Assembly: GCA_947034885.2 (NCBI GenBank)
Contig: OX344753.2
Span: 6,200,001 to 6,264,000, forward strand
Length of the DNA: 64,000 nucleotides
From: Thuidium tamariscinum
Taxonomy: Eukaryota > Streptophyta > Bryopsida > Hypnales > Thuidiaceae
Direction: 5' to 3'
A model generated the notes under the pieces. That model ran no database searches and was not told where the DNA came from. It worked only from the letters and a program-made list of their open reading frames with translations. Positions within the stretch are counted from its first letter, which is position 1, and every line of letters starts with the position of its first letter. Below are positions 1 through 64,000 of this stretch, in pieces. A program made the position numbers and the translations under genes.

Positions 1-156
1 TTTAAAACAAAATCAAAAACGACATAAATAAGTATCCAATATACAACTATCGTAACCTTAGTCATAGAAACGATAGACTTATTGACCTTTCCATGGAAAT
101 AACCCCCTAGTTAGTTGTCTTGGGATTTTTGTCAAGTAGGCAAAATCTACATCGCA

Positions 157-575
157 CATGGGATGGAAGAATTGAAGACACTTTCAAAAAGTGACCAAAA
201 GCCTCTTCGTTGTGGTGCATCTACCTTTAGTTAAAAATAAAAATTTATCATTGTTAAAACATGAGGGGTGGCTTTTTGGCTTTAGCACGGAGAAAGATGT
301 TTGAATTCCAAGTGCATAGTGTCGTAGGCCTCCTTCACGGGGTTCCAAGATGACATGGCATTTCTTCATTGGGTGTTTTTATGTGTGAGTTATAGATGGA
401 TGAAGTTTGAAAGTTCAAACTTCATCCATTCATTGCCACTATTTTAAGCATAGGATGGAAGAACAAAGACATTTTTAGAAATTGGGCAAAAGCCTCTTTG
501 AGGTGGTGCATTCACCTTTAGCTAAAAAATAGAAAATTACCATTATCAAAATGTGAGGAGTAAATGCATTTTCTT
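157..575. repeat. Degenerate two-copy tandem duplication
   Basis: A segment starting near 157 (GGATGGAAGAATTGAAGACA) recurs near 449 (GGATGGAAGAACAAAGACAT). Both copies go on through an AAAAGCCTCTT block and a GGTGCAT..ACCTTTAG block, so the unit is about 290 bases. The copies have diverged and the second is shorter. There is no coding potential. Confidence 0.55.
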
Positions 576-599
576 CAATGCTACAAGTATTACCCTAAA

Positions 600-1184
600 T
601 CCAAATCCATAATTATAGAATCTCTATTCTATAAAAAAAAGGTTTGAAATTCTTTATTTAATTCTATTTTAAATATTTAATTTTTTTTAATAATAGGTAT
701 AGATTGTTTATTACAACATTTTAACTTCTAAGATTGGCATTTTTCAATTCTATAAGTGAATGATTAATAATTTAGTATTTTAAATCATTCTCTACTTCTT
801 TCTACTTACTATCTTTTTCCTATATGTTGTATAATTTGAAATAATTTGAAATTTTTTAAATATGTAGCCAACTTCCTTTGAAAAATAAATTCAAAGGATA
901 ACCACCAATTTGAACTTTCTTTCATACAAATGTGACCTTGTAAAGTGCAGTTGCCTACTTTTTGTAGGGTCAAAAAAAGGATTTTTGTCAATTCAGATAC
1001 TAATATCTTCCAATCTATATGTTGGAAAATACTAAAAAATTTCCACATCTTTTAAAACCGGCATACTAGATAATTCTATGGTTACATTCATAAAAAAATG
1101 TTTAAAAAAAATTGGGACTTATACTAGATATGGTAGTTTGGGATCATTTTTTGGTGAAACACAATCAAAAGCATTTAGATATAA
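600..1184 (+). mobile_element. TTAA-family element, subfamily I, 3' half only
   Basis: This matches the right half of the intact copy at 27536-28471: the same order of a GAAATTCTTTATT block, an ATTGGCATTTTTCAATTCTA block, a TTTGTAGGGTCAAAAAAAGG block and a TTGGTGAAA..CAAAAGCATTTAG end. The left half is missing and the right terminus has decayed. At 658-661 it keeps an unoccupied TTAA at the position where the 44-kb relative carries an insertion. Confidence 0.6.
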
Positions 1185-4100
1185 ATCAAGTGTTAGGCTC
1201 CTCGCAAGGTAAATTTTTCATAGAAATAAACAATATCTCTTAAAACACTACTTGAGTTCCAAGAGGTCAACTATTAAATCTTGATTTTTGGACAATCGAG
1301 TTACTTTTATTACAATACAATAAGATGAAGTTCACTACTTAGAGAACTTCACCCTCAACAACATTGTATATTGTCTTTGTTGCAATTTTCATAGTTGTCA
1401 TTATACTGTTGTTTATTCTTTTGTCCTAGAAAGTATCTATTTTTTTTTTGATCTTCCTAAACTATTCAAGGAGATGATCCTTATGTATATTCCCTCATTG
1501 TCAATATGAACAAATATATTCTAATAATATCTCTTAAATACATTGTCTACTTGTGCTTAAATCTAATTTTTTTTCCTTAGGTTATATATATATACTTTAG
1601 CATTGGTCTATAAAACTGAAGTCACTATTTGAAGTATAACTATCTTATTTCATTTCAAAGTTTGTAATGGATGTACCTAATAACAAATTAAATAGATTTT
1701 AATTTGCTTCTCTATAGTAACCATTTTAGTATATTCAAGTACTACAAAAGAAGTGTACAAAAGAATAACTTATTTAGAAAGTCCAGTCTTTATTTTCAAC
1801 TTTAATTAAAAATTTGGCACCAATGTGTTAAACTAATTATAAACTTACAATAGTTTATGAGTTCATCTTTCTATGTGCAATAATAAAATGTTAGAATTAG
1901 ATTTATATTTCTAGTCTACATACTACAAGATTTTGATTTTCATCTAGCAAGAAGCATTTGGGGATCTTAACTTTTGAATGCCCTAGCTGCTCAAATCTAT
2001 CCTTGCTATTTATTTTAATGCAATAGGTTTCTATTTGTTTCACAAAAAAATAAAAAAAATAAAAATCTACCCTTGCCAAATTGAAAGATTGGAATGTTTG
2101 ACTATCATACTCTTTTTCAATAGAATGGTCAAATCATTTGTCCATTTCTCTACAATTCTAGGCCTATCTCCACCACCATTCAATATTGTCTATTTTGTTG
2201 ATCTTATTTTGAATGACAAATTAATTGAAATGAGTCTAGAAGAGTTTGAATTTTCTTGAACATGCAATGCATATTCAAAGTTTGAGGAAGAGAATGTGAT
2301 TATCTTGCAAAACTTCAAAGAAATTTTGCTATGAATTTCAAGAAATTGCATCATTACTACCTCCCAAAATTGGATGAAATTCAAAACCTAGCCTTTAAAA
2401 GATAGATTCAACCTAAAAGATTTGGTTTTGAGAGTATCTTCATTATGGCATTTCTAACATTCAATTGCAAACCAATCTCTTAATATTATTATCTTTGTCT
2501 CTAAGAATTGATCTTCTTAACACTACGCTTTGGGGGGTCAAAATACAACTTGAATGTGATGTTTTGTAGAAAGTTTGTTAGAATTTTGAAATAGTAGCTT
2601 TCAAATTGTAGAGGAGGTTGTCCATTGCCTTCAAGAAGATAAAAACTCATCATTCATTGGCCATATGAACAAGCTTTACGATTCCTACATATAAAAAAAA
2701 TTGGAACTCAATTTTGAATTGCCAACTAAGACCCGAGAAGATATCATTCAAGTCAAATAAAGGTATATTCTATTTTATGCTCAACTTTGTTCAATCTTTT
2801 TTTTTGTTCATAAAATTACTTAGAGAAAAGGTTCCAATACCTCAATATGCCATTAAAATTACATGTCTAATTTCATTTGAAATGTTTCTATTAATTAAAT
2901 GTTTTATATTCTACTTTATTTTTCATGCAAACTCTTAAAAGTTGGATGAACTCACCATCACCTTCAAATCTTATTTCACACCTTTAATTTTTGGATTACA
3001 ATCTAATTGAGGGGGGTGAAGCTTTGGTCATTTCAAACAATTTGGTTTCAACTTGATCATATCCAAAATTTATATGGTTGAAATTTTGTTTTATGAAATT
3101 TATACTATTCTCTAAAATTTTGAATGATTTGTTGTCAAAAAATTATTCTTTGTAGTTATTGAAAGACTTGTGAAGAATTACTACTTGACAATTTTTTGAT
3201 ACTAAACCACTAGAGTTTTTGGCTATCTTTTTACCAAAAATGCTCCAAAACTATCATTTCTTATATAAGTACCAAATTTTAGAAAAAAACAAAACATTTG
3301 TGAACATATGTAATATAAAGTCTTATAATATATTGACCTGAAAATGTGTGGAAAAAATTTTAAAAATTTTCACCATGTGGATTATGTGAGCAATTTTAAC
3401 TCCACCCTTGAGTTTAAAATCTACCACACGGGTTCTATGTCTAATCAAGTACTTTCTCTAAATTGGGTGTTCAAAGAGTGCCTTCCGAGCAATGAACTCT
3501 TTTAATCACCCCTTTGGATTCTAAAACATCTCTAATTCTACTAAAAGGATTTTTTGTTAAATTTTCTAATCTAATTCTAGTCTAAAATGTTAACTACTCT
3601 ACTCTAGTCAATCCTAGTTTTATAATGTGTCTAACTAACTGCTAATTCCAAGCATTTGGTAGAAGAAAACTTAACAACAAAACAATGAGAATAAAAATCA
3701 AATGGGATCGATTTACCTCCTCCGCATAAATCTCCATCGTCCCGTCATCAAACATCATCATGTGGATGTAATCACTAGTGATCTCACCATTGAACTCATC
3801 GTGCATGTCCATCTAATCCATGATAATTTCTCACTTTGTTGGTAAAATAGAAATCTATCCTAATTCAAAAACACTAATGGTTATAGAGAGCTAAATTAAT
3901 TGTGTATTCTTATTAATTCCTAATTCCCTGGTAATTTAGAAAATATCACAAATTAATTTATTCCACTTAAATGATTGAATTCCCAATAATTAAATCCCTA
4001 GGCAATAAATCTATTCTAAAAATCAATTGAAAATTATAGCTAATTTGTTAATTGTTGTTATTGTTTATTTTTCTTTTACGAAATTTCTAAACTATATTCA

Positions 4101-5250
4101 AATGACAATAAATTAGTAAAGAATCTAAAAATCTAACCAAATCTTTTCAAATCTAATTAATTTTTAATTTCCCCTAATCCTTAAAGAAATTAGTTGTCAA
4201 TTTGTGTTTTTTTTCCTTTTGGCTTATTAAGCCTAATAAAACAAAGCTAACAAAATCCAAACCTTCTAAGAATCTAATTAATAATTAACTACCAAAGAAT
4301 AAAGAACAAACCCTAAGAATAAGAACAATTTCAATAGTAAGATTCTAAGAAATTAGTTTTTAAATGTCAAAGGTCAAGTAAAGGAACAATGAACTTAATT
4401 CAATAGTAATATTCTTTAGAAATTAATTGTTTAATCCTAATTCCTTCACGTGAGTGCAATTTCCATGCCTTAATCCTCTCAAGTTCTCATTCTCCCTTCA
4501 TTTTTGGTTGTTGCAATTTTCTTTAAGAGAGACAATGGCTATGGAGGTTGAGATTTTTGTGATTTGGTGGAGAATTGTTTGAAACTTCAAGATTTGGATT
4601 TTTAATTAAAATCAAAGAAAGAAGGGTGTGGCTCCAACCGCCAACCTAAGATTTTGATTTTAAAATCAAACTTTTGAGTTTCAAAGTACCTCACTTCAAT
4701 GTGTGAGTTTTGAGCTATCTGTATTTCAGTTTCTGGCTCCGATTAGCCATGGCCAAGCCTAGTCTCTATCTGTTCAATCTGGCTTTGATCACCCCTCGGC
4801 CTCTACCGCTCGATCTGGCTCCGATCTCCCGCATCCACGTGGCGGAACTCGGTTGGTCGGGGGTCCATCCAGTGATCAGTCTACCTTCCCAGTCAATTCG
4901 TATGATTAGCTTGGCTTTCTAGTCAGTCCGTCCGCCTCAGATGGTTAGCTCGACTCTCCAAACAGGTCGTTTGGATTTTGAAGTTGGTTTTTGATTTTTG
5001 GTCTTTTAACCACACCTTTTGCTAAAAGGTTTGGAATATTGGATTTTTAGTAAGGGTGAAGTAAAAAATTAATGGATGATGGGTTGTAAATTATAATTAG
5101 TATAATTATAGTCAAACCCTTGATGTTGATTGTGCTAACTAATTAATTTTCAAGGGAGTGGAAGTAACGTTTTTCCGAAATCATATGATGCTATAAAGTC
5201 AAAGCTTTGTCGTAAGGGAAGTTCTATTGGTATTGCAAGAATTTTAGTGG
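1185..5250. other. AT-rich intergenic DNA
   Basis: Mostly A/T-rich sequence without a credible gene. Two things stand out: an exon-like stretch on the minus strand (3724-3812) and a short GC-richer patch at about 4725-4970 with repeated TCTGGCTCCGAT-like wording. No transposon ends were recognised. Confidence 0.6.
3724..3812 (-). pseudogene. Exon-like fragment of unknown gene
   Basis: On the minus strand an ATG at 3812 opens a frame reading MDMHDEFNGEITSDYIHMMM and then FDDGTMEIYAEE. It is followed by GAG|GTAAAT, which looks like a splice donor; the open frame continues to a stop at 3642. The acidic, methionine-rich wording differs from the low-complexity translations around it. I do not recognise the protein. 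It may be a decayed first exon, a captured gene fragment or chance. Confidence 0.15.
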
Positions 5251-5258
5251 CAAAAGAC

Positions 5259-5455
5259 GGTACATCTGACAGTGTTTAACCTAAATTTCACTTTAAATCC
5301 TTGAAATGTCTTAGTATTCCAATATTTCGCAACCAAAGGAGGTACACATGATAGTGTTTAACCAAACTTTGGTGCTCGATAATTGAAATTTTCACAAAAT
5401 TTAGTACTTTAAGTTTTAAAAACCAAAGAAGGCATACATGACAGTGTTTAACCAA
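5259..5455. repeat. Three-copy degenerate tandem repeat
   Basis: A phrase close to GGTACACATGACAGTGTTTA recurs at about 5259, 5341 and 5431, a period of 80-90 bases, with similar AACCAAACTTTGG text after the last two copies. The open frame across the repeat on the minus strand is a by-product of the repetition. Confidence 0.6.
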
Positions 5456-6049
5456 ACTTTGGCACCAAAATCTTAATGTTTCCACGTGATAGTATCCAAC
5501 AAGAGGTTGAGGTCAAGCCTTAAATGCAAGTGAGGAAATAGAAATGAATTGAAAGGACCCTAAGTCTTCAAATTCAACAAACAAAAAATAATATAAGCTT
5601 GGCGAAGATTTTTGGTCCAAGCAATGCTCCGACCACACCGGTAGTACAAAACAAGGGAAGAAGAACAAAAAGTCAGCATGCAAGAAATGAGGGTACTAGC
5701 AACCTCGAGGGGGGCCCTTATATACCCGTGTCCGGGCCCTCCCCAATAAGTTGCCAGTGAAAACACTTTGTTACTTTTCCTCCTAAACTACTTTAAATGT
5801 AATTTCAAATAATACTTGTTTAATGGTGGAAAATTTTAGAACTTCCCCTATTTAGCTAATGAAATCTTGGACAAATCAAATCCAAGATCTTAACCCAAGA
5901 TATTTCAAAATTAACCCTATTCTACCTAAATATTTTGCAAATTAATCAAAAGTTATTTCATAAAATTGTCTTTTTTTAGTCCAAAGATGGCTTTTTACGC
6001 ATGAAAGAGATCTTTGACCAAATCCAATCTTTGAATTTCCAAAAGATAT
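5456..6049. other. Intergenic DNA
   Basis: No gene or transposon end was recognised. A slightly GC-richer patch lies at 5610-5760. The left flank of the large palindrome begins at about 6050. Confidence 0.5.
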
Positions 6050-8540
6050 TTCCAAAATCATTTTTAATTTACCACAATTAACATTTAAAAAGTCAAACTA
6101 AGAGCTGACCCTCTCTACCTTTTAAGGAACAACTCAAAATGGAAATCCGTCTCCGCCATTGTCTTCAAAAGACCCTAATTAGCATAAGGGACCCCAAATT
6201 CCTCACTCCTAGGCCATTTATGAGCACAAATTGGAATTACGGTAACTCCAAGTAAAAGTTAAAAATCTAACTTTTGGAATTTGTACTTTTTAATGAATCT
6301 GTCAAGCCAGGATTGTTAGAAATGTCAGTGAGAACAAGGAATGTCTCCTCATTTGCATCAATCGGACATCATTCACTCTTAGTACGCCGGTTAACCCGTC
6401 GCCAAGTTGTAAATTTTCGTGAAATTCGATGTTGATGCTAGTTTTGGTAGTTGGGAATGTCAAAATGTCTTCAAACTTGATTGGGCACTTATTAAGCACA
6501 CAAAAACCTAATATAATTTTTAGTGAGATTTTATCGCAACATATGTAATTTCTAGAAATTTACGAATATGTTTATATGCGGTTGACTTCCCATGGAATCA
6601 ACATGGAATTCTGGAAAAATCCGGAATAAATTGGATAACATCTAGGACACTCCTAGATTCTAAGTGTAAGTTCCACGCTTACTTACACTTGTCTTTTTTT
6701 AGTAATTTGGAATTACTTTGCCCAATTGGACAATTTGATTTTCGATATCTGGAAATCTTAGACAATTGTTTGGTTCTTCTTAGCTCCTGGCGTACTCCTA
6801 CCCTTGAAACACCTCTCTGTAGTTTTCAATTGTCAATTTCACCATCTTCAATGCTCTGGTACTCCAACTCTCAAAGTTACATGTAAAGTTTTTTATTTTT
6901 TAATTCAAATAACTCTAGAATTGAATTTAGACTCTTATATATTCTTTAAATCTATAATAGACTATATTGGCTAGCCAATATGCCATGTGCATTCTTAAAG
7001 GATTGATTTTGCACAGACAGACATTAGGATTGAGTAACTTTCATATTCTCACATCTCTCGAAATTACTAAATATTCTTTCAAACTCACTTCTAAGACTTA
7101 AAATGATGAAAATTCCTAGAATTAGGAATTTTCCATCTTCTAAGAGGTTTCTTTACCATTTTGGTAGAGACTACTACCAAAACTCTCCTAACATTCTTTT
7201 TATGTATTTTCCTTCTATATTTTGACTAAATTTCGAAAAACATTCGCGAAAAATAGTCCCAGAGTTTCAAGTGCCAACTTGAGGGTTCTCAAATTGTGTA
7301 GCTTTCAAGATAGCACTTGAAACTCTGGATATATTTTTTGCAAGTTTTTTTGAGTTTTTAGAGTTAATTTATATAAAAAAAGACATAAAAACAGTGTTAT
7401 AAAGAATTTTGGTAGAGGTCCCTACCAAAATAGTGAGGAGTGCTTTTAAAATTGCGGAATGCATAAACTACTATGTTTTTTGACGGTTCTAGGATTTAAA
7501 TGCAAGTTTGAGATATTAGTTAGCAAGTCTAAGAGAAGTAAGGATGTGAGAGTTAGCTAGTCCTAGTGTATTGTCAATGCAAAACTTGAACTTTGAAAGT
7601 GCATATGACAAATTGGCTAAGTCTTTGATTCTATTTTAAGTCTAAAGAATCAATTAAGTCAAAATCCAATTCTTAGAGAAATTGGATTTGATCATCAAAA
7701 ATATTGTAGAAACATGGAGATTTGAAGTATAAATCTAAACAAAGATGAATGAATAGGTATTGAAGTATATAAAGAGGTGCTTTAGGGTGAAAGCATGCCA
7801 GGAAATTAGAAGAAACGCCAATTGATCGAGATTCTCAAATATCAAGAATTAATTTGTCCTTTAGGCAAACAATATTCTCAAATTATTAAAATTAGATAAG
7901 TAAAGTATAAGCGTAGAGCTTAAAATTTGAATCTATGAGTGTCTTAAATCTCACCCAAATTATCTTGGATTTTTTTGGAATTCCACGTTGACTCCATGGG
8001 AAGTCAACCGCTTATTAACATCTTTGTAAATTCCTAGAAATTACATATATTGCGGTAAAATCTCTTTAAAAATTAGGATAGTATTTTGTGTGATAATAAA
8101 GTGCCTTGTCAAGTTAGAAGACATTCCAACATTCCCAACTACCAAAATCAACACCAACATCAAATTTCACGAAAATTTACAACTTAGCGACGGGTTAACT
8201 GACGTACTAGGAACTAATGGTGTTTGAATAGAGTAAATAAGGACACATTTCTATCTACCAAAAACATTCTTAATAGCTTGGGCTTGACAAATTCTGTGAA
8301 AAATGCTAATTCTAAAAGTTAGAGTTTTGACTTTTTTTTGGAGTTACTATAAGTGGATTTTACATTCACGAACAACCTAGGAAGTAGGGGTTAAAGGTCA
8401 CACAATCTAATTGGAGACTTTCAAACACAATGGCACAAACAAATTTTCATTTTGAGTTGTTTCCTAAAAAATAGAGAGGATCAATTCTTAGTTTGACTTT
8501 TTTATTGTAATTAGTAATAATATATGATTTAAAAACCCTA
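6050..8540. repeat. Giant imperfect palindrome (foldback element), about 2.5 kb
   Basis: The left arm (about 6050-7277) reads as the reverse complement of the right arm (about 7310-8540) along almost its whole length. Matching landmarks are AAAGTCAAACTAAGA at 6090 with its complement near 8486; CGGTTAACCCGTCG near 6387 with CGACGGGTTAACTG near 8198; GGTTGACTTCCCATGGA near 6580 with CCATGGGAAGTCAACC near 7995; and ACCATTTTGGTAGAG near 7154 with its counterpart near 7415. The centre is a perfect 16-base inverted repeat, CCAGAGTTTCAAGTGC at 7259-7274 and its complement at 7313-7328. No protein is encoded. A long-arm foldback transposon or an inverted duplication are both possible. A transcript through it would fold into long double-stranded RNA. 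Confidence 0.75.
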
Positions 8541-9559
8541 TTTATTTCCAATTTTGTTTGATTTTCAATTTTCATTTTCAATTAACCTTTTAAACAACGT
8601 ATTAGATTAGTATAGAAAAAAAATCTTAGAATCAAATAGGAATTAGGAAAATTAGATTAGTTAAGAATTTGAAATTGATCATTTAAACTAAAAGTAATTT
8701 ATGGATGAAAGTCATTTTGCTAAACTTTAACCAAAACTTCAAACATTAATAACTTTTTTGTTAGGAGAATTAGAATTTTCATTTTTAATCCCATTGGATA
8801 GATAATATCTTGCTTTGCTTGAAAATCACCAAAAATCCTAAAATTAGTAGCTTAGATAATATCCATAGTTAAAATAGATTAAACAACCTATTAACTAAAA
8901 ATCTTTGAAGAATTTCTAAAGGATATCTCATTTTAAAATATTCTAAAGAATCTAAATAGGTCACCAAAATCATTTTCTATTATAAAAATCATTCATTTTT
9001 TAGTGGAAAAATAGTGGATGAATTTTGGAACCCCTTTAAATTAACTTTTTCAAAATTAACCTAAAAACCATAGTAAAATTAAAATTTGAAACTAAAACCC
9101 ATTAGAAAGTCTGTGATAAAATTTGGAGTGAAATCAACGTAATTTGCTATATTTAAATAATGGATGAAGTTTTTAAGGCTTATTAGGGGTTGTTTTTCAT
9201 CCTTTCATAACTCTTGAAGGTAATCTCCAAACTCAACTTACTTTACCATTTTAGAAACCTAAAAACAATATCTAAAGATAAAAACAGATAAAAATTGGAT
9301 TAGAATCCATAAACTTGAATAATAGATTAGCTTATCTTTATCCTATAAAACAAACTAACTTTTACATTTTCTAGTTATTTTTTAAAACTTTTTATAACTT
9401 TTATATGAATAGATACATCATTTGAGTGTCCAATGTTTTATGAGGCTTATTAGTGGCACTTACTTTAATCACCCTAAAATTTACTACTTGAAATTACCAT
9501 CAGAATCCATGTGTTAGGTTTTAACTCAAGGATGGAATTAGAATCACCTTTAAATTGCA
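8541..9559. other. AT-rich intergenic DNA
   Basis: Nothing was recognised beyond A/T-rich low-complexity sequence. Confidence 0.6.
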
Positions 9560-9800
9560 AAATACATTAGGAGAGATTTGAGGGTATTAGAAGCCTGCGA
9601 GTTTTTTTGAATTCCCAAATTGTGGGAACCTGCCACATCAGCAGTTTAACATGGTCAAAACACTACCACATCATTATTTTTATTTTTTATTTTTTAAATT
9701 AAAAAAATCAATATTCGGTTTCCTAATGCTTTTTAGAAATTTTGAAAAAAAATTCAAAAATTCAAATTTTTTTGCCTATAAGGCTAGTTCGCAAGCTTTC
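9560..9800 (+). repeat. Dispersed repeat R2 copy
   Basis: Begins around GAGATTTGAGGGTATTAGAA, then GCGAGTTT..CCCAAATTGTGGGAAC and CCACATCA, followed by a very A/T-rich tail. The same order occurs at 11690-11900 (inverted), 23710-23960, 46560-46825 (inverted), 47755-48010 and 49070-49200. No coding capacity; class unknown. Confidence 0.5.
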
Positions 9801-9824
9801 AAATGCACAAAAATTTAGTTGAAA

Positions 9825-10370
9825 GGCAACTATAGTTATTATTCACAAGGTCGCATTTGTATGAAAAAAATGTCCAAAATGGTGGTGTGCTTTTGAATTC
9901 GTTTTTCAAGGCAATATGGCTACATGCTTGAAAATTTTCAGATCATTTGGAATTTTACAACACATAGGAAAAAAGTAGTAAGTAGTAACAGGTAAAGAAT
10001 GAATCAAAATACTAAATTGTTAAGAATTTAGCAATGGAATTGAAAATTGTCAATCCGAATGGTTGTAATATTATAATAAACAATCTACATTCTATGATTT
10101 CATTTTTTTCACATAGTATTGAAATTCAATAAAATGAAGAGCTTCAAAGTTTATTTTAGAGTAGGGAATCCATAATTGCCATCAAACAAAAACTCGTCAT
10201 AACTTTTGGCTCATTGATCAAAACATAATGATTCAAAGCTTTTCTTGGAAATATATATCTAAAAATTCAATTTTAAATTTTTATTTCTGAAAAAAATAAA
10301 AATTTCTAATCTATCCAAATAGCTCATTTATAGAAGAAGAAAAATAACACATTAGGACATAACTTTTGAC
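9825..10370 (-). mobile_element. TTAA-family element, subfamily I, fragment
   Basis: In the minus orientation this matches the middle of the intact copies at 27536-28471 and 59729-60649: the TTCAAGGCAATATGGCTACA block, the GTAATATTATAATAAACAAT block and the TCATAACTTTTGGCTCATTG block appear in the expected order. Neither terminus is recognisable. Confidence 0.55.
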
Positions 10371-11689
10371 TTAAATTCCAAATGTCCTACATTTTAGTGT
10401 ATGTGGGAGATATTCCTCATCCACACTCTCCATTCAAATTTGGTCCCTAAATATGAAAATCTTTGGTCATGCATACTTGTCCAAAATTGTTATGTTGCCA
10501 AATTTAGCAAATTGGTCTGTTAAGGTGTAAGGACATACTTCCTTAGGGAAAATGACATGAAAAACATCTCTTAGGCCATAAAAATTATGTTTTCAAATTT
10601 GTTAGGATACAACAATTTGTTGTTTTGATTGTAAACAATGACATTAAAAAAATTTTGATGTTTTTCAATGCTTCATTCATTTCAATAGGATCATAGTAAT
10701 ACAAGGTGCATAAGTTTTCAAAATGTAGATTCCAGTTTCTATTTTTAATATGCTAGTTTCCAACCATTGGATTTACATGACACTACATCATGCAATATAA
10801 ATTCAACATCCTCTTTCTCACTAAATTTTGAGATCCCTTTATAAACACAATTTGGGGGATAAACTCGTGATGCAGTAGAAAGTGGCATGAGATAAAAAAA
10901 ATAGAGTCAATTTAATTCATAGGAAGAAAATTTTATATTTTTTGTAGATGTACAATAGCATTGGTAATATGTCTTATTTGGATTTATATATAAAATAGGG
11001 TGGGAAGAAATTCCTCATTTCTTTTAGCAGTAAAAAAAATAGGATGCCAAATTTTAAATTCCCCTATAAGTGCTTAGTAGATTTTGTTTAACATTTTATA
11101 GCTTAAGTAACCAAGCTATAAGTTAATTTAATATATTGTCTAAATTTGAATTAGGTGCCTTTAGGGCGGTGGGAAATGAATTGGCATGATAGTGTAGCAA
11201 TTCTATAGAGCTATTAGGGTTTAGGGTGTTCCCAACGGATTCTTTAGCATACATTGCAGATTCCTAATTGTTGGCTTCTAAGTTTCTGGGCGCACAACGA
11301 TTTCTTGTGGGTCACGCTAGAGTCATGTAGGGGTTTGTAATTTTTCTATAATTCATGCCTAGGATTCAAGGTTCAAGTCAAATTTCTTAATGGATTGTTG
11401 ATTCATCATGGTGATCTTGCTAATTGAAGATTTTTTTATTGTGCCTAGCTACCACCAATATCCATGTGAGCTTTGTCGTTTAGGGTGTGCTAAATTTGTT
11501 GTTTTTGATAAGTTACATATCTTTGATGCCTATCTTTGATTTGCTTTCAATTTAGGATTCAAGTTGTGTTCTTGTGCATGTTGTGGATTTAAAGCATCTT
11601 TCACAAGAGGATTTTTCAGGACACTAAGAGACTGTTTTAGTCCCATTCCTCAATCTATGAACTAGTCATTGTTGGTCAGATTAAAAATT
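10371..11689. other. AT-rich intergenic DNA
   Basis: No gene was recognised. A 13-base telomere-like word, TTAGGGTTTAGGG, lies at 11214-11226. The segment at about 11360-11570 resembles 12000-12235 (GGTTCATCATG..CTAATTCAAGAT, then AAGTTACAT..TTTGCTTTCA), a diverged direct repeat about 650 bases apart. Confidence 0.5.
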
Positions 11690-11900
11690 AATTAATTTTA
11701 ATTTTAATTTTTAATTTTAATTTTAAATGTATTATTAATTTTTTGAAATATTTGAAAAAATAATTAAAATTTTAAATAAATATTATTATCTGATGTGGTA
11801 GTCTTTTGGCCACATCAAATCGCTTGTGTGGCAGATTTTAGTAAGTTCTCACAGTCCGAGAACTTGCAATCTTTTAATCTAGCTAAATTCTAATCCTCTT
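11690..11900 (-). repeat. Dispersed repeat R2 copy, inverted
   Basis: An A/T-rich part with TTAATT-type tandem wording (11690-11730) is followed by GATGTGGTAG, GCTTGTGTGGCAGATTTTAG and a CTCACAGTCCGAGAACTTGC segment. This is the reverse complement of the R2 head at 9570-9650. Confidence 0.45.
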
Positions 11901-14069
11901 AGGTAGGATTTTGGTTTTGATTTCATATATGCAATGCGAAGGGTATAGAAAGAGTAGATAGAGGTCAAAGGTTTTGGAATTGTTATCCAATTTGTACTCA
12001 GGGTTTAGGTCAAATTAATCTATTTCTAGATGTATTGGTTCATCATGCTAATTCAAGATTTCTTGATTGCTTTCACCACTAGTTTAGGGTTGAGTTTCTA
12101 GCTTTACACTACGCTTTAAATCTATTTTGAAATCGTGGAATTCAACAACCCTACAACGATTTAGTACTACAACTTCTGGTAAGTTACATGCTCTCTAATG
12201 CCTACCTTTGTTTGCTTTCAGTTGTTGTATACGTTGCATGCCTTATGCATCCTTCAAGGTTTTGATTTTAATTTGGTTTAGGGTATGCTTAGGATGTGAG
12301 AAGGGGCTCTTGAGGCCTTCGGTTTTAGAATCCTTCTCGAATTTCTATCTTCGGTATAGTATTCAGGTGAAATCTAAGGACGGGTTGCTAACTTTGTTAA
12401 TTCATTGTGTTGTCTTAAACCAACATTTTGAATTTGTGGTATTTTTTAGAAGAATTGGAACCTGCTATGCCCTCTCCTTGACAACGAATGATGAACTACT
12501 TTTTTGTTGAACTCTTAGCTGATGATCTTTGTGAACTAAGTGTAGCTTTGGAAGAGGATGGCTAAGAGTGCCTACAATGGCAACATTGTAGTAGCATCTA
12601 CCCAAGCCTTCATCGCTAGATTGCTTCTCAATAGCCTAATCGTGCTCCCTAAAGTGCAATGGTAGTTTTTTGGGTCTCTTCTCTTATTTTAGTGGCTATA
12701 AGTTACTTGAAATCTATCACTGTTACAACTTGTATTGTGGTACATATATACATTTTGAAGCTATTGGTTACCCTAAACAACACGGTAAATTAGTACCTTA
12801 TTAGGAACTAAATGGTATTAGAATAGTCCTGAACTTGAACCTATAGATTCTCAGTTTTCAAATGCACTTGAACTTGTTGGTTTTTAGTTTTGAAATGCAC
12901 TTGACTAGAGGTAGTTGTGTTTGTAAACACTTTCATATAAAATTTCTATTTGTTTTTGTATATGTATGTCATTGCATTCATCTTCTCTCAAATTCTCATT
13001 GCCTTGGATTGTATGCTATAGAGGAATTTATACATTTGTATTTGTTTGTTGCAAAATGGTGAGACGTATATATAGTGTTGGTTTTTGAAATGGTCTATTG
13101 TTGCAATTTGTTATTAGAGAGAATTAGACATTTCCAAGCGGTGACTTTTGGTTTCAATATGTTTGCTTTCGCAATATATTGCAAGTCTCTTCAATAGTAC
13201 TTACTTTTTGAATATAAAAAATAGGGTATTAAAAAATAGGTCCTCCAAGATTTTACACAAAAAAAAGAGGGTATAGAAAAATATGCACTAGTAGCTTTTT
13301 ATCTAATAATAGTAAGGGGAAATAAAATTGGGAGGGGATAAGTATCCCCCCCATTAACCCTATCATCGTACATGATTTAAACTGTAAAGGAGAGTTTAGC
13401 CCTTGAGGAAAACAATGAATTAAAAAAATTTAATTTTTTTACTTTGAGCTTGATAGATCTCTAACAAATGGCTAGGATTTTGGATTTTAAACTTTTTGTA
13501 TATATTTTAAATGAAGGTAAAATGAAGATCACTTGTAGTTGTAATTGTCATTGCGTATACTTTTTTTCATTGATAAACCTTCACCCCCAAAAATTCAAGA
13601 GTTTTAGAAAAAATACAAATATATTATAAAATATAAGTTCTATAAGCTTTTTGAAGTTAGTATCAAAGTAGATAATTTGAAGTACAAAAAGTAGAAACTA
13701 TCTAAGCAATTAAAATTAATTCTACTTTTATATTTTTTTCACATTAATTTTTTAAATGTAACTTCAAAAATTCACTAAATAAAATATCTATTTTTAGCAT
13801 TTGAAATTTCTATTGATTGGTTAGAATTACAATTTTTATTGATTTGTGAAAAAAAACATAGGATCTCGTAATCACAACATCAATACTTTGCCAAATAATA
13901 AAATTTTCAATACTAGGCAAATTCTAAACACTTTGTGTTAATTCTCTTTCAATTTTTATTTGATTGTAGCAATCTTGGTTTTGCCTCAAAATTTGTACAA
14001 AGTTAGGTACCGACCCAAAACTGAAAGCTTGAGCCACTAGGGATTAATACAAAAAATGACCATTTTCCT
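11901..14069. other. Intergenic DNA
   Basis: No credible gene. The open frame at 12208-12510 starts at a non-ATG codon, is cysteine- and leucine-rich without recognisable motifs, and overlaps a diverged direct repeat. GTAAGT..TTTGCTTTCAG at 12178-12221 looks like splice signals, but the interval is only about 44 bases, too short for a normal plant intron. Confidence 0.5.
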
Positions 14070-15362
14070 AGATGTATGACACTAAATTGTCCATTCCAAT
14101 CATAGCTGGCATGTGTCAAATCGACCCCCAATCGCAAGACCCGGCAGATTGTGCCAATGGGTCGCGCGCTGGTGCAAAACGGCAACTTCGTAGAATGGCA
14201 ATTCCCCCATAACAACAATTCCTCATAACAAAGCTGCAAGACATCGACCTCAACTACCACTGTCCTACATACAGCAACAAACTAGTTGTTCTTAAGTTCT
14301 TTTCTAAGTTGTGAACGAATTTACATATCCTACATTGTTTGTCTTATCTCCGACCATCCCATGTGTATATATTGAGTTCACTTCTCAATGCAAAACACAA
14401 AACACAAAGTACAAAATACAAATTGCAAAATACAAAATATGAATTACAATAATAAAAGCTAAAATAATTATTTTAAATTCTACCACAACAATGGTAAATT
14501 TCAAAATAATGGCAACATTTCATTGCTTTGACATTTTTTGCTATTCAAACCATAAAATCTGAAATCTAAATTTGTCATAGATTTTTTAAATCTATATTTG
14601 TGATAAATTTTTAAAATCTGTACTTGTCCTAGATTTTCAAAATCTATATTTTTCATTGTTTTATACATGTTATAGATTTCTTGAGATCTATAAAAATCCT
14701 AAATGTATGAAAATCTATACCAACCCTAGATATCAATTTCTAATTCAAATTGCACGGTCTAAAAAATGGTATATGGAATACCACCATTTTAATAAAATTT
14801 GTTGTAACAACATATTTTGAAGAACAATTAAGACATCTACAATATATAGAGAGAGATTTCAAAAATTTGTGACAAATTTAGATTTCAGATTTTATGGTTT
14901 GAATAGCAAAAAATGTCAAAGCAATGAAATGTTGCAATTATTTTGAAATTTACCATTGTTGTGGTAGAATTTAAAATAATTATTTTAGCTTTATTGTAAT
15001 TCATATTTTGTATTTTGCAATTTGTATTTTGTGTTTTGTGATTTGTTTTTTGCATTGAAAAGTGAACTCTATATATACACATGGGATGGTCGGAGGTAAG
15101 ACAAACAATGTGGGATATGTAAATTCGTTCACAACTTAGAACAACTAGTTTGTTGTTGTGCGTAGGACGGTGGTAGTTGAGGTCGAGCGTCCTACAACTT
15201 TGTTATGAGGAATCGTTGTTATGGGGAGTTGCCATTCCGTGAAGTTGTTGTTTTGCACTACAGTGCGACCCGTTGGAGTGATCCACTGGGTCCTGTGATC
15301 AAGAGTCAATCTAACACATACCAGCTTCGGTTGGAATGGACGATTTAGCGTCTTGCTTTCTG
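14070..15362. mobile_element. Foldback element with arms of about 500 bases
   Basis: The left arm (about 14070-14590) is the inverted copy of the right arm (about 14870-15362), with a spacer rich in ATAGATTTT..AAATCTA wording. Landmarks are CTAAATTGTCCATTCCAA near 14081 with TTGGAATGGACGATTTAGC near 15333; TTGTGAACGAATTTACATAT near 14310 with ATATGTAAATTCGTTCACAA near 15115; and GGTTTGAATAGC near 14895 with its complement in the left arm. The outer arm parts are GC-richer (GGGTCGCGCGCTGG), which suggests captured sequence. No transposase was seen. It abuts the next foldback at 15392. Exact ends and target duplication are not resolved. Confidence 0.7.
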
Positions 15363-15395
15363 GATTTGGAGGGCTCTAAATACAAAGGACTTTAA

Positions 15396-16067
15396 CCCCT
15401 AAAGCCCTGAGGTGTGTTTTTTGGCATTATAAATTTTTTGGGCAACTCACTACAAATGGAGTTTTTATTTTTTCCGCTGAAAGTTTTGCACAAGATGTGC
15501 CCAAGGAGTAGCTTTAAGGCCAACTCGGAGGGCAGCCTAGCCAACTGAAAAAACCTCTTTAAAAAAAACTTTTTTTTTGAAAGTGAAATTTCAGATTGAT
15601 TTTTTAGGTTTTTATAGACATGAGAAGCTTTGTTTCATCCCATTTGGATTAAGGAGTCAAAAGTTATGAGCAATTTTAGTTTGCGGGTAGGTATGGTTTT
15701 CAAAAATTCCATACCTACTTGCAAACTAAAATTGCTCATAACTTTTAATTCCTTAATCCAAATGGGATGAAACAAAGCTTCCCATGTCTGTAAAAACCTA
15801 AAGAATCAATTTGAAATTTCACTTTTGAAAAAAAAAATTTAAGAAGTTTTTTCAGCTGCCCGGGCTGCCCTCCGAGTAAAGAAAATGACATATCATGCCA
15901 TAACTTTTTAACCACAAAGTTAAAAGTTACAAAAATTGTTGAGCCTTAAAGCTACTCCTTGGGCACATCTTGTGTAAAAATTTCAGCGAAAAAATTAAAA
16001 ACTCCATTCGTAGTGAGCTACCCAAAAAATTTATAATGCCGAAAAACACACCTCAGGGCTTTAGGGG
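15396..16067. mobile_element. TTAA-flanked palindromic element (subfamily I foldback)
   Basis: TTAA at 15392-15395 and 16068-16071 flanks an element whose ends are perfect inverted repeats for at least 17 bases (CCCCTAAAGCCCTGAGG). The two arms match to the centre near 15705, so the whole element is a hairpin. The right arm keeps about 64 bases near 15885-15950 that the left arm lacks. Each arm is the 5' half of subfamily I (GGCAACTCACTACAAATGGA, CCCAAGGAGTAGCTTTAAGG), so it looks like an inverted duplication of that half. No coding capacity. Confidence 0.8.
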
Positions 16068-16181
16068 TTAAAAGAGTAAAATATTACAATGCATCCCATT
16101 AATTGTTATTGATAGATACATACATACTTACAAAAGTCAAAGAAAAAAATACCGGTAAATCTTTCTTTGAATTAAAATAGG

Positions 16182-16403
16182 TTGTTTCTCTATCGTTTTA
16201 CCTATGATGTAGCAAAAAGTAAATTTACTAATTTTATCAATGATATTGGATTATCATGTGATTATTATGATTTCTTGAACCCAGCTGATGTATTTCATAA
16301 ATATCCACATAGGACAAGTGAATTTCATTTCCCTGATAACCCTAAGATTCAACAGCCAAAAGAACTGAATGATGATATACATGCTTGGGTCAAGAAAAAA
16401 TAG
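16182..16403 (+). pseudogene. Protein-like fragment of unknown gene
   Basis: An open frame of about 73 codons ends at a TAG at 16401. The translation contains LYRFTYDVAKSKFTNFINDI, then CDYYDFLNPADVFHKYPHRT and SEFHFPDNPKIQ, and ends DIHAWVKKK. Its amino-acid mix is balanced and globular-looking, unlike the low-complexity translations nearby. There is no ATG at the front; the sequence before it reads AATTAAAATAG|GTT, which resembles a splice acceptor, so it could be a last exon. I do not recognise the family. A captured or relict exon is the most cautious reading. Confidence 0.3.
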
Positions 16404-18179
16404 AAAAAAAGAATGATGATATCCCATCCAAAGCCGTGTCAGCAAGGAAATTATGCAAATTAAGGTTTTCCAAATTTCCATTTGTGTAACTTAACTAAAG
16501 TTAACTGAGTGAGAACTGAGAAAGACTACAGTCGTGTTCTCTTCCTACCAAAAAATATTTTTCTTAAATTAAAAATAATAATAAAAAAATAAAAATGTTC
16601 TCTCCCTCATGTTCTAAAGTGAAAGTGAAAGTGATAAATGCCTATATTCCAGCGCTCTTTAGCAGACGGAACTAATCAACTTATTGGGCCCCTGGCTGGT
16701 CCAAGCATCCGAGGCAAGCTCCCTCCTCATTATTTCCCAGGAAGTAGGTGTTGCATTAATGGGGCCTAATTATGGAAAAAAATAGTCATTAAGCCGGCTT
16801 TGTTCATTAAAGCCAGAGCAGTCCCAATTCCCCGAAAAACTACCGAGGGGCCGGGCGGGCAGCAATAATAAGTTATTTGGATCCGGTGGATTGGCCCCCT
16901 CGCTCGGCCTTAACTTACCATGTTTTACCAGAGGTGCAATCAAAACAAAACAAAAACTAGTTTGGGCTGTGATCACCCCTACATTCTTCACTCCCACACT
17001 AATATGGAGTCTCTGATCGCAAATATGAATTCAAAATTTGCAAAAAAAAATTTGTGTGAAAAATAAAAAATTACAGCATTTTACCCAAGTGGCCAAGCGA
17101 GGGGGTCAGTTCTCCCTGCCCGTTATTTGGGGCAGGCCTTCACTTGTTTTCCAGGTGCGCACTCCATTGTGCACTGAGAAACAACCCTTTTTTTTTACTT
17201 TTTGAGAAAGTGCCAAGATGGCGATCACTTGAAATTTGGTGAAGCATTGTATTTCTGCATTCATCCATCTTTTGGAGTTAGAAACACTTTTCCATCATAT
17301 TCATACACTTTTTCATCAAAATTTGGCAACTTCATCCATATTTTAAAGTGAATTAGAAAAAAATTGGCGAAAAAAAACAAATATTTTGAAATGGTGCAAT
17401 TTGGCCCCATGGTGTTGGAAAAAAAAGGCTGGTGAGAGATATCAGGTAACCGATGAGCCATTGTAGTGGCGAGTAGGTTATAGGACATAAACAATTGTTT
17501 ACTTTTCAATCACAACTTTTGATCTTCATGATCCAAGGGTGTAGGAAGCAAGTTGAAAGGAAAGAAGGTTATGAGTTATAACTTGTGATGGCAATGGTGA
17601 TGGATAGCCCGTGGTATAGAGCCATATTAGCATTGAAAAGTCAACAACCAGTTATGCTTACATCGAGAATTACATTGTTGAAGAACATGCCATTAACTCA
17701 ACACCTCCCTAATTGCACCATAACATTGTATACCAATGAGACAAGAGTTCATGTTTTCATCCTTGAAAAAAGAACCTTTTAATGAACAAAATTGTCTTGC
17801 ATGGTTCCTCAACCAACACCAATCTTTTCTTTATCTCCTAAAGCTTTTTCATGTATATCTTAGAGGCCTAAAATTGCTTTAAAATAGTAGTCTCAAAAGC
17901 AATGAAAAAATTTCATGCATATTTGTTTTTTAACAAATCCAACTATTGAATCTTTTAGTGAACTTGAAAATATACACCCTCCTATAAATTTCAAGATAAA
18001 AAAAATTATCCATTATAAGAGAATGATTGCTTGAGTTACAAAAAATAACATTTTTAAGTATTCTCAAATGATTAGCTTTCATTTTTTAAACATCTTACTT
18101 TAAAATATGTAAATCCTACAATTTGCAACTGTCTATATTATGGTGAAGAAAGAAATTGGAAACATGGCTTTTATTCTCA
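16404..18179. other. Intergenic DNA with a GC-richer patch
   Basis: A patch at about 16640-16930 (GGGCCCCTGGCTGG, GAGGGGCCGGGCGGGC) stands out against the AT-rich surroundings but holds no convincing reading frame. The remainder, including the short open frames near 17261-17782, shows no protein motif. Confidence 0.5.
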
Positions 18180-18420
18180 TTTATTATTTGGTGCCAAAGT
18201 GGAAATATGCAGTGTTATAGTGGTGTTCCAAATTTAAACAATCATCTACAAATTGGATAGAGAAAATTGCAATAGCAAATATCACAAGTCCATAATTCTA
18301 TTTTCATCCACAATCTAGAAATTTCATCCAAGATTTATTTATAACTTGAAATTTTTGGCAAAATTTTTCATTCATAATTTGTTGCCATTTTTTAGCCAAA
18401 TTTTTAATTCTAGTGCAATC
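18180..18420 (+). repeat. Dispersed repeat R3 copy
   Basis: Ordered blocks: GGTGCCAAAGTGGAAATATG, a GATAGAGAAAAT block, ATTCTATTTTCATCCACAAT, then AATTTCATCCAAGATTTATT. The same order appears at 32085-32310, 42920-43110 (inverted), 48785-49045 and 57640-57890. Non-coding; class unknown. Confidence 0.5.
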
Positions 18421-18469
18421 TAACTCCAAATAGCCAAAAAATCCTTAATTGAAGATGTATACATAAAAA

Positions 18470-19095
18470 AATTCTCGAGAAAATTCACATTTATGCTTGA
18501 AAAAAATATTAAGTAGTAAGAAGTAGAAAATGATTTGAAACACAAATTTGTTAAAAATTTAGTTATGAAATTGAAAAATGACAATTCCAATTGTTGTAAT
18601 GTGGTGATAAAAAATCTATATCCAATTTTTTTTTCAAAATATCAAAATAAAGTTAAATAAAGGACTTTTGAAGTAGAAAGTCTATAATTGATTGCAACCT
18701 AAAATTCACAACTTTCACCTTGTCAATATTAATGGAATGGTTCAAAGTCATCACATATATTATAAAAATCCATAGTTGAAATTTTTGTTTTTTGAAAAAA
18801 TGAGTTTTGAGTTTTCTAGGTTGTAAAAAACATACATATTGTACAATAATTTTTTAACCATGTAGTTAAAAATTACAAAAATTGTTGCACTTCAAAGCTA
18901 ATTTTCACAAAATAGCATGTACATGCTTGACTACATGCCGGTTTAAAGTACAACAATTCTTGTAACTTATGATTGCATTCTAATCTCGACTACATGCTCT
19001 TTAAAAATTGCAAAGAATAGAAATAAATATTCCATTTGTAATGAGTTGCCTAAAATTGCTATGTTGCGAAAAAAATAGACTTTGTTTCTTTGGGG
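18470..19095 (-). mobile_element. TTAA-family element, subfamily I, decayed copy
   Basis: Minus orientation. The right edge reads CTTTGGGG followed by TTAA at 19096-19099. Inside are the TAACCATGTAGTTAAAAATT and TCATTTGTAATGAGTTGCC-type blocks shared with the copy ending at 60649. The left terminus is lost. An unoccupied TTAA is preserved at 18653-18656, at the position where the 44-kb relative has an insertion. Confidence 0.6.
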
Positions 19096-19099
19096 TTAA

Positions 19100-20600
19100 G
19101 AGAACATGTTTGACCATTCATAAATCATTTTAAAAAATGAAACCGTTTAAAAATCATTTTGAAGCCCCTTAATTCTCCAAACTTTATAATAGAGCATTTA
19201 AAAGAAAAACTTTGACATGGTTTGAAAAAGCATCTATATATGATGTAAATCAATAAGTGCCATTGAATAAATGACTCATTATAAATGATGCATTTTTTCC
19301 TTCTATTATGTTGAAGATGTCTATTTAATGCAATAATTATGGTTCTAAGCTATTTTAGGTTTGTAAGTTAGAGCCTACTACTTCAAACTCAACAACTCAT
19401 GATTTCTATTTATTTTCCCTCAATTATTACATATTTTACTGCCATGAAAACTTTTTATAAGACTAGTAGAAACCACACTTATACAATGAGTGGTTTTCAC
19501 TATTGCTTGATGGAATTAGGCACATTGGGTACTTCAACAATCAGTAATTCATATACTTACATTCAGTAGTCACCTTCAACCCAATTGTATCCCTGTCTAT
19601 AATTGTTCAACATTTAGGAGTTAAAATGTTTGACCACTAAATATAGGATTGCAATTGGTTAAAGGGGCAACAAAGAGTATGCAAACCTTTTTTTTCAACA
19701 TCCTTTCTACTAGTGCAAATGGAGATATTATTTACAAAATATAACAAAACAAAAAACTATGCTAAGAGAAACCATATCGATAACCATATCCATTTAGTAT
19801 CATCCACTCTAACTACTTATTCAAGGCTATAGTTTTCTAAAGTAGACAAATATTTTTACCAAGAGCATAAATATCAATTGCTACTATTCAAAAAGGAAAA
19901 TTTATATTAAATTATTTGATAAAATATTCATTGAAGGTAAAATTTAATAATATTTTTGAATTAATCATATAAGTGATACTAAACTCTATTTTGGGTATAG
20001 TATGCTACTCAGCTTCTTCACATGTAGTTTTTGTCAATTGAATGCAAAGCCCCCTTCTCTTCAATTCAAAGTGAATAAAATTCTAAATAGTAGCATGGAA
20101 ATCCGTTAAACAACAAAATGCCAAAAAAATTGTAATGAGATAATGGCCTAAATGTGTCTAATGGATGATAGGAAATCCTTCTATATAAGACAAGAGCATA
20201 GAATGATGTTCATCTTTGTAATTTTGTATAGAAAGGGAATGTCTTGCATAGTAGTGAAAAGACAAAATAATTTCCATAAACAAAACTTTCATGATCCGTG
20301 AATCAAATTGGCAATCCTTTATTCCATGAGATCCTTGGCAAATTGAAATACATCACCTTTCTTTGCTCGACTTCCCTCAATTCTCCCCTCTTCTCACTAA
20401 TTGATTGTCTAGTTCTCCTCATGAACTCACCTACTTGACCCCTCCCGTAACCTCCATTCTATTCTAACTATCCATTTGGTAGAATATACTAGACAACAGT
20501 TATAGGTCCCACAATCCAGTTATTCACTTATCATCCTTCTTAGATAGAAAATATCGTAATCAGTAATTTGATCTCTAATGAATGCTTTTGTTATATTTAA
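19100..20600. other. AT-rich intergenic DNA
   Basis: Nothing was recognised. Confidence 0.6.
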
Positions 20601-21521
20601 TCCCTAAAAAACCAAGCGTCTATCCAATATACACAAAAAATCTTGGTTAGCTTCCCACAAAGTCATTTTCAATTGGGGGCTCATGAAATTTGGTGAAAAA
20701 ACATTTTTTACAATTAGATGCTTGGATCAAAAGTTACGTTTCATAAACTTTTGGGGTAGTTTAGGCAATTTAGAAATCTTTTGGTAATCTTTCCCAAACA
20801 GCTCATTAACTTTTGAAATTTCGTATGTATATAACTAATATATTATGGCATACAATTGTCCACAAAAAAAAAATTAGTCTTCAAATTGCATTCTAAGAGG
20901 AGTCAAACTTTGTTATTTATGTTGGGTGTGTGAGTGTGCAAAAAAAATATTTTCTTCTAATTTCAAGAAATCTATGAAATCTATGAAATCAAATTTCATG
21001 AAATTTATTCCACGTACTCCAAATGTTTGTCCCTAACTCTTCATCTCATTTGGATTCCAAATGAAAAAATTTCTCATTGCACATAAATCATCAAAAGCTG
21101 ACTATTGTATTGCCAATTCATCTAGACTCCTTGCATTGCACAATGATTAAGAAGAAACTAGACTCCACATTTTCCTCTAAAATTTGTCATGAGCAAAGCA
21201 AAGATTATATACTTTTGAATGTTGAACATCTTCATTTTTGTGTAGGGCATAAGTTTTATTGCAAAAAGGACCAAAGTCTTCTAACCTTATTTTGCTAGAA
21301 TAAAAAAGATTTTTTTTCTCACTTCAAACATAATAATCTTTCAATTGGCATGGTCAAATAGGCTGAAATTTTTTCCATACTTTAAAAAAGTACTTAACTC
21401 TAGTTTTGTAGGGTTGGAGTTTACCGAAAAAAATTCAACTTTCATTTTTGAATACAATACCAAAATAATGCAAATCTTCCATAATGTCTCCTTGAATCCC
21501 CTTCCTTTGGTCTTTTTGGAG
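20601..21521 (+). mobile_element. TTAA-family element, subfamily III
   Basis: TTAA at 20597-20600 and 21522-21525 brackets a 921-base element with ends TCCCTAAAAAACCAAG and CTTTGGTCTTTTTGGAG. It shares its internal order with the inverted copy at 51675-52538 (AACTTTTGAAATTT, TGGCATACAATTGTCC, AGGAGTCAAACTTTGTT). The short open frames inside it are not conserved between copies. Confidence 0.65.
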
Positions 21522-21624
21522 TTAAGCAAATGATTCACACACTACTAAACGGATGATTTCTATAATGATTAGCTAGGCATTGCGAGGACAAGGTAAGTAT
21601 ACCTTAAACTTCACAAATAAGCAA

Positions 21625-21855
21625 TGGTTTTGTTATTATATTGAAAAACTATTTGTGTTGTCTTCTTGGTAGTCAAAAAGGGATTTGGGATTATTTAAGG
21701 ATGCATTTTTTGAACACTATATGAATAAATTACAACTTTTCAAAGTACTAAAAATAGATGTTTTAAAAGCCAATCATAAACTGTAACAAATAGTGGAAGT
21801 ATATTTTAGGCTAGAATCTAGAGTGCAATTTTAGAAAGCATGGAATTTAAAGTAC
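21625..21855 (+). repeat. Dispersed direct repeat, shared with 31262-31455
   Basis: ATTATATTGAAAAACT, GGTAGTCAAAAAGGGATTT and TATGAATAAATTACAA are followed by a GTGGAAGTATATTTTAGGC block. All recur in the same order at 31262-31455. No coding capacity. Confidence 0.5.
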
Positions 21856-22369
21856 ATGTACTTACCTTAATCCTTGAAACAACATTGTGGATGTTTTTCA
21901 ATTGATCACATGACAAAAAATCTTTCTATTCAAGACTAAAGTGCTATTGTTCATTCTTAGAATTTTGTACAAAAAGGGAGGAGAACGTGTATACAATAGT
22001 TTGACCTCCAATGAGCTTTTTATAAGTGGAGGATGTCATACAGTGACAAATGGGATGATTTCCATGGTCATCAGTCAGGCATTTAAGGGTTGATGAGTTC
22101 CATGACGTGTCTTTCATCACTCCAAACCGAACATTTGTTTTGAAAAATAAATATTTTATTGAAGTTGGAGCACCTAGTTCTACATGCAGGACACTGAATC
22201 TGTTCTGTGAAATGGAATGAGCAGGGGTAATTTATGTTCTCTGGGGTAAAAGTAAAAAAGAAACTCCCTATTTTGTGCTATTTTGTTCAGGGTACTTTCT
22301 TGACAACTTGACCTCTCCTGTAGCATTTGAGGGCTCTCATTGTAAATATGAACTCCAAATTCACAAATA

Positions 22370-22641
22370 AGGTGGGTACACCTAAAGCGCCACTTATTCT
22401 TACTGTGCCTAGTTCCTGCTATCATGCTGTTCAGATTTTTATACAATCTTGTTGGCGAGTGAAAGCATGTTCCAATGCACCAAAGAATATAGGATTTGGA
22501 TACCATATGCAAAAGTTATTAACGGTCAAAGTCAGTTTCTGAAAGCGCCATCTATAGTCTGGGTACATGACTGATTTTGGAAATGTATGCACAGTGTAAA
22601 TGGCGCTTTTAGGTCACATGCCATTTTGAATGTACCTACCT
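22370..22641 (+). mobile_element. TA-flanked MITE, family M1, 272 bases
   Basis: Ends are AGGTGGGTACACCTAAA and, inverted, GTACCTACCT, flanked by TA at 22368-22369 and 22642-22643. The interior (GTGAAAGCATGTTCCAA, TATGCAAAAGTTATTAACGG) is closely shared with 42560-42822 and, inverted, with 56444-56715. Length, short inverted ends and TA flanks fit a Tc1/mariner-type non-autonomous element. No coding capacity. Confidence 0.75.
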
Positions 22642-22985
22642 TACTATCATGGGTGAAAAATAAAAAAATAAAACCCTTTATTAAAAAATAAAAAATTTCA
22701 GCATTTTCCCCTGGGTAAATCCAGCCTGCTGATCCCACTTCGTGGGACAAGTTTAGTGGCCTGTGTTCTACACTCACTACTGAAACTAGAAAATCAGTGT
22801 GTCAAAGAAAATAAAGAAAAAAACCATGTGTTTAAAAGAGGGAGAGGAAAAAACATGTATTTAAAAAAAATAAAAAAAAATCGCCATTCTGTCCTCCTGT
22901 CTCCAATGATGCTAGTATGTGAGCATAGAAGTATGAGCCTATGAGCCTTGAACCTAAGTATAAGTAAGTATCTTACACTCATTGA

Positions 22986-23095
22986 AGGTGTTTATATTTA
23001 AACACCTATAATATAGGTGTTTAAAATATAGATACATTATAAACATTGAGGTGTTTATAATATAGACACATATACTATAGGTGTATAAAATTCTA
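22986..23095. repeat. Short palindrome cluster (AGGTGTTTA words)
   Basis: GGTGTTTATATTTAAACACC is a near-perfect palindrome. It is followed by further AGGTGTTTA- and TATAGGTGT-type words up to 23085, giving alternative small hairpins. Confidence 0.45.
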
Positions 23096-23709
23096 GGCTC
23101 ACAAGCTAACACTTTCAATTCTATGCTCATATACTAGCAACTATGCTCATGTGTCCTTGTGGTCCTTTGCATCGTTGCTTGTATTGCCTATGTGGCCCAA
23201 ATTTCTACTAAATAGTAGGGTTCAAAGTAGTCTTCATTACGCCCATAATCATAATGATTGATGCTATCAATCATTTTTCTAAGTCTCACGTGAACAGTCA
23301 TTGTTAAAATTGAATGTATAATATTTGGTTAGAAATCTCTCCACAACATTTTTTTCAATGGTATACTATGAGCCTAATTTGAAGCCAAATTGTAATTTTC
23401 AATGTTGGATTGAACGGATTGCAAGAGATAAGTGACCTATCACAATTCAAAGTCAATTATCCTATTATGTCTACGAACATTAATTTTTCCCTCTAAAGCA
23501 CTAGATTTTTCTTCTCCATTAGTTACATTTATTTGTAGGAATCAACCATATTTAGTCTTCTAGTACATTTAATTGACTATACTAGCAAGTGGAAGTATGA
23601 TCTAAAATGAACGACCCAATGAAGTAGCTACAATAAAATAAAATTGCTTGGATTCTATAAAATTTTGTATTTTTTTTTGAGAAATTACCTTTCTTTGTCA
23701 AATCATTAG

Positions 23710-23960
23710 GTGCTTTGGGGAGGCCTTTAGAGGACTGTGAGTTCCCAAATTGTGGAAACACTTCAAGAACATTGAGAACGCTACCACATAAGCAATCTAG
23801 TATTGAGGGACTACCATATCAAATAATATTCATGAATTAATTTTTAAAATTAATTCATAAATATATTTTTAAAATTTAAATCAATTTCTAATTTTTTTAT
23901 ATTTTAGTATTTTTAAAATTTTTAAATTCAAACCAATGGAGGCTGGTTCACTACATAAAG
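23710..23960 (+). repeat. Dispersed repeat R2 copy
   Basis: GGACTGTGAGTTCCCAAATT, GCTACCACATAAGCAAT and a long A/T-rich tail with a TTAATTTTTAAAATTAATT inverted repeat, in the R2 order described for 9560-9800. Confidence 0.5.
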
Positions 23961-24238
23961 AATAGTTTCTAGAAATCGCCCTGAATCAATCTTCTAGGGA
24001 CATGAAAAAACATCTAATGCTTATATTGACTCTTGTATTCATTCTTTGAGAAAACATCCCTTATAAAGTTGAATAAAGGATACCATAGTCTATTATCAAG
24101 TTCTTGAATTTGCTTCAAGATGGCTATGATTTCTTTTCAAATAGTAGTGAGGGAAATATATATAATATACAACTTTTTTCTTCCCTCCAAAACGTTCAAA
24201 ATACCTACATACATAGAGCATATACGTCAAAAAAAATT

Positions 24239-24240
<2 letters not shown>

Positions 24241-24278
<38 letters not shown>
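24241..24278. repeat. TA dinucleotide microsatellite, 19 units
   Basis: An uninterrupted run of 19 TA units. Confidence 0.98.
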
Positions 24279-24285
<7 letters not shown>

Positions 24286-24419
24286 TTGCTTAGCCTTAAT
24301 AATTTATAGTAAACAAGATTAAATCTTATTATTATTAAAAATTAAAAAATACCTACAAAATACATTTGTGGTAGATGTATGGCCCTTTGACATTGCACTA
24401 CTCTAGAATGTTATTTTTT

Positions 24420-24477
24420 GAGGATATAAAATTACTAGAATTCATTCTGAGGGTATAAAATTACTAGAATTCATTCT
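24420..24477. repeat. 29-base tandem duplication
   Basis: Two adjacent 29-base units (24420-24448 and 24449-24477), each containing ATAAAATTACTAGAATTCAT, differ by one base. This is a recent local duplication. Confidence 0.9.
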
Positions 24478-24478
24478 G

Positions 24479-25255
24479 ACTACTTCAACTCTAAATTAAA
24501 ACTAGCTCTATAGACACATAGTCAAATATCATTTATAAATCTATTTTGATCATTCAAATTGTGTAGGAGTTTTAATTTTCAATTTATGTAACATGTAATT
24601 GAATACTCTCTATTATGAGATGTGAAAACTAAGTTCCAATTAGTTTCATGAAAAGATGTGATTCCTATAAATATTACAACAATATGTGGTAATAATTTTG
24701 TAAATATAAAAAAATGAGTTCAAAATATCTTTTCAATGTTCAAATTTCAATGAATGAGAGTATGGAAAATTCTCCATAATTTATTGCAACATAAATATTC
24801 TTAGTTATGACCTTTAAAGTAAATCATTTTGAAGCAAAAGATAACCTTTTTCATAATTATTTGAAGTAATTTGGATATTTCTAATATTATAAAAATATTA
24901 TTTTACAAAAGTTTATTCCTAAACATATTAGCTATTAATTTATAGTATATGATACTAGTGTGCTTTGTACCATTACCATAGTCAAAATCAAAGTAAAAGT
25001 AATTTTCTAATTTTTCAATCCATTAAAACTTCAAAATTCAATAACTTTCCCACTGTAAGTCAAAATGTCACAAAACCTAGCCTATCCATCCTTCTTTTCC
25101 AAGGGCTATCCAACATTCTCCAAAATACAACTTGGAGATGCATGGTCCAAAAGATCTCAATATGACAAACAAAACAAAACTAACTAACAACCTATCTTAA
25201 CATATAAGATTGAAACAAAAAAATGATTAAAATGAAGAGTAATAAATTTTGAATT
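24479..25255. other. AT-rich intergenic DNA
   Basis: Nothing was recognised. Confidence 0.6.
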
Positions 25256-25259
25256 TTAA

Positions 25260-26038
25260 CCTCTATAGTCTTCATGACCCTCTAGGGTACAAAATGGATT
25301 TCAAATAGGCTCCTACAATCTCAATTTTCATCTTGATTTTTTAAACTTATTTTTAGAAGATAGAAGATCTAGGAATATCATTTTATTTTAATCCATACCT
25401 GAAAGTAAATTTTTTGCCAACAAGGTTTGTTGGACAACACTAAAATAATTGCACAAATTTAAAATAAAATTTTCAAAATTTTCTTTTTTATAGAAAGTAT
25501 TCTTATCTATGTCAATGAATAGATTGGATTCATTCTATATGGACCAAAGATGAGAAAATTATCAACCTTCTTTTGGAGGCAATCTAAACACCTTCTTGAA
25601 TTCATTTTTTAATGCATTCTTCACAATTTTTAAAAGATAATTGTTTTATAGGGTCAAATTTGCTTGTTAAAACAATCTCACCATTAGAATAATAGAGTTG
25701 CAATTTCATCTAAGAGCATTTAACAATTGAATTTTTTGTTCAATCTTGAACACAATCCTATTTATAAAAAGTTTAAGAATTAAAAATTCAATATGTATTT
25801 TTTGAAATTTTTTTCCTAGACTTCCAACTCATTTCTCAATATAATTTTTTATGACATCAAAGTTTCTGAAATTTCTTCTACACATTTTTATAACAATCTT
25901 GTATAAGACCCTACAATTATACATACATACATACATAAATATGCAATAATATAGTTTATAAAATTATTTGCACTTTGCAATAGAAATGGTAGTTTTGAAT
26001 GAAATTTGATGAAAAAAGTGGCCTTGAGACTTTAGGGA
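25260..26038 (+). mobile_element. TTAA-family element, subfamily II, shortened
   Basis: TTAA at 25256-25259 and 26039-26042. Ends are CCTCTATAGTCTTCATGACC and, at the right, GGCCTTGAGACTTTAGGGA. Internal blocks (AACAATCTCACCATTAGAAT, TTTTTTCCTAGACTTCCAAC) match 44766-45687 and 53220-54133. At 779 bases it is shorter than those two. An ACAT-type microsatellite lies at 25921-25937. Confidence 0.7.
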
Positions 26039-26530
26039 TTAAGTTTTAAACAATTTTAAAATATGAAGTGGTGAAATGTGATCACTAGTCATAAATAATA
26101 GTTTTAAGGATGTCTTTGGGGGTGAAAAAGGGGCAATAGAGTGTATTTTTTCAATGTATTTAGAATTCATTCATCATTTGTTCCTTAGTAATGCAAAGAA
26201 TTTTAGGCAAAACTTAGATTTAGTTTAAAATACCTCCTTTGAAAGTTTTTCAAGGTTCTCATCCAAAGAAATAATCTTAAGTATATAAATGATCAACATA
26301 CAACTTATAAATGTTTTCAAATTAGTTAGAAAAGCATTTAACTCTGAAATTTCTTTAAAAGCACAATTTATGTAGTGAGCATTTGAGGATGAAAGCTTCA
26401 CTAATACCTTCTAATAGTAATTTCTTCATGTTTCAAACTTTCAATAATATTATATACTTTGTGCTAATTATTTATGAAAAAAGATTAGATAATAGTTATT
26501 TCAATTAAAAGATAATCCACTTTACACAAT

Positions 26531-27005
26531 GTACTGAAAAATGGTTGTACACCCTTGGTAAGTTAATTAGCCCCCCCCCCCCCCTCTCTCAAAAAATTTA
26601 CAAGCCATTGATTCTTTTTTTTTTAAATTCTTACCCTTAAAATCACCATTGATTTCTCAAAAAATCATAAGCTGTTGATCTTGTGAGATTTAATTTGAGG
26701 TGTCCAAATATCAATATGGATAAAGACACAAAATGAATAGTAGATATGGATATAGTAGTGTATACTACTATGTAGTGAATATTGGATACATGTACATGTA
26801 TAGATATGATTACAATATCGGATACAGATACTAGATATGGGATGAATTCTCCCATATTGTTTGTGAATTAAATTGGTTTTTGAAAATCACAAAGGGGAGA
26901 GGGGAATGAAATTTTTTTTTAAAATTGGATGCTCAATGATTGTGCACCCAAAACAAATTTAATTTTAAAATTTAAAATTTAAAGGAAATCCCATGTGTAC
27001 CCCCC
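26531..27005 (-). mobile_element. Poly-C element, hAT-like family, second copy
   Basis: This is homologous, in opposite orientation, to the insertion at 63269-63777: AAGTTAATTAGCCCC with a C homopolymer (26571-26584), a CTCTCAAAAAA block, CCATTGATTTCTCAAAAAAT, GTGAGATTTAATTTGA, then an irregular ATATGGATAC/ATACAGATAC minisatellite (26710-26840) and a GGGGAGAGGGGAATG block. The left end is near 26531; the right end is not resolved. Confidence 0.6.
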
Positions 27006-27535
27006 ATTGATGAAATTTAATTTAGTTCATCTAGTTCTATTTCAATACATTGTCTATACATCAAAATTTTGTAATTGAAAAGAAGGTTTGGGATAGCTTC
27101 AAATTGTTGCCTCTAAGTGGACAATCATTACAAAATGTTTGAAAAAGTCATCAATTGAAAGTGAATTTTATGCACAAAATTGCCAAACCATTAATGAAGA
27201 CAAAAACTTGACTCAAATATTCTACATAGAATTATGCAATTGTTGAAGAGAGTGGAGGAATGGACTTTTTGGCTAGACAATAGAAATTTTAGGTACACCT
27301 TGTGAAGAATGAGATATGGGTATTCTTGATGTCCGAGAAATTGTTTTCAACGTCAGTTTTGAACTTTGAGATTGCAAAGCTACTCTTCAAATGTAGTTTC
27401 ACCTTGCTTACACAAAAGTGAAAGCATTATTACACCCAACAAGGGATATTCTAACTCTAAAAAAACTTGAAAATTCATTTTTGGTTCCAACACAACATGC
27501 ATGTTTATCTTTAATGGTTAACTTAAACAACTTAA

Positions 27536-28471
27536 CCCTCTAAATGACCAAATTGTATTTTTTGGTAACATAGCAATTTAGGGCTGCTCACTATAAATTA
27601 AGATTTTATTATTTTTCTTCAAAATTTTCACACAACATATACCCAAGGAGTAGCTTTAAGGCCCAACAATTTTCATAGCCTTTTGACTACATAGTTAAAA
27701 AGTTATTGTAAGATACATAGTTTTCATTGCTTGGTGGACAGTCTGGACAACAAAAAAAACTTTCCAATTTTTTTTTTGAGAAATTAAAATCTGAAATTGG
27801 TTTATTAGATTTTTATACAAGAGGAAAGCTTTGAATCATTCTATTTTGATCAATGAGTCAAAAGTTATGAGGAGTTTTAATTTGTGGTAGTTTGTGGCAA
27901 GTTATAGAATCTCTGCACTACAAAAACAATTTGAAATCCTTTATACAAATTCAATTTTTAATATTTTTGGAAAAACAAAACAAAAATAGGTGTATGTTTT
28001 TTATTACAATATTTTAACCATTGGGATTGGCATTCTTCAATTCTATAAATAAATTGTTTACAATTTAGTATTTGGGCTCATTTTCTACTTCTTTGTACTT
28101 ACTATTTTTTTCCTATATACTATACAATTCCAAATGATTTGAAATTTTTTAGGCATGTAGCAAACTTGCCTTGAAGAATGAATCCAAAGGGTAATCACCA
28201 ATTCGAACTTATTTTTGTACAAATGTGACCTTGTAAAGTGCAACTATCCAATTTTTTGCATGGCCAAAAAAATGATTTTGTCAATTCAAATGCTAATATC
28301 TTGCAATTTACATGGTGAAAAATTTTGAAATTTTTTCTACATCTTTTCAAACAAGAATACTACAAGATCCTATGGTTACATGTGTCCAAAAAATCTAAAT
28401 TTTGGTACATGTATTAGAAATGACAATTTTGAAGTGGTTTTGGTGAAAATGTAGTCAAAACCATTTAGGGG
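27536..28471 (+). mobile_element. TTAA-family element, subfamily I, complete (936 bases)
   Basis: TTAA at 27532-27535 and 28472-28475. Ends are CCCTCTAAATGACCAA and CCATTTAGGGG. Ordered landmarks used to recognise other copies: GGGCTGCTCACTATAAATTA, CCCAAGGAGTAGCTTTAAGG, TACATAGTTAAAAAGTTATT, TGAGTCAAAAGTTATGAGGA, ATTGGCATTCTTCAATTCTA, TTGAAGAATGAATCCAAAGG, TGCTAATATCTTGCAATTTA and CTACAAGATCCTATGGTTAC. No reading frame spans it, so it would depend on a transposase supplied elsewhere. Confidence 0.8.
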
Positions 28472-28475
28472 TTAA

Positions 28476-29285
28476 TTTTTCAGATTTTTGCAAATCATTC
28501 ATGTTGCAATCAATTACAAGTTGCATGAAGACTCATATTTATGCTATTTTTTAAACTACATTGAACCATTTTGATTCAACAATTTTATATAGGAAGAATC
28601 CCTAATTTTAGCTTGTACTGAATTGGCAAAATGTTGTTCCTATAAAAGAACTTGACAATTCTGTTACACTCACAATCTACAATAGTTACCATCTTAACCT
28701 TGAAATGCCCGGTTGGTGACCATCTAAATCATACATGTAGGTACCATATGAATCACTTTGCTTAATAAAAACCAAAGGCGCTTATTGGAGGCCAAACTAT
28801 GGTGCAAGCCCTGCCTTGTTTGCACTAAATTTCAAAGATGAACACTTGTACTTCCTATCTTACATAGAGGGATTCTTTGCCATCCATCACACTTTAGAAT
28901 TCTTTATACAAACCTAGAGGCCTAGTCATTCTTCTAGAGGACAATTGCACCAATTCCAACCCTATATCCAATTCTAAGTGAGCATTTTAAGCCTCTTACA
29001 CAACAAATTGGCCTAACTCTTAGGTGTAAAGCTTGGTGTCCATAACAACATTTTAGGGTTGTTTGCAAGTTGTATTGTGACGAAAAATGTCCCCTTTTTC
29101 ATTCTCTTTTTCTTTTATGTTTGTTGAGGGAAAAAGCCAAAGTGAAAAGTTAATTACACCTTTGACTAAAACTTCCAAGCCAGTAGGGTTCATTATAAAA
29201 TTGGCCCTATCTTTGTGAACGGATGTCTTAGGAAGGTATAACTAAGAATAATGGAAAACAAACACGAAATGAAACCCATGAGACC
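28476..29285. other. Intergenic DNA
   Basis: No gene or repeat end was recognised. Confidence 0.6.
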
Positions 29286-29288
29286 TTA

Positions 29289-29687
29289 GAGCATCCCCAT
29301 GCCTAAGGGCCAAGGTCTGAAAATGAAGGTGGCCAGGCAATGTGGAGGGAGGTCGCCCCACGGCTCGGCTCTACAAACGAGACGGGAAGGGGGGACCAAC
29401 TTGGCCTCCTCGGAAAAACATGATGTAAGCATGAGGTGGCTGAGAGCTTTTTTCTTGTTGTCTTTATCAGAAAGCCCTCCTATGTGTCAATTGTACCTCA
29501 GAAGACACGGGGAAGCGCATATTGAGCCAAGCTGGGCACACTCCATTTCCTTGTTTGCTCGGGAAATTTGGCCGTAGCTGGCCATTTGCTGTTGAGCCTC
29601 ATTTTGTGTGCCGTGGGGCAATAAACTTGACCGGGCCCAGCCATATGCCAAATTTGCACCATTGGCTATGTTGGAGTAGGGATGCTC
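29289..29687 (+). mobile_element. Harbinger-like MITE, family M2, copy A
   Basis: Inverted ends GAGCATCCCCATG and GTAGGGATGCTC, with the 3-base duplication TTA at 29286-29288 and 29688-29690. At 399 bases and far GC-richer than its surroundings it matches copies B and C in length, ends and duplication size. A 3-base TWA-type duplication is characteristic of PIF/Harbinger elements. The open frames across it are not conserved between copies. Confidence 0.75.
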
Positions 29688-29714
29688 TTAGTATTGGTGC
29701 TGCAAAGAGTCTCA

Positions 29715-30117
29715 AAGCATCCCCACGGGCCTCAGGGAGTGACTGAGGTAGTGGGCTAACTCGGGGAATGGCTGGGCCTGGGCGAATAAATTGCCCCATA
29801 GGAGGCACGGCCAAGCAAAAAGAAAGGCTGGGCCCGGCCAAATTTAAGGATGGCATGGCCAAATGGAGAAAACTTGGCTAGGCTCGGTGTGCCTTTCTTT
29901 AAATTTAATTCTTTTTTTAGATGCTTTACCATTGACTAACGGCTTGTTTTTTTGGAATCCATGATAAAGTGCCTTGAAATCCAGAATTGATTGTTCCCCG
30001 TGCTCGTTTGGCATGTTGGGGTGAGGGAAATTCATTTGCCAGAGCCTGGCCTTCTTGAATGACTCGGCAAGCATCCCGTGGCTGCGCCTCTCCTGTGCAC
30101 AGCCAATGGGGATGCTC
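29715..30117 (+). mobile_element. Harbinger-like MITE, family M2, copy B
   Basis: Inverted ends AAGCATCCCCACGGG and CAATGGGGATGCTC, with a 3-base duplication TCA at 29712-29714 and 30118-30120. It lies only 27 bases after copy A and is GC-rich inside (GGGCCCGGCCAAATTTAAGG). Internal sequence differs from copy A, so either the subfamilies differ or the interiors evolve quickly. Confidence 0.72.
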
Positions 30118-30820
30118 TCATCCTTTTTTTTCTTCCAAACTCAGGCTCCTGATCCCGCATTGCCTAAGTTACCACTCCACAATGTCTGTGGGAGTGTGCG
30201 AGTGAGGGGGGTGTCGAGTCCCCCCCTTGGTATTCGTGCCCCTCAGTCATTTTCCAGCACTTCCAGCCACGAAGCCAGCCAGCCAGGCCAGCCAGGCCCG
30301 GCCAGCTGGGATTAACTTCCCTCCCAGCCAGTCCCAACTACCTTCATAATTCCGCTCGCTGCGTGGCTGTTGAAGCTGGCTAGCCATCCCCAAACCTGCA
30401 GAACCCCGCCTCCACTCCCCCGCGGCCCCGCCTCTTTCCCCTTCCCTCGATCCCAACCCCCAAAGACGGAGAGACCTGAAGTAATGGCAAGGCGAGAAGG
30501 CCCTTAATGACCCCCCTCCCCCCCTCGACCCAAATAAGCCCTTCAATTTGTTATTAATTGCACCCAAGTCCACCGAGAAGAGCCTGGGGGCGACCTCCAA
30601 AGAGGAAGGGGTGACAAGATGGCCCGGCATTCCATTCAATGACACCTCCCCATTAATGGCGTTGGGACAACATCCTAATCAAAGACGGACGGAGGAACAC
30701 TATTGATGGGCGGAGGGAGGGAGGGAGTGGGGTTCATCATTAACAGGCCTAGAGAGTAAAATTATTATATTAATGGGAGGAAGGCTGGGAGGGAGAGAGA
30801 GAGAGAGGGCATTCAGCATT
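30118..30820. other. GC-rich patch of unknown origin with G-quadruplex motif
   Basis: A sharply GC-rich stretch containing CCAGCCAGCCAGGCCAGCCA wording, C-runs at 30510-30527, and a G-run series at 30708-30732 (GGG at 30708, 30715, 30719 and 30723, then GGGG at 30729), which fits the G-quadruplex pattern. A GA-rich run lies at 30784-30810. The 132-codon minus-strand frame is glycine/arginine-rich and starts at GTG, so I do not call it a gene. It may be a relict promoter island or captured DNA. Confidence 0.45.
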
Positions 30821-31210
30821 ACAGTGGAAACACCCAAAACCGTTTAAATAAGGAATTCAGCATAGTTGGAGGCAACATTTTCTAAAAAAGATATTTTTCT
30901 AGTATTAGCGAGTGAAAATCATGAATATTCAAAAATATATATAGATTTTTTGGGTACAGTATGTAATTTCTACAAATTTTCAAAGTGTTGGCTCCCTAGA
31001 CCTGTGGAACCGTCTTGTAGGTGCCCCCCAAACTGAACCCTGCGAAAATCAGCACTCATCCAACCAGATTTCCCTATGTGTTCTTCAATTTTGTCAACAA
31101 ATTACAATCACACATGTGGCAAACACATTAAGGGAACTCTACTGATGCATTTGGGTGAATCTACGGTCCATTGCGAGGAACATGTGCGGGAATGGGTTTT
31201 TTGCCCTTAG
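30821..31210 (+). repeat. Dispersed direct repeat R4, copy 1
   Basis: Ordered blocks ACAGTGGAAACACCCAAAAC, TAGTTGGAGGCA, ATATTTTTCTAGTATTAGCG, CAAAGTGTTGGCTCCCTAGA, AACACATTAAGGGAACTCTA and GGGAATGGGT recur in order at 55062-55448. Non-coding; class unknown. Confidence 0.65.
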
Positions 31211-31261
31211 GGGGAAAGATAACTACACCTAGACTTGACCGAAGAAGCCATTCTGCATGGT

Positions 31262-31455
31262 TTCCATTATTATATTGAAAAACTTGTTGTGGGTTTTGAT
31301 GGTAGTCAAAAGGGGATTTCTGATACTCTTAGAATGTAATTTCTGGACACAATATGAATAAACTATGAATTTTCAAACAACTAAAAATAGGTGCTCCTAA
31401 AATCAATTGTTGACTCTCATAAAAAGTGGTAGTGCATTTTAGGCAAGAATTTGCA
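31262..31455 (+). repeat. Dispersed direct repeat, shared with 21625-21855
   Basis: ATTATATTGAAAAACT, GGTAGTCAAAAGGGGATTT, ATATGAATAAACTA and a GTGGTAGTGCATTTTAGGC block match the earlier copy in order. Confidence 0.5.
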
Positions 31456-32084
31456 GTGTGTGATTTTAGGTGTCGTTATCGTAGCGACACCTTCATGTCA
31501 AGTTCAATTCTTCGAGGAATGTGAATGTGATGCTTTGTTGTTGGTTGTTTGTAGCTTTTATTTTTTAGGATTCCCCTAGAATTGAAAATGTTGTTTCTTT
31601 GTCTCCACAGATGAAGAAATGGGTTTGAAGAAAAATTATTCAAAGAACTTTTGATCTTACGTTATATAAATTTAATCCTATATTATCCTATTTTTTCCTT
31701 CAATCTTCTTGATTGGATCCTTGTTTCTTGCAAAATTACTTCATCTAACTTTGCAAGTAGTGCATTCTCCATTTGTCCATTCTCGATGCTCTTAGCAACA
31801 AAAAAGGTGTAATACCTTCACGTTTCTCATAGGCTCTTCTTTTCTCTCACCAACTTTTTTAATTTCATAGAATATTACTTTTCAGAGATAGTGTGACTAT
31901 CCCTATTCCCCATGAAAGCTTGCCTTGAGACATAGATATGATTCCAATTGAAGTCTCAAATGCTCTTCCACGACTACTCAAACCCAACTAAGTTAGTAGA
32001 CTATACTTACTTATTCACAATATAAGTTACTATTTATTGGGCCTATTGAGGTGAAACTACTACTATAGTGAGTTTGTTTGTTTT
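31456..32084. other. Intergenic DNA
   Basis: Nothing was recognised. Confidence 0.6.
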
Positions 32085-32310
32085 CTTCATTTTTATGAAG
32101 TGTCAAAGGGGCAATATGAAATGTTTCACCAGTACTTTAAAATTTATTATTATATTGGATGAGAAAATATCACTTTAGCATGCATCAAATATTCATGACT
32201 CTATTTTCATCAACAATAAGGTGATTCTATATAATCTTCTTTTTTTGAATTGAAGTTTTTTGGCAATTTCATCAAAGATTTTATTATTTATGTTCCAAGG
32301 ATCTACTGCA
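32085..32310 (+). repeat. Dispersed repeat R3 copy
   Basis: GAAGTGTCAAAGGGGCAATA, GGATGAGAAAATATCA, ACTCTATTTTCATCAACAAT and GGCAATTTCATCAAAGATTT, in the R3 order. Confidence 0.5.
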
Positions 32311-32666
32311 GTGCCCATTACTTTGGTGCAAATTGACAAAAGGTCGCCAAAAAAAAATCACGCTGTACTGTAGAGGCTTGATCGGATGGGGTCAAGTGGC
32401 AGGATAAAGGGTTGGAGGTTCGGTAGCTGAAGGAGGGACGGGGGGGCTCTAAACTTAGGGCGTCTCCAGTTTGGGCTTCCTTCTTTTAAACAGTGTTTTA
32501 TCACTCTTGTTTATGCTCATGTGATACTTGGGTGACATATGTGATACCTATTTCAGAATCATTAGATGAGATTTGAGACCTCGGGAGGGCTGTTTTGGGT
32601 TTGTTCTCGAAAAGGTTCCCAAAATAGAGGCCAACAATTTTCAATAAATAAATAAATAAAAATTGA

Positions 32667-32683
32667 GGGGGGGGGGGGGGGGG
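32667..32683 (+). repeat. G homopolymer, 17 bases
   Basis: Seventeen consecutive G, preceded by an AAAT tandem run (32643-32660). The proline-rich minus-strand translations across it are artefacts of the homopolymer. Confidence 0.95.
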
Positions 32684-32830
32684 CCTTGAAATGTGAAGAA
32701 AAGTCCCCCAATTTAAAAAAAAATTGATGACATGGCACAGTCTTGACTGCATAGTTTTGTATTCCCGTGACAATGAAATATATTCCTGGAGTTTGGGAAT
32801 CCATAGTCTTCCGGAGGCCCCAAATCTCAT

Positions 32831-34401
32831 TTAATGTAGGTGATGTCTAGGTATAATTTAGCTATTTGTTTCAAAATGTAATAGTAAATCTAGCTATTTT
32901 CACCCCTAAAACAAAACAAAATTTTTAAATTTTAAAAATCCTCTACAACCAATAACCAACATCCTCGGGATGTAGTCAAATATCAAAAACATTGTGCATA
33001 AAAAATCATTGGTCCTTTGTTACACCTTAGGATTTATTGTCAGGGTAGGGTGGTTTTCAATTCTATTTTTACTCTAGGAAAAAATGTTGGAGGAGTTATT
33101 TGCAATTGGATGATAAAATTTGGAAAATTCAAAACTATATGAGAAATTCACAACTCCTAAATGAAGTCATAATTTGACGAGTCGTAAATTGTCCAAGACA
33201 AGGTATAGGGACTTAGGGAGAATATGACAACCTGAGTTGCAAATAGCCAATTTATAATGTGAACCTCAATAAAATTATGAATGCATACTTCAAAAAAACT
33301 CCTAATTCAAGTAAAAAACTTAGAGTCTAAAAAATAATTGAGATTAATCAATAGAAAACCACAGAATAATGTAGAACTTGAAACTTTGTCTAGTTTGGCT
33401 CAAATTTCTCTCAAGATACTAGCCTAAGCCGTTGTTAAATAATAAAATTGTACTTTCTATTGTACAACAATTTATTTTGTATTCTTTGACCTATCTATGC
33501 ATATGTAGGATCTAACATCACAAATATGAATTCCAAATTTTATCATGTAGATTTAGTAAAAAAATACTAGATTTTCCTATGAGTTAAGATTTCTACAAAC
33601 ATGGATATGATCTAGCCTTTGCCCTTGTGTGAAAAAATTGAGATATAAGGTAGAAGTACCTATTCTTTTCAGTGTATCCATAGTTTGACACTAGAGTTTC
33701 CTAGAAAGTGTCCCCAATAGTACCTTGAAACTTTAGTTGTGGTTGGTGAGCTCTGATTATTTTAGATTTTGGTGTGAAAATCAAGGTAGATTTACTAGGA
33801 GTGCAAATTTAGGTGCTCTACTAGGTCCTACTTTGAAAATTCACAAACAAATTTATCAATGGAAATTGTCCATTGTTTAAAAATAAATTTAAAAAATTCA
33901 TAGAAATTAGATACCTTGTTCAAAAATTTCATTCTTTTAAAATTCATGATTTTCAGTTGCCAATACTACAAAAATATTCTTTATAGGAAAAGGCGCCTCC
34001 AATTATGTTGAAACTGCTAACTTTGGTTGTAATGGGTGCTTCTACCTTAGAATACTAAACAAATTTTGAAAGAAGGGAGAATTTTTTTATTTATTCAACA
34101 ATATTAAAAATTCAAAGTCTATTCTATCTTTGCTATAATTGATAAGCATAGGATATCTATTAAGGTAGAAATTGTCAATTCCAAAATTTCATATAAAGAG
34201 TGTCTTAACAAATCTTGATAATTAGTACCAACTTACTAGCATTGTAAGCATAATTACAAAATGAGCAAAGAAGAGGGAGTATTTTAATAAGTTTATAATA
34301 AAAACTCTTTCCCACTATACATTTTTTCTTTGGGGTATGAATGAAAGCAAAACTATTTGAAGAACTAACTATCATGGTACCAACTAACATCTAAAGGAAG
34401 C
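32831..34401. other. AT-rich intergenic DNA
   Basis: No gene or transposon end was recognised. Confidence 0.6.
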
Positions 34402-34404
34402 TAA

Positions 34405-34612
34405 CACTAGAAGAAAAATGCTTTGGATTCCATAAAAATGTGTCAAGTTGTTTTTGTTGAGTTCCCTATTCAAAATGTAGTGGAAACGCAAAAAAAACGC
34501 AATTTTTGACATTTTCTTGTGTTTTTTGCGTTTCCACTGCGTTTTGAATAGGGAACTCAACAAAAACAACTTGACGCGTTTTTATGGAATTCAACACAGT
34601 TTTCTTCTAGTA
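34405..34612. mobile_element. CACTA-like hairpin MITE, 208 bases
   Basis: The element begins CACTAGAAGAAAA and ends TTTTCTTCTAGTA, with a 3-base duplication TAA at 34402-34404 and 34613-34615. The two arms are near-perfect inverted copies of about 95 bases (TTGTTTTTGTTGAGTTCCCT pairs with its complement), so the whole element folds as a hairpin. CACTA termini with a 3-base duplication fit the CACTA superfamily; the final base is A where G is expected. It encodes no protein. Confidence 0.8.
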
Positions 34613-34615
34613 TAA

Positions 34616-35389
34616 ACAACCCTTCTAGATAAAACATACTTTATATTAGATGAATGTTGGTGATACAATTCTCATTTTTTTACAATCTTCCATATTATTA
34701 ATCCTTTGAGTACTAGAAGTAGTTAAAATCTCTAAGATTGTGAAGATTTTATAATACTATGCAACAACTACTACTAAGTTCATGATGATTTTTGTTGATA
34801 TGAAGTGTAATCATGCATTATATTTGCATTGTTAGATCTACTATAATAATAAGCAATTTGGATCAATAAAAAACTTAAAGACAACTAGAAACTTCTTCAT
34901 GTTAATATTAATAGTATTGAGGTCTAATTATGGTGAATATTCTAGATTTTTTTATTACTTATTTATGTAGGTTGTTTTTGAAGGTTCATCTATTGAACTT
35001 AAAATAGTTATTTTTTGAATGCAACCTCTTCATGCACTTTATAGTATAGAATATTTGTAAGGAAAAAATAAAAATTTATATCGATCATACAATGCTAGAG
35101 AACTAGACAAAAGTATACAAACATTGAGATGGGATGAGAAATATGCTTATGATCCCATATTCTATCCCTACTTATTATTCAATAAGCATGTAAATTCATA
35201 GTTTTTTCAAGAAGACACAAAAACAAATAAATGAGAAATTAAGCTAATCATGCATACATAATACTTGAATTATGAGACTTTATTCAATTGAGGAGGTAAA
35301 ATAACCATTGCAGTGGTAATGACATGCCTAGTATAGTGTTATGTATTAAATATGCATTTATCCCAAGGTGAATACACTAACCAAGTTTA
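34616..35389. other. AT-rich intergenic DNA
   Basis: Nothing was recognised. Confidence 0.6.
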
Positions 35390-35935
35390 TGGGGAAAAAA
35401 ATTCCAACCAAATGCCAAAGTGTAAAGTTATGTTGCCCAAAAATTTAAATAGTTGGATAATTCAAGCATCTTTTTCTAAAATCCATTTCAACTTTTGAAA
35501 TTTTGCATATATGTAGCTAATATAATATGATATAAAATTATAAGACAAAAGAAAATTTTAATTTTCAAATTGCAACCTAAGTAAAGTCAAACTTTGTTGG
35601 GGCAATTTTGGCTAAAAAGAAACAACATTTTTTTTTCTAATTTCAAAAAATCATCAAAAAATGACTTGTGTATTGCAAGATCACTTGCCTATTCTATATT
35701 CTAGGGTGATTTCAAATAAGGTAAATACCTTATTTCCCTTGAAAATTTTAATGAATGCACCTAATGAGATATACTAATGAATGGTGTAAATACTCATTTT
35801 TGTATAGAGTTTTTTTAATCCAAGAGGGCTTGAAGTCTAGATAGTGTCCCATTTTGTAAGAACAAAAAGAATTATTTTCTCACTCCAAACATTATATTCT
35901 TTCAATTCACATATTCAAATTGATTGGGGGGGGGG
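35390..35935 (+). mobile_element. TTAA-family element, subfamily III, fragment
   Basis: Shares CAACTTTTGAAATTTTGCAT, AAGTAAAGTCAAACTTTGTT, TTTTTTCTAATTTCAA and CTCACTCCAAACATTAT blocks with 20601-21521. No termini remain. It runs into a 10-base G homopolymer at 35926-35935. Confidence 0.5.
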
Positions 35936-37189
35936 TTCTATACACTCACATAATAGTCTATTGCACTCTTTAAGTTTGGAATTTTGAAAAATATTTTAAT
36001 CAACAATTTTGACCAATGTACTAAAAGTTGACATTTACTGACTATTTTTTTCTTCTTAAAAACACCTTTTGTCCTATAGGAGTAATAGCATCTCTTACCA
36101 TAAAGGTATATATCATCATTTCTAACATATGTTGCAATGGGCATTTTGAATTCAAGAACCCTACTAGAGTATCCTAAATCCCAACTTCAAAACCTCTAAC
36201 TAGAATAAACCTGTCATCAATCAGACACATCTCAAAACTCGACACTAACTTTGTTATTTATCGCACAAGCACTATACATCACCGTACATAAATTAAGCTA
36301 GAAATTGGACCACCACACACTCATTGCACATTGTACGGTTAAGGGTTGCATTATTTTTTTCAAAAGATTTCGTTCATGTTGCTTTCAAGTTGCAACAAAA
36401 TTTGCAAGAAGAAACCTTTTTTTGTAATTTGTTTTTGAGTCAAGCTTAACGTGCCATTGAACAATTGTGCCAAATTTGAGAGCTTGCAAGTGCCTATTGA
36501 GTTATAGAGAAGGATTTGAATTTGTTGTGTGTGGTGGTTGGCAAGGTTACTCTAATTTAGTGCAAGATCAAACTATACAAGTTAAAGTAGTTTAAATTTG
36601 ATTTTTATTTATCATTCACATGTACACCTCAAGAAAAAGGAAAACAAATTGCTTCAAAGTATGCAATCCCTCTGTAAAGTTTTAAATTAAAAAAACCAAA
36701 AAACCAAATTCCATTGATAAAGGAACTCTGTAAATGTTTTCATGAGCAACCCACCCACCTATCCAAAAGAGAGTCCAAATTTTGGGAGTGTTTGCAACTT
36801 TCTTTATGGTGGGTGGGTTGCAAAAATGTCATTTCAATGAGCAACCCCCTCACCCAAATGAGAGTCGCAATCATTCAAACAAGCCAAGGTAAGGGAGAAG
36901 GTCCATAAATCGACCATCTAAGGGCTGGAACAGAATTTTGGGTAGGTGAAAGATCTTGAAATATTTTCCAGTGAATTTTTCTTGAAAGACAGCTTGAACA
37001 GGCATCTAACCCAAGTCGTTTCATATTTTTTGGAGCTATGTAGAATTAGTTATGAATTTCTGAAGTCAATATGGCATAGGGCTCCAAAACCGTCCACCCC
37101 TTCAAATGTTTATTGTTTGTACATTACTGTAAAGATCAGAAAGCATCATGTACCAGAAATGTACATTTCAGAAGGTGAGCTGTTTTGGA
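35936..37189. other. Distal upstream region of the HD-Zip gene
   Basis: AT-rich with no gene. It contains a perfect 14-base inverted repeat (36746-36759 and 36808-36821, GCAACCCACCCACC and its complement). About 80 bases near 37010-37085 (AAGTCGTTTCATATTTTTTG) recur near 57233-57310. Three GTAC words lie close together at 37119, 37150 and 37161. Confidence 0.5.
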
Positions 37190-38247
37190 GCCTGAGCGGT
37201 TTTCGAGCCTCCTCCCTTGGTGGTTGCTCTCTCTCCCCCCCTTTTTTCACCACAGCAGGCGGCAGAGCTCGCGATCCGTCATCTGCTAAGATATGCCCCT
37301 TGACCCCGCCTGCCTTCCTCCATTTCCCTCCCACCGTCACACTCTCCAATTCCCCCTTTCGCCCTTTACTAAAATAGTCCCCCCCGCCTGGCTTCTTTTT
37401 CCAGATCGTATCCCCTCCCACACCACCTCCAATAGTCCAATGCCGTACCACCAAGTCCTCATTTTCCAATGCTCCAGTACAAACGTGCCAACGGATTCAC
37501 ACCGGACCACACAAGCCCATGAGCATTATTAGTCCAACTTACAGAAATTGAAGAGTAAGTTGGAGAATCCTGCCCCTCACTTTAGCAATGAATCCGTTTC
37601 ATTAGTTTCAAAGAAGAACAACGAGGAGAGAATCCAAACCATTGGTAATAAGTGAACTTCGTTAAGTTGCTCAACATTAACTTACGCATCATGTTTCCCT
37701 CACTCTTCGACGGAGTAATAATGAAGTGAAGAGTGCACTGTCGGCCTGGCACTTCCACCTCGAAGTCTACAAGTTTTAAGACTTGGGATTTAGTTACTAG
37801 TAGCTGGCCTCGGTCGTTGGTTCACTCGCCTTCAGTTCAGTGCTGCTCGCTCACTAAACTCCCGAGCACACGTTCCCACGAAGTCGGTTGACATTACCCA
37901 GCCAGGCGCGCCCGGGCCCAGCTGCTACCGGTAGCTGCTCCCCTCCCTCTCCGAGAGGAAAAAAGGAAAAAAAGCGGCGGCGTTCGCCTGTTTCGCAAAG
38001 TCAACAGAATCTCCGCTAGGGGCAGGCAGAGTACTTGTGCTCGTCACTCGTCAAGATGGGAGCATAGTACTCGTATCATAGTGGTGTGAGAATTTTCCCT
38101 TTCGGCACCACCGCCGCCCGAAGCCAAGCCCGGCTTTGAACTGGAGGCACCTTGTCATCTCCGTTGCACAACCCCAGCAGGAGCTTGTTGAGTCTCGCTC
38201 TCACGGTTCGTCTGTGTTTGGGTGGGGTGGGTTGGTTCGGTCTGTCT

Positions 38248-38266
38248 GGGTGGGTGGGTTGGTGGG
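38248..38266 (+). promoter_or_regulatory. G-quadruplex motif in the putative 5' leader
   Basis: GGGTGGGTGGGTTGGTGGG fits the G3-loop pattern with loops of 1, 1 and 5 bases. A second G-run cluster lies just upstream at 38220-38231. It is on the sense strand about 480 bases before the start codon, so if transcribed it could fold in the mRNA. Confidence 0.55.
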
Positions 38267-38311
38267 TTGCTGTGTTTGGGCTGAGCTTTCTGTCTCTGTA
38301 TTTGGATCCCG

Positions 38312-38413
38312 ATGTCGCGGCGAGCGCCATCGAGAAGCCAACTGGAGAGGAGAAGCCGTCTGAGCTTCTGGTGTGCTAGTACGGGGGGCATTGTTGCTGC
38401 AAGTACTGACTAG
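38312..38413 (+). promoter_or_regulatory. Upstream open reading frame, 33 codons
   Basis: ATG at 38312 runs to TAG at 38411-38413. The peptide is arginine- and serine-rich (starts MSRRAPSRSQ). It is relevant only if this part is in the mature leader. Conservation is unknown. Confidence 0.3.
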
Positions 38414-38464
38414 CGCCCGGAGATCGAGGTGGCGGTAGTTTGGACTTTTTTTTTTCCTGTGTGT

Positions 38465-38536
38465 ATGTGTTTGTGTGGGGTTGCGATTATTGGGTATTTT
38501 GGGGGAGGAAAAAAAGTAGTGTTGAGGCGAGAGTGA
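38465..38536 (+). promoter_or_regulatory. Upstream open reading frame, 23 codons
   Basis: ATG at 38465 to TGA at 38534-38536, encoding a short glycine- and valine-rich peptide (starts MCLCGVAIIG). It lies in the G/T-rich leader. Confidence 0.3.
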
Positions 38537-38548
38537 TCGAGGCTCTGT

Positions 38549-38554
38549 ATGTAA
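38549..38554 (+). promoter_or_regulatory. AUG-stop element in the leader
   Basis: ATG is followed at once by TAA. Such minimal start-stop elements are known in plant leaders to hold ribosomes and lower downstream initiation. Whether this one is transcribed is not shown. Confidence 0.35.
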
Positions 38555-38691
38555 GGGTGTAAGCCGAGGTAGCGCAATTTGACGAATTTTCTCGTGGAGC
38601 ATTGTTCTGGGACGGGAGGGTAGTGTGTAGTGTAGTACTGGACAGGGACGTTTGTCGTAGTGGACAGGTTGAAAGGGACGTTGGTCGAGGA

Positions 38692-38709
38692 ATGCTGAGA
38701 GGGAGGTGA
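38692..38709 (+). promoter_or_regulatory. Five-codon upstream open reading frame next to the main start
   Basis: ATG CTG AGA GGG AGG TGA ends 38 bases before the main ATG. It has G at -3, a better context than the main ATG (C at -3, A at +4), so scanning ribosomes would be expected to meet it first. Confidence 0.4.
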
Positions 38710-38747
38710 GAGCGTTGGGTGCTGTAAGGGTGGAGGTGGAGAGCCGA

Positions 38748-41099
38748 ATGAGGCTTGGAGGCGTGACCGTGCTCGTAACTCCGAACGGCAATCTGGGGCG
38801 GGGCTTTGGCGAGCTTGGTGGCATGCCCATGGCGCCGCCTCGCCCTATTCCTCCGTTGGCCATGCCGCGTCCCCCGCCGAAGCACTACTCGTCTCCATCT
38901 CTCTCGCTGGGTCCTCCCGAGGGGAGTCAGACGGCGGAGAGCGAGCAGCAGTTGCAGCAGCAGCAGAAGAGCAAGGAGGAGGAGTATGAGTCGCGCTCCG
39001 GGAGTGACAACATGGAGGGGGGTTCTGGGGACGAGGATCCGGATACAAATCACCCGCGCAAGAAGAGGTACCATCGTCACACGCCGCGGCAGATTCAGGA
39101 GATGGAGATGCTGTTCAAGGAGTGTCCGCACCCGGATGACAAGCAGAGGCAGCAGCTGAGCAAGGACTTGGGTTTGGAGCCCCGGCAGGTGAAGTTTTGG
39201 TTCCAGAACCGGCGGACACAGATGAAGGCGCAGACGGAGCGCGCAGAAAATTCTATGTTGCGGCAGGAGAATGAGAAGGTGCGGTCGGAAAATTTGCTGA
39301 TGCGGGAGGCGTTGAAGAATCCGCAGTGCCCGCATTGTGGGGGTCCGGCGACGGTGGGGGAGATGTCGTTCGATGAGCAGCAGCTCCGCATTGAGAACGG
39401 GCGACTGAAGGAGGAACTGGATCGCGTGTCTGCGCTTGCGGCGAAGTACCTGGGGCGGCCTATCACGCCGCTGGCTGCGCTTCCGAGCTCGTCGCTAGAT
39501 TTGCAAGTGGGGAGCTTCGGTGGCGGGGGGATGCATCACCACTCGAGCATGGATATGGTGGCGGGGCCGAGCGTGGCGGATGTGGCGACGCGACCGGGGG
39601 GGTTGACGGAGGCCGAGAAGCCCATGGTGGTGGAGCTCGCGGTAACGGCGATGGAGGAGCTTGTGCGGATGGCGCAGGCGGAGGACCCGCTGTGGGTGGG
39701 AGTGGGAATGGGCGACGGGAAGGAGCAGCTGAACTACGACGAGTACGTGCGGCAGTTCCCGCGCGGGATTGGGATGCGGCCCCCGGGGTTGAAGACCGAG
39801 GCGACGCGCGAGACGGCGCTGGTGATGATGAACGGCGTGAATTTAGTGGAGACGCTGATGGACGCGACCCAGTGGATGGACATGTTCCCGTGCATGGTGT
39901 CGCGCGCACTCACCGTGGACGTGCTGTCGACGGGCGTGACGGGCAACCGCAACGGCGCCTTGCAGCTCATGTATGGGGAGCTGCAGGTGCTCTCCCCACT
40001 GGTCCCCACACGGGAGATTTACTTCCTGCGCTACTGCAAGCAGCACGCCGAGGGTGTGTGGGCCGTGGTGGACGTGTCGGTGGACTCGCTGCGCGACAAT
40101 CCCCCGCCGTCGCTCATGCGTTGTAGACGCCGACCCTCGGGGGTGCTCATCCAGGACACGCCCAACGGGTACGCGAAGGTGACGTGCGTGGAGCACATGG
40201 AGTACGATGACCGCGCGGTGCACCGCATGTACCGGGAGCTTGTGAACACTGGGATGGCCTTCGGTGCTCAGCGCTGGCTCGCCACTCTGCAGCGCCAATG
40301 CGAGCGCCTGGCTAGTCTGCTCGCCAGCAACATTGCCTCCCGGGACCTGGGCGGGGTGCCGAGCGCCAGCGGCCGACGCAGCATGCTGAAGCTCGCGCAG
40401 CGCATGACCAACAACTTCTGCGCGGGCGTGAGCGCGTCCACGGTGCACACATGGACCACCTTATCGGGCAGCGGCGACGACGACGTTCGCGTCATGACGC
40501 GCAAGAGCGTGGATAACCCCGGGGAGCCGCACGGAATCGTCCTCAGCGCCGCGACTTCCATGTGGCTGCCCGTCTCCCCCGCGCGCGTCTTCCAATTCCT
40601 CCGCGACGAGCGCCTCCGGAGCGAGTGGGACATCCTGTCTAACGGCGGCATGGTCACGGAGATGGCGCACATCGCCAAAGGACAAGACCCTGGCAACAGC
40701 GTCTCACTCCTCCGCGTCAACGCCATGAACTCCAGCCAAAGCAACATGCTCATCCTTCAAGAAAGCTGCACCGACGTCTCGGGATCGCTCGTCATCTACG
40801 CCCCAGTCGACATCCCCGCCATGAATCTGGTCCTGCAAGGCGGCGACCCGGCGTACGTCGCGCTCCTCCCCTCAGGATTCGCAATCCTCCCCGACGGTCC
40901 CAACCCATCAGCAGATCAAACGGGATCCATCACGGAATCTGGGCGCGGAACGGGCTCACTGCTCACAGTTGCATTCCAGATCCTCGTGAGCAGCATTCCC
41001 TCGGCACGCCTCTCGCTCGAATCTGTCGCCACTGTCAACAACCTGATCTCGTGCACAGTGCAGCGCATCAAAGCTGCGCTTCTGGTGGAAGATGCTTAG
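38748..41099 (+). CDS. Class IV HD-Zip transcription factor (GL2/ATML1/PDF2/ANL2 type), single exon
   Basis: A 783-residue nuclear DNA-binding protein. In order: a proline- and glutamine/glutamate-rich N-terminus; a basic RKKR (104-107) leading into a homeodomain (about 103-162) with helix-3 core [11 protein letters not shown]; a zipper-loop-zipper dimerisation segment (about 163-236) with the family's CPHCGG pair (C194, C197) and GEMSFDEQ; a START domain (about 288-515), known to bind lipids in this class; and a C-terminal SAD region to about 780. Length suits the family (roughly 720-800). Known members control epidermal identity and bind L1-box sites. I chose the ATG at 38748; the open frame extends to a GTG at 38706, and a stop lies in frame at 38670. 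The start context is weak, so Met26 or Met28 could also serve. No intron interrupts it, although seed-plant members have several. Codons favour G in the first half and C in the second. Confidence 0.96.
38945..38968 (+). repeat. CAG-rich run coding for glutamine
   Basis: A short CAG-type run within the HD-Zip coding sequence gives the QQLQQQQ tract before the homeodomain. Such tracts vary in length between alleles and species. Confidence 0.7.
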
Positions 41100-42389
41100 C
41101 TTGAAGACCCTATTCCCACAACCGACTGTTCCCCCAAACCAATATCTCTGCAGTCCCTCTGCAGCTGATCCACTCCACCACGACAGTCTGTGCATCACGG
41201 ATCACTCCCGAGGGTTCAGAGTTTGGGTGGGCATGCTTGCATTTGAGGAGCCTTCAAGACTGTGTGTTTATCTCACATTGAGCGCGGTCTTGAGCGTTCC
41301 TCAGGAGGGAATGAATACTCACATGGATCTGGTGATGTCGACCGATGATCAGAAGAAACGCCATTTTTACTTGGTGGACCTGCCTGGCCTGCAATTGCAA
41401 ATCGGATATACATACACTTCACATCGACGAGGCGACGTAGGAAATGAGTCAAGAGCGAACCACCCCTGATGGCCCTTACTGCGTGCGTTTGTAGCTGTTG
41501 CTTCTTCTGCTTTCCACTTTCTGTCAATGCAGGTTGGCTGGTCATTTTCTAGCTTTCCTGCACATCGGGCTCCGCCACGCACGACGGGTAGTGGTTCGGG
41601 TATTGACTGACTTCCGGCTTCGCCTCTCTCTCATTTCTTGTAGCATTTTCAACCAATTGCTTCGTCATCCGATCCTGGCCTTGACAGCTTTGTCTATTTT
41701 GGGACCGTCTTTGTTAATACAAGCTTGTCATTACATTCCGTGGCTTGTTCTTCTTTTCATTGCTGTGCTTCGACCGGGATTGTATCACGTGTACATAGTT
41801 GCCATAATATTGCATGGATTCAGTTGGGCCTCACTGTTGTGGGCCGATGCTTTCGTGTGCATGGACACGAACTGCGTTACCAACAGTGCGTAGGGTGCTT
41901 CTCAGGAATGTCGACGATCAATGCTGTGATCCATCTTCGACGTCTCGATCTCATGCTGAATTCCTGGTGTTTCGGATATTTTTTACATTTCTAGAATTCT
42001 AGTACCAAGCTCTGCATATATTAAACATTTTCCCGTACAGGAGTGATGGCGTACGCTGATGTTGCCAAGCTATATGAGAAGAGTGACGGCAGAGGCTTCC
42101 AAGGTTGACCAACTGATGAGGAAGACGTGCATGTAATTTATTATTGCTCGCTTAGACACGGTGTGCTCATATTTGCGTATTTGTTTAATCGGCTTTGCCT
42201 GTTGGGGTGCCGACTGCCAAGTGTCATACGGTCTTGACCCGTTTCCTGCCATTCCTGCGCTTTCATTAATGATTTTCAACTGGGCCACTGCCAGGGGCCA
42301 GGGGCCAGGGCCCAGGGCCAACGGGAGAGCATTCTACGCATTGACTGACGTTGCTGCAGCACTTACAACAGCTGCAAAATAATAATAAA
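41100..42389 (+). other. 3' flank and likely 3' untranslated region of the HD-Zip gene
   Basis: GC-moderate sequence continuous with the gene island. A candidate polyadenylation signal, AATAAA, lies at 42384-42389 after AATAAT; nearer A/T-rich candidates sit around 42015. The reading frames here (for example 41498-41893, hydrophobic, non-ATG start) show no family motif. A 7-base tandem run of GGGGCCA type lies at 42291-42320. Confidence 0.45.
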
Positions 42390-42559
42390 CTATGGAGAGT
42401 TCCCTTACACTTGTACTCATGGGATTCTACTTGCGTTCATAAAAGTTCCCAACCCTTGTTGCCAGGATGCACTGCGTGATATTATGGGTCGCATTAAACG
42501 CAAGCGAATTCGACGTACCTTGATTTCACACTGCATGAAAAAATCGAGATCGGTTTGTA

Positions 42560-42822
42560 AGGTGGATACGTCACTTATTCTTACTGTGCCTAGTTCCTGT
42601 TATCATGCTGTTCAGATTTTTATACACTCTTGTTGGCGAGTGAAAGCATGTTCCAACGCACCAAAGAACAAAGGATTTGGATACTGTATGCAAAAGTTAT
42701 TAACGGTCAAAGTCCGTTTTTGAAAGTGCCATCTGTAGTCTGGGTACATGACTGATTTTGGAAATGTATGTGCATTGTAGATGGTGCTTTAAGGTCATTT
42801 GCCATATTGGGTGTACCTACCT
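42560..42822 (+). mobile_element. TA-flanked MITE, family M1, 263 bases
   Basis: Ends AGGTGGATAC and GTACCTACCT with TA at 42558-42559 and 42823-42824. Very similar to 22370-22641 in the same orientation (GTTGGCGAGTGAAAGCATGT, ACATGACTGATTTTGGAAAT). It lies about 1.5 kb beyond the HD-Zip stop codon, at the edge of the GC-rich island. Confidence 0.75.
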
Positions 42823-42919
42823 TAATTGGGTCTAGGGTTGGGTTTTTTTTGGCTTTCAGGTGCTAGATTGCACCGAGAGAGAGTAATTTTGCTAAAAAAA
42901 ATGGTAGTAGAAGCTTGAA

Positions 42920-43110
42920 GTTATTTGCCACAAAAATTTTAATTGAAAAAAAAATCTTGGATGAAATTACCTAATTGTGGATGAAAACAAAATTATGGAC
43001 ATGTGATATGTGCTTATTCCATAAATGATATTTTCTATTTGATATGTAGACGAATGTTGAAATTTGGAGTACAAATGACACATTTAATATTGGCACTTCA
43101 TTAAAAATGA
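42920..43110 (-). repeat. Dispersed repeat R3 copy, inverted
   Basis: Contains the complement of R3 blocks in reverse order: TCTTGGATGAAATTACC, ATTGTGGATGAAAACAAAAT, ATGATATTTTCTATTTGATA and ATTGGCACTTCAT. Confidence 0.5.
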
Positions 43111-43279
43111 AAAAACAAAACAAAACAAACACTCTAATGTTGGATCTAACAACAAATGTTTAAGTGCTTGACATTTTTTTTCCAATCAAATGAACCAAAA
43201 TTTCATTGCCAGAAAAACAAAATGCAAACCTGCTAGCTACATGGCTCACTATTTTTTAATTTTATCTTTGATTGTGTTT

Positions 43280-43570
43280 GCTTACAGTGACCACTACCAA
43301 AATCATTGCTCTGTGCCTAATGATTATTAGACTAGTCGACTTATCAAATTTTTAATTGGTAATTGAAAGGTTCCAATGCACCAAAGAATGCAACAATTGG
43401 ATATTGTATGCAAAAGTTATAGAAGGTCAAAGTTCTCAGTTTAGTAGATAGTCCAAGATTGTTTCTTCAACAAATGTATGTTGTCATTTTGAAAATGTAC
43501 ATTGGAAGGGTTAGGTGATGGTGGTTGTAGCCTTGTAGGCAATGTGCAATTTTGGATGTACCCATCTAAA
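43280..43570 (+). mobile_element. Decayed M1 MITE copy
   Basis: Resembles 42560-42822 in order: CTGTGCCTAATG, GGTTCCAATGCACCAAAGAA, TATGCAAAAGTTAT and a right end GATGTACCCATCTAAA. The left end is unclear and it is much more diverged than the other M1 copies. Confidence 0.5.
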
Positions 43571-44092
43571 ATTGACTTCAAAAGATTTCCCTTAAAATTT
43601 TCCTTGGGAAATGTATTGATGATACATTTAATCCTCCTTCTTCCCTATTTTTGAATACTTTTGAAAATTAGTTATGAAATTTTGAAGTTGAAATGACGTA
43701 GAAATCTATACAATATCCTTTAGCAAGGTAAAAGGTTTTCATTAATCCTTTTATATATGAACTCTTTGGAGGGGTTTGCATTTTTTTTTCATACATCCTT
43801 TTACAAATATATTATTTTTGTTAATCTCATCAAAATTGATGACTTAGAAAGTTTACCTTTTTAGAGATTCAATAAGTGCTATGAATGGATGAAAAGGTAC
43901 TTGGACAAAACTTTTCATTTCAACCTACTACCTTCTCATTGGATTAAATATTTTATGTTTTATTATTCAAAATATGGATGGTGGAGTGCTTAAGGGGTGA
44001 TAAAAAAGCTGTAGTTGGAATAATTTGCAATTGCCAAATAATGCAAATGCAAGAAACATGTCAATTGGAGAAGGTACACTAACCTCATTTAC
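43571..44092. other. AT-rich intergenic DNA
   Basis: Nothing was recognised. Confidence 0.6.
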
Positions 44093-44142
44093 TTAAGCCC
44101 TAAAAGACCAAGCTATGATTTTGGCAACAAAGAAAATTTAGG

Positions 44143-44518
44143 CAACTCATTATGAATGGAGTTTTCTCTTTTTTTTTCTTTGAAATTTTTACTCGACATT
44201 TAAACAAGGAATATCTTTAGGGCCCCAAAATTTTCACAACTCACTATGAATGGAGTTTTCTCTTTTTTTTTCTTTGAAATTTTTACTCGACATTTAAACA
44301 AGGAATATCTTTAGGGCCCCAAAATTTTCACAACTCACTATGAATGGAGTTTTCTCTTTTTTTTTCTTTGAAATTTTTACTCGACATTTAAACAAGGAAT
44401 ATCTTTAGGGCCCCAAAATTTTCACAACTCACTATGAATGGAGTTTTCTCTTTTTTTTTCTTTGAAATTTTTACTCGACATTTAAACAAGGAATATCTTT
44501 AGGGCCCCAAAATTTTCA
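44143..44518 (+). repeat. Tandem array, four units of 94 bases
   Basis: Units start at 44143, 44237, 44331 and 44425, each beginning CAACTCAYTATGAATGGAG and including ACTCGACATTTAAACAAGGA. They are almost identical (one C/T difference seen in the first). Single-copy equivalents occur in other subfamily I elements, so the array arose inside this copy and recently. Confidence 0.95.
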
Positions 44519-44765
44519 CAACTCTTGACTACATGGTTCAAAAGTTATTACATAATATGTAGTTTTTTTCACTAGCTGGGCAATTGAAGTAGATTGAAGA
44601 ATACACTTTTTCCATACATGTTAATTTGAAATTGATTTTTTCAATTTATATATATTTGGAAAGCTTAGAATGATTTCTATTTTAATTAATGAGATATAAG
44701 TTATGAAGTATTTTAGTTTGCAGGTAGTTCCTACTCTATAATAAAATATGAAGTCCTTTTCTTAA

Positions 44766-45687
44766 CCCCTAAAGGACTGTTGTTCCCTCAAGGGATAAAA
44801 TGGACTTTGGGTAGGTTCCTATCACCTTATTTTTTGGTGAAACTTTTTGTAATTGTCTCATAAGATAGAAAAATTGATTATCTTTAAGTGAATATAATTT
44901 TTACTTCAATTGTTGCTTGGGAGCAAAAGTTATACACTACAAAAGTTCAAAAATAAACTCAATGGGCAATACATTTTTTTTCACAAAGACAAAATTAAAA
45001 TTAAAATTTTCTTCCCTAAACTAATATATTCTTGTCTACATGTGACTATTTGATTCATTCTATTTGGACTAGTAATAACGGGAGTAATAAAAAAATTGTA
45101 GACAATATTGTGTGTGTTTTTGGCAATTTTAGCATCTGCTTGAAAAGTACATTGTAGGATTTACTTTTGAATGCAATTTTCACAATTTTTCAAAAGAAAT
45201 TGTTTGACAAGGTTTCATTTACTTACTAGAACAATATCACCATTGTCATTATTGTATTTCAATCTTGTATTAAAGCTATCAACCATTTAGTTTCTCTTTC
45301 AATCTTGGACCTAATTCTACTTAACAATTTTTAAAGAAAGAAATCAAGGTTTCTTTGTGAATTTTTTCCTCTAGATTCTTGAATCAATTTTCTAACATAA
45401 AAATCTTAAATTCAAATTCTATAGATCATAAAAATTCCAGAAATGGTGGTCAAAGTCAATTGAAATTGTAGACTGCAATTCAATTTTTTTTCCCTCTAAC
45501 TTTGAATGCTCATGTCTTCCAATCTATAAGGTCAAATTTCATGAATTTTGCAATATGATCTCAAAAAAGTTAAGTACAAGATCCTATAGTTAGATTTTCT
45601 TAAATTTTGTTTTTGTGGATGAATGCAACAAAAATGGTAGTTTTAAGTGTTTTTTGACCCCAAAAAATGGTCTAAGTCCTCTAGGGG
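44766..45687 (+). mobile_element. TTAA-family element, subfamily II, nested (922 bases)
   Basis: TTAA at 44762-44765 and 45688-45691; ends CCCCTAAAGGACTGTTG and GTCCTCTAGGGG. It lies inside a subfamily I element. Removing it with one TTAA restores the normal order of the host element (GTCCTTTTC-TTAA-CTCAATTTT), which matches unoccupied relatives at 658-661 and 18653-18656. This shows that TTAA is the duplicated target. No coding capacity. Confidence 0.85.
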
Positions 45688-46394
45688 TTAACTCAATTTT
45701 CAATATTTTTGAAAAAAATAAAACTACAGGATTTAGTTTTCTTATTAAATCATTACAACCATTGGGATTGGCATTTTTCAATTATATAACTAAATTATCA
45801 ACAATTTAGTATTTTGAATTATTCTCTTGTATTTTCTACTTACAATGTTTTTATCCTATGCATAGTACAATTCCAAATGATCTAAAACTTTTCAAGCATG
45901 TAGCCAACTTGCCTAGAAGAATGAATTCAAAGAAGCACCAATAACTCATGAACATTTTTTCATGCAAATATGACCTTATGAAGTGTAGATGCCTTGTTTT
46001 TTGTAAGGCCAAAAGAATGATTTTTGTCAATGTAAATGCTAATATCTTGCAATTCACATTGTGAGAATTTTTGAAAAAATTTCCATATCTTTTCAAACCA
46101 ACATATTACTAGATCCTATGATTTCTTGTATTGAAAAATGATTTTTTTCCAAAATTTGGTAATTGTATTAGGATTGGCAATTTTGAAGAGTTTTTGGTGA
46201 AAACATAGAGAACTTTGTGGCTTATGGAATATGTCATATATAAATCTACAAAAAGGGGCCTTTTTGTTTTATTTTCTCCATTTAGTAGATAACTACCTTT
46301 TTTGCACAAATTCCAAAGACACCTTATTTGTTATTAAAAAATTTATAAAAATATTCCTATCTTCAAATGTTTGGATACTAAAATCTTATGCCAT

Positions 46395-47400
46395 GAAGGT
46401 CATAGCAAGAAACACCCAACCTATTTTCCATCACAATTGGAGTCACTTTCTTATTTTTTGCTATAATTTTAAATCCAAAATCCAAAAAACATGAAATAAT
46501 TAGGAACCTACGTAACTTTAGAAGTGATTTGAGGACAACCAAAGCGGGTTTCAGGGTTGTTCTCTAGCTTGTTCCTTGTACTATAAGAAAACTTTGAACT
46601 AGCCTATTGGCTGAAATTTTGAATTTTTTTTTTCAAAAATTCTAAAAAGTGTTAAAAAACCTAAAATTTAATATCTTTTTCAATTAAAAATTTAAATAAT
46701 TAAAAAAATATTAAAAAAAATTTGACGTAGCAATCTCTTAATACATTAGACTACTAACGTGGTGCCCACGTTTTCATAGTTTGGGAACTCAAAAAAACTC
46801 ATGAACTTCCATTGCCTTCAAATCCCTTACAAAGATAATGGCACTTACATATGTTGTCTTTCTAAAAAAAAATGAAATTTTGAGAAATTATAATTGAATA
46901 TTTATAATTTGTCACATTTTGAGGTTTAGAGGTTTTCACTAAGTTTAGTGAGCCCAAATTGAATGATCTAGAATTGAAATTTTAGTGGGCCTATGCCTAC
47001 CAAGGCACATCTAAAAATAGATTATTTTATATCCTTCAGGTCTATGCAAATAGGTCTCCCTTCTACAAGCACTTTTAAACATTGAAGATGGTATCAACTT
47101 CTTTCTTTTGATGAAATTTGATCACCATTAAGTCTTCACAAATGGTCAATTTTTAGAAGGTGGTATTCATTTTTTCTATTTAATATTAATTTACACCTCA
47201 TTGTTTTTATATCTTGTGACAATCTAGATTTTTTCTCCATAGTATTATTTTAGTAATTACAAGTAATCTATAATACTCACAAAGGTACTTTTAGTTGTTA
47301 GTTTTTCTAATTGATGACTGAGATTATTCTGCTATATAATACTTTAAGTGCTTTAGAGCTAAAATGCCAATTTTGCCAAGATGCTATAGAAATGATGGAT
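46395..47400 (+). repeat. Dispersed direct repeat R5, copy 1
   Basis: Blocks CAAGAAACACCCAACCTATT, TTGTCACATTTTGAGG, TCTAGAATTGAAATTTTAGT, ATTATTTTATATCCTT, GAAATTTGATCACCAT and GGTACTTTTAGTTGTTAG recur in order across 54395-56180. This copy is interrupted by an R2 element at 46560-46825. Confidence 0.55.
46560..46825 (-). repeat. Dispersed repeat R2 copy, inverted
   Basis: An A/T-rich tail, then TTGACGTAGCAATCTC, CTAACGTGGTGCCCACG and TAGTTTGGGAACTCAAAAAA: the complement of the R2 head. It sits inside the R5 repeat, so it inserted later. Confidence 0.45.
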
Positions 47401-47754
47401 GTTTATTGCAATGACCTATGAATGTAAATCTTCAAGGAACAAAAAACAAAACAAAACAAAACAATGTAAATACAATTAGTTTTTCATATTCTTTCATGGC
47501 ATCTCAACTATCAAATTACAATAGTTTAATACAACTAATAGCATCTTCTATCCAATTGCATTTGTGAGTATAGAATCCTATATATACACCTAACATTTGG
47601 GCCTTGACATTACTAAGTTAAAAAGAAATTATGCCTTTGGAGAATGCCAAAATAACTCCTTTTTTTATCCAACAATTGTACATAAAATGTTTTTGTTTGC
47701 AGAACATCCCATTTTGATTCTTCCTAAAAATGTATGCCTTTTGAAGATGCATTA
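47401..47754. other. AT-rich intergenic DNA
   Basis: Holds an AAAAC-type microsatellite at 47441-47463. Nothing else was recognised. Confidence 0.6.
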
Positions 47755-48010
47755 AAAGAAGTTTGAGGGCATTGGAAGACCTCAAGTTATTTTGAGTTTC
47801 CAGACTACATGAACATACGACATTATCAATTTGATGTGTTTGAGAGATTGTCACATCAAAAAATTTTAATTTTCAAATATTATAAAAATATTTTCATAAT
47901 ATTTTCATTAAAAAAAATTTAATCAATTTTAGTTCTTTTAGTTTTTGAAATTTTTGAAAAAATATAAAAATTAAAAATTCAACCATTATGGATTGGTTCA
48001 CAATATTTGA
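47755..48010 (+). repeat. Dispersed repeat R2 copy
   Basis: GTTTGAGGGCATTGGAAGAC, GAGTTTCCAGACTACATGAA, GTCACATCAAAAA and an A/T-rich tail ending near GATTGGTTCAC, in R2 order. Confidence 0.5.
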
Positions 48011-48784
48011 ACAACACAAGGACAAGCACAGGAACAATTGTGAAATGACACTCCTTTGCCTTAAAATCCCTTCTAATGAGAGCTTGGGTTTGATTTTAGA
48101 TATAAATATTTTCAATACTTTTAAAGTTTAGAATTTATTTTTACATTGTTCAAAAAATGTATAAAAACAAAATCTTGCATTCCCTTTTTGATATCCAAGA
48201 AGATTGAACAAAAAATTTATATAATTATCAACAAAAACCATGTTCAAATGCTAATTTGAATGGTTATAGGTGCAATTATTTTAGTATAAAATCAAAAGTT
48301 GTAATATTTGCATTGGATGGTGAAATCTTGTAACCCGTAAAGAATAAGCCTATAACAATGGAATTAAACTTCAAAATTCTTTACTTTGTGAACTTCTATT
48401 TTGTAACTTTTATAATTATACTTTGATAATAAATCACATGCCTCTTTTCAACTTTAACTTTGATTTTGCAATGGGTTTAGGGTTGAAAAAAATCAGTTTT
48501 TGAAGAAAATTTTCATATCAAATACAAAATAAATTTAAAAAACTTGAAAATTTTACCATAGTCATGTGTTATAGTGTACAACACTATAAATTTATAGTGA
48601 TAATTTAAACCAAAATTTATAGTCATTCTATAATTAGAATACTAATATTTCATTAGTTGGAATCAAATCCAAAGAATATCTTGTTTTTGGCTCAAATTCA
48701 TATTAAGACAAAGGGAGGTCCAAATTTCATTCAAGCAACTCCCTAAAGAGTTTAGATGAAAACATCAATTTTTTTGTCCTATAG
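48011..48784. other. AT-rich intergenic DNA
   Basis: Nothing was recognised. Confidence 0.6.
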
Positions 48785-49045
48785 CATTATGGCAAAGTGA
48801 ATTTTTTTCATTTTTTACAAAGTGCTAAAGTAGCAATATATAATACTATAGTTGTGCTCCAAATTTCAAAATTCATCCATATATTGGATAGAAAATATCA
48901 TATTAGCACATATCACACATCTATGATTTTGTTATCATCCATAATCTAACAATTTCATCCATTTAAAAATAATAATTTGACATTTTTTTGCAATTTCATC
49001 CAAAATTATATTGTTTATTTTCTGTGGGCTTAGTATAAGACCTAT
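48785..49045 (+). repeat. Dispersed repeat R3 copy
   Basis: AAAGTGCTAAAGTAGCAATA, GGATAGAAAATATCATATTA, TTATCATCCATAATCTAACA and GCAATTTCATCCAAAATTAT; the closest relative is at 57640-57890, including the following GGGCTTAGTA..AGGCTTGGTG segment. Confidence 0.55.
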
Positions 49046-49069
49046 AGTTTGTTTTGCATTAGATGAAAT

Positions 49070-49200
49070 TTGAGGGCATTAGGAGACTGCGGGTTCCTGG
49101 ACTGCGATAACGTAGTTTTTGCCCTATGAACTCGAATCCTATGTGGTTGCGCCCTTGCCACCTAATTAATTTTTTTTTCAAATTTTTTTTGACTTATTTT
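49070..49200 (+). repeat. Dispersed repeat R2, head only
   Basis: TTTGAGGGCATTAGGAGACT, GCGGGTTCCTGGACTGCGAT, then T-rich sequence; directly follows an R3 copy. Confidence 0.4.
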
Positions 49201-51670
49201 CATATTTCAGGACCCAAAATTTATTTATTTATTTATTTAGATTAAAGCCGGCCTGACAATGGCTAGCGGCATTGGGAGCCGTTTCGGGAATAGACCTGAA
49301 ACAACCTTGTAATGTCCTCAGATTTCTTCTAATGGAGCAATTTGACAATAAATTGCCAAAAGAAAACATTGTTGCAAAGTTATCCAAAAACTCATGTGGG
49401 ACATCCAAGGCATTATTGGGTAAAATTAAATGACCTTCCCTATATAACATTTGTTTATTTTGCTTCACAAATCACAAGATTTTCTATTAAACAAGTATGA
49501 TTATGTTTGGAAGAAATTTTAGAAACTTTATCTCTATTAAATACAAGATATAAACATTTAAAGTGAAGAAAGCAATTTTTTTTGCATTTGTTTGACTAAA
49601 TTACAAGGCTTTTGAATCCTCTTGACTTGAAATTCAATTGTACTACAAATTTGAATTAAAACTTGTATATCATTTTTTTCAAATAGAATGAATCAATATT
49701 ATCTCCATAAATAAATAAATAATCTATATAAAAAAATTCTAAATTTTTTTTAATAGTATTTTGGGCTTAAGAAGTCCACACTCTTTCCTAATTTCTTGCT
49801 TTGGACAATATAACTTTTGTTTTGGATCACTTATTGGAAAAAAAATTGTTCCCAAAAAACTGATTAGTTTTTCTATCTTTGAAAAAAAATTTAAAAATCA
49901 TGTTGAAAATTGAGATACTACAAACCTAATTGAATCTTCAAGAATCTCTCAAAGGAGCTATTGGGACTTTTGAGGTCAATAAATCTTGAAATTTGTAAAT
50001 ATAGAAAGTCTTTCCATACATTTTTCTATCATCATTTAAGATTTGGACAAAGAAGTTTTTGGTTAATGACTTGATTACAAAATGAATTTACAAAATAAAC
50101 TTAATCTATCTTACATCCACCTTACATCTCTCCAACTAGTCAACTAAAATTGCCAACGTATGCACCATACTATATAGTCACCTATGAAAGCACCATTTTG
50201 ACACCTCAAAGTATCAATTACAAAAATATTTATAGGGGTAGGTAAGATGGTACTTGCTACTTATTCTTGTATAGTAGCATTAGTAAGATCATGACAAACA
50301 TACTCTTTGCTAATTTGAATGCCAAACCTCTATTTTTCAATTTCCTATTTATGGGCAATTTAAAGAGGATGGCAGTGTTATTAGCACACCTAAGGCTCTT
50401 TTGCACATCACAAGTGGAAGGGGAAGTGGAACCATTCTTTTGTTTTTTCACCCATGCACACCTTTTTTTGTTTATACTAGGTGACCTTTCTTGCTTACAT
50501 TCTAATTACTTTGAACTCAAGGGAATTATTGATGTTAGTAACTTAATTTATTTGTACTACCATAGCATAATCATTGAGTGAGCAAACCATTGCAAGCTTG
50601 AATGATTTGAATATGCTACTAATGAAACAAAATTATTCAGAAGAATATTATAAAAATTACAATGCTTAAACTTTGTCCTATTAGCAATAAGATATTAAAA
50701 TTTGAAATTATTCTCTATTGTATACATTTTAATTCTTTTGCATAGTACTCTACTGTAACCTTAAACATTGGAGTATTGTGTCCCTTTATTGAAGTCTAGC
50801 TTTGAATTATAGAGCACGAAGCCCCTTTATATAGGACACCATCTTCTCTAGCATTAGGCACTAAAATTTTAGATTTTAGTGCCAAGTACTATAATCATAA
50901 GAATTGCCCCAAGCTTAATTATGTAGTAGGATACTACTCCACTTAGGCATCCTACTATACAAAAAACTCATTGTGATACAAAACCTTATTGTTCTACTAA
51001 AAAACACTAATATTTTGGAGTAGAAATGTTCTTGTATTAATAGTGAAAAAATAAGGTTTTTATATGGTAAAGCATGTTGATTGCAAGTGAGGCCGTTCCT
51101 CCAAATAAATTAAAATATGTTATGTGAACCTAAAATTATGTAAGCATTTATCTAGTGAACTTCCATTTGAATCTAATTGAATCTCTTGTTTGAGTCAAGG
51201 TGATAAACTATAGAGTTCAAAGTTATTATAGGACACATAGCAAAGCATGCCAAATTCTGAAATTGTTGTTGCTCATCCTTTGTTTGACTTCAAAGTGGAA
51301 TCTAGGGACTTCATTCACCTTTGCTCACCCTTCCAAAAAAGGAGGAAGTTTGAAATAGTAAGATATCAATTAGATTTGCTTTTGCTCACCATGTATAAAT
51401 GATCTTTTAGCTATACAAACTTTGATGGATTTGAGAGTATAAAATACAATTGTTGTATTATTTAGAGTTTTGATTGTCAAAAAGATATTGAATAATAAAA
51501 GGAAAAATTGATGGATAGATTGTAAAATGAGTTTTTTCCCTAGAATTTATATACATAAATAAAAACTTTAGACAATTTTGTTGAGAATTTTTTCAATGAT
51601 TTACTTAATTAAATAAAAAAATAATGAAAATTTAATTCACTATAGAAAACTACTATTATTTGGTTTATCC
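49201..51670. other. AT-rich intergenic DNA
   Basis: No credible gene. TTTA tandem units lie at 49219-49239. The open frame at 50267-50581 starts at a non-ATG codon and is low-complexity hydrophobic. Confidence 0.6.
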
Positions 51671-51674
51671 TTAA

Positions 51675-52538
51675 TCCCTATAGAACTATAGGTTTCTCCA
51701 AGCAAAAATTGTGGATTTTGTGGTACACTATTGAAAAATGAAATTTGAAACTTTAAAAAGATTCAACCATGAAAACTTGAAGTAAAGTATTTTATTAGAG
51801 CATAGAATTTTTTTTCAATTCTTATGAAATAAGGTCAAGAGACTTTGGGTCTTTTTGGAGTAAAATTTTTGCTATATGCAAAAATAAGGATTTTATCCAT
51901 TCATAAGTTTTTTATGTAATTTTATCTCATGAAAAATTTTAGAAGCAAATATAAAGTCTAGCTTAGTCTAAATCATCATACAATGCAAGGAGATTAAATT
52001 AATTGGCAATACACAAGTCATTTTTTTGTGCAATGAAAAATATTTTATTTGACATGAAAATAGTAAAAAGTTAGAGACAAACATCTTGAATATGTCAAAA
52101 AAATTCAAAAATTTTGAAATCATATATTGCAAGATAATGGGACTTGAAGTTAGAAGAAATGTTTTTTCTTGAAATTGCCCCAATATAGCTAACAAAATTT
52201 GAATCTTCCTAAGATGTAATTTGAAGATTGAAATTTGTTTTTTTGAAAAATTGTATGCCATATTTTATTAGTTACATACATGCTAAATTTCAAAAGTTGA
52301 CAAGTTTTTGTGCAAAAAATCCTCTAAAGATTCCTAAATTGCCCAAGTTGCCTATAAAGTTCAAAGCAACATAACTTTTGATCCAAACACCTGATTGAAA
52401 AAAAAATAGATTTTTATTGAAGAGGCATATATTTGTATGTTGTGTCCAAATTTCACAAATATATAACAAAAAATGACTTCTCAAGATCTTACTTGAGATT
52501 TCTTGTGCAGATTGAATGTACACTTGGTCCTTTAGGTG
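51675..52538 (-). mobile_element. TTAA-family element, subfamily III, inverted
   Basis: TTAA at 51671-51674 and 52539-52542; ends TCCCTATAGAACTATAGG and CACTTGGTCCTTTAGGTG. Minus-orientation match to 20601-21521. 864 bases; the frames inside are not shared between copies. Confidence 0.65.
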
Positions 52539-52542
52539 TTAA

Positions 52543-53215
52543 ACATTACAACCAAACTTTTGGGCTAGTTTTTCAATGTATTTTCAAAAATTGTGATGTT
52601 AACCTTTAAATGAACCGACAACCATAATTCGAATTTAAAATGTTTCTAAAAACTTACTAAGAACTTTCTAAAAACCTCATAAAATGAATTAAATTCATCC
52701 AACCATAATATTAAAGTAAATACACAAGTAAAATTTGTCAATTTTTAAACATAGTAATCAACTCAATCTTTTGATTTTGTACAAGGTTTAAAAAAAATTC
52801 ATTTCAAGATGAGCACCCAACAAAAAGCTTGTAAAAGTGAAGTTTCTTTGGTGAAGCCAAGTTTTTATTTCTATTTGTCTTTCATTGTGTACTATGATAA
52901 TAAAAAATTGACAAATCTCTAGCTAGACCTCAAGTAGATGGATTTGGCAAAATGTAGTAAAAAAAAGTGTCCAGCTCATTATCAACTCTTGTTGTAGAGG
53001 CCTTTCAAGTCATTTTTTTGGCAATTGATCACAAAAAGAAATACTGCATTGTACCTCCCAAAGTTTTTAAAGGGAGTCTTTTGAGGGATAAAGGATAAGG
53101 TAGAACAACCCAATGCCATTTGTCAAGCAATTTTGACATCTATTGGGCCTTCCTACATAACATTTTAAACCTTTGTTGGAGGGTTTTCTTTTAGTCATCC
53201 TAAAGTACAAGCCCC
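52543..53215. other. AT-rich intergenic DNA
   Basis: Nothing was recognised. Confidence 0.6.
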
Positions 53216-53219
53216 TTAA

Positions 53220-54133
53220 CCCCTAAAAGCCCATTGTCCTCTCGAGGATAATTTGGAGTTCGGGTAGGTTTCGTAGACCTCAACTTTTAATGAATCTTCT
53301 TGAAAATTTCTTATAAGATATTAAATCTGATTAGCTTTGTGGTAATATAATTTTTATTTCAATTGGTGCCCAAGAGCAAAAGTTATACCACAAAAAGCGC
53401 GGATTTTAACTCAACGGGCAGAAAAATAAATCCACAAAAACTTGAAATTAAATTAAATTTTTTTTTTAATCTTATAGATTATATTTTGGTCTACGTGTGA
53501 AGATTTGATTCATTCCATTTGGATTAGTTATGTGAAAGTTATGAACAATCTTGTTTTTAGGCAGTTTTTGAAAAAATAACTTATAGGATTCATTTTTGAA
53601 TGCAATTTTTACAATTTTTCAAAAAAAATTGCTTGACAAGGTTAAATTTTCTTGCTAGAACAATCTCACTATTGGAATTACTATGTTTCAATTCCATCTT
53701 AGAGCTATTAACAATTTAATTTTTCTTTCAATCTTGAATTTACCCCTACTTAATAATTTTTTAAGGAATGAAAATCAAGCACCCTTTTTGTGGGGATTTT
53801 TTTCCCTAGACTTTCAACTCAATTTTTGAACACAAAATCTTCTTAATTCAAAGTCCATAGTGTAAAAAAATTCAACAAATGGCAATCAAAGTCATTTGAA
53901 CTTGTAGGACAATGTTTAAAAAAACTATGTTTTCCAACTTTGAATGCTCATATCTTCCAATCTATGGGGTCAAACTTCATGAAATTTTTACCACATGATT
54001 TTAGACAAACAAAGTAGAAGATCTTGTGGTCAAATTCTATAAAAACACTTTTTTTTGTTCTTTTGGATGAACACAACAAAAATGGCAGTTTTGAATGGTT
54101 TTTAACAGAAAAATGGCCTTGGGCCTTTAGGGG
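53220..54133 (+). mobile_element. TTAA-family element, subfamily II, complete (914 bases)
   Basis: TTAA at 53216-53219 and 54134-54137; ends CCCCTAAAAGCCCATTG and CCTTGGGCCTTTAGGGG. Matches the nested copy at 44766-45687 along its length (TCGAGGATAATTTGGAGTTC, TGCTTGACAAGG, CTTCCAATCTATGGGGTCAA). No coding capacity. Confidence 0.78.
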
Positions 54134-55061
54134 TTAATGTCAAGTACTATTGACTTTAACTACTTGGGTGATGGGGATTGGGAAACTCAAAATCTACAAA
54201 TATATACAACTGACAACTGATTTTAATGTACACCTACAAAGCCAATCAAATGCTTCCTATTATAAATAAAAAAAATTTCCATACATCTAGGAGAGAATTA
54301 TTCTTGCTCTAAGGGAATATAGTTCACCTTAGTTAATAATGTTATGCATTTGCATCATTCACCTACTCCATTACCACAATCTTAGCAACCCTTTAGGGTT
54401 CATTGCAAGAAACATCAATCTTATTCTCTATCGCAATTGGAGTGATGATGTTATCCAACTTTTAAAGCTTGAGTCCAATGAACATGAAATTTCTAATGGA
54501 GATGTCCAACTTGATGATAATTAGATTCCTATTTTTAGAAATAATTTTTTTTTTAATATTTAAATTTAAATTTAGTTGATTTGTCACATTTTGAGACTTA
54601 GGGTTTTCCACTATGTTTAGAGTATCCAAATTGATCAATCTAGAATTGAAATTTTGGTTGTCTATTCCCACACTAGGTGGACATAATTATATTCACCGAG
54701 GGGCACTTAAAAATATATTATTTTATATCCTTTAAGTCCATGAATATAGGGCTCCTTGGTCTGAGCACTTTTGAAAAGTGAAGATAGTGTCAACTTCATT
54801 TTTTTGGTGAAATTTGATCACCATCGGGTCCTTGCAAATGGCTAGTTTTTAGTTTTTGTTTGTGATTTTCTATATATCACTAGTTTATACAACATTATAG
54901 GGCTTTTTTTAGGCCTTATAAGGCCCAATTGCCTCAAATTCAAGCCCATAGAAAGAAAGAGGGAAAATGTCTTAAGAAATGCCAAACAACAATAATGCCC
55001 TTGCACTTTATGTGCCACAATGTTTCAAAAATCTAATTTCATCTGTTGTACAAAGCCAAAT

Positions 55062-55448
55062 ACAGTGGAAGCACCCAAAAACGTCCTAATAAAGAATTTA
55101 GCATAGTTGGAGGCAGGTTTTTTTTTCTAAAAATGATATTTTTCTAGTATTAGCAAGTGAAAATAATGAATATTAAAAAAAATAGATTTTTCGGATGTTG
55201 TATGTAATTTCTCAGATTTTTCAAAGTGTTGGCTCCCTAGACCACTAAAACTGTGCAATAGGTGCACCCAAAACTAAACCCTACTAAAATGAGCAATGAG
55301 CTAATCAGATATTTATATGTATCCTTGAAATGTGTCATCCAATTAGAATCAAGCATATAATGAACACATTAAGGGAACTCTACTGACGCAATTGGATGAG
55401 TCTACAGTCCACTATAAGGGACATTTTCGGGAATGGGTGTTTCTCCCT
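55062..55448 (+). repeat. Dispersed direct repeat R4, copy 2
   Basis: ACAGTGGAAGCACCCAAAAA, CAAAGTGTTGGCTCCCTAGA, AACACATTAAGGGAACTCTA and GGGAATGGGTGT, in the same order as 30821-31210. Confidence 0.65.
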
Positions 55449-55556
55449 TACAAAAATTGCATACAAAAATTATAAATTCAAAATTGCATACTCAAATATG
55501 GCCTCCTTCAATTCAAGTCCCCCAAATGAAGGAGCTAAAAAACTTAGAGCATCCCT

Positions 55557-55954
55557 ATACCTACATTGTAAAGACCACAAACACGTCACTATAGCGTGTC
55601 AAGGCTATAGCACTGCCCCATGCTAGGCATGCCAAGCCAAAAAATTACCCATTAAACACTCCAAATTAAGAAGGGCACTAGCAAATTGTGTGTCTTTTCC
55701 GTGCCTCAGTATCCCTTGTATTGTTCGATTATAACACATTCTGAAGGAATGTTTGGCCATTCGCAGCTTTGAGGCCCCCCACGTGGCTTGACAACCTCAT
55801 AAAGGTGGTCCCTTGCCTTGGGAGACATACTTGATGGGTGAATTTGCAGTGCAAGCATGGGGCAGGTGAGATTATGAAGGACCCTTGTAAGTCAGCAACC
55901 CACACCAGCCCCCACTTGGTGCCCCTGCTTGACGGGTCTGACATGGGGATGCTC
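55557..55954 (+). mobile_element. Harbinger-like MITE, family M2, copy C
   Basis: Inverted ends GAGCATCCCTATAC and ACATGGGGATGCTC with TTA at 55554-55556 and 55955-55957. 398 bases, the same length class and duplication size as copies A and B, and GC-richer than its flanks. Confidence 0.75.
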
Positions 55955-56443
55955 TTAGAACCTTCTTGAAAGAAAGGCCACATAACCATTGATCCAAAAA
56001 CCAAAAAAATCCCACTACCTCGTTGTTACTATTTTTTTGTGACACTCTATTTTTTTTTTTTTATATTGTTTTAGTACTTGCAATGGTACTTTTAGTTATT
56101 GATATTGGTAATCAATGGTTGAGATTGTTCTGCTCTATAGTACTCATAGTACTCCAAGTCAATAATGGAGATTTGGCCAAAAGTGTACACAAAAGGCACA
56201 ATATTTCTTGCAATTACCCTAAGCACCATGACAACATTAAATCACTTGGGGAAGGGACATGTCACCATATGGTTCGGCATATGTCTCTCCACTTACAGTT
56301 TTCCAATTTCCTCCCCCACACAAACTTTAAAAAATTCATTCTTGCCCAAATGTCTAGATTCTACTTGGGCATGGTTTCTCTCAAACCTTCCCTGAAACTC
56401 TAGAAAATACTTGAACTAAAAAATAGCTTCTCCAAGGTACCTA

Positions 56444-56715
56444 AGGTGGGTACAGCTAAAATTGCACTTCACCTAAAAGTGCCATCTATAGTTGCTATAC
56501 ATTTCTCAATTCCATTATGTACCTATTTGGTTGGAGTACTTTTAGAAACAGACTTTGAACCTTAATAACTTTTGCATATTGCATCAAAATGCTGCGTTTT
56601 TTGGTGCATTGGAACGTGCTTTCACTTGCCAAGAAGACTATATGAAAATTTGATCAGACCAGTAATAGTTACTAGGCACAGTACCAAAAAGTGGCACTTT
56701 TAGGTGTACCCACCT
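56444..56715 (-). mobile_element. TA-flanked MITE, family M1, inverted, 272 bases
   Basis: Ends AGGTGGGTACAGCTAAA and TTTTAGGTGTACCCACCT with TA at 56442-56443 and 56716-56717. The interior is the reverse complement of 22370-22641 (GCATTGGAACGTGCTTTCAC, TAACTTTTGCATATTGC). Its termini are the best preserved of the family. Confidence 0.78.
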
Positions 56716-56717
56716 TA

Positions 56718-57180
56718 GATACAGCAAATCTTACCATCTGCTTGGTAAGGTAGTCTTCCGCAGAGTAAACTTAAGTTACTTCAGGTAAGTTCGACCCCTG
56801 GCTGGTCTTTGACTCAAATGAAGTGAAGTTCCCATTGCAATTTGACTGGCCAGTAAGTTCCCTCAGTAACTTATCATCACTATCATGGTGCCCCAACTTC
56901 CGTCCCTGTCTTGGTGTTAAGTTATAGCCTGCCTGGATCTAAGTTCAGCTAAGCTAAGTTCCGGCCTCCCTTGGGAAAGGTCCTTTCACATTTATTATTA
57001 CCAGTACCAATACTGTACAGTACTGTACATTCTACTTCAAGTCTCTGTGTGTACGGTACGTAAGCCAAGGGAGGGAGACACTGACAAAACGAAGTTCAGG
57101 TCATGATAATATGGGAGGAGGCTCAGAAACCACTCATTTACGAGCTGATCTGCCTTTTCCGTGTATGTCTTTAGATGGAA
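56718..57180. promoter_or_regulatory. GC-moderate patch with six clustered GTAC words
   Basis: GTAC occurs at 57004, 57015, 57020, 57025, 57051 and 57056, and TGTACAGTACTGTACA (57014-57029) is a perfect palindrome. GTAC is the core bound by plant SBP-box factors, including copper-response regulators. The surrounding 460 bases are GC-richer than the neighbourhood and rich in AAGTT words. No gene follows, so the regulatory reading is speculative. Confidence 0.25.
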
Positions 57181-57639
57181 ACATTTTTAGTTTATTTTTC
57201 AGTCAAGGAGAAATAGACTAGGAATGTAACACAAGTCGTTTTATATTTTTTGAAGCATTATTGAATTAGATATGAATTTTCAAACACAATCTCCCATAGG
57301 ACCCTATTTGTGATCAGCAGGCCTTGAAAACCCATACATGCGCACTTTCAAAAAAAAATCTGGCTTGATTCAAAAACTAGTAATGCAACGTGTGAAAAGC
57401 ACTAGAAATGGTCTCTAAATGTGTCCCTTTCAAAAACTGAAATGAATTCTTCAATTAATCATTATTTCAGATTTTTTAATACTTGAAAGAAGGTAGTTCA
57501 ACTACTGTTTTTTATTTTGAATAAAATCAGTAAACACCTGCCCACTTAGTTAGGATTGAACCCATATACACTTACAATGGAGCTTGATTACTAGAAATTA
57601 CAATGGGCTTGATTATTATAGAATTACTTACTGGCTGGA

Positions 57640-57890
57640 AGCAGTTTTTTTTTTTTTTTCATTTCTTATGAAGTGCCAAAGTGGCAATATTCATTTTATT
57701 GTGGAGCTCCAAATCTCAACATGCATCCATACATTAGATAGAAAATATCATATTAGCACACAATACATATCTATCATTCTATTTTCATTCATTATTTGGC
57801 AATTTCATCCAATATTTTAAGAAAATCTGAAGTTTATTAGCAATTTCATCCAAAATTTTATTTTTTTATTTTCCTATAGGCTTGGTGCTA
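57640..57890 (+). repeat. Dispersed repeat R3 copy
   Basis: GAAGTGCCAAAGTGGCAATA, TAGATAGAAAATATCATATT, TTCTATTTTCATTCATTATT and GCAATTTCATCCAAAATTTT, in R3 order. Confidence 0.55.
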
Positions 57891-58751
57891 GGCCAAAAAA
57901 TTTGATGCAATTTTGCACCAAATCACTAGAAAATAAAAAACAATGGCTGGAAGTCACTTCCTAGGGCTAAAATGTACCTTTTATAGTGGACATCACAGGC
58001 CTAGAAATGGGCCTCCCTTGTACATGCAATAACATCTTTAGCGGAACAACATTTTTCACGAACTTAAGTATATTATTAATAGAGATTACAATGATTTTAT
58101 GATTTTTTTATCTCTTTATTTTTTTCATATGACAATTGGCCACTGCATAAAAAACAAGAAAAAGGAACATTCAATCCACTGGTTCAGCCTGGGTGAAGGT
58201 CATGTGCCACGTAGGGTGGTGGAAACTACCCAAACAAAACACCTCCTTTTTAACACCAAGTGTTTATTAAGTTATGATGGGTTTTGTTTATCTCCTAACT
58301 GTCTCTAGAATTAGCAATTTGGGAAAAATCATCATAAAATATTGCGTAGAAGAATCTTTTGGAACTGAGGTACAAACAAAAGTTGTAGACAAAATTTTAG
58401 ATTCTATTTGTGCTTTTAGATTCATTAATGTTTTCACCACTATTTTTCCATAAATTTTGAAAGGGAAATTTAAAAAATCCTTCAAAATTAAATTACAAGT
58501 AAAATATTGTCATTTTTTGAGTTAAATTTGTTGGATTGGGTTTGAAACAAGGATTTTTTAATATAGTAATTTTTTGAAGTATTTTTGTTCTTTAATTGTA
58601 TGACCTCATTTTTGAAATTTTGGTTTTAAACTACAATCACAATACAATTTTGGCTTTGTCAACCATTTGACATACTTCCACATTTGTAATTTTAGAAAAA
58701 CATGTACTCTACTAACACCAAATCCAATCCTTTGATAGAACAACAACTTGA
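57891..58751. other. AT-rich intergenic DNA
   Basis: Nothing was recognised. Confidence 0.55.
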
Positions 58752-58755
58752 TTAA

Positions 58756-59348
58756 GTCTGAAAGGAACAATGCCATTTCTTTTTGTCCAAAAACACTCAA
58801 ATTTTCCATTTCTATTGCATTCATCCAAGAAATTTTTTTTTCTTAGAATCTAACCATATAACCTTCTACTTTACTTATTTTAGATAATGTAGTAAACATT
58901 TCATGAAGTTTGATTGTATAGATTGGAAGATATTAGCATTCATTAGATTGAAAAAGAAGTTTCAATAAATAGTAGCCTACAAATTTAGATGGCATTGACT
59001 GCCAGTTGTAGGAAATTTTTAAAGTTTTTTGTGTTGAAGAATTGATTTGAAAGTTTGGGAATCATAATTAAAAAATACATTTGATTTTCATTTCTTAAAA
59101 AATTGTTAAGTAGTAGTAGGTTGAAGATTGAAAGAAAAATTGAATCATTAATAGCTCAAAGATGGGATTGAATCACAATAACTTCAATGTTAAGATTGTT
59201 CTAACAAGTAAATTTAACCTTGTCAAACAATTTTTATTGAAAATTTTAAAAACTACATTTGGATTAAACCTTACAAGTTATTTTTTGGAGAAGGCACTCA
59301 AATTGCCTAAATTTTTTTTTTCCTTAGGGTACAATGGTCCTTTAGAGG
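58756..59348 (-). mobile_element. TTAA-family element, subfamily II, internally deleted
   Basis: TTAA at 58752-58755 on the left; the right flank is TCAA (59349-59352). Ends are GTCTGAAAGGAACAATGCC and CAATGGTCCTTTAGAGG. Minus-orientation match to 53220-54133, but only 593 bases, so part of the interior is gone. Confidence 0.6.
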
Positions 59349-59728
59349 TCAAGTATCTCTAAAAATTACAATGACTTTCATCCAAGCAATAACAAGAAAA
59401 AAATGGCATCCATTGGGTGGATAATGAATATATTTAAGTGCCTATAGCAAGATTTATGGGAATTGAAAGAAGTTCATCTAAGTACATTGAAAAAGTTGAT
59501 TCTTGTCTATTCTGTAACAATGTGATTAGCTTGGTTACTTTGTGCTTTGTAGTTGTTTGTGCAAGGTTTAATATCATGAATGAGCTTAAGGATAGGGAAA
59601 AAAAACTTTCAAAAATATAGATGGCCTAATTTGTCTAGGCAACAAAGACTCATGATGTACATTTTCCTTCTCTTAGTAAATAAAATGTACAAAATAAGAT
59701 TTTAAATAGTACATGTATGCAATGATAA

Positions 59729-60649
59729 CCTTTAAAGTTCCTTGACTATGTTTTCACTAAAAAGGCTCCTTAACTACCATTTCTAAGACAAAGTACCAAA
59801 CTTTAGGGGAATTTTTTTTTCTTATATACATATAACTATAGGATCTTATAGCAAGCTAGTTTGAGAAGATGTGAAGTTTTTTCCAAAAATTTCTACCATG
59901 TGGATTGCACAATACAAGCATTTGAATTGACAAAAATACTTTTTTTAACGATACAAAAAAACAAATTGTTGCACTTCACAAGCTCACATATGTATGAAAA
60001 AATGTTCATGTTGGTGGTACTTCTTTGGTTTTATTCTTCAAGGCAAGTTGGCTATATGCTTGAAAATTTTCAAATCATTTGGAATTCTTTCACATTTTAG
60101 GAAAAGGATAGGAAGTAGAAAAAAGTAGATAATGATTCAAAATACTAAATCATTCAGAATTTATTTATGAAATTGAAAAATTCTAATCCCAATGGTAGTA
60201 ATGTTGTAATAAACAATCTACATTCAATGCACATATTTATTTTCCAAAATATTAAAAATTGAGTAAAATAAAGGACTTCAAAGTTTATTTTAGAGGATGA
60301 AATCCATAATTGCTCTCAAACTAAAACTCTTCATAACTTTTGATTCATTAATCAAAATAAAATGATCAAAGCTTCACACATGTACATAAATGAAGAAAAT
60401 CATTTTTGTTTCTAAAAAAAGTAATTTTTTTAGATCTGCCCAAATTGCCCAAATTAAGAAAGAAACAATATATCATGCAATAACATTTTAATTATGGAGT
60501 TAAAAGTTTTGAAAATTATTGGGCCATAAAGATATTCCTTGTTCACATGTTGTATGAGAATTTCAAAGAAAAATAATAAAAACTCCACTTATAGTGAATT
60601 GTGTAAAATTGCTATACTGATAATAAAACACAACTTGGTCCTTTAGGGG
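59729..60649 (-). mobile_element. TTAA-family element, subfamily I, complete (921 bases)
   Basis: Right flank TTAA at 60650-60653; left flank ATAA (59725-59728). Ends CCTTTAAAGTTCCTTGAC and CAACTTGGTCCTTTAGGGG. Minus-orientation match to 27536-28471 over its full length. Confidence 0.75.
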
Positions 60650-60653
60650 TTAA

Positions 60654-61829
60654 GATATCATTAATTTAACAAGAAAAAATAAATAATTTTGTTTTGAATA
60701 TCTTCTCACAAATTTGTAATGCCTTGTAGCCAACCATTTTGGATTATTTTCTTATAAATTGAAGTAATAATCTGTAGTGTTTTCTTGAAATGTAATAATT
60801 TGCCTATGTAGAATTCCATAGCAATGGAATTATTTGTAACTAATTCAAATCACTAATCTCTAAGAGATAGTACACTTTTCTATAATTTTTTTGTATTGTA
60901 TTTTGTGCCGATTTTCAATATATATATTCAAAAAATAATCTATAACTACCAATCTATATATTTTTTTGACTTAAACATATAGAAATGGTTATTTGAATTT
61001 GGTTATTATATATTTATATAGTATGGTGGAAAAGCACACATTGTCAAAAGACAATTGACATTATATATTAAAAAAATTGGGATGGGATTAGCTATTTTAT
61101 TTTATTTCATATATGATAAATGACTTATTTAGATTTTGTTTGTGAACAAGTTCTTTTAAAATATAAATTTTTTAATATATAAAAAATAAATTTTAACAAC
61201 TTTTGAAAAAAATTGTCCATGCATTGAAAAATAGGTTGCCTTCAACAATATTGGAATTTATACTTGTGCTTTTTGATGCTTTGAATTTACTTCTATTTTG
61301 TATTGTATATAATATATTTTTATTTTATATCAATCTGCTATGAGCCTTGTAGTCATCACCAAGTTCTTAAATTTTTATTATTTTTTCTCATTTCTAATAG
61401 AATTTGTAGTTAAAAAAGGCCTAAAAAAAGTGTGCACATCATATTTGATAGAAGTCCCAACAAATACAATGAGTTATTTCTAAAAGAAGAACAATGCCTT
61501 AAGTACTTTCATTTCCTACTTCTAGTGTATAATTAGATGTTTAGAAGTTTTGTTAGGAATTTAAGATGGAATTAGACTCTATTTGTTGAATTAGTATAAA
61601 TTATAAGATGTCTAAATTTTATTATAACCAAATCAAACCCTTAAGTGCAAGTGACAAAACCTTAGTTATAGTAGGTAGTAGTGCAAAAAGGAAAACTTTC
61701 TACTAAGTTATAATATTACATATAAATGATCTATATAGAGGTCACCATTTAATTGTAAGAATTTGAAAAAAGAAATTTACATTGTGTAAATAAAATCCAA
61801 CCAATTTGAGGAATGTGTGATTGAAGATT
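60654..61829. other. AT-rich intergenic DNA
   Basis: Nothing was recognised. Confidence 0.6.
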
Positions 61830-62159
61830 AGAGAGAATAGTCTCTAAAAACCATACCTACCCACAAACTCCAACTCCAAATAACTTTCATTTCATCAATC
61901 AAAGACTCATTTTTAAAGAAGTTTTATGAGCTACCCGGTTTATCCAATGGGCAATGAAATATATATATATATATATATACAATGCAATAAAATTTTAAAT
62001 ATCTAGTCAAAAGTTATGAAAATTGTTGAGCTTTTAAAGCTACTCCTCAAGTACATATTGTGTGAAATTTTCAATGAAAAAAATAAAAATTCCATATGTA
62101 GTGAGCTACTCCAAATCACTATATTGCCAAAAAAAAAATCTTGTTTGGACCTTTAGGGG
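61830..62159 (-). mobile_element. TTAA-family element, subfamily I, 5' part only
   Basis: Right edge GGACCTTTAGGGG followed by TTAA at 62160-62163. Contains TTGAGCTTTTAAAGCTACTC and CATATGTAGTGAGCTACTCC. The rest of the element is missing. An AT microsatellite lies at 61959-61979. Confidence 0.6.
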
Positions 62160-62163
62160 TTAA

Positions 62164-63094
62164 GAACTTACAACATTGCACCACATGTAGTAGCTTGGGT
62201 GTGTGTGTGTTAAATACCACTTACTTCATAACTTCACCATTGTCCTCCAAAGTCACACCACCATGTGTGCTCATAGGTGATGTTTGAGGCTTATAAATGT
62301 ATCTCTTTTCACTACAAGGGTCAATCTTGAAGCTTCACATTCCAAGGTCTAACGGAATAGATAAAGACTAGTGCTCAAAGTCTTTACAATAATAAGCTCT
62401 CAAAACTCAAGGTTTGACAACATTGAACAAAAAGGAAATGCAAACTCATAAAAGAATATGAGGCCATAAAATCTAGATAAGATAATTGGTGTGTTTAGGA
62501 GGAGGGGAGAGTTGCCTTTTATACATTTTTTCATAAGATCTTTAGAGATCTATACAAATGGTCAAATGGTCAAAATTTTATTAAAATAATTATATTATTT
62601 ATTATTTATTTTATTTACAAATTAAAACATCACAAAGTATCTATTTCTTGAGTTTTTGGCACTTTTTTAGTTCACCTACTCAAAGAATTTTTCTACTCTT
62701 TAACTTCAAACTAGGATACAATTTTCATAAAAGAGTATACATTGCCCATGCATGTTTATAAAAAATTAAGTTGCTTTTCTAATTTTAATGTACTCCAAAA
62801 AACTAAATATAAGTATTGTGAAGATAGTCAAGACACAATAAAATGAGTTTAAGTTTTATGCAATCACTTGTATCCTAAAATCTTAATATAGGAAAAAAAA
62901 TTGTTGCATTTTGGTGGAAAAAGTTGACAATCAAACCTTATGATCTTAGTTACTTCTACATGATTTTACAAACAAAACAAAGAGCCGTCTATGCACATTC
63001 ACGGCCTCCTCTTGAATTAGTGGAGAATTTGGTCATGTATGCAATTGTTTTTCACATGCTAAAAGAATCTAAAGACTACTTGAAAGTTTCATGG
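62164..63094. other. AT-rich intergenic DNA
   Basis: Apart from the exon-like frame at 62924-63094, no gene or repeat end was recognised. A short GT run lies near 62200-62209. Confidence 0.5.
62924..63094 (+). pseudogene. Protein-like fragment of unknown gene
   Basis: An open frame without an ATG start encodes KPYDLSYFYMILQTKQRAVY, then AHSRPPLELVENLVMYAIVF and HMLKESKDYLKVSW. It stops looking protein-like where a TTAA element begins at 63095-63099. The composition looks like a real helical protein segment, but I do not recognise it. A relict or captured exon later truncated by the insertion is one reading; chance is another. Confidence 0.2.
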
Positions 63095-63268
63095 TTAATC
63101 CCTAAAGTTTCAAAGAGTGTTTCTTAGGAACATAGATTTTTGAGCACCTCACTACAAGTGGAATTTTCATTTTTTTCTTTTGAAATTTTCATACAAAATG
63201 TGGCCAATGAGTTTCTTTAAGGCACAACAATTTTTATAAATTTTGACTGAATGGTTAAAGATTGTTGG

Positions 63269-63777
63269 CAGTGATAGAGTTGGCAGTTATTGCCACTTTT
63301 GGGTACATTGTGTAAACAATGTACCCAAAAGTGGCAATAACTACCAATTCTAATAAATTTAAAATTTTAATTTGGGTTTAGTACACTTGGCATGTTCTTA
63401 TAGGCCAAAGAATTTTAAATTTTAAATCTTTAAATCTTCATTTCCCTCCCCCCCTTCTCCTCTTGTAAGTTTTTGAAACCAACTGATTGACAAACATTAT
63501 GGGACAAGTGATCATGTATTGGTATTCATATATGTATTTGTATCTATATTTGTATTTGTATTTGTATTTGGACCGTATCCATATAATCCATATAGTATAT
63601 ATAGAGTATCCATATCCGTACCCATATCTGAATGGTTCAAATTAAATCTTACATGATCAATGGCTTGGGAATTTTTGAGAAATCAACAGTGATTACAAAG
63701 GTAAGCTTCTTCTTTTTTGAGAGAGGAGGGGGGGGGGGCTAATTAATTGACTTGGGTGGTATGCCACTTTTCGTCAC
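63269..63777 (+). mobile_element. hAT-like non-autonomous element nested in a TTAA element
   Basis: ATTGTTGG at 63261-63268 and ATTGTTGT at 63778-63785 form an 8-base duplication with one mismatch. The left end starts CAGTGATAGAG and the right end, inverted, GTGACGAAA, so two bases may be lost there. 8-base duplications and CAGTG-like ends fit hAT. Inside are a perfect 27-base hairpin, an irregular ATTTGTATTTG/ATCCATAT minisatellite and a G homopolymer (63728-63738). No coding capacity. Related copy: 26531-27005. Confidence 0.6.
63285..63342. repeat. Perfect hairpin, 27-base arms
   Basis: 63285-63311 and 63316-63342 are exact reverse complements with a 4-base loop (GTAA). The arms begin AGTTATTGCCACTTTTGGG. 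Lies at the left end of the hAT-like element. Confidence 0.95.
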
Positions 63778-64000
63778 ATTGTTGTATAATATGGTTTTCT
63801 TTTTGAGCTTGGATAGCTAAAAAAAGATCACTTTTTAAAGAAATAAAGATTTGAAATTTTTAGGTTTATATATATGTCAAAATCTTTGAGTCATTCAATT
63901 TTGATTAATGACATGAAAGTTATGAGGAGTCTTAGCTTGCGGACACTTATAAAATCTCTACTCCAAAATAAACTTTGAAGTCCTTTATACAATCCAATTT

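Follow-up and report, generated by a model that had tools for sequence, protein, structure and literature searches.

A TTAA-bounded element nested in an older relative in plant nuclear DNA: a probable non-autonomous piggyBac-type transposon

The stretch of plant nuclear DNA analyzed here (64,000 bases, referred to as the window) poses the question of which type of transposase placed an element bordered on each side by TTAA into the middle of a related element. We consider it probable that a non-autonomous element of the piggyBac type (B1) inserted into an older, similar TTAA element of this nuclear genome. The argument depends on three points: the identity of the target site, the properties of the related copies in the window, and the structure of the element ends.

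The nested element and its target site

The body of B1 comprises 922 bp (44766-45687) and is flanked by TTAA at 44762-44765 and 45688-45691, so that the ends and coordinates proposed by the first-pass annotation of this DNA hold. Its ends, CCCCTAAAGGAC and CCCCTAGAGGAC, pair as an inverted repeat at 11 of the 12 terminal bases, and at 12 of 16 bases over a longer stretch. The interruption of a relative of the element at 27536-28471 (A1 in Table 1, there with its TTAAs), which had likewise been claimed, is evident from the flanks of B1, which match A-type copies with 71-77% identity: in BLAST comparisons, the right flank aligns with 27948-28449 (77%), and the left flank with A1 (71%) and with 60270-60610 (72%). 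The own ends of this interrupted host copy are located at 44093 (TTAA) and 46225 (ATAA). It also contains a tandem array (44143-44524) in which a 94-bp unit is repeated 4.1 times with 99% likeness, a recent tandem expansion in an old element.

Removal of B1 and one TTAA yields a sequence that was set against six A-type relatives unoccupied at this site; five of these lie within the window, and the sixth is cut by its end. Two of them read TTAA at the nest site, at 658-661 and, inverted, at 18653-18656; these are the empty sites that the first-pass annotation had cited, and both are real. Two others read TTTA (the inverted copies at 60264 and 10130), and the remaining two read ACAA (the 27940s copy, with one additional base, and the 63970s copy). 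Only favorable empty sites had been cited, and the very relative named in that annotation, 27536-28471, does not read TTAA. A single TTAA outscored both zero bases and two TTAA (TTAATTAA) in all six relatives. Among 341 fills of 0-4 nt, TTAA ranked 1, 1, 3, 26, 8 and 56 in the six relatives, and it came first when the scores were summed (318, compared with 310 for TTTA and 256 for no fill). Since a single TTAA performs best against none or two in every relative and leads the summed score, TTAA is part of the target, as had been proposed, and a TTAA-like four-base site was present before B1 inserted. The wording "exact TTAA duplication" is nevertheless slightly too strong: because TTAA is palindromic, duplications of 4, 2 or 0 bp leave identical letters, the stagger is consequently not strictly fixed, and TTAA itself is found in two of the six empty relatives. 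A four-base stagger would be expected by analogy with piggyBac.

A different duplication outside the TTAA, which the first-pass annotation had named as a finding that would speak against its reading, was looked for. No direct repeat wider than TTAA flanks seven of the eight complete elements, and in B1 the repeat is longer by one base (C). The base directly outside the TTAA is C at 10 of 20 element ends (P 6e-4, uncorrected), which possibly reflects a target preference beyond TTAA.

The window is composed of 67% AT, and an unfiltered TTAA-anchored scan of it for TIRs gave no TTAA excess, because AT-only matches swamp such a scan; a GC filter was therefore added after this outcome had been seen. 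The filtered scan makes no use of a consensus and counts GC-containing inverted 12-mers that match at 10 positions or more and lie between directly repeated tetramers spaced by 300-1500 bp. It returned 3 matches in 7,071 TTAA pairs, where 0.14 are expected (Poisson P ~4e-4), and 12 in 590,997 pairs for all 256 tetramers; AATT likewise gave 3 matches, in 25,906 pairs.

These data bear on three alternatives to an insertion at TTAA. That the TTAA merely forms the outermost portion of the inverted repeat, the target duplication being another one or absent, draws on the fact that a palindromic TTAA extends any inverted repeat and that four of the six unoccupied relatives do not read TTAA; the bases kept at the unoccupied site, the preference for a single TTAA over none in all six relatives, and the scarcity of wider direct repeats make this very improbable. 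Somewhat less remote, yet still distinctly improbable, is a TA- or TTA-duplicating element of the Tc1/mariner or PIF/Harbinger type with own ends A...T and a preference for T-TA-A, so that TTAA would be part element and part target. Given the palindrome, a duplication of 2 or 0 bp predicts an identical sequence and an identical empty site, and the sole mismatch among the eight complete elements (ATAA) concerns the outermost base; such an element would, in turn, have to select the outer T and A almost without exception, and ends such as CCCCTAAAGG are not known from Stowaway or Tourist elements, which counts against it as well. Chance inverted repeats in AT-rich DNA, finally, have in their favor the base composition and the many AT-only pairs without TTAA excess in unfiltered scans; they are contradicted by the over-representation of GC-containing TIRs at TTAA and by copies of about 0.6-0.98 kb that align with 72-76% identity (BLAST, best E 4.8e-144), and their probability is negligible.

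Related elements in the window

The window contains eight complete elements, which measure 680-944 bp with their TTAAs; seven have TTAA on both sides, and one has TTAA and ATAA (Table 1). Element-related sequence, complete and decayed copies of several families included, occupies 11,294 of the 64,000 bases (~17.6%; BLAST E up to 1e-8, matches within 100 bases merged), which bears out the earlier description of the elements as abundant. BLAST sorts them into an A group (A1, A2, the host copy of B1, and fragments), a B group (B1, B2 and B3, with F related), and a D group (D1, D2, and 35465-35920), while C shares A-type sequence. Identities between copies amount to about 68-79%, with 79% as the best value for A copies, and by these figures the copies are old. 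Claims of relatedness rest here on BLAST because the global identities between different types (0.64-0.70) have no shuffled baseline. The BLAST match between A1 and A2 overruns one TTAA by about 28-30 bases, a stretch in which ungapped agreement is 10/30. Within the terminal 16 bases, between 6 and 16 positions of the TIRs agree, depending on the element; the TIRs of A1, A2, D1, D2 and F are weak (6-11/16).

TABLE 1 Positions of TTAA-bounded elements and related copies in the window
Feature	Coordinates	Strand	Remarks
Partial A-type copy	611..1185	+	nest site unoccupied, TTAA 658-661; own right end TTTA
A-type fragment	9842..10299	-	unoccupied site TTTA
C, inverted duplication of A-type end sequence	15392..16071	.	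680 bp; TTAA both sides; long hairpin
A-type fragments	18484..19099	-	one TTAA end at 19099; unoccupied site TTAA 18653-18656
D1, D-type	20597..21525	+	TTAA both sides, 921 bp between
F, related to B type	25256..26042	+	779 bp; TTAA both sides; weaker TIR 10/16
A1, complete A-type	27532..28475	+	TTAA both sides, 936 bp between; weak TIR 6/16
D-related fragment(s)	35465..35920	.	ends uncertain
Host A-type copy interrupted by B1	44093..46225	+	left end TTAAGCCCTAAAAGACC; right end by homology ATAA
B1, nested TTAA element	44762..45691	+	922 bp between TTAAs; ends CCCCTAAAGGAC / GTCCTCTAGGGG
D2, D-type, inverted vs D1	51671..52542	-	73% over ~600 bp; TTAA both sides
B2, complete B-type	53216..54137	+	72% BLAST identity to B1; TTAA both sides
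B3, decayed B-type	58752..59352	-	one end TTAA (well supported), other TTGA (weak, score 47)
A2, complete A-type, inverted vs A1	59725..60653	-	flanks ATAA (left) and TTAA
Fragment with A/C-type end	61975..62163	+	TTAA 62160-62163; other end not found
A-type copy from TTAA 63095	63095..64000	+	cut by window end; unoccupied site ACAA

The hairpin element C stands apart by its architecture. Both of its arms match A-type ends, its outer 120 bases agree with their own inverse at 0.90-0.97 (ungapped), the whole arms match at 252 of 277 aligned positions with 126 gap columns, and the BLAST self-match is 86% over 355 bases. C would have formed, or have been evened out, after the A copies diverged, since its arms resemble each other more closely than do any two A copies (79% at best in BLAST). 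Folded as RNA, C reaches -448.8 kcal/mol, compared with -144.8 (sd 6.8) for 20 shuffles (z ~-45); on the basis of this predicted fold, the hairpin at 15392-16071 might be a source of siRNA. An inverted pair of repeats of ~500 bp (14078-14593 and 14854-15352, 86% identity) adjoins C.

At the right edge of the window, the A-type copy that starts at 63095 is interrupted by a different sequence of ~0.5 kb (about 63260-63820). This sequence begins with a near-perfect hairpin consisting of ttggcagttattgccacttttgggtacattgt and its inverse, with one mismatch.

Element ends and the superfamily

No transposase domain, and hence no DDE_Tnp_1_7 (PF13843) domain of piggyBac, was detected by Pfam (E up to 1) in any of the 79 window ORFs of at least 72 aa, defined stop-to-stop and excluding those wholly within 38.0-41.3 kb; two sub-threshold matches were both unrelated to transposases. 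ORFs below 72 aa were examined by motif patterns only. Patterns for piggyBac catalytic motifs matched once, in a 60-aa ORF (54845-55024), and this was taken as a chance match. tRNA and Rfam scans found nothing.

Elements of this structure, with a TTAA target, nested in one case, are present in several copies and carry no transposase domain in long ORFs; we infer that the enzyme that moved them was a transposase of the piggyBac superfamily. Supplied in trans, it would bind ends of the CCCCTAAAGGNCC type, excise the element, and insert it into a TTAA, so that a TTAA then flanks the element at either end. The remaining TTAA-bounded copies of the window would have arisen by the same route; they form several families of ~0.7-0.9 kb. 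The first-pass annotation had called the elements non-autonomous and piggyBac-like. Their non-coding character, their TIRs, the TTAA and the CCC ends uphold this description, while no transposase or autonomous copy that would complete it was found in the window.

The ends were compiled from 18 of 29 TTAA-anchored candidates and the left ends of A1 and A2; of the 11 candidates dropped, one (58752) was later regained by homology. Of these 20 ends, 15 begin with C and 4 with T, and at each of positions 2-4, C is found in 18. The CCC-type termini described earlier are real, with the reservation that TTAA and/or resemblance to CCCC guided the selection of the ends, which partly accounts for their resemblance to CCCC. 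Stretches resembling CCCCTAAAGGNCC (score of at least 8) occur 238 times on both strands, and 20 of them follow TTAA where 2.2 are expected, an enrichment that is partly circular because the consensus was derived from such ends. CCCTAAA, found in the ends, is also the plant telomere repeat; a tie between the two was considered and left as a probable coincidence. A search of viral contigs for the consensus end TTAACCCCTAAAGGNCCAAG gave 0 matches.

Additional ends were placed by homology. Strong placements were obtained for the right end of the host copy (ATAA, score 136), for B3 (TTAA, 110), and for the copy at 611 (TTTA, 97); weak ones concern the other end of B3 (TTGA, 47), the D type (TTAC, 42), and the copy at 10177 (TTAC, 40). 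Together with the left ATAA of A2, one of these seven ends is an exact TTAA and all seven are within one base of it, a tendency favored by the TTAA contained in the queries. In a control with one query (A1R), 200 random window stretches, which may include real copies, gave a median of 19, a 95% value of 36 and a maximum of 120. The ends of the 9842, 18484 and 61975 copies and the left end of 35465 were sought in the same manner and, with scores of at most 33, not placed. The ends placed by homology are more decayed, and five of them begin with CCTT, GCCA, TATC, GTCT and CCTC.

TTAA and CCC-type 5' ends are attributed to piggyBac in a passage of PMC10813416, and ATAA beside TTAA is called typical of piggyBac in an excerpt from PMC8634313. 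For piggyBac MITEs, a section of PMC2872659 gives TIRs of 12-19 bp with a CC[C/T]T terminal motif. Most of our ends read CCCCT, so that CCCT starts one base inward and base 4 is mostly C (18/20) and not T; family III of that coral study likewise starts with CCCC.

Another superfamily that inserts at TTAA, Sola3 or Kolobok, could have moved the elements instead. Sola3 generates a TTAA duplication. Sola is counted among the superfamilies present in plants in an excerpt from PMC9033089 and was also recorded in Ceratopteris (PMC6890710), and Kolobok makes TTAA duplications as well, according to the passage on it in PMC9587614. The termini given there for Kolobok, 5'-RR/YY-3', differ from those found here, which are mostly CC/GG: 19 of 20 ends open with C or T, 18 have C as their second base, and two purines stand first in none of these five ends placed by homology. 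A TTAA target combined with CCC ends fits piggyBac and speaks against Kolobok, and on balance the ends agree with the former and not with the latter. The trait that defines the superfamily is its transposase, for which the scanned ORFs gave no match. With Kolobok set aside by its published terminus description, we regard Sola3 or Kolobok as an unlikely source of the elements, and their assignment to piggyBac as likely.

The piggyBac family is best known in animals, and the ends of piggyBac itself (IFP2), from the cabbage looper, begin with CCCTAG. According to the relevant passages of PMC10905368, IFP2 has in common with our elements a TTAA target and a short TIR (13 bp), and it differs from them, in which no transposase was found, in that it encodes a transposase and has a 19-bp subterminal repeat. 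The coral CMITEs share with the window elements the TTAA duplication, the CCC ends (CCCCTCAGTGTCCG in family III and CCCTTTAAGCCCTA in family II), and short non-coding copies, and an empty allele is reported for them; they are ~100 bp long with family averages of 84-97% identity, whereas the elements studied here reside in a plant, measure 680-944 bp and are more diverged (compared with the CMITE descriptions excerpted from PMC2872659).

Plant context and neighboring features

The window elements possess TIRs, lack coding capacity, and occur in several similar copies, as MITEs do. Plant MITEs of the Stowaway, Tourist, hAT, Mutator and CACTA types are likewise non-coding, AT-rich and TIR-bearing, with many copies, but they make target duplications other than TTAA (as described in parts of PMC12550479 and PMC12595863). 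A length of 800 bp is often taken as the MITE limit (excerpts from PMC10004981 and PMC12550479), and six of the eight complete elements exceed it. A survey of 207 genomes with MITE Tracker, which used this limit, assigned MITEs to five superfamilies plus Micron (PMC12550479, in the part cited). Only five superfamilies had been described in plants by 2008, as stated in an excerpt from PMC2528002; in 2022, six plant TIR superfamilies were distinguished, with a table that includes Sola, and the word piggyBac is absent from that paper (PMC9033089). The first-pass annotation had considered piggyBac transposases rarely reported in land plants, a fair statement that is not absolute: a survey of the fern Ceratopteris lists 1,230 PiggyBac copies with 122,417 bp (PMC6890710), and PiggyBac is named among angiosperm MITE superfamilies and among plant superfamilies in passages of PMC10004981 and PMC10794571, respectively. 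Among the matches listed for the open-licence literature, none dealt with piggyBac-type MITEs that are abundant in a plant. Elements labelled piggyBac have been recorded in plants earlier, and those of the B1 type are probably another such case, dense in this window.

We tentatively extend this reading to a plant lineage that could have maintained a piggyBac system of its own, one that was long-lived and diversified. Such a system would have given rise to several non-autonomous families of ~0.9 kb that make up a sizeable share of the DNA around genes, as the coverage of the window might illustrate, including a hairpin form able to feed RNA silencing directed against the rest. If the DNA around a plant gene has such a density of piggyBac-type elements, surveys built on five or six superfamilies and an 800-bp limit undercount them. 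The search for a native plant piggyBac transposase would be rewarding, since the insect enzyme already serves as a footprint-free tool in rice (passage in PMC10905368).

Two further features of the window deserve mention. An open frame of 808 aa (38673-41099) encodes homeodomain, START and PDF2_C domains. It is a class IV HD-ZIP protein, of a class not known outside land plants and their close algal relatives, and identifies the host as a plant. Class IV HD-ZIP genes usually bear introns, and the uninterrupted frame may represent a retrogene or a lineage with intron loss. A second family of short repeats of ~275 bp (22368-22643, 42569-42824, and 56442-56717) is 74-91% identical between copies. 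With ends that read TAAGGTGGGTAC and GTACCTACCTTA, or close to these, it looks like a TA-flanked MITE of the Tc1/mariner type.
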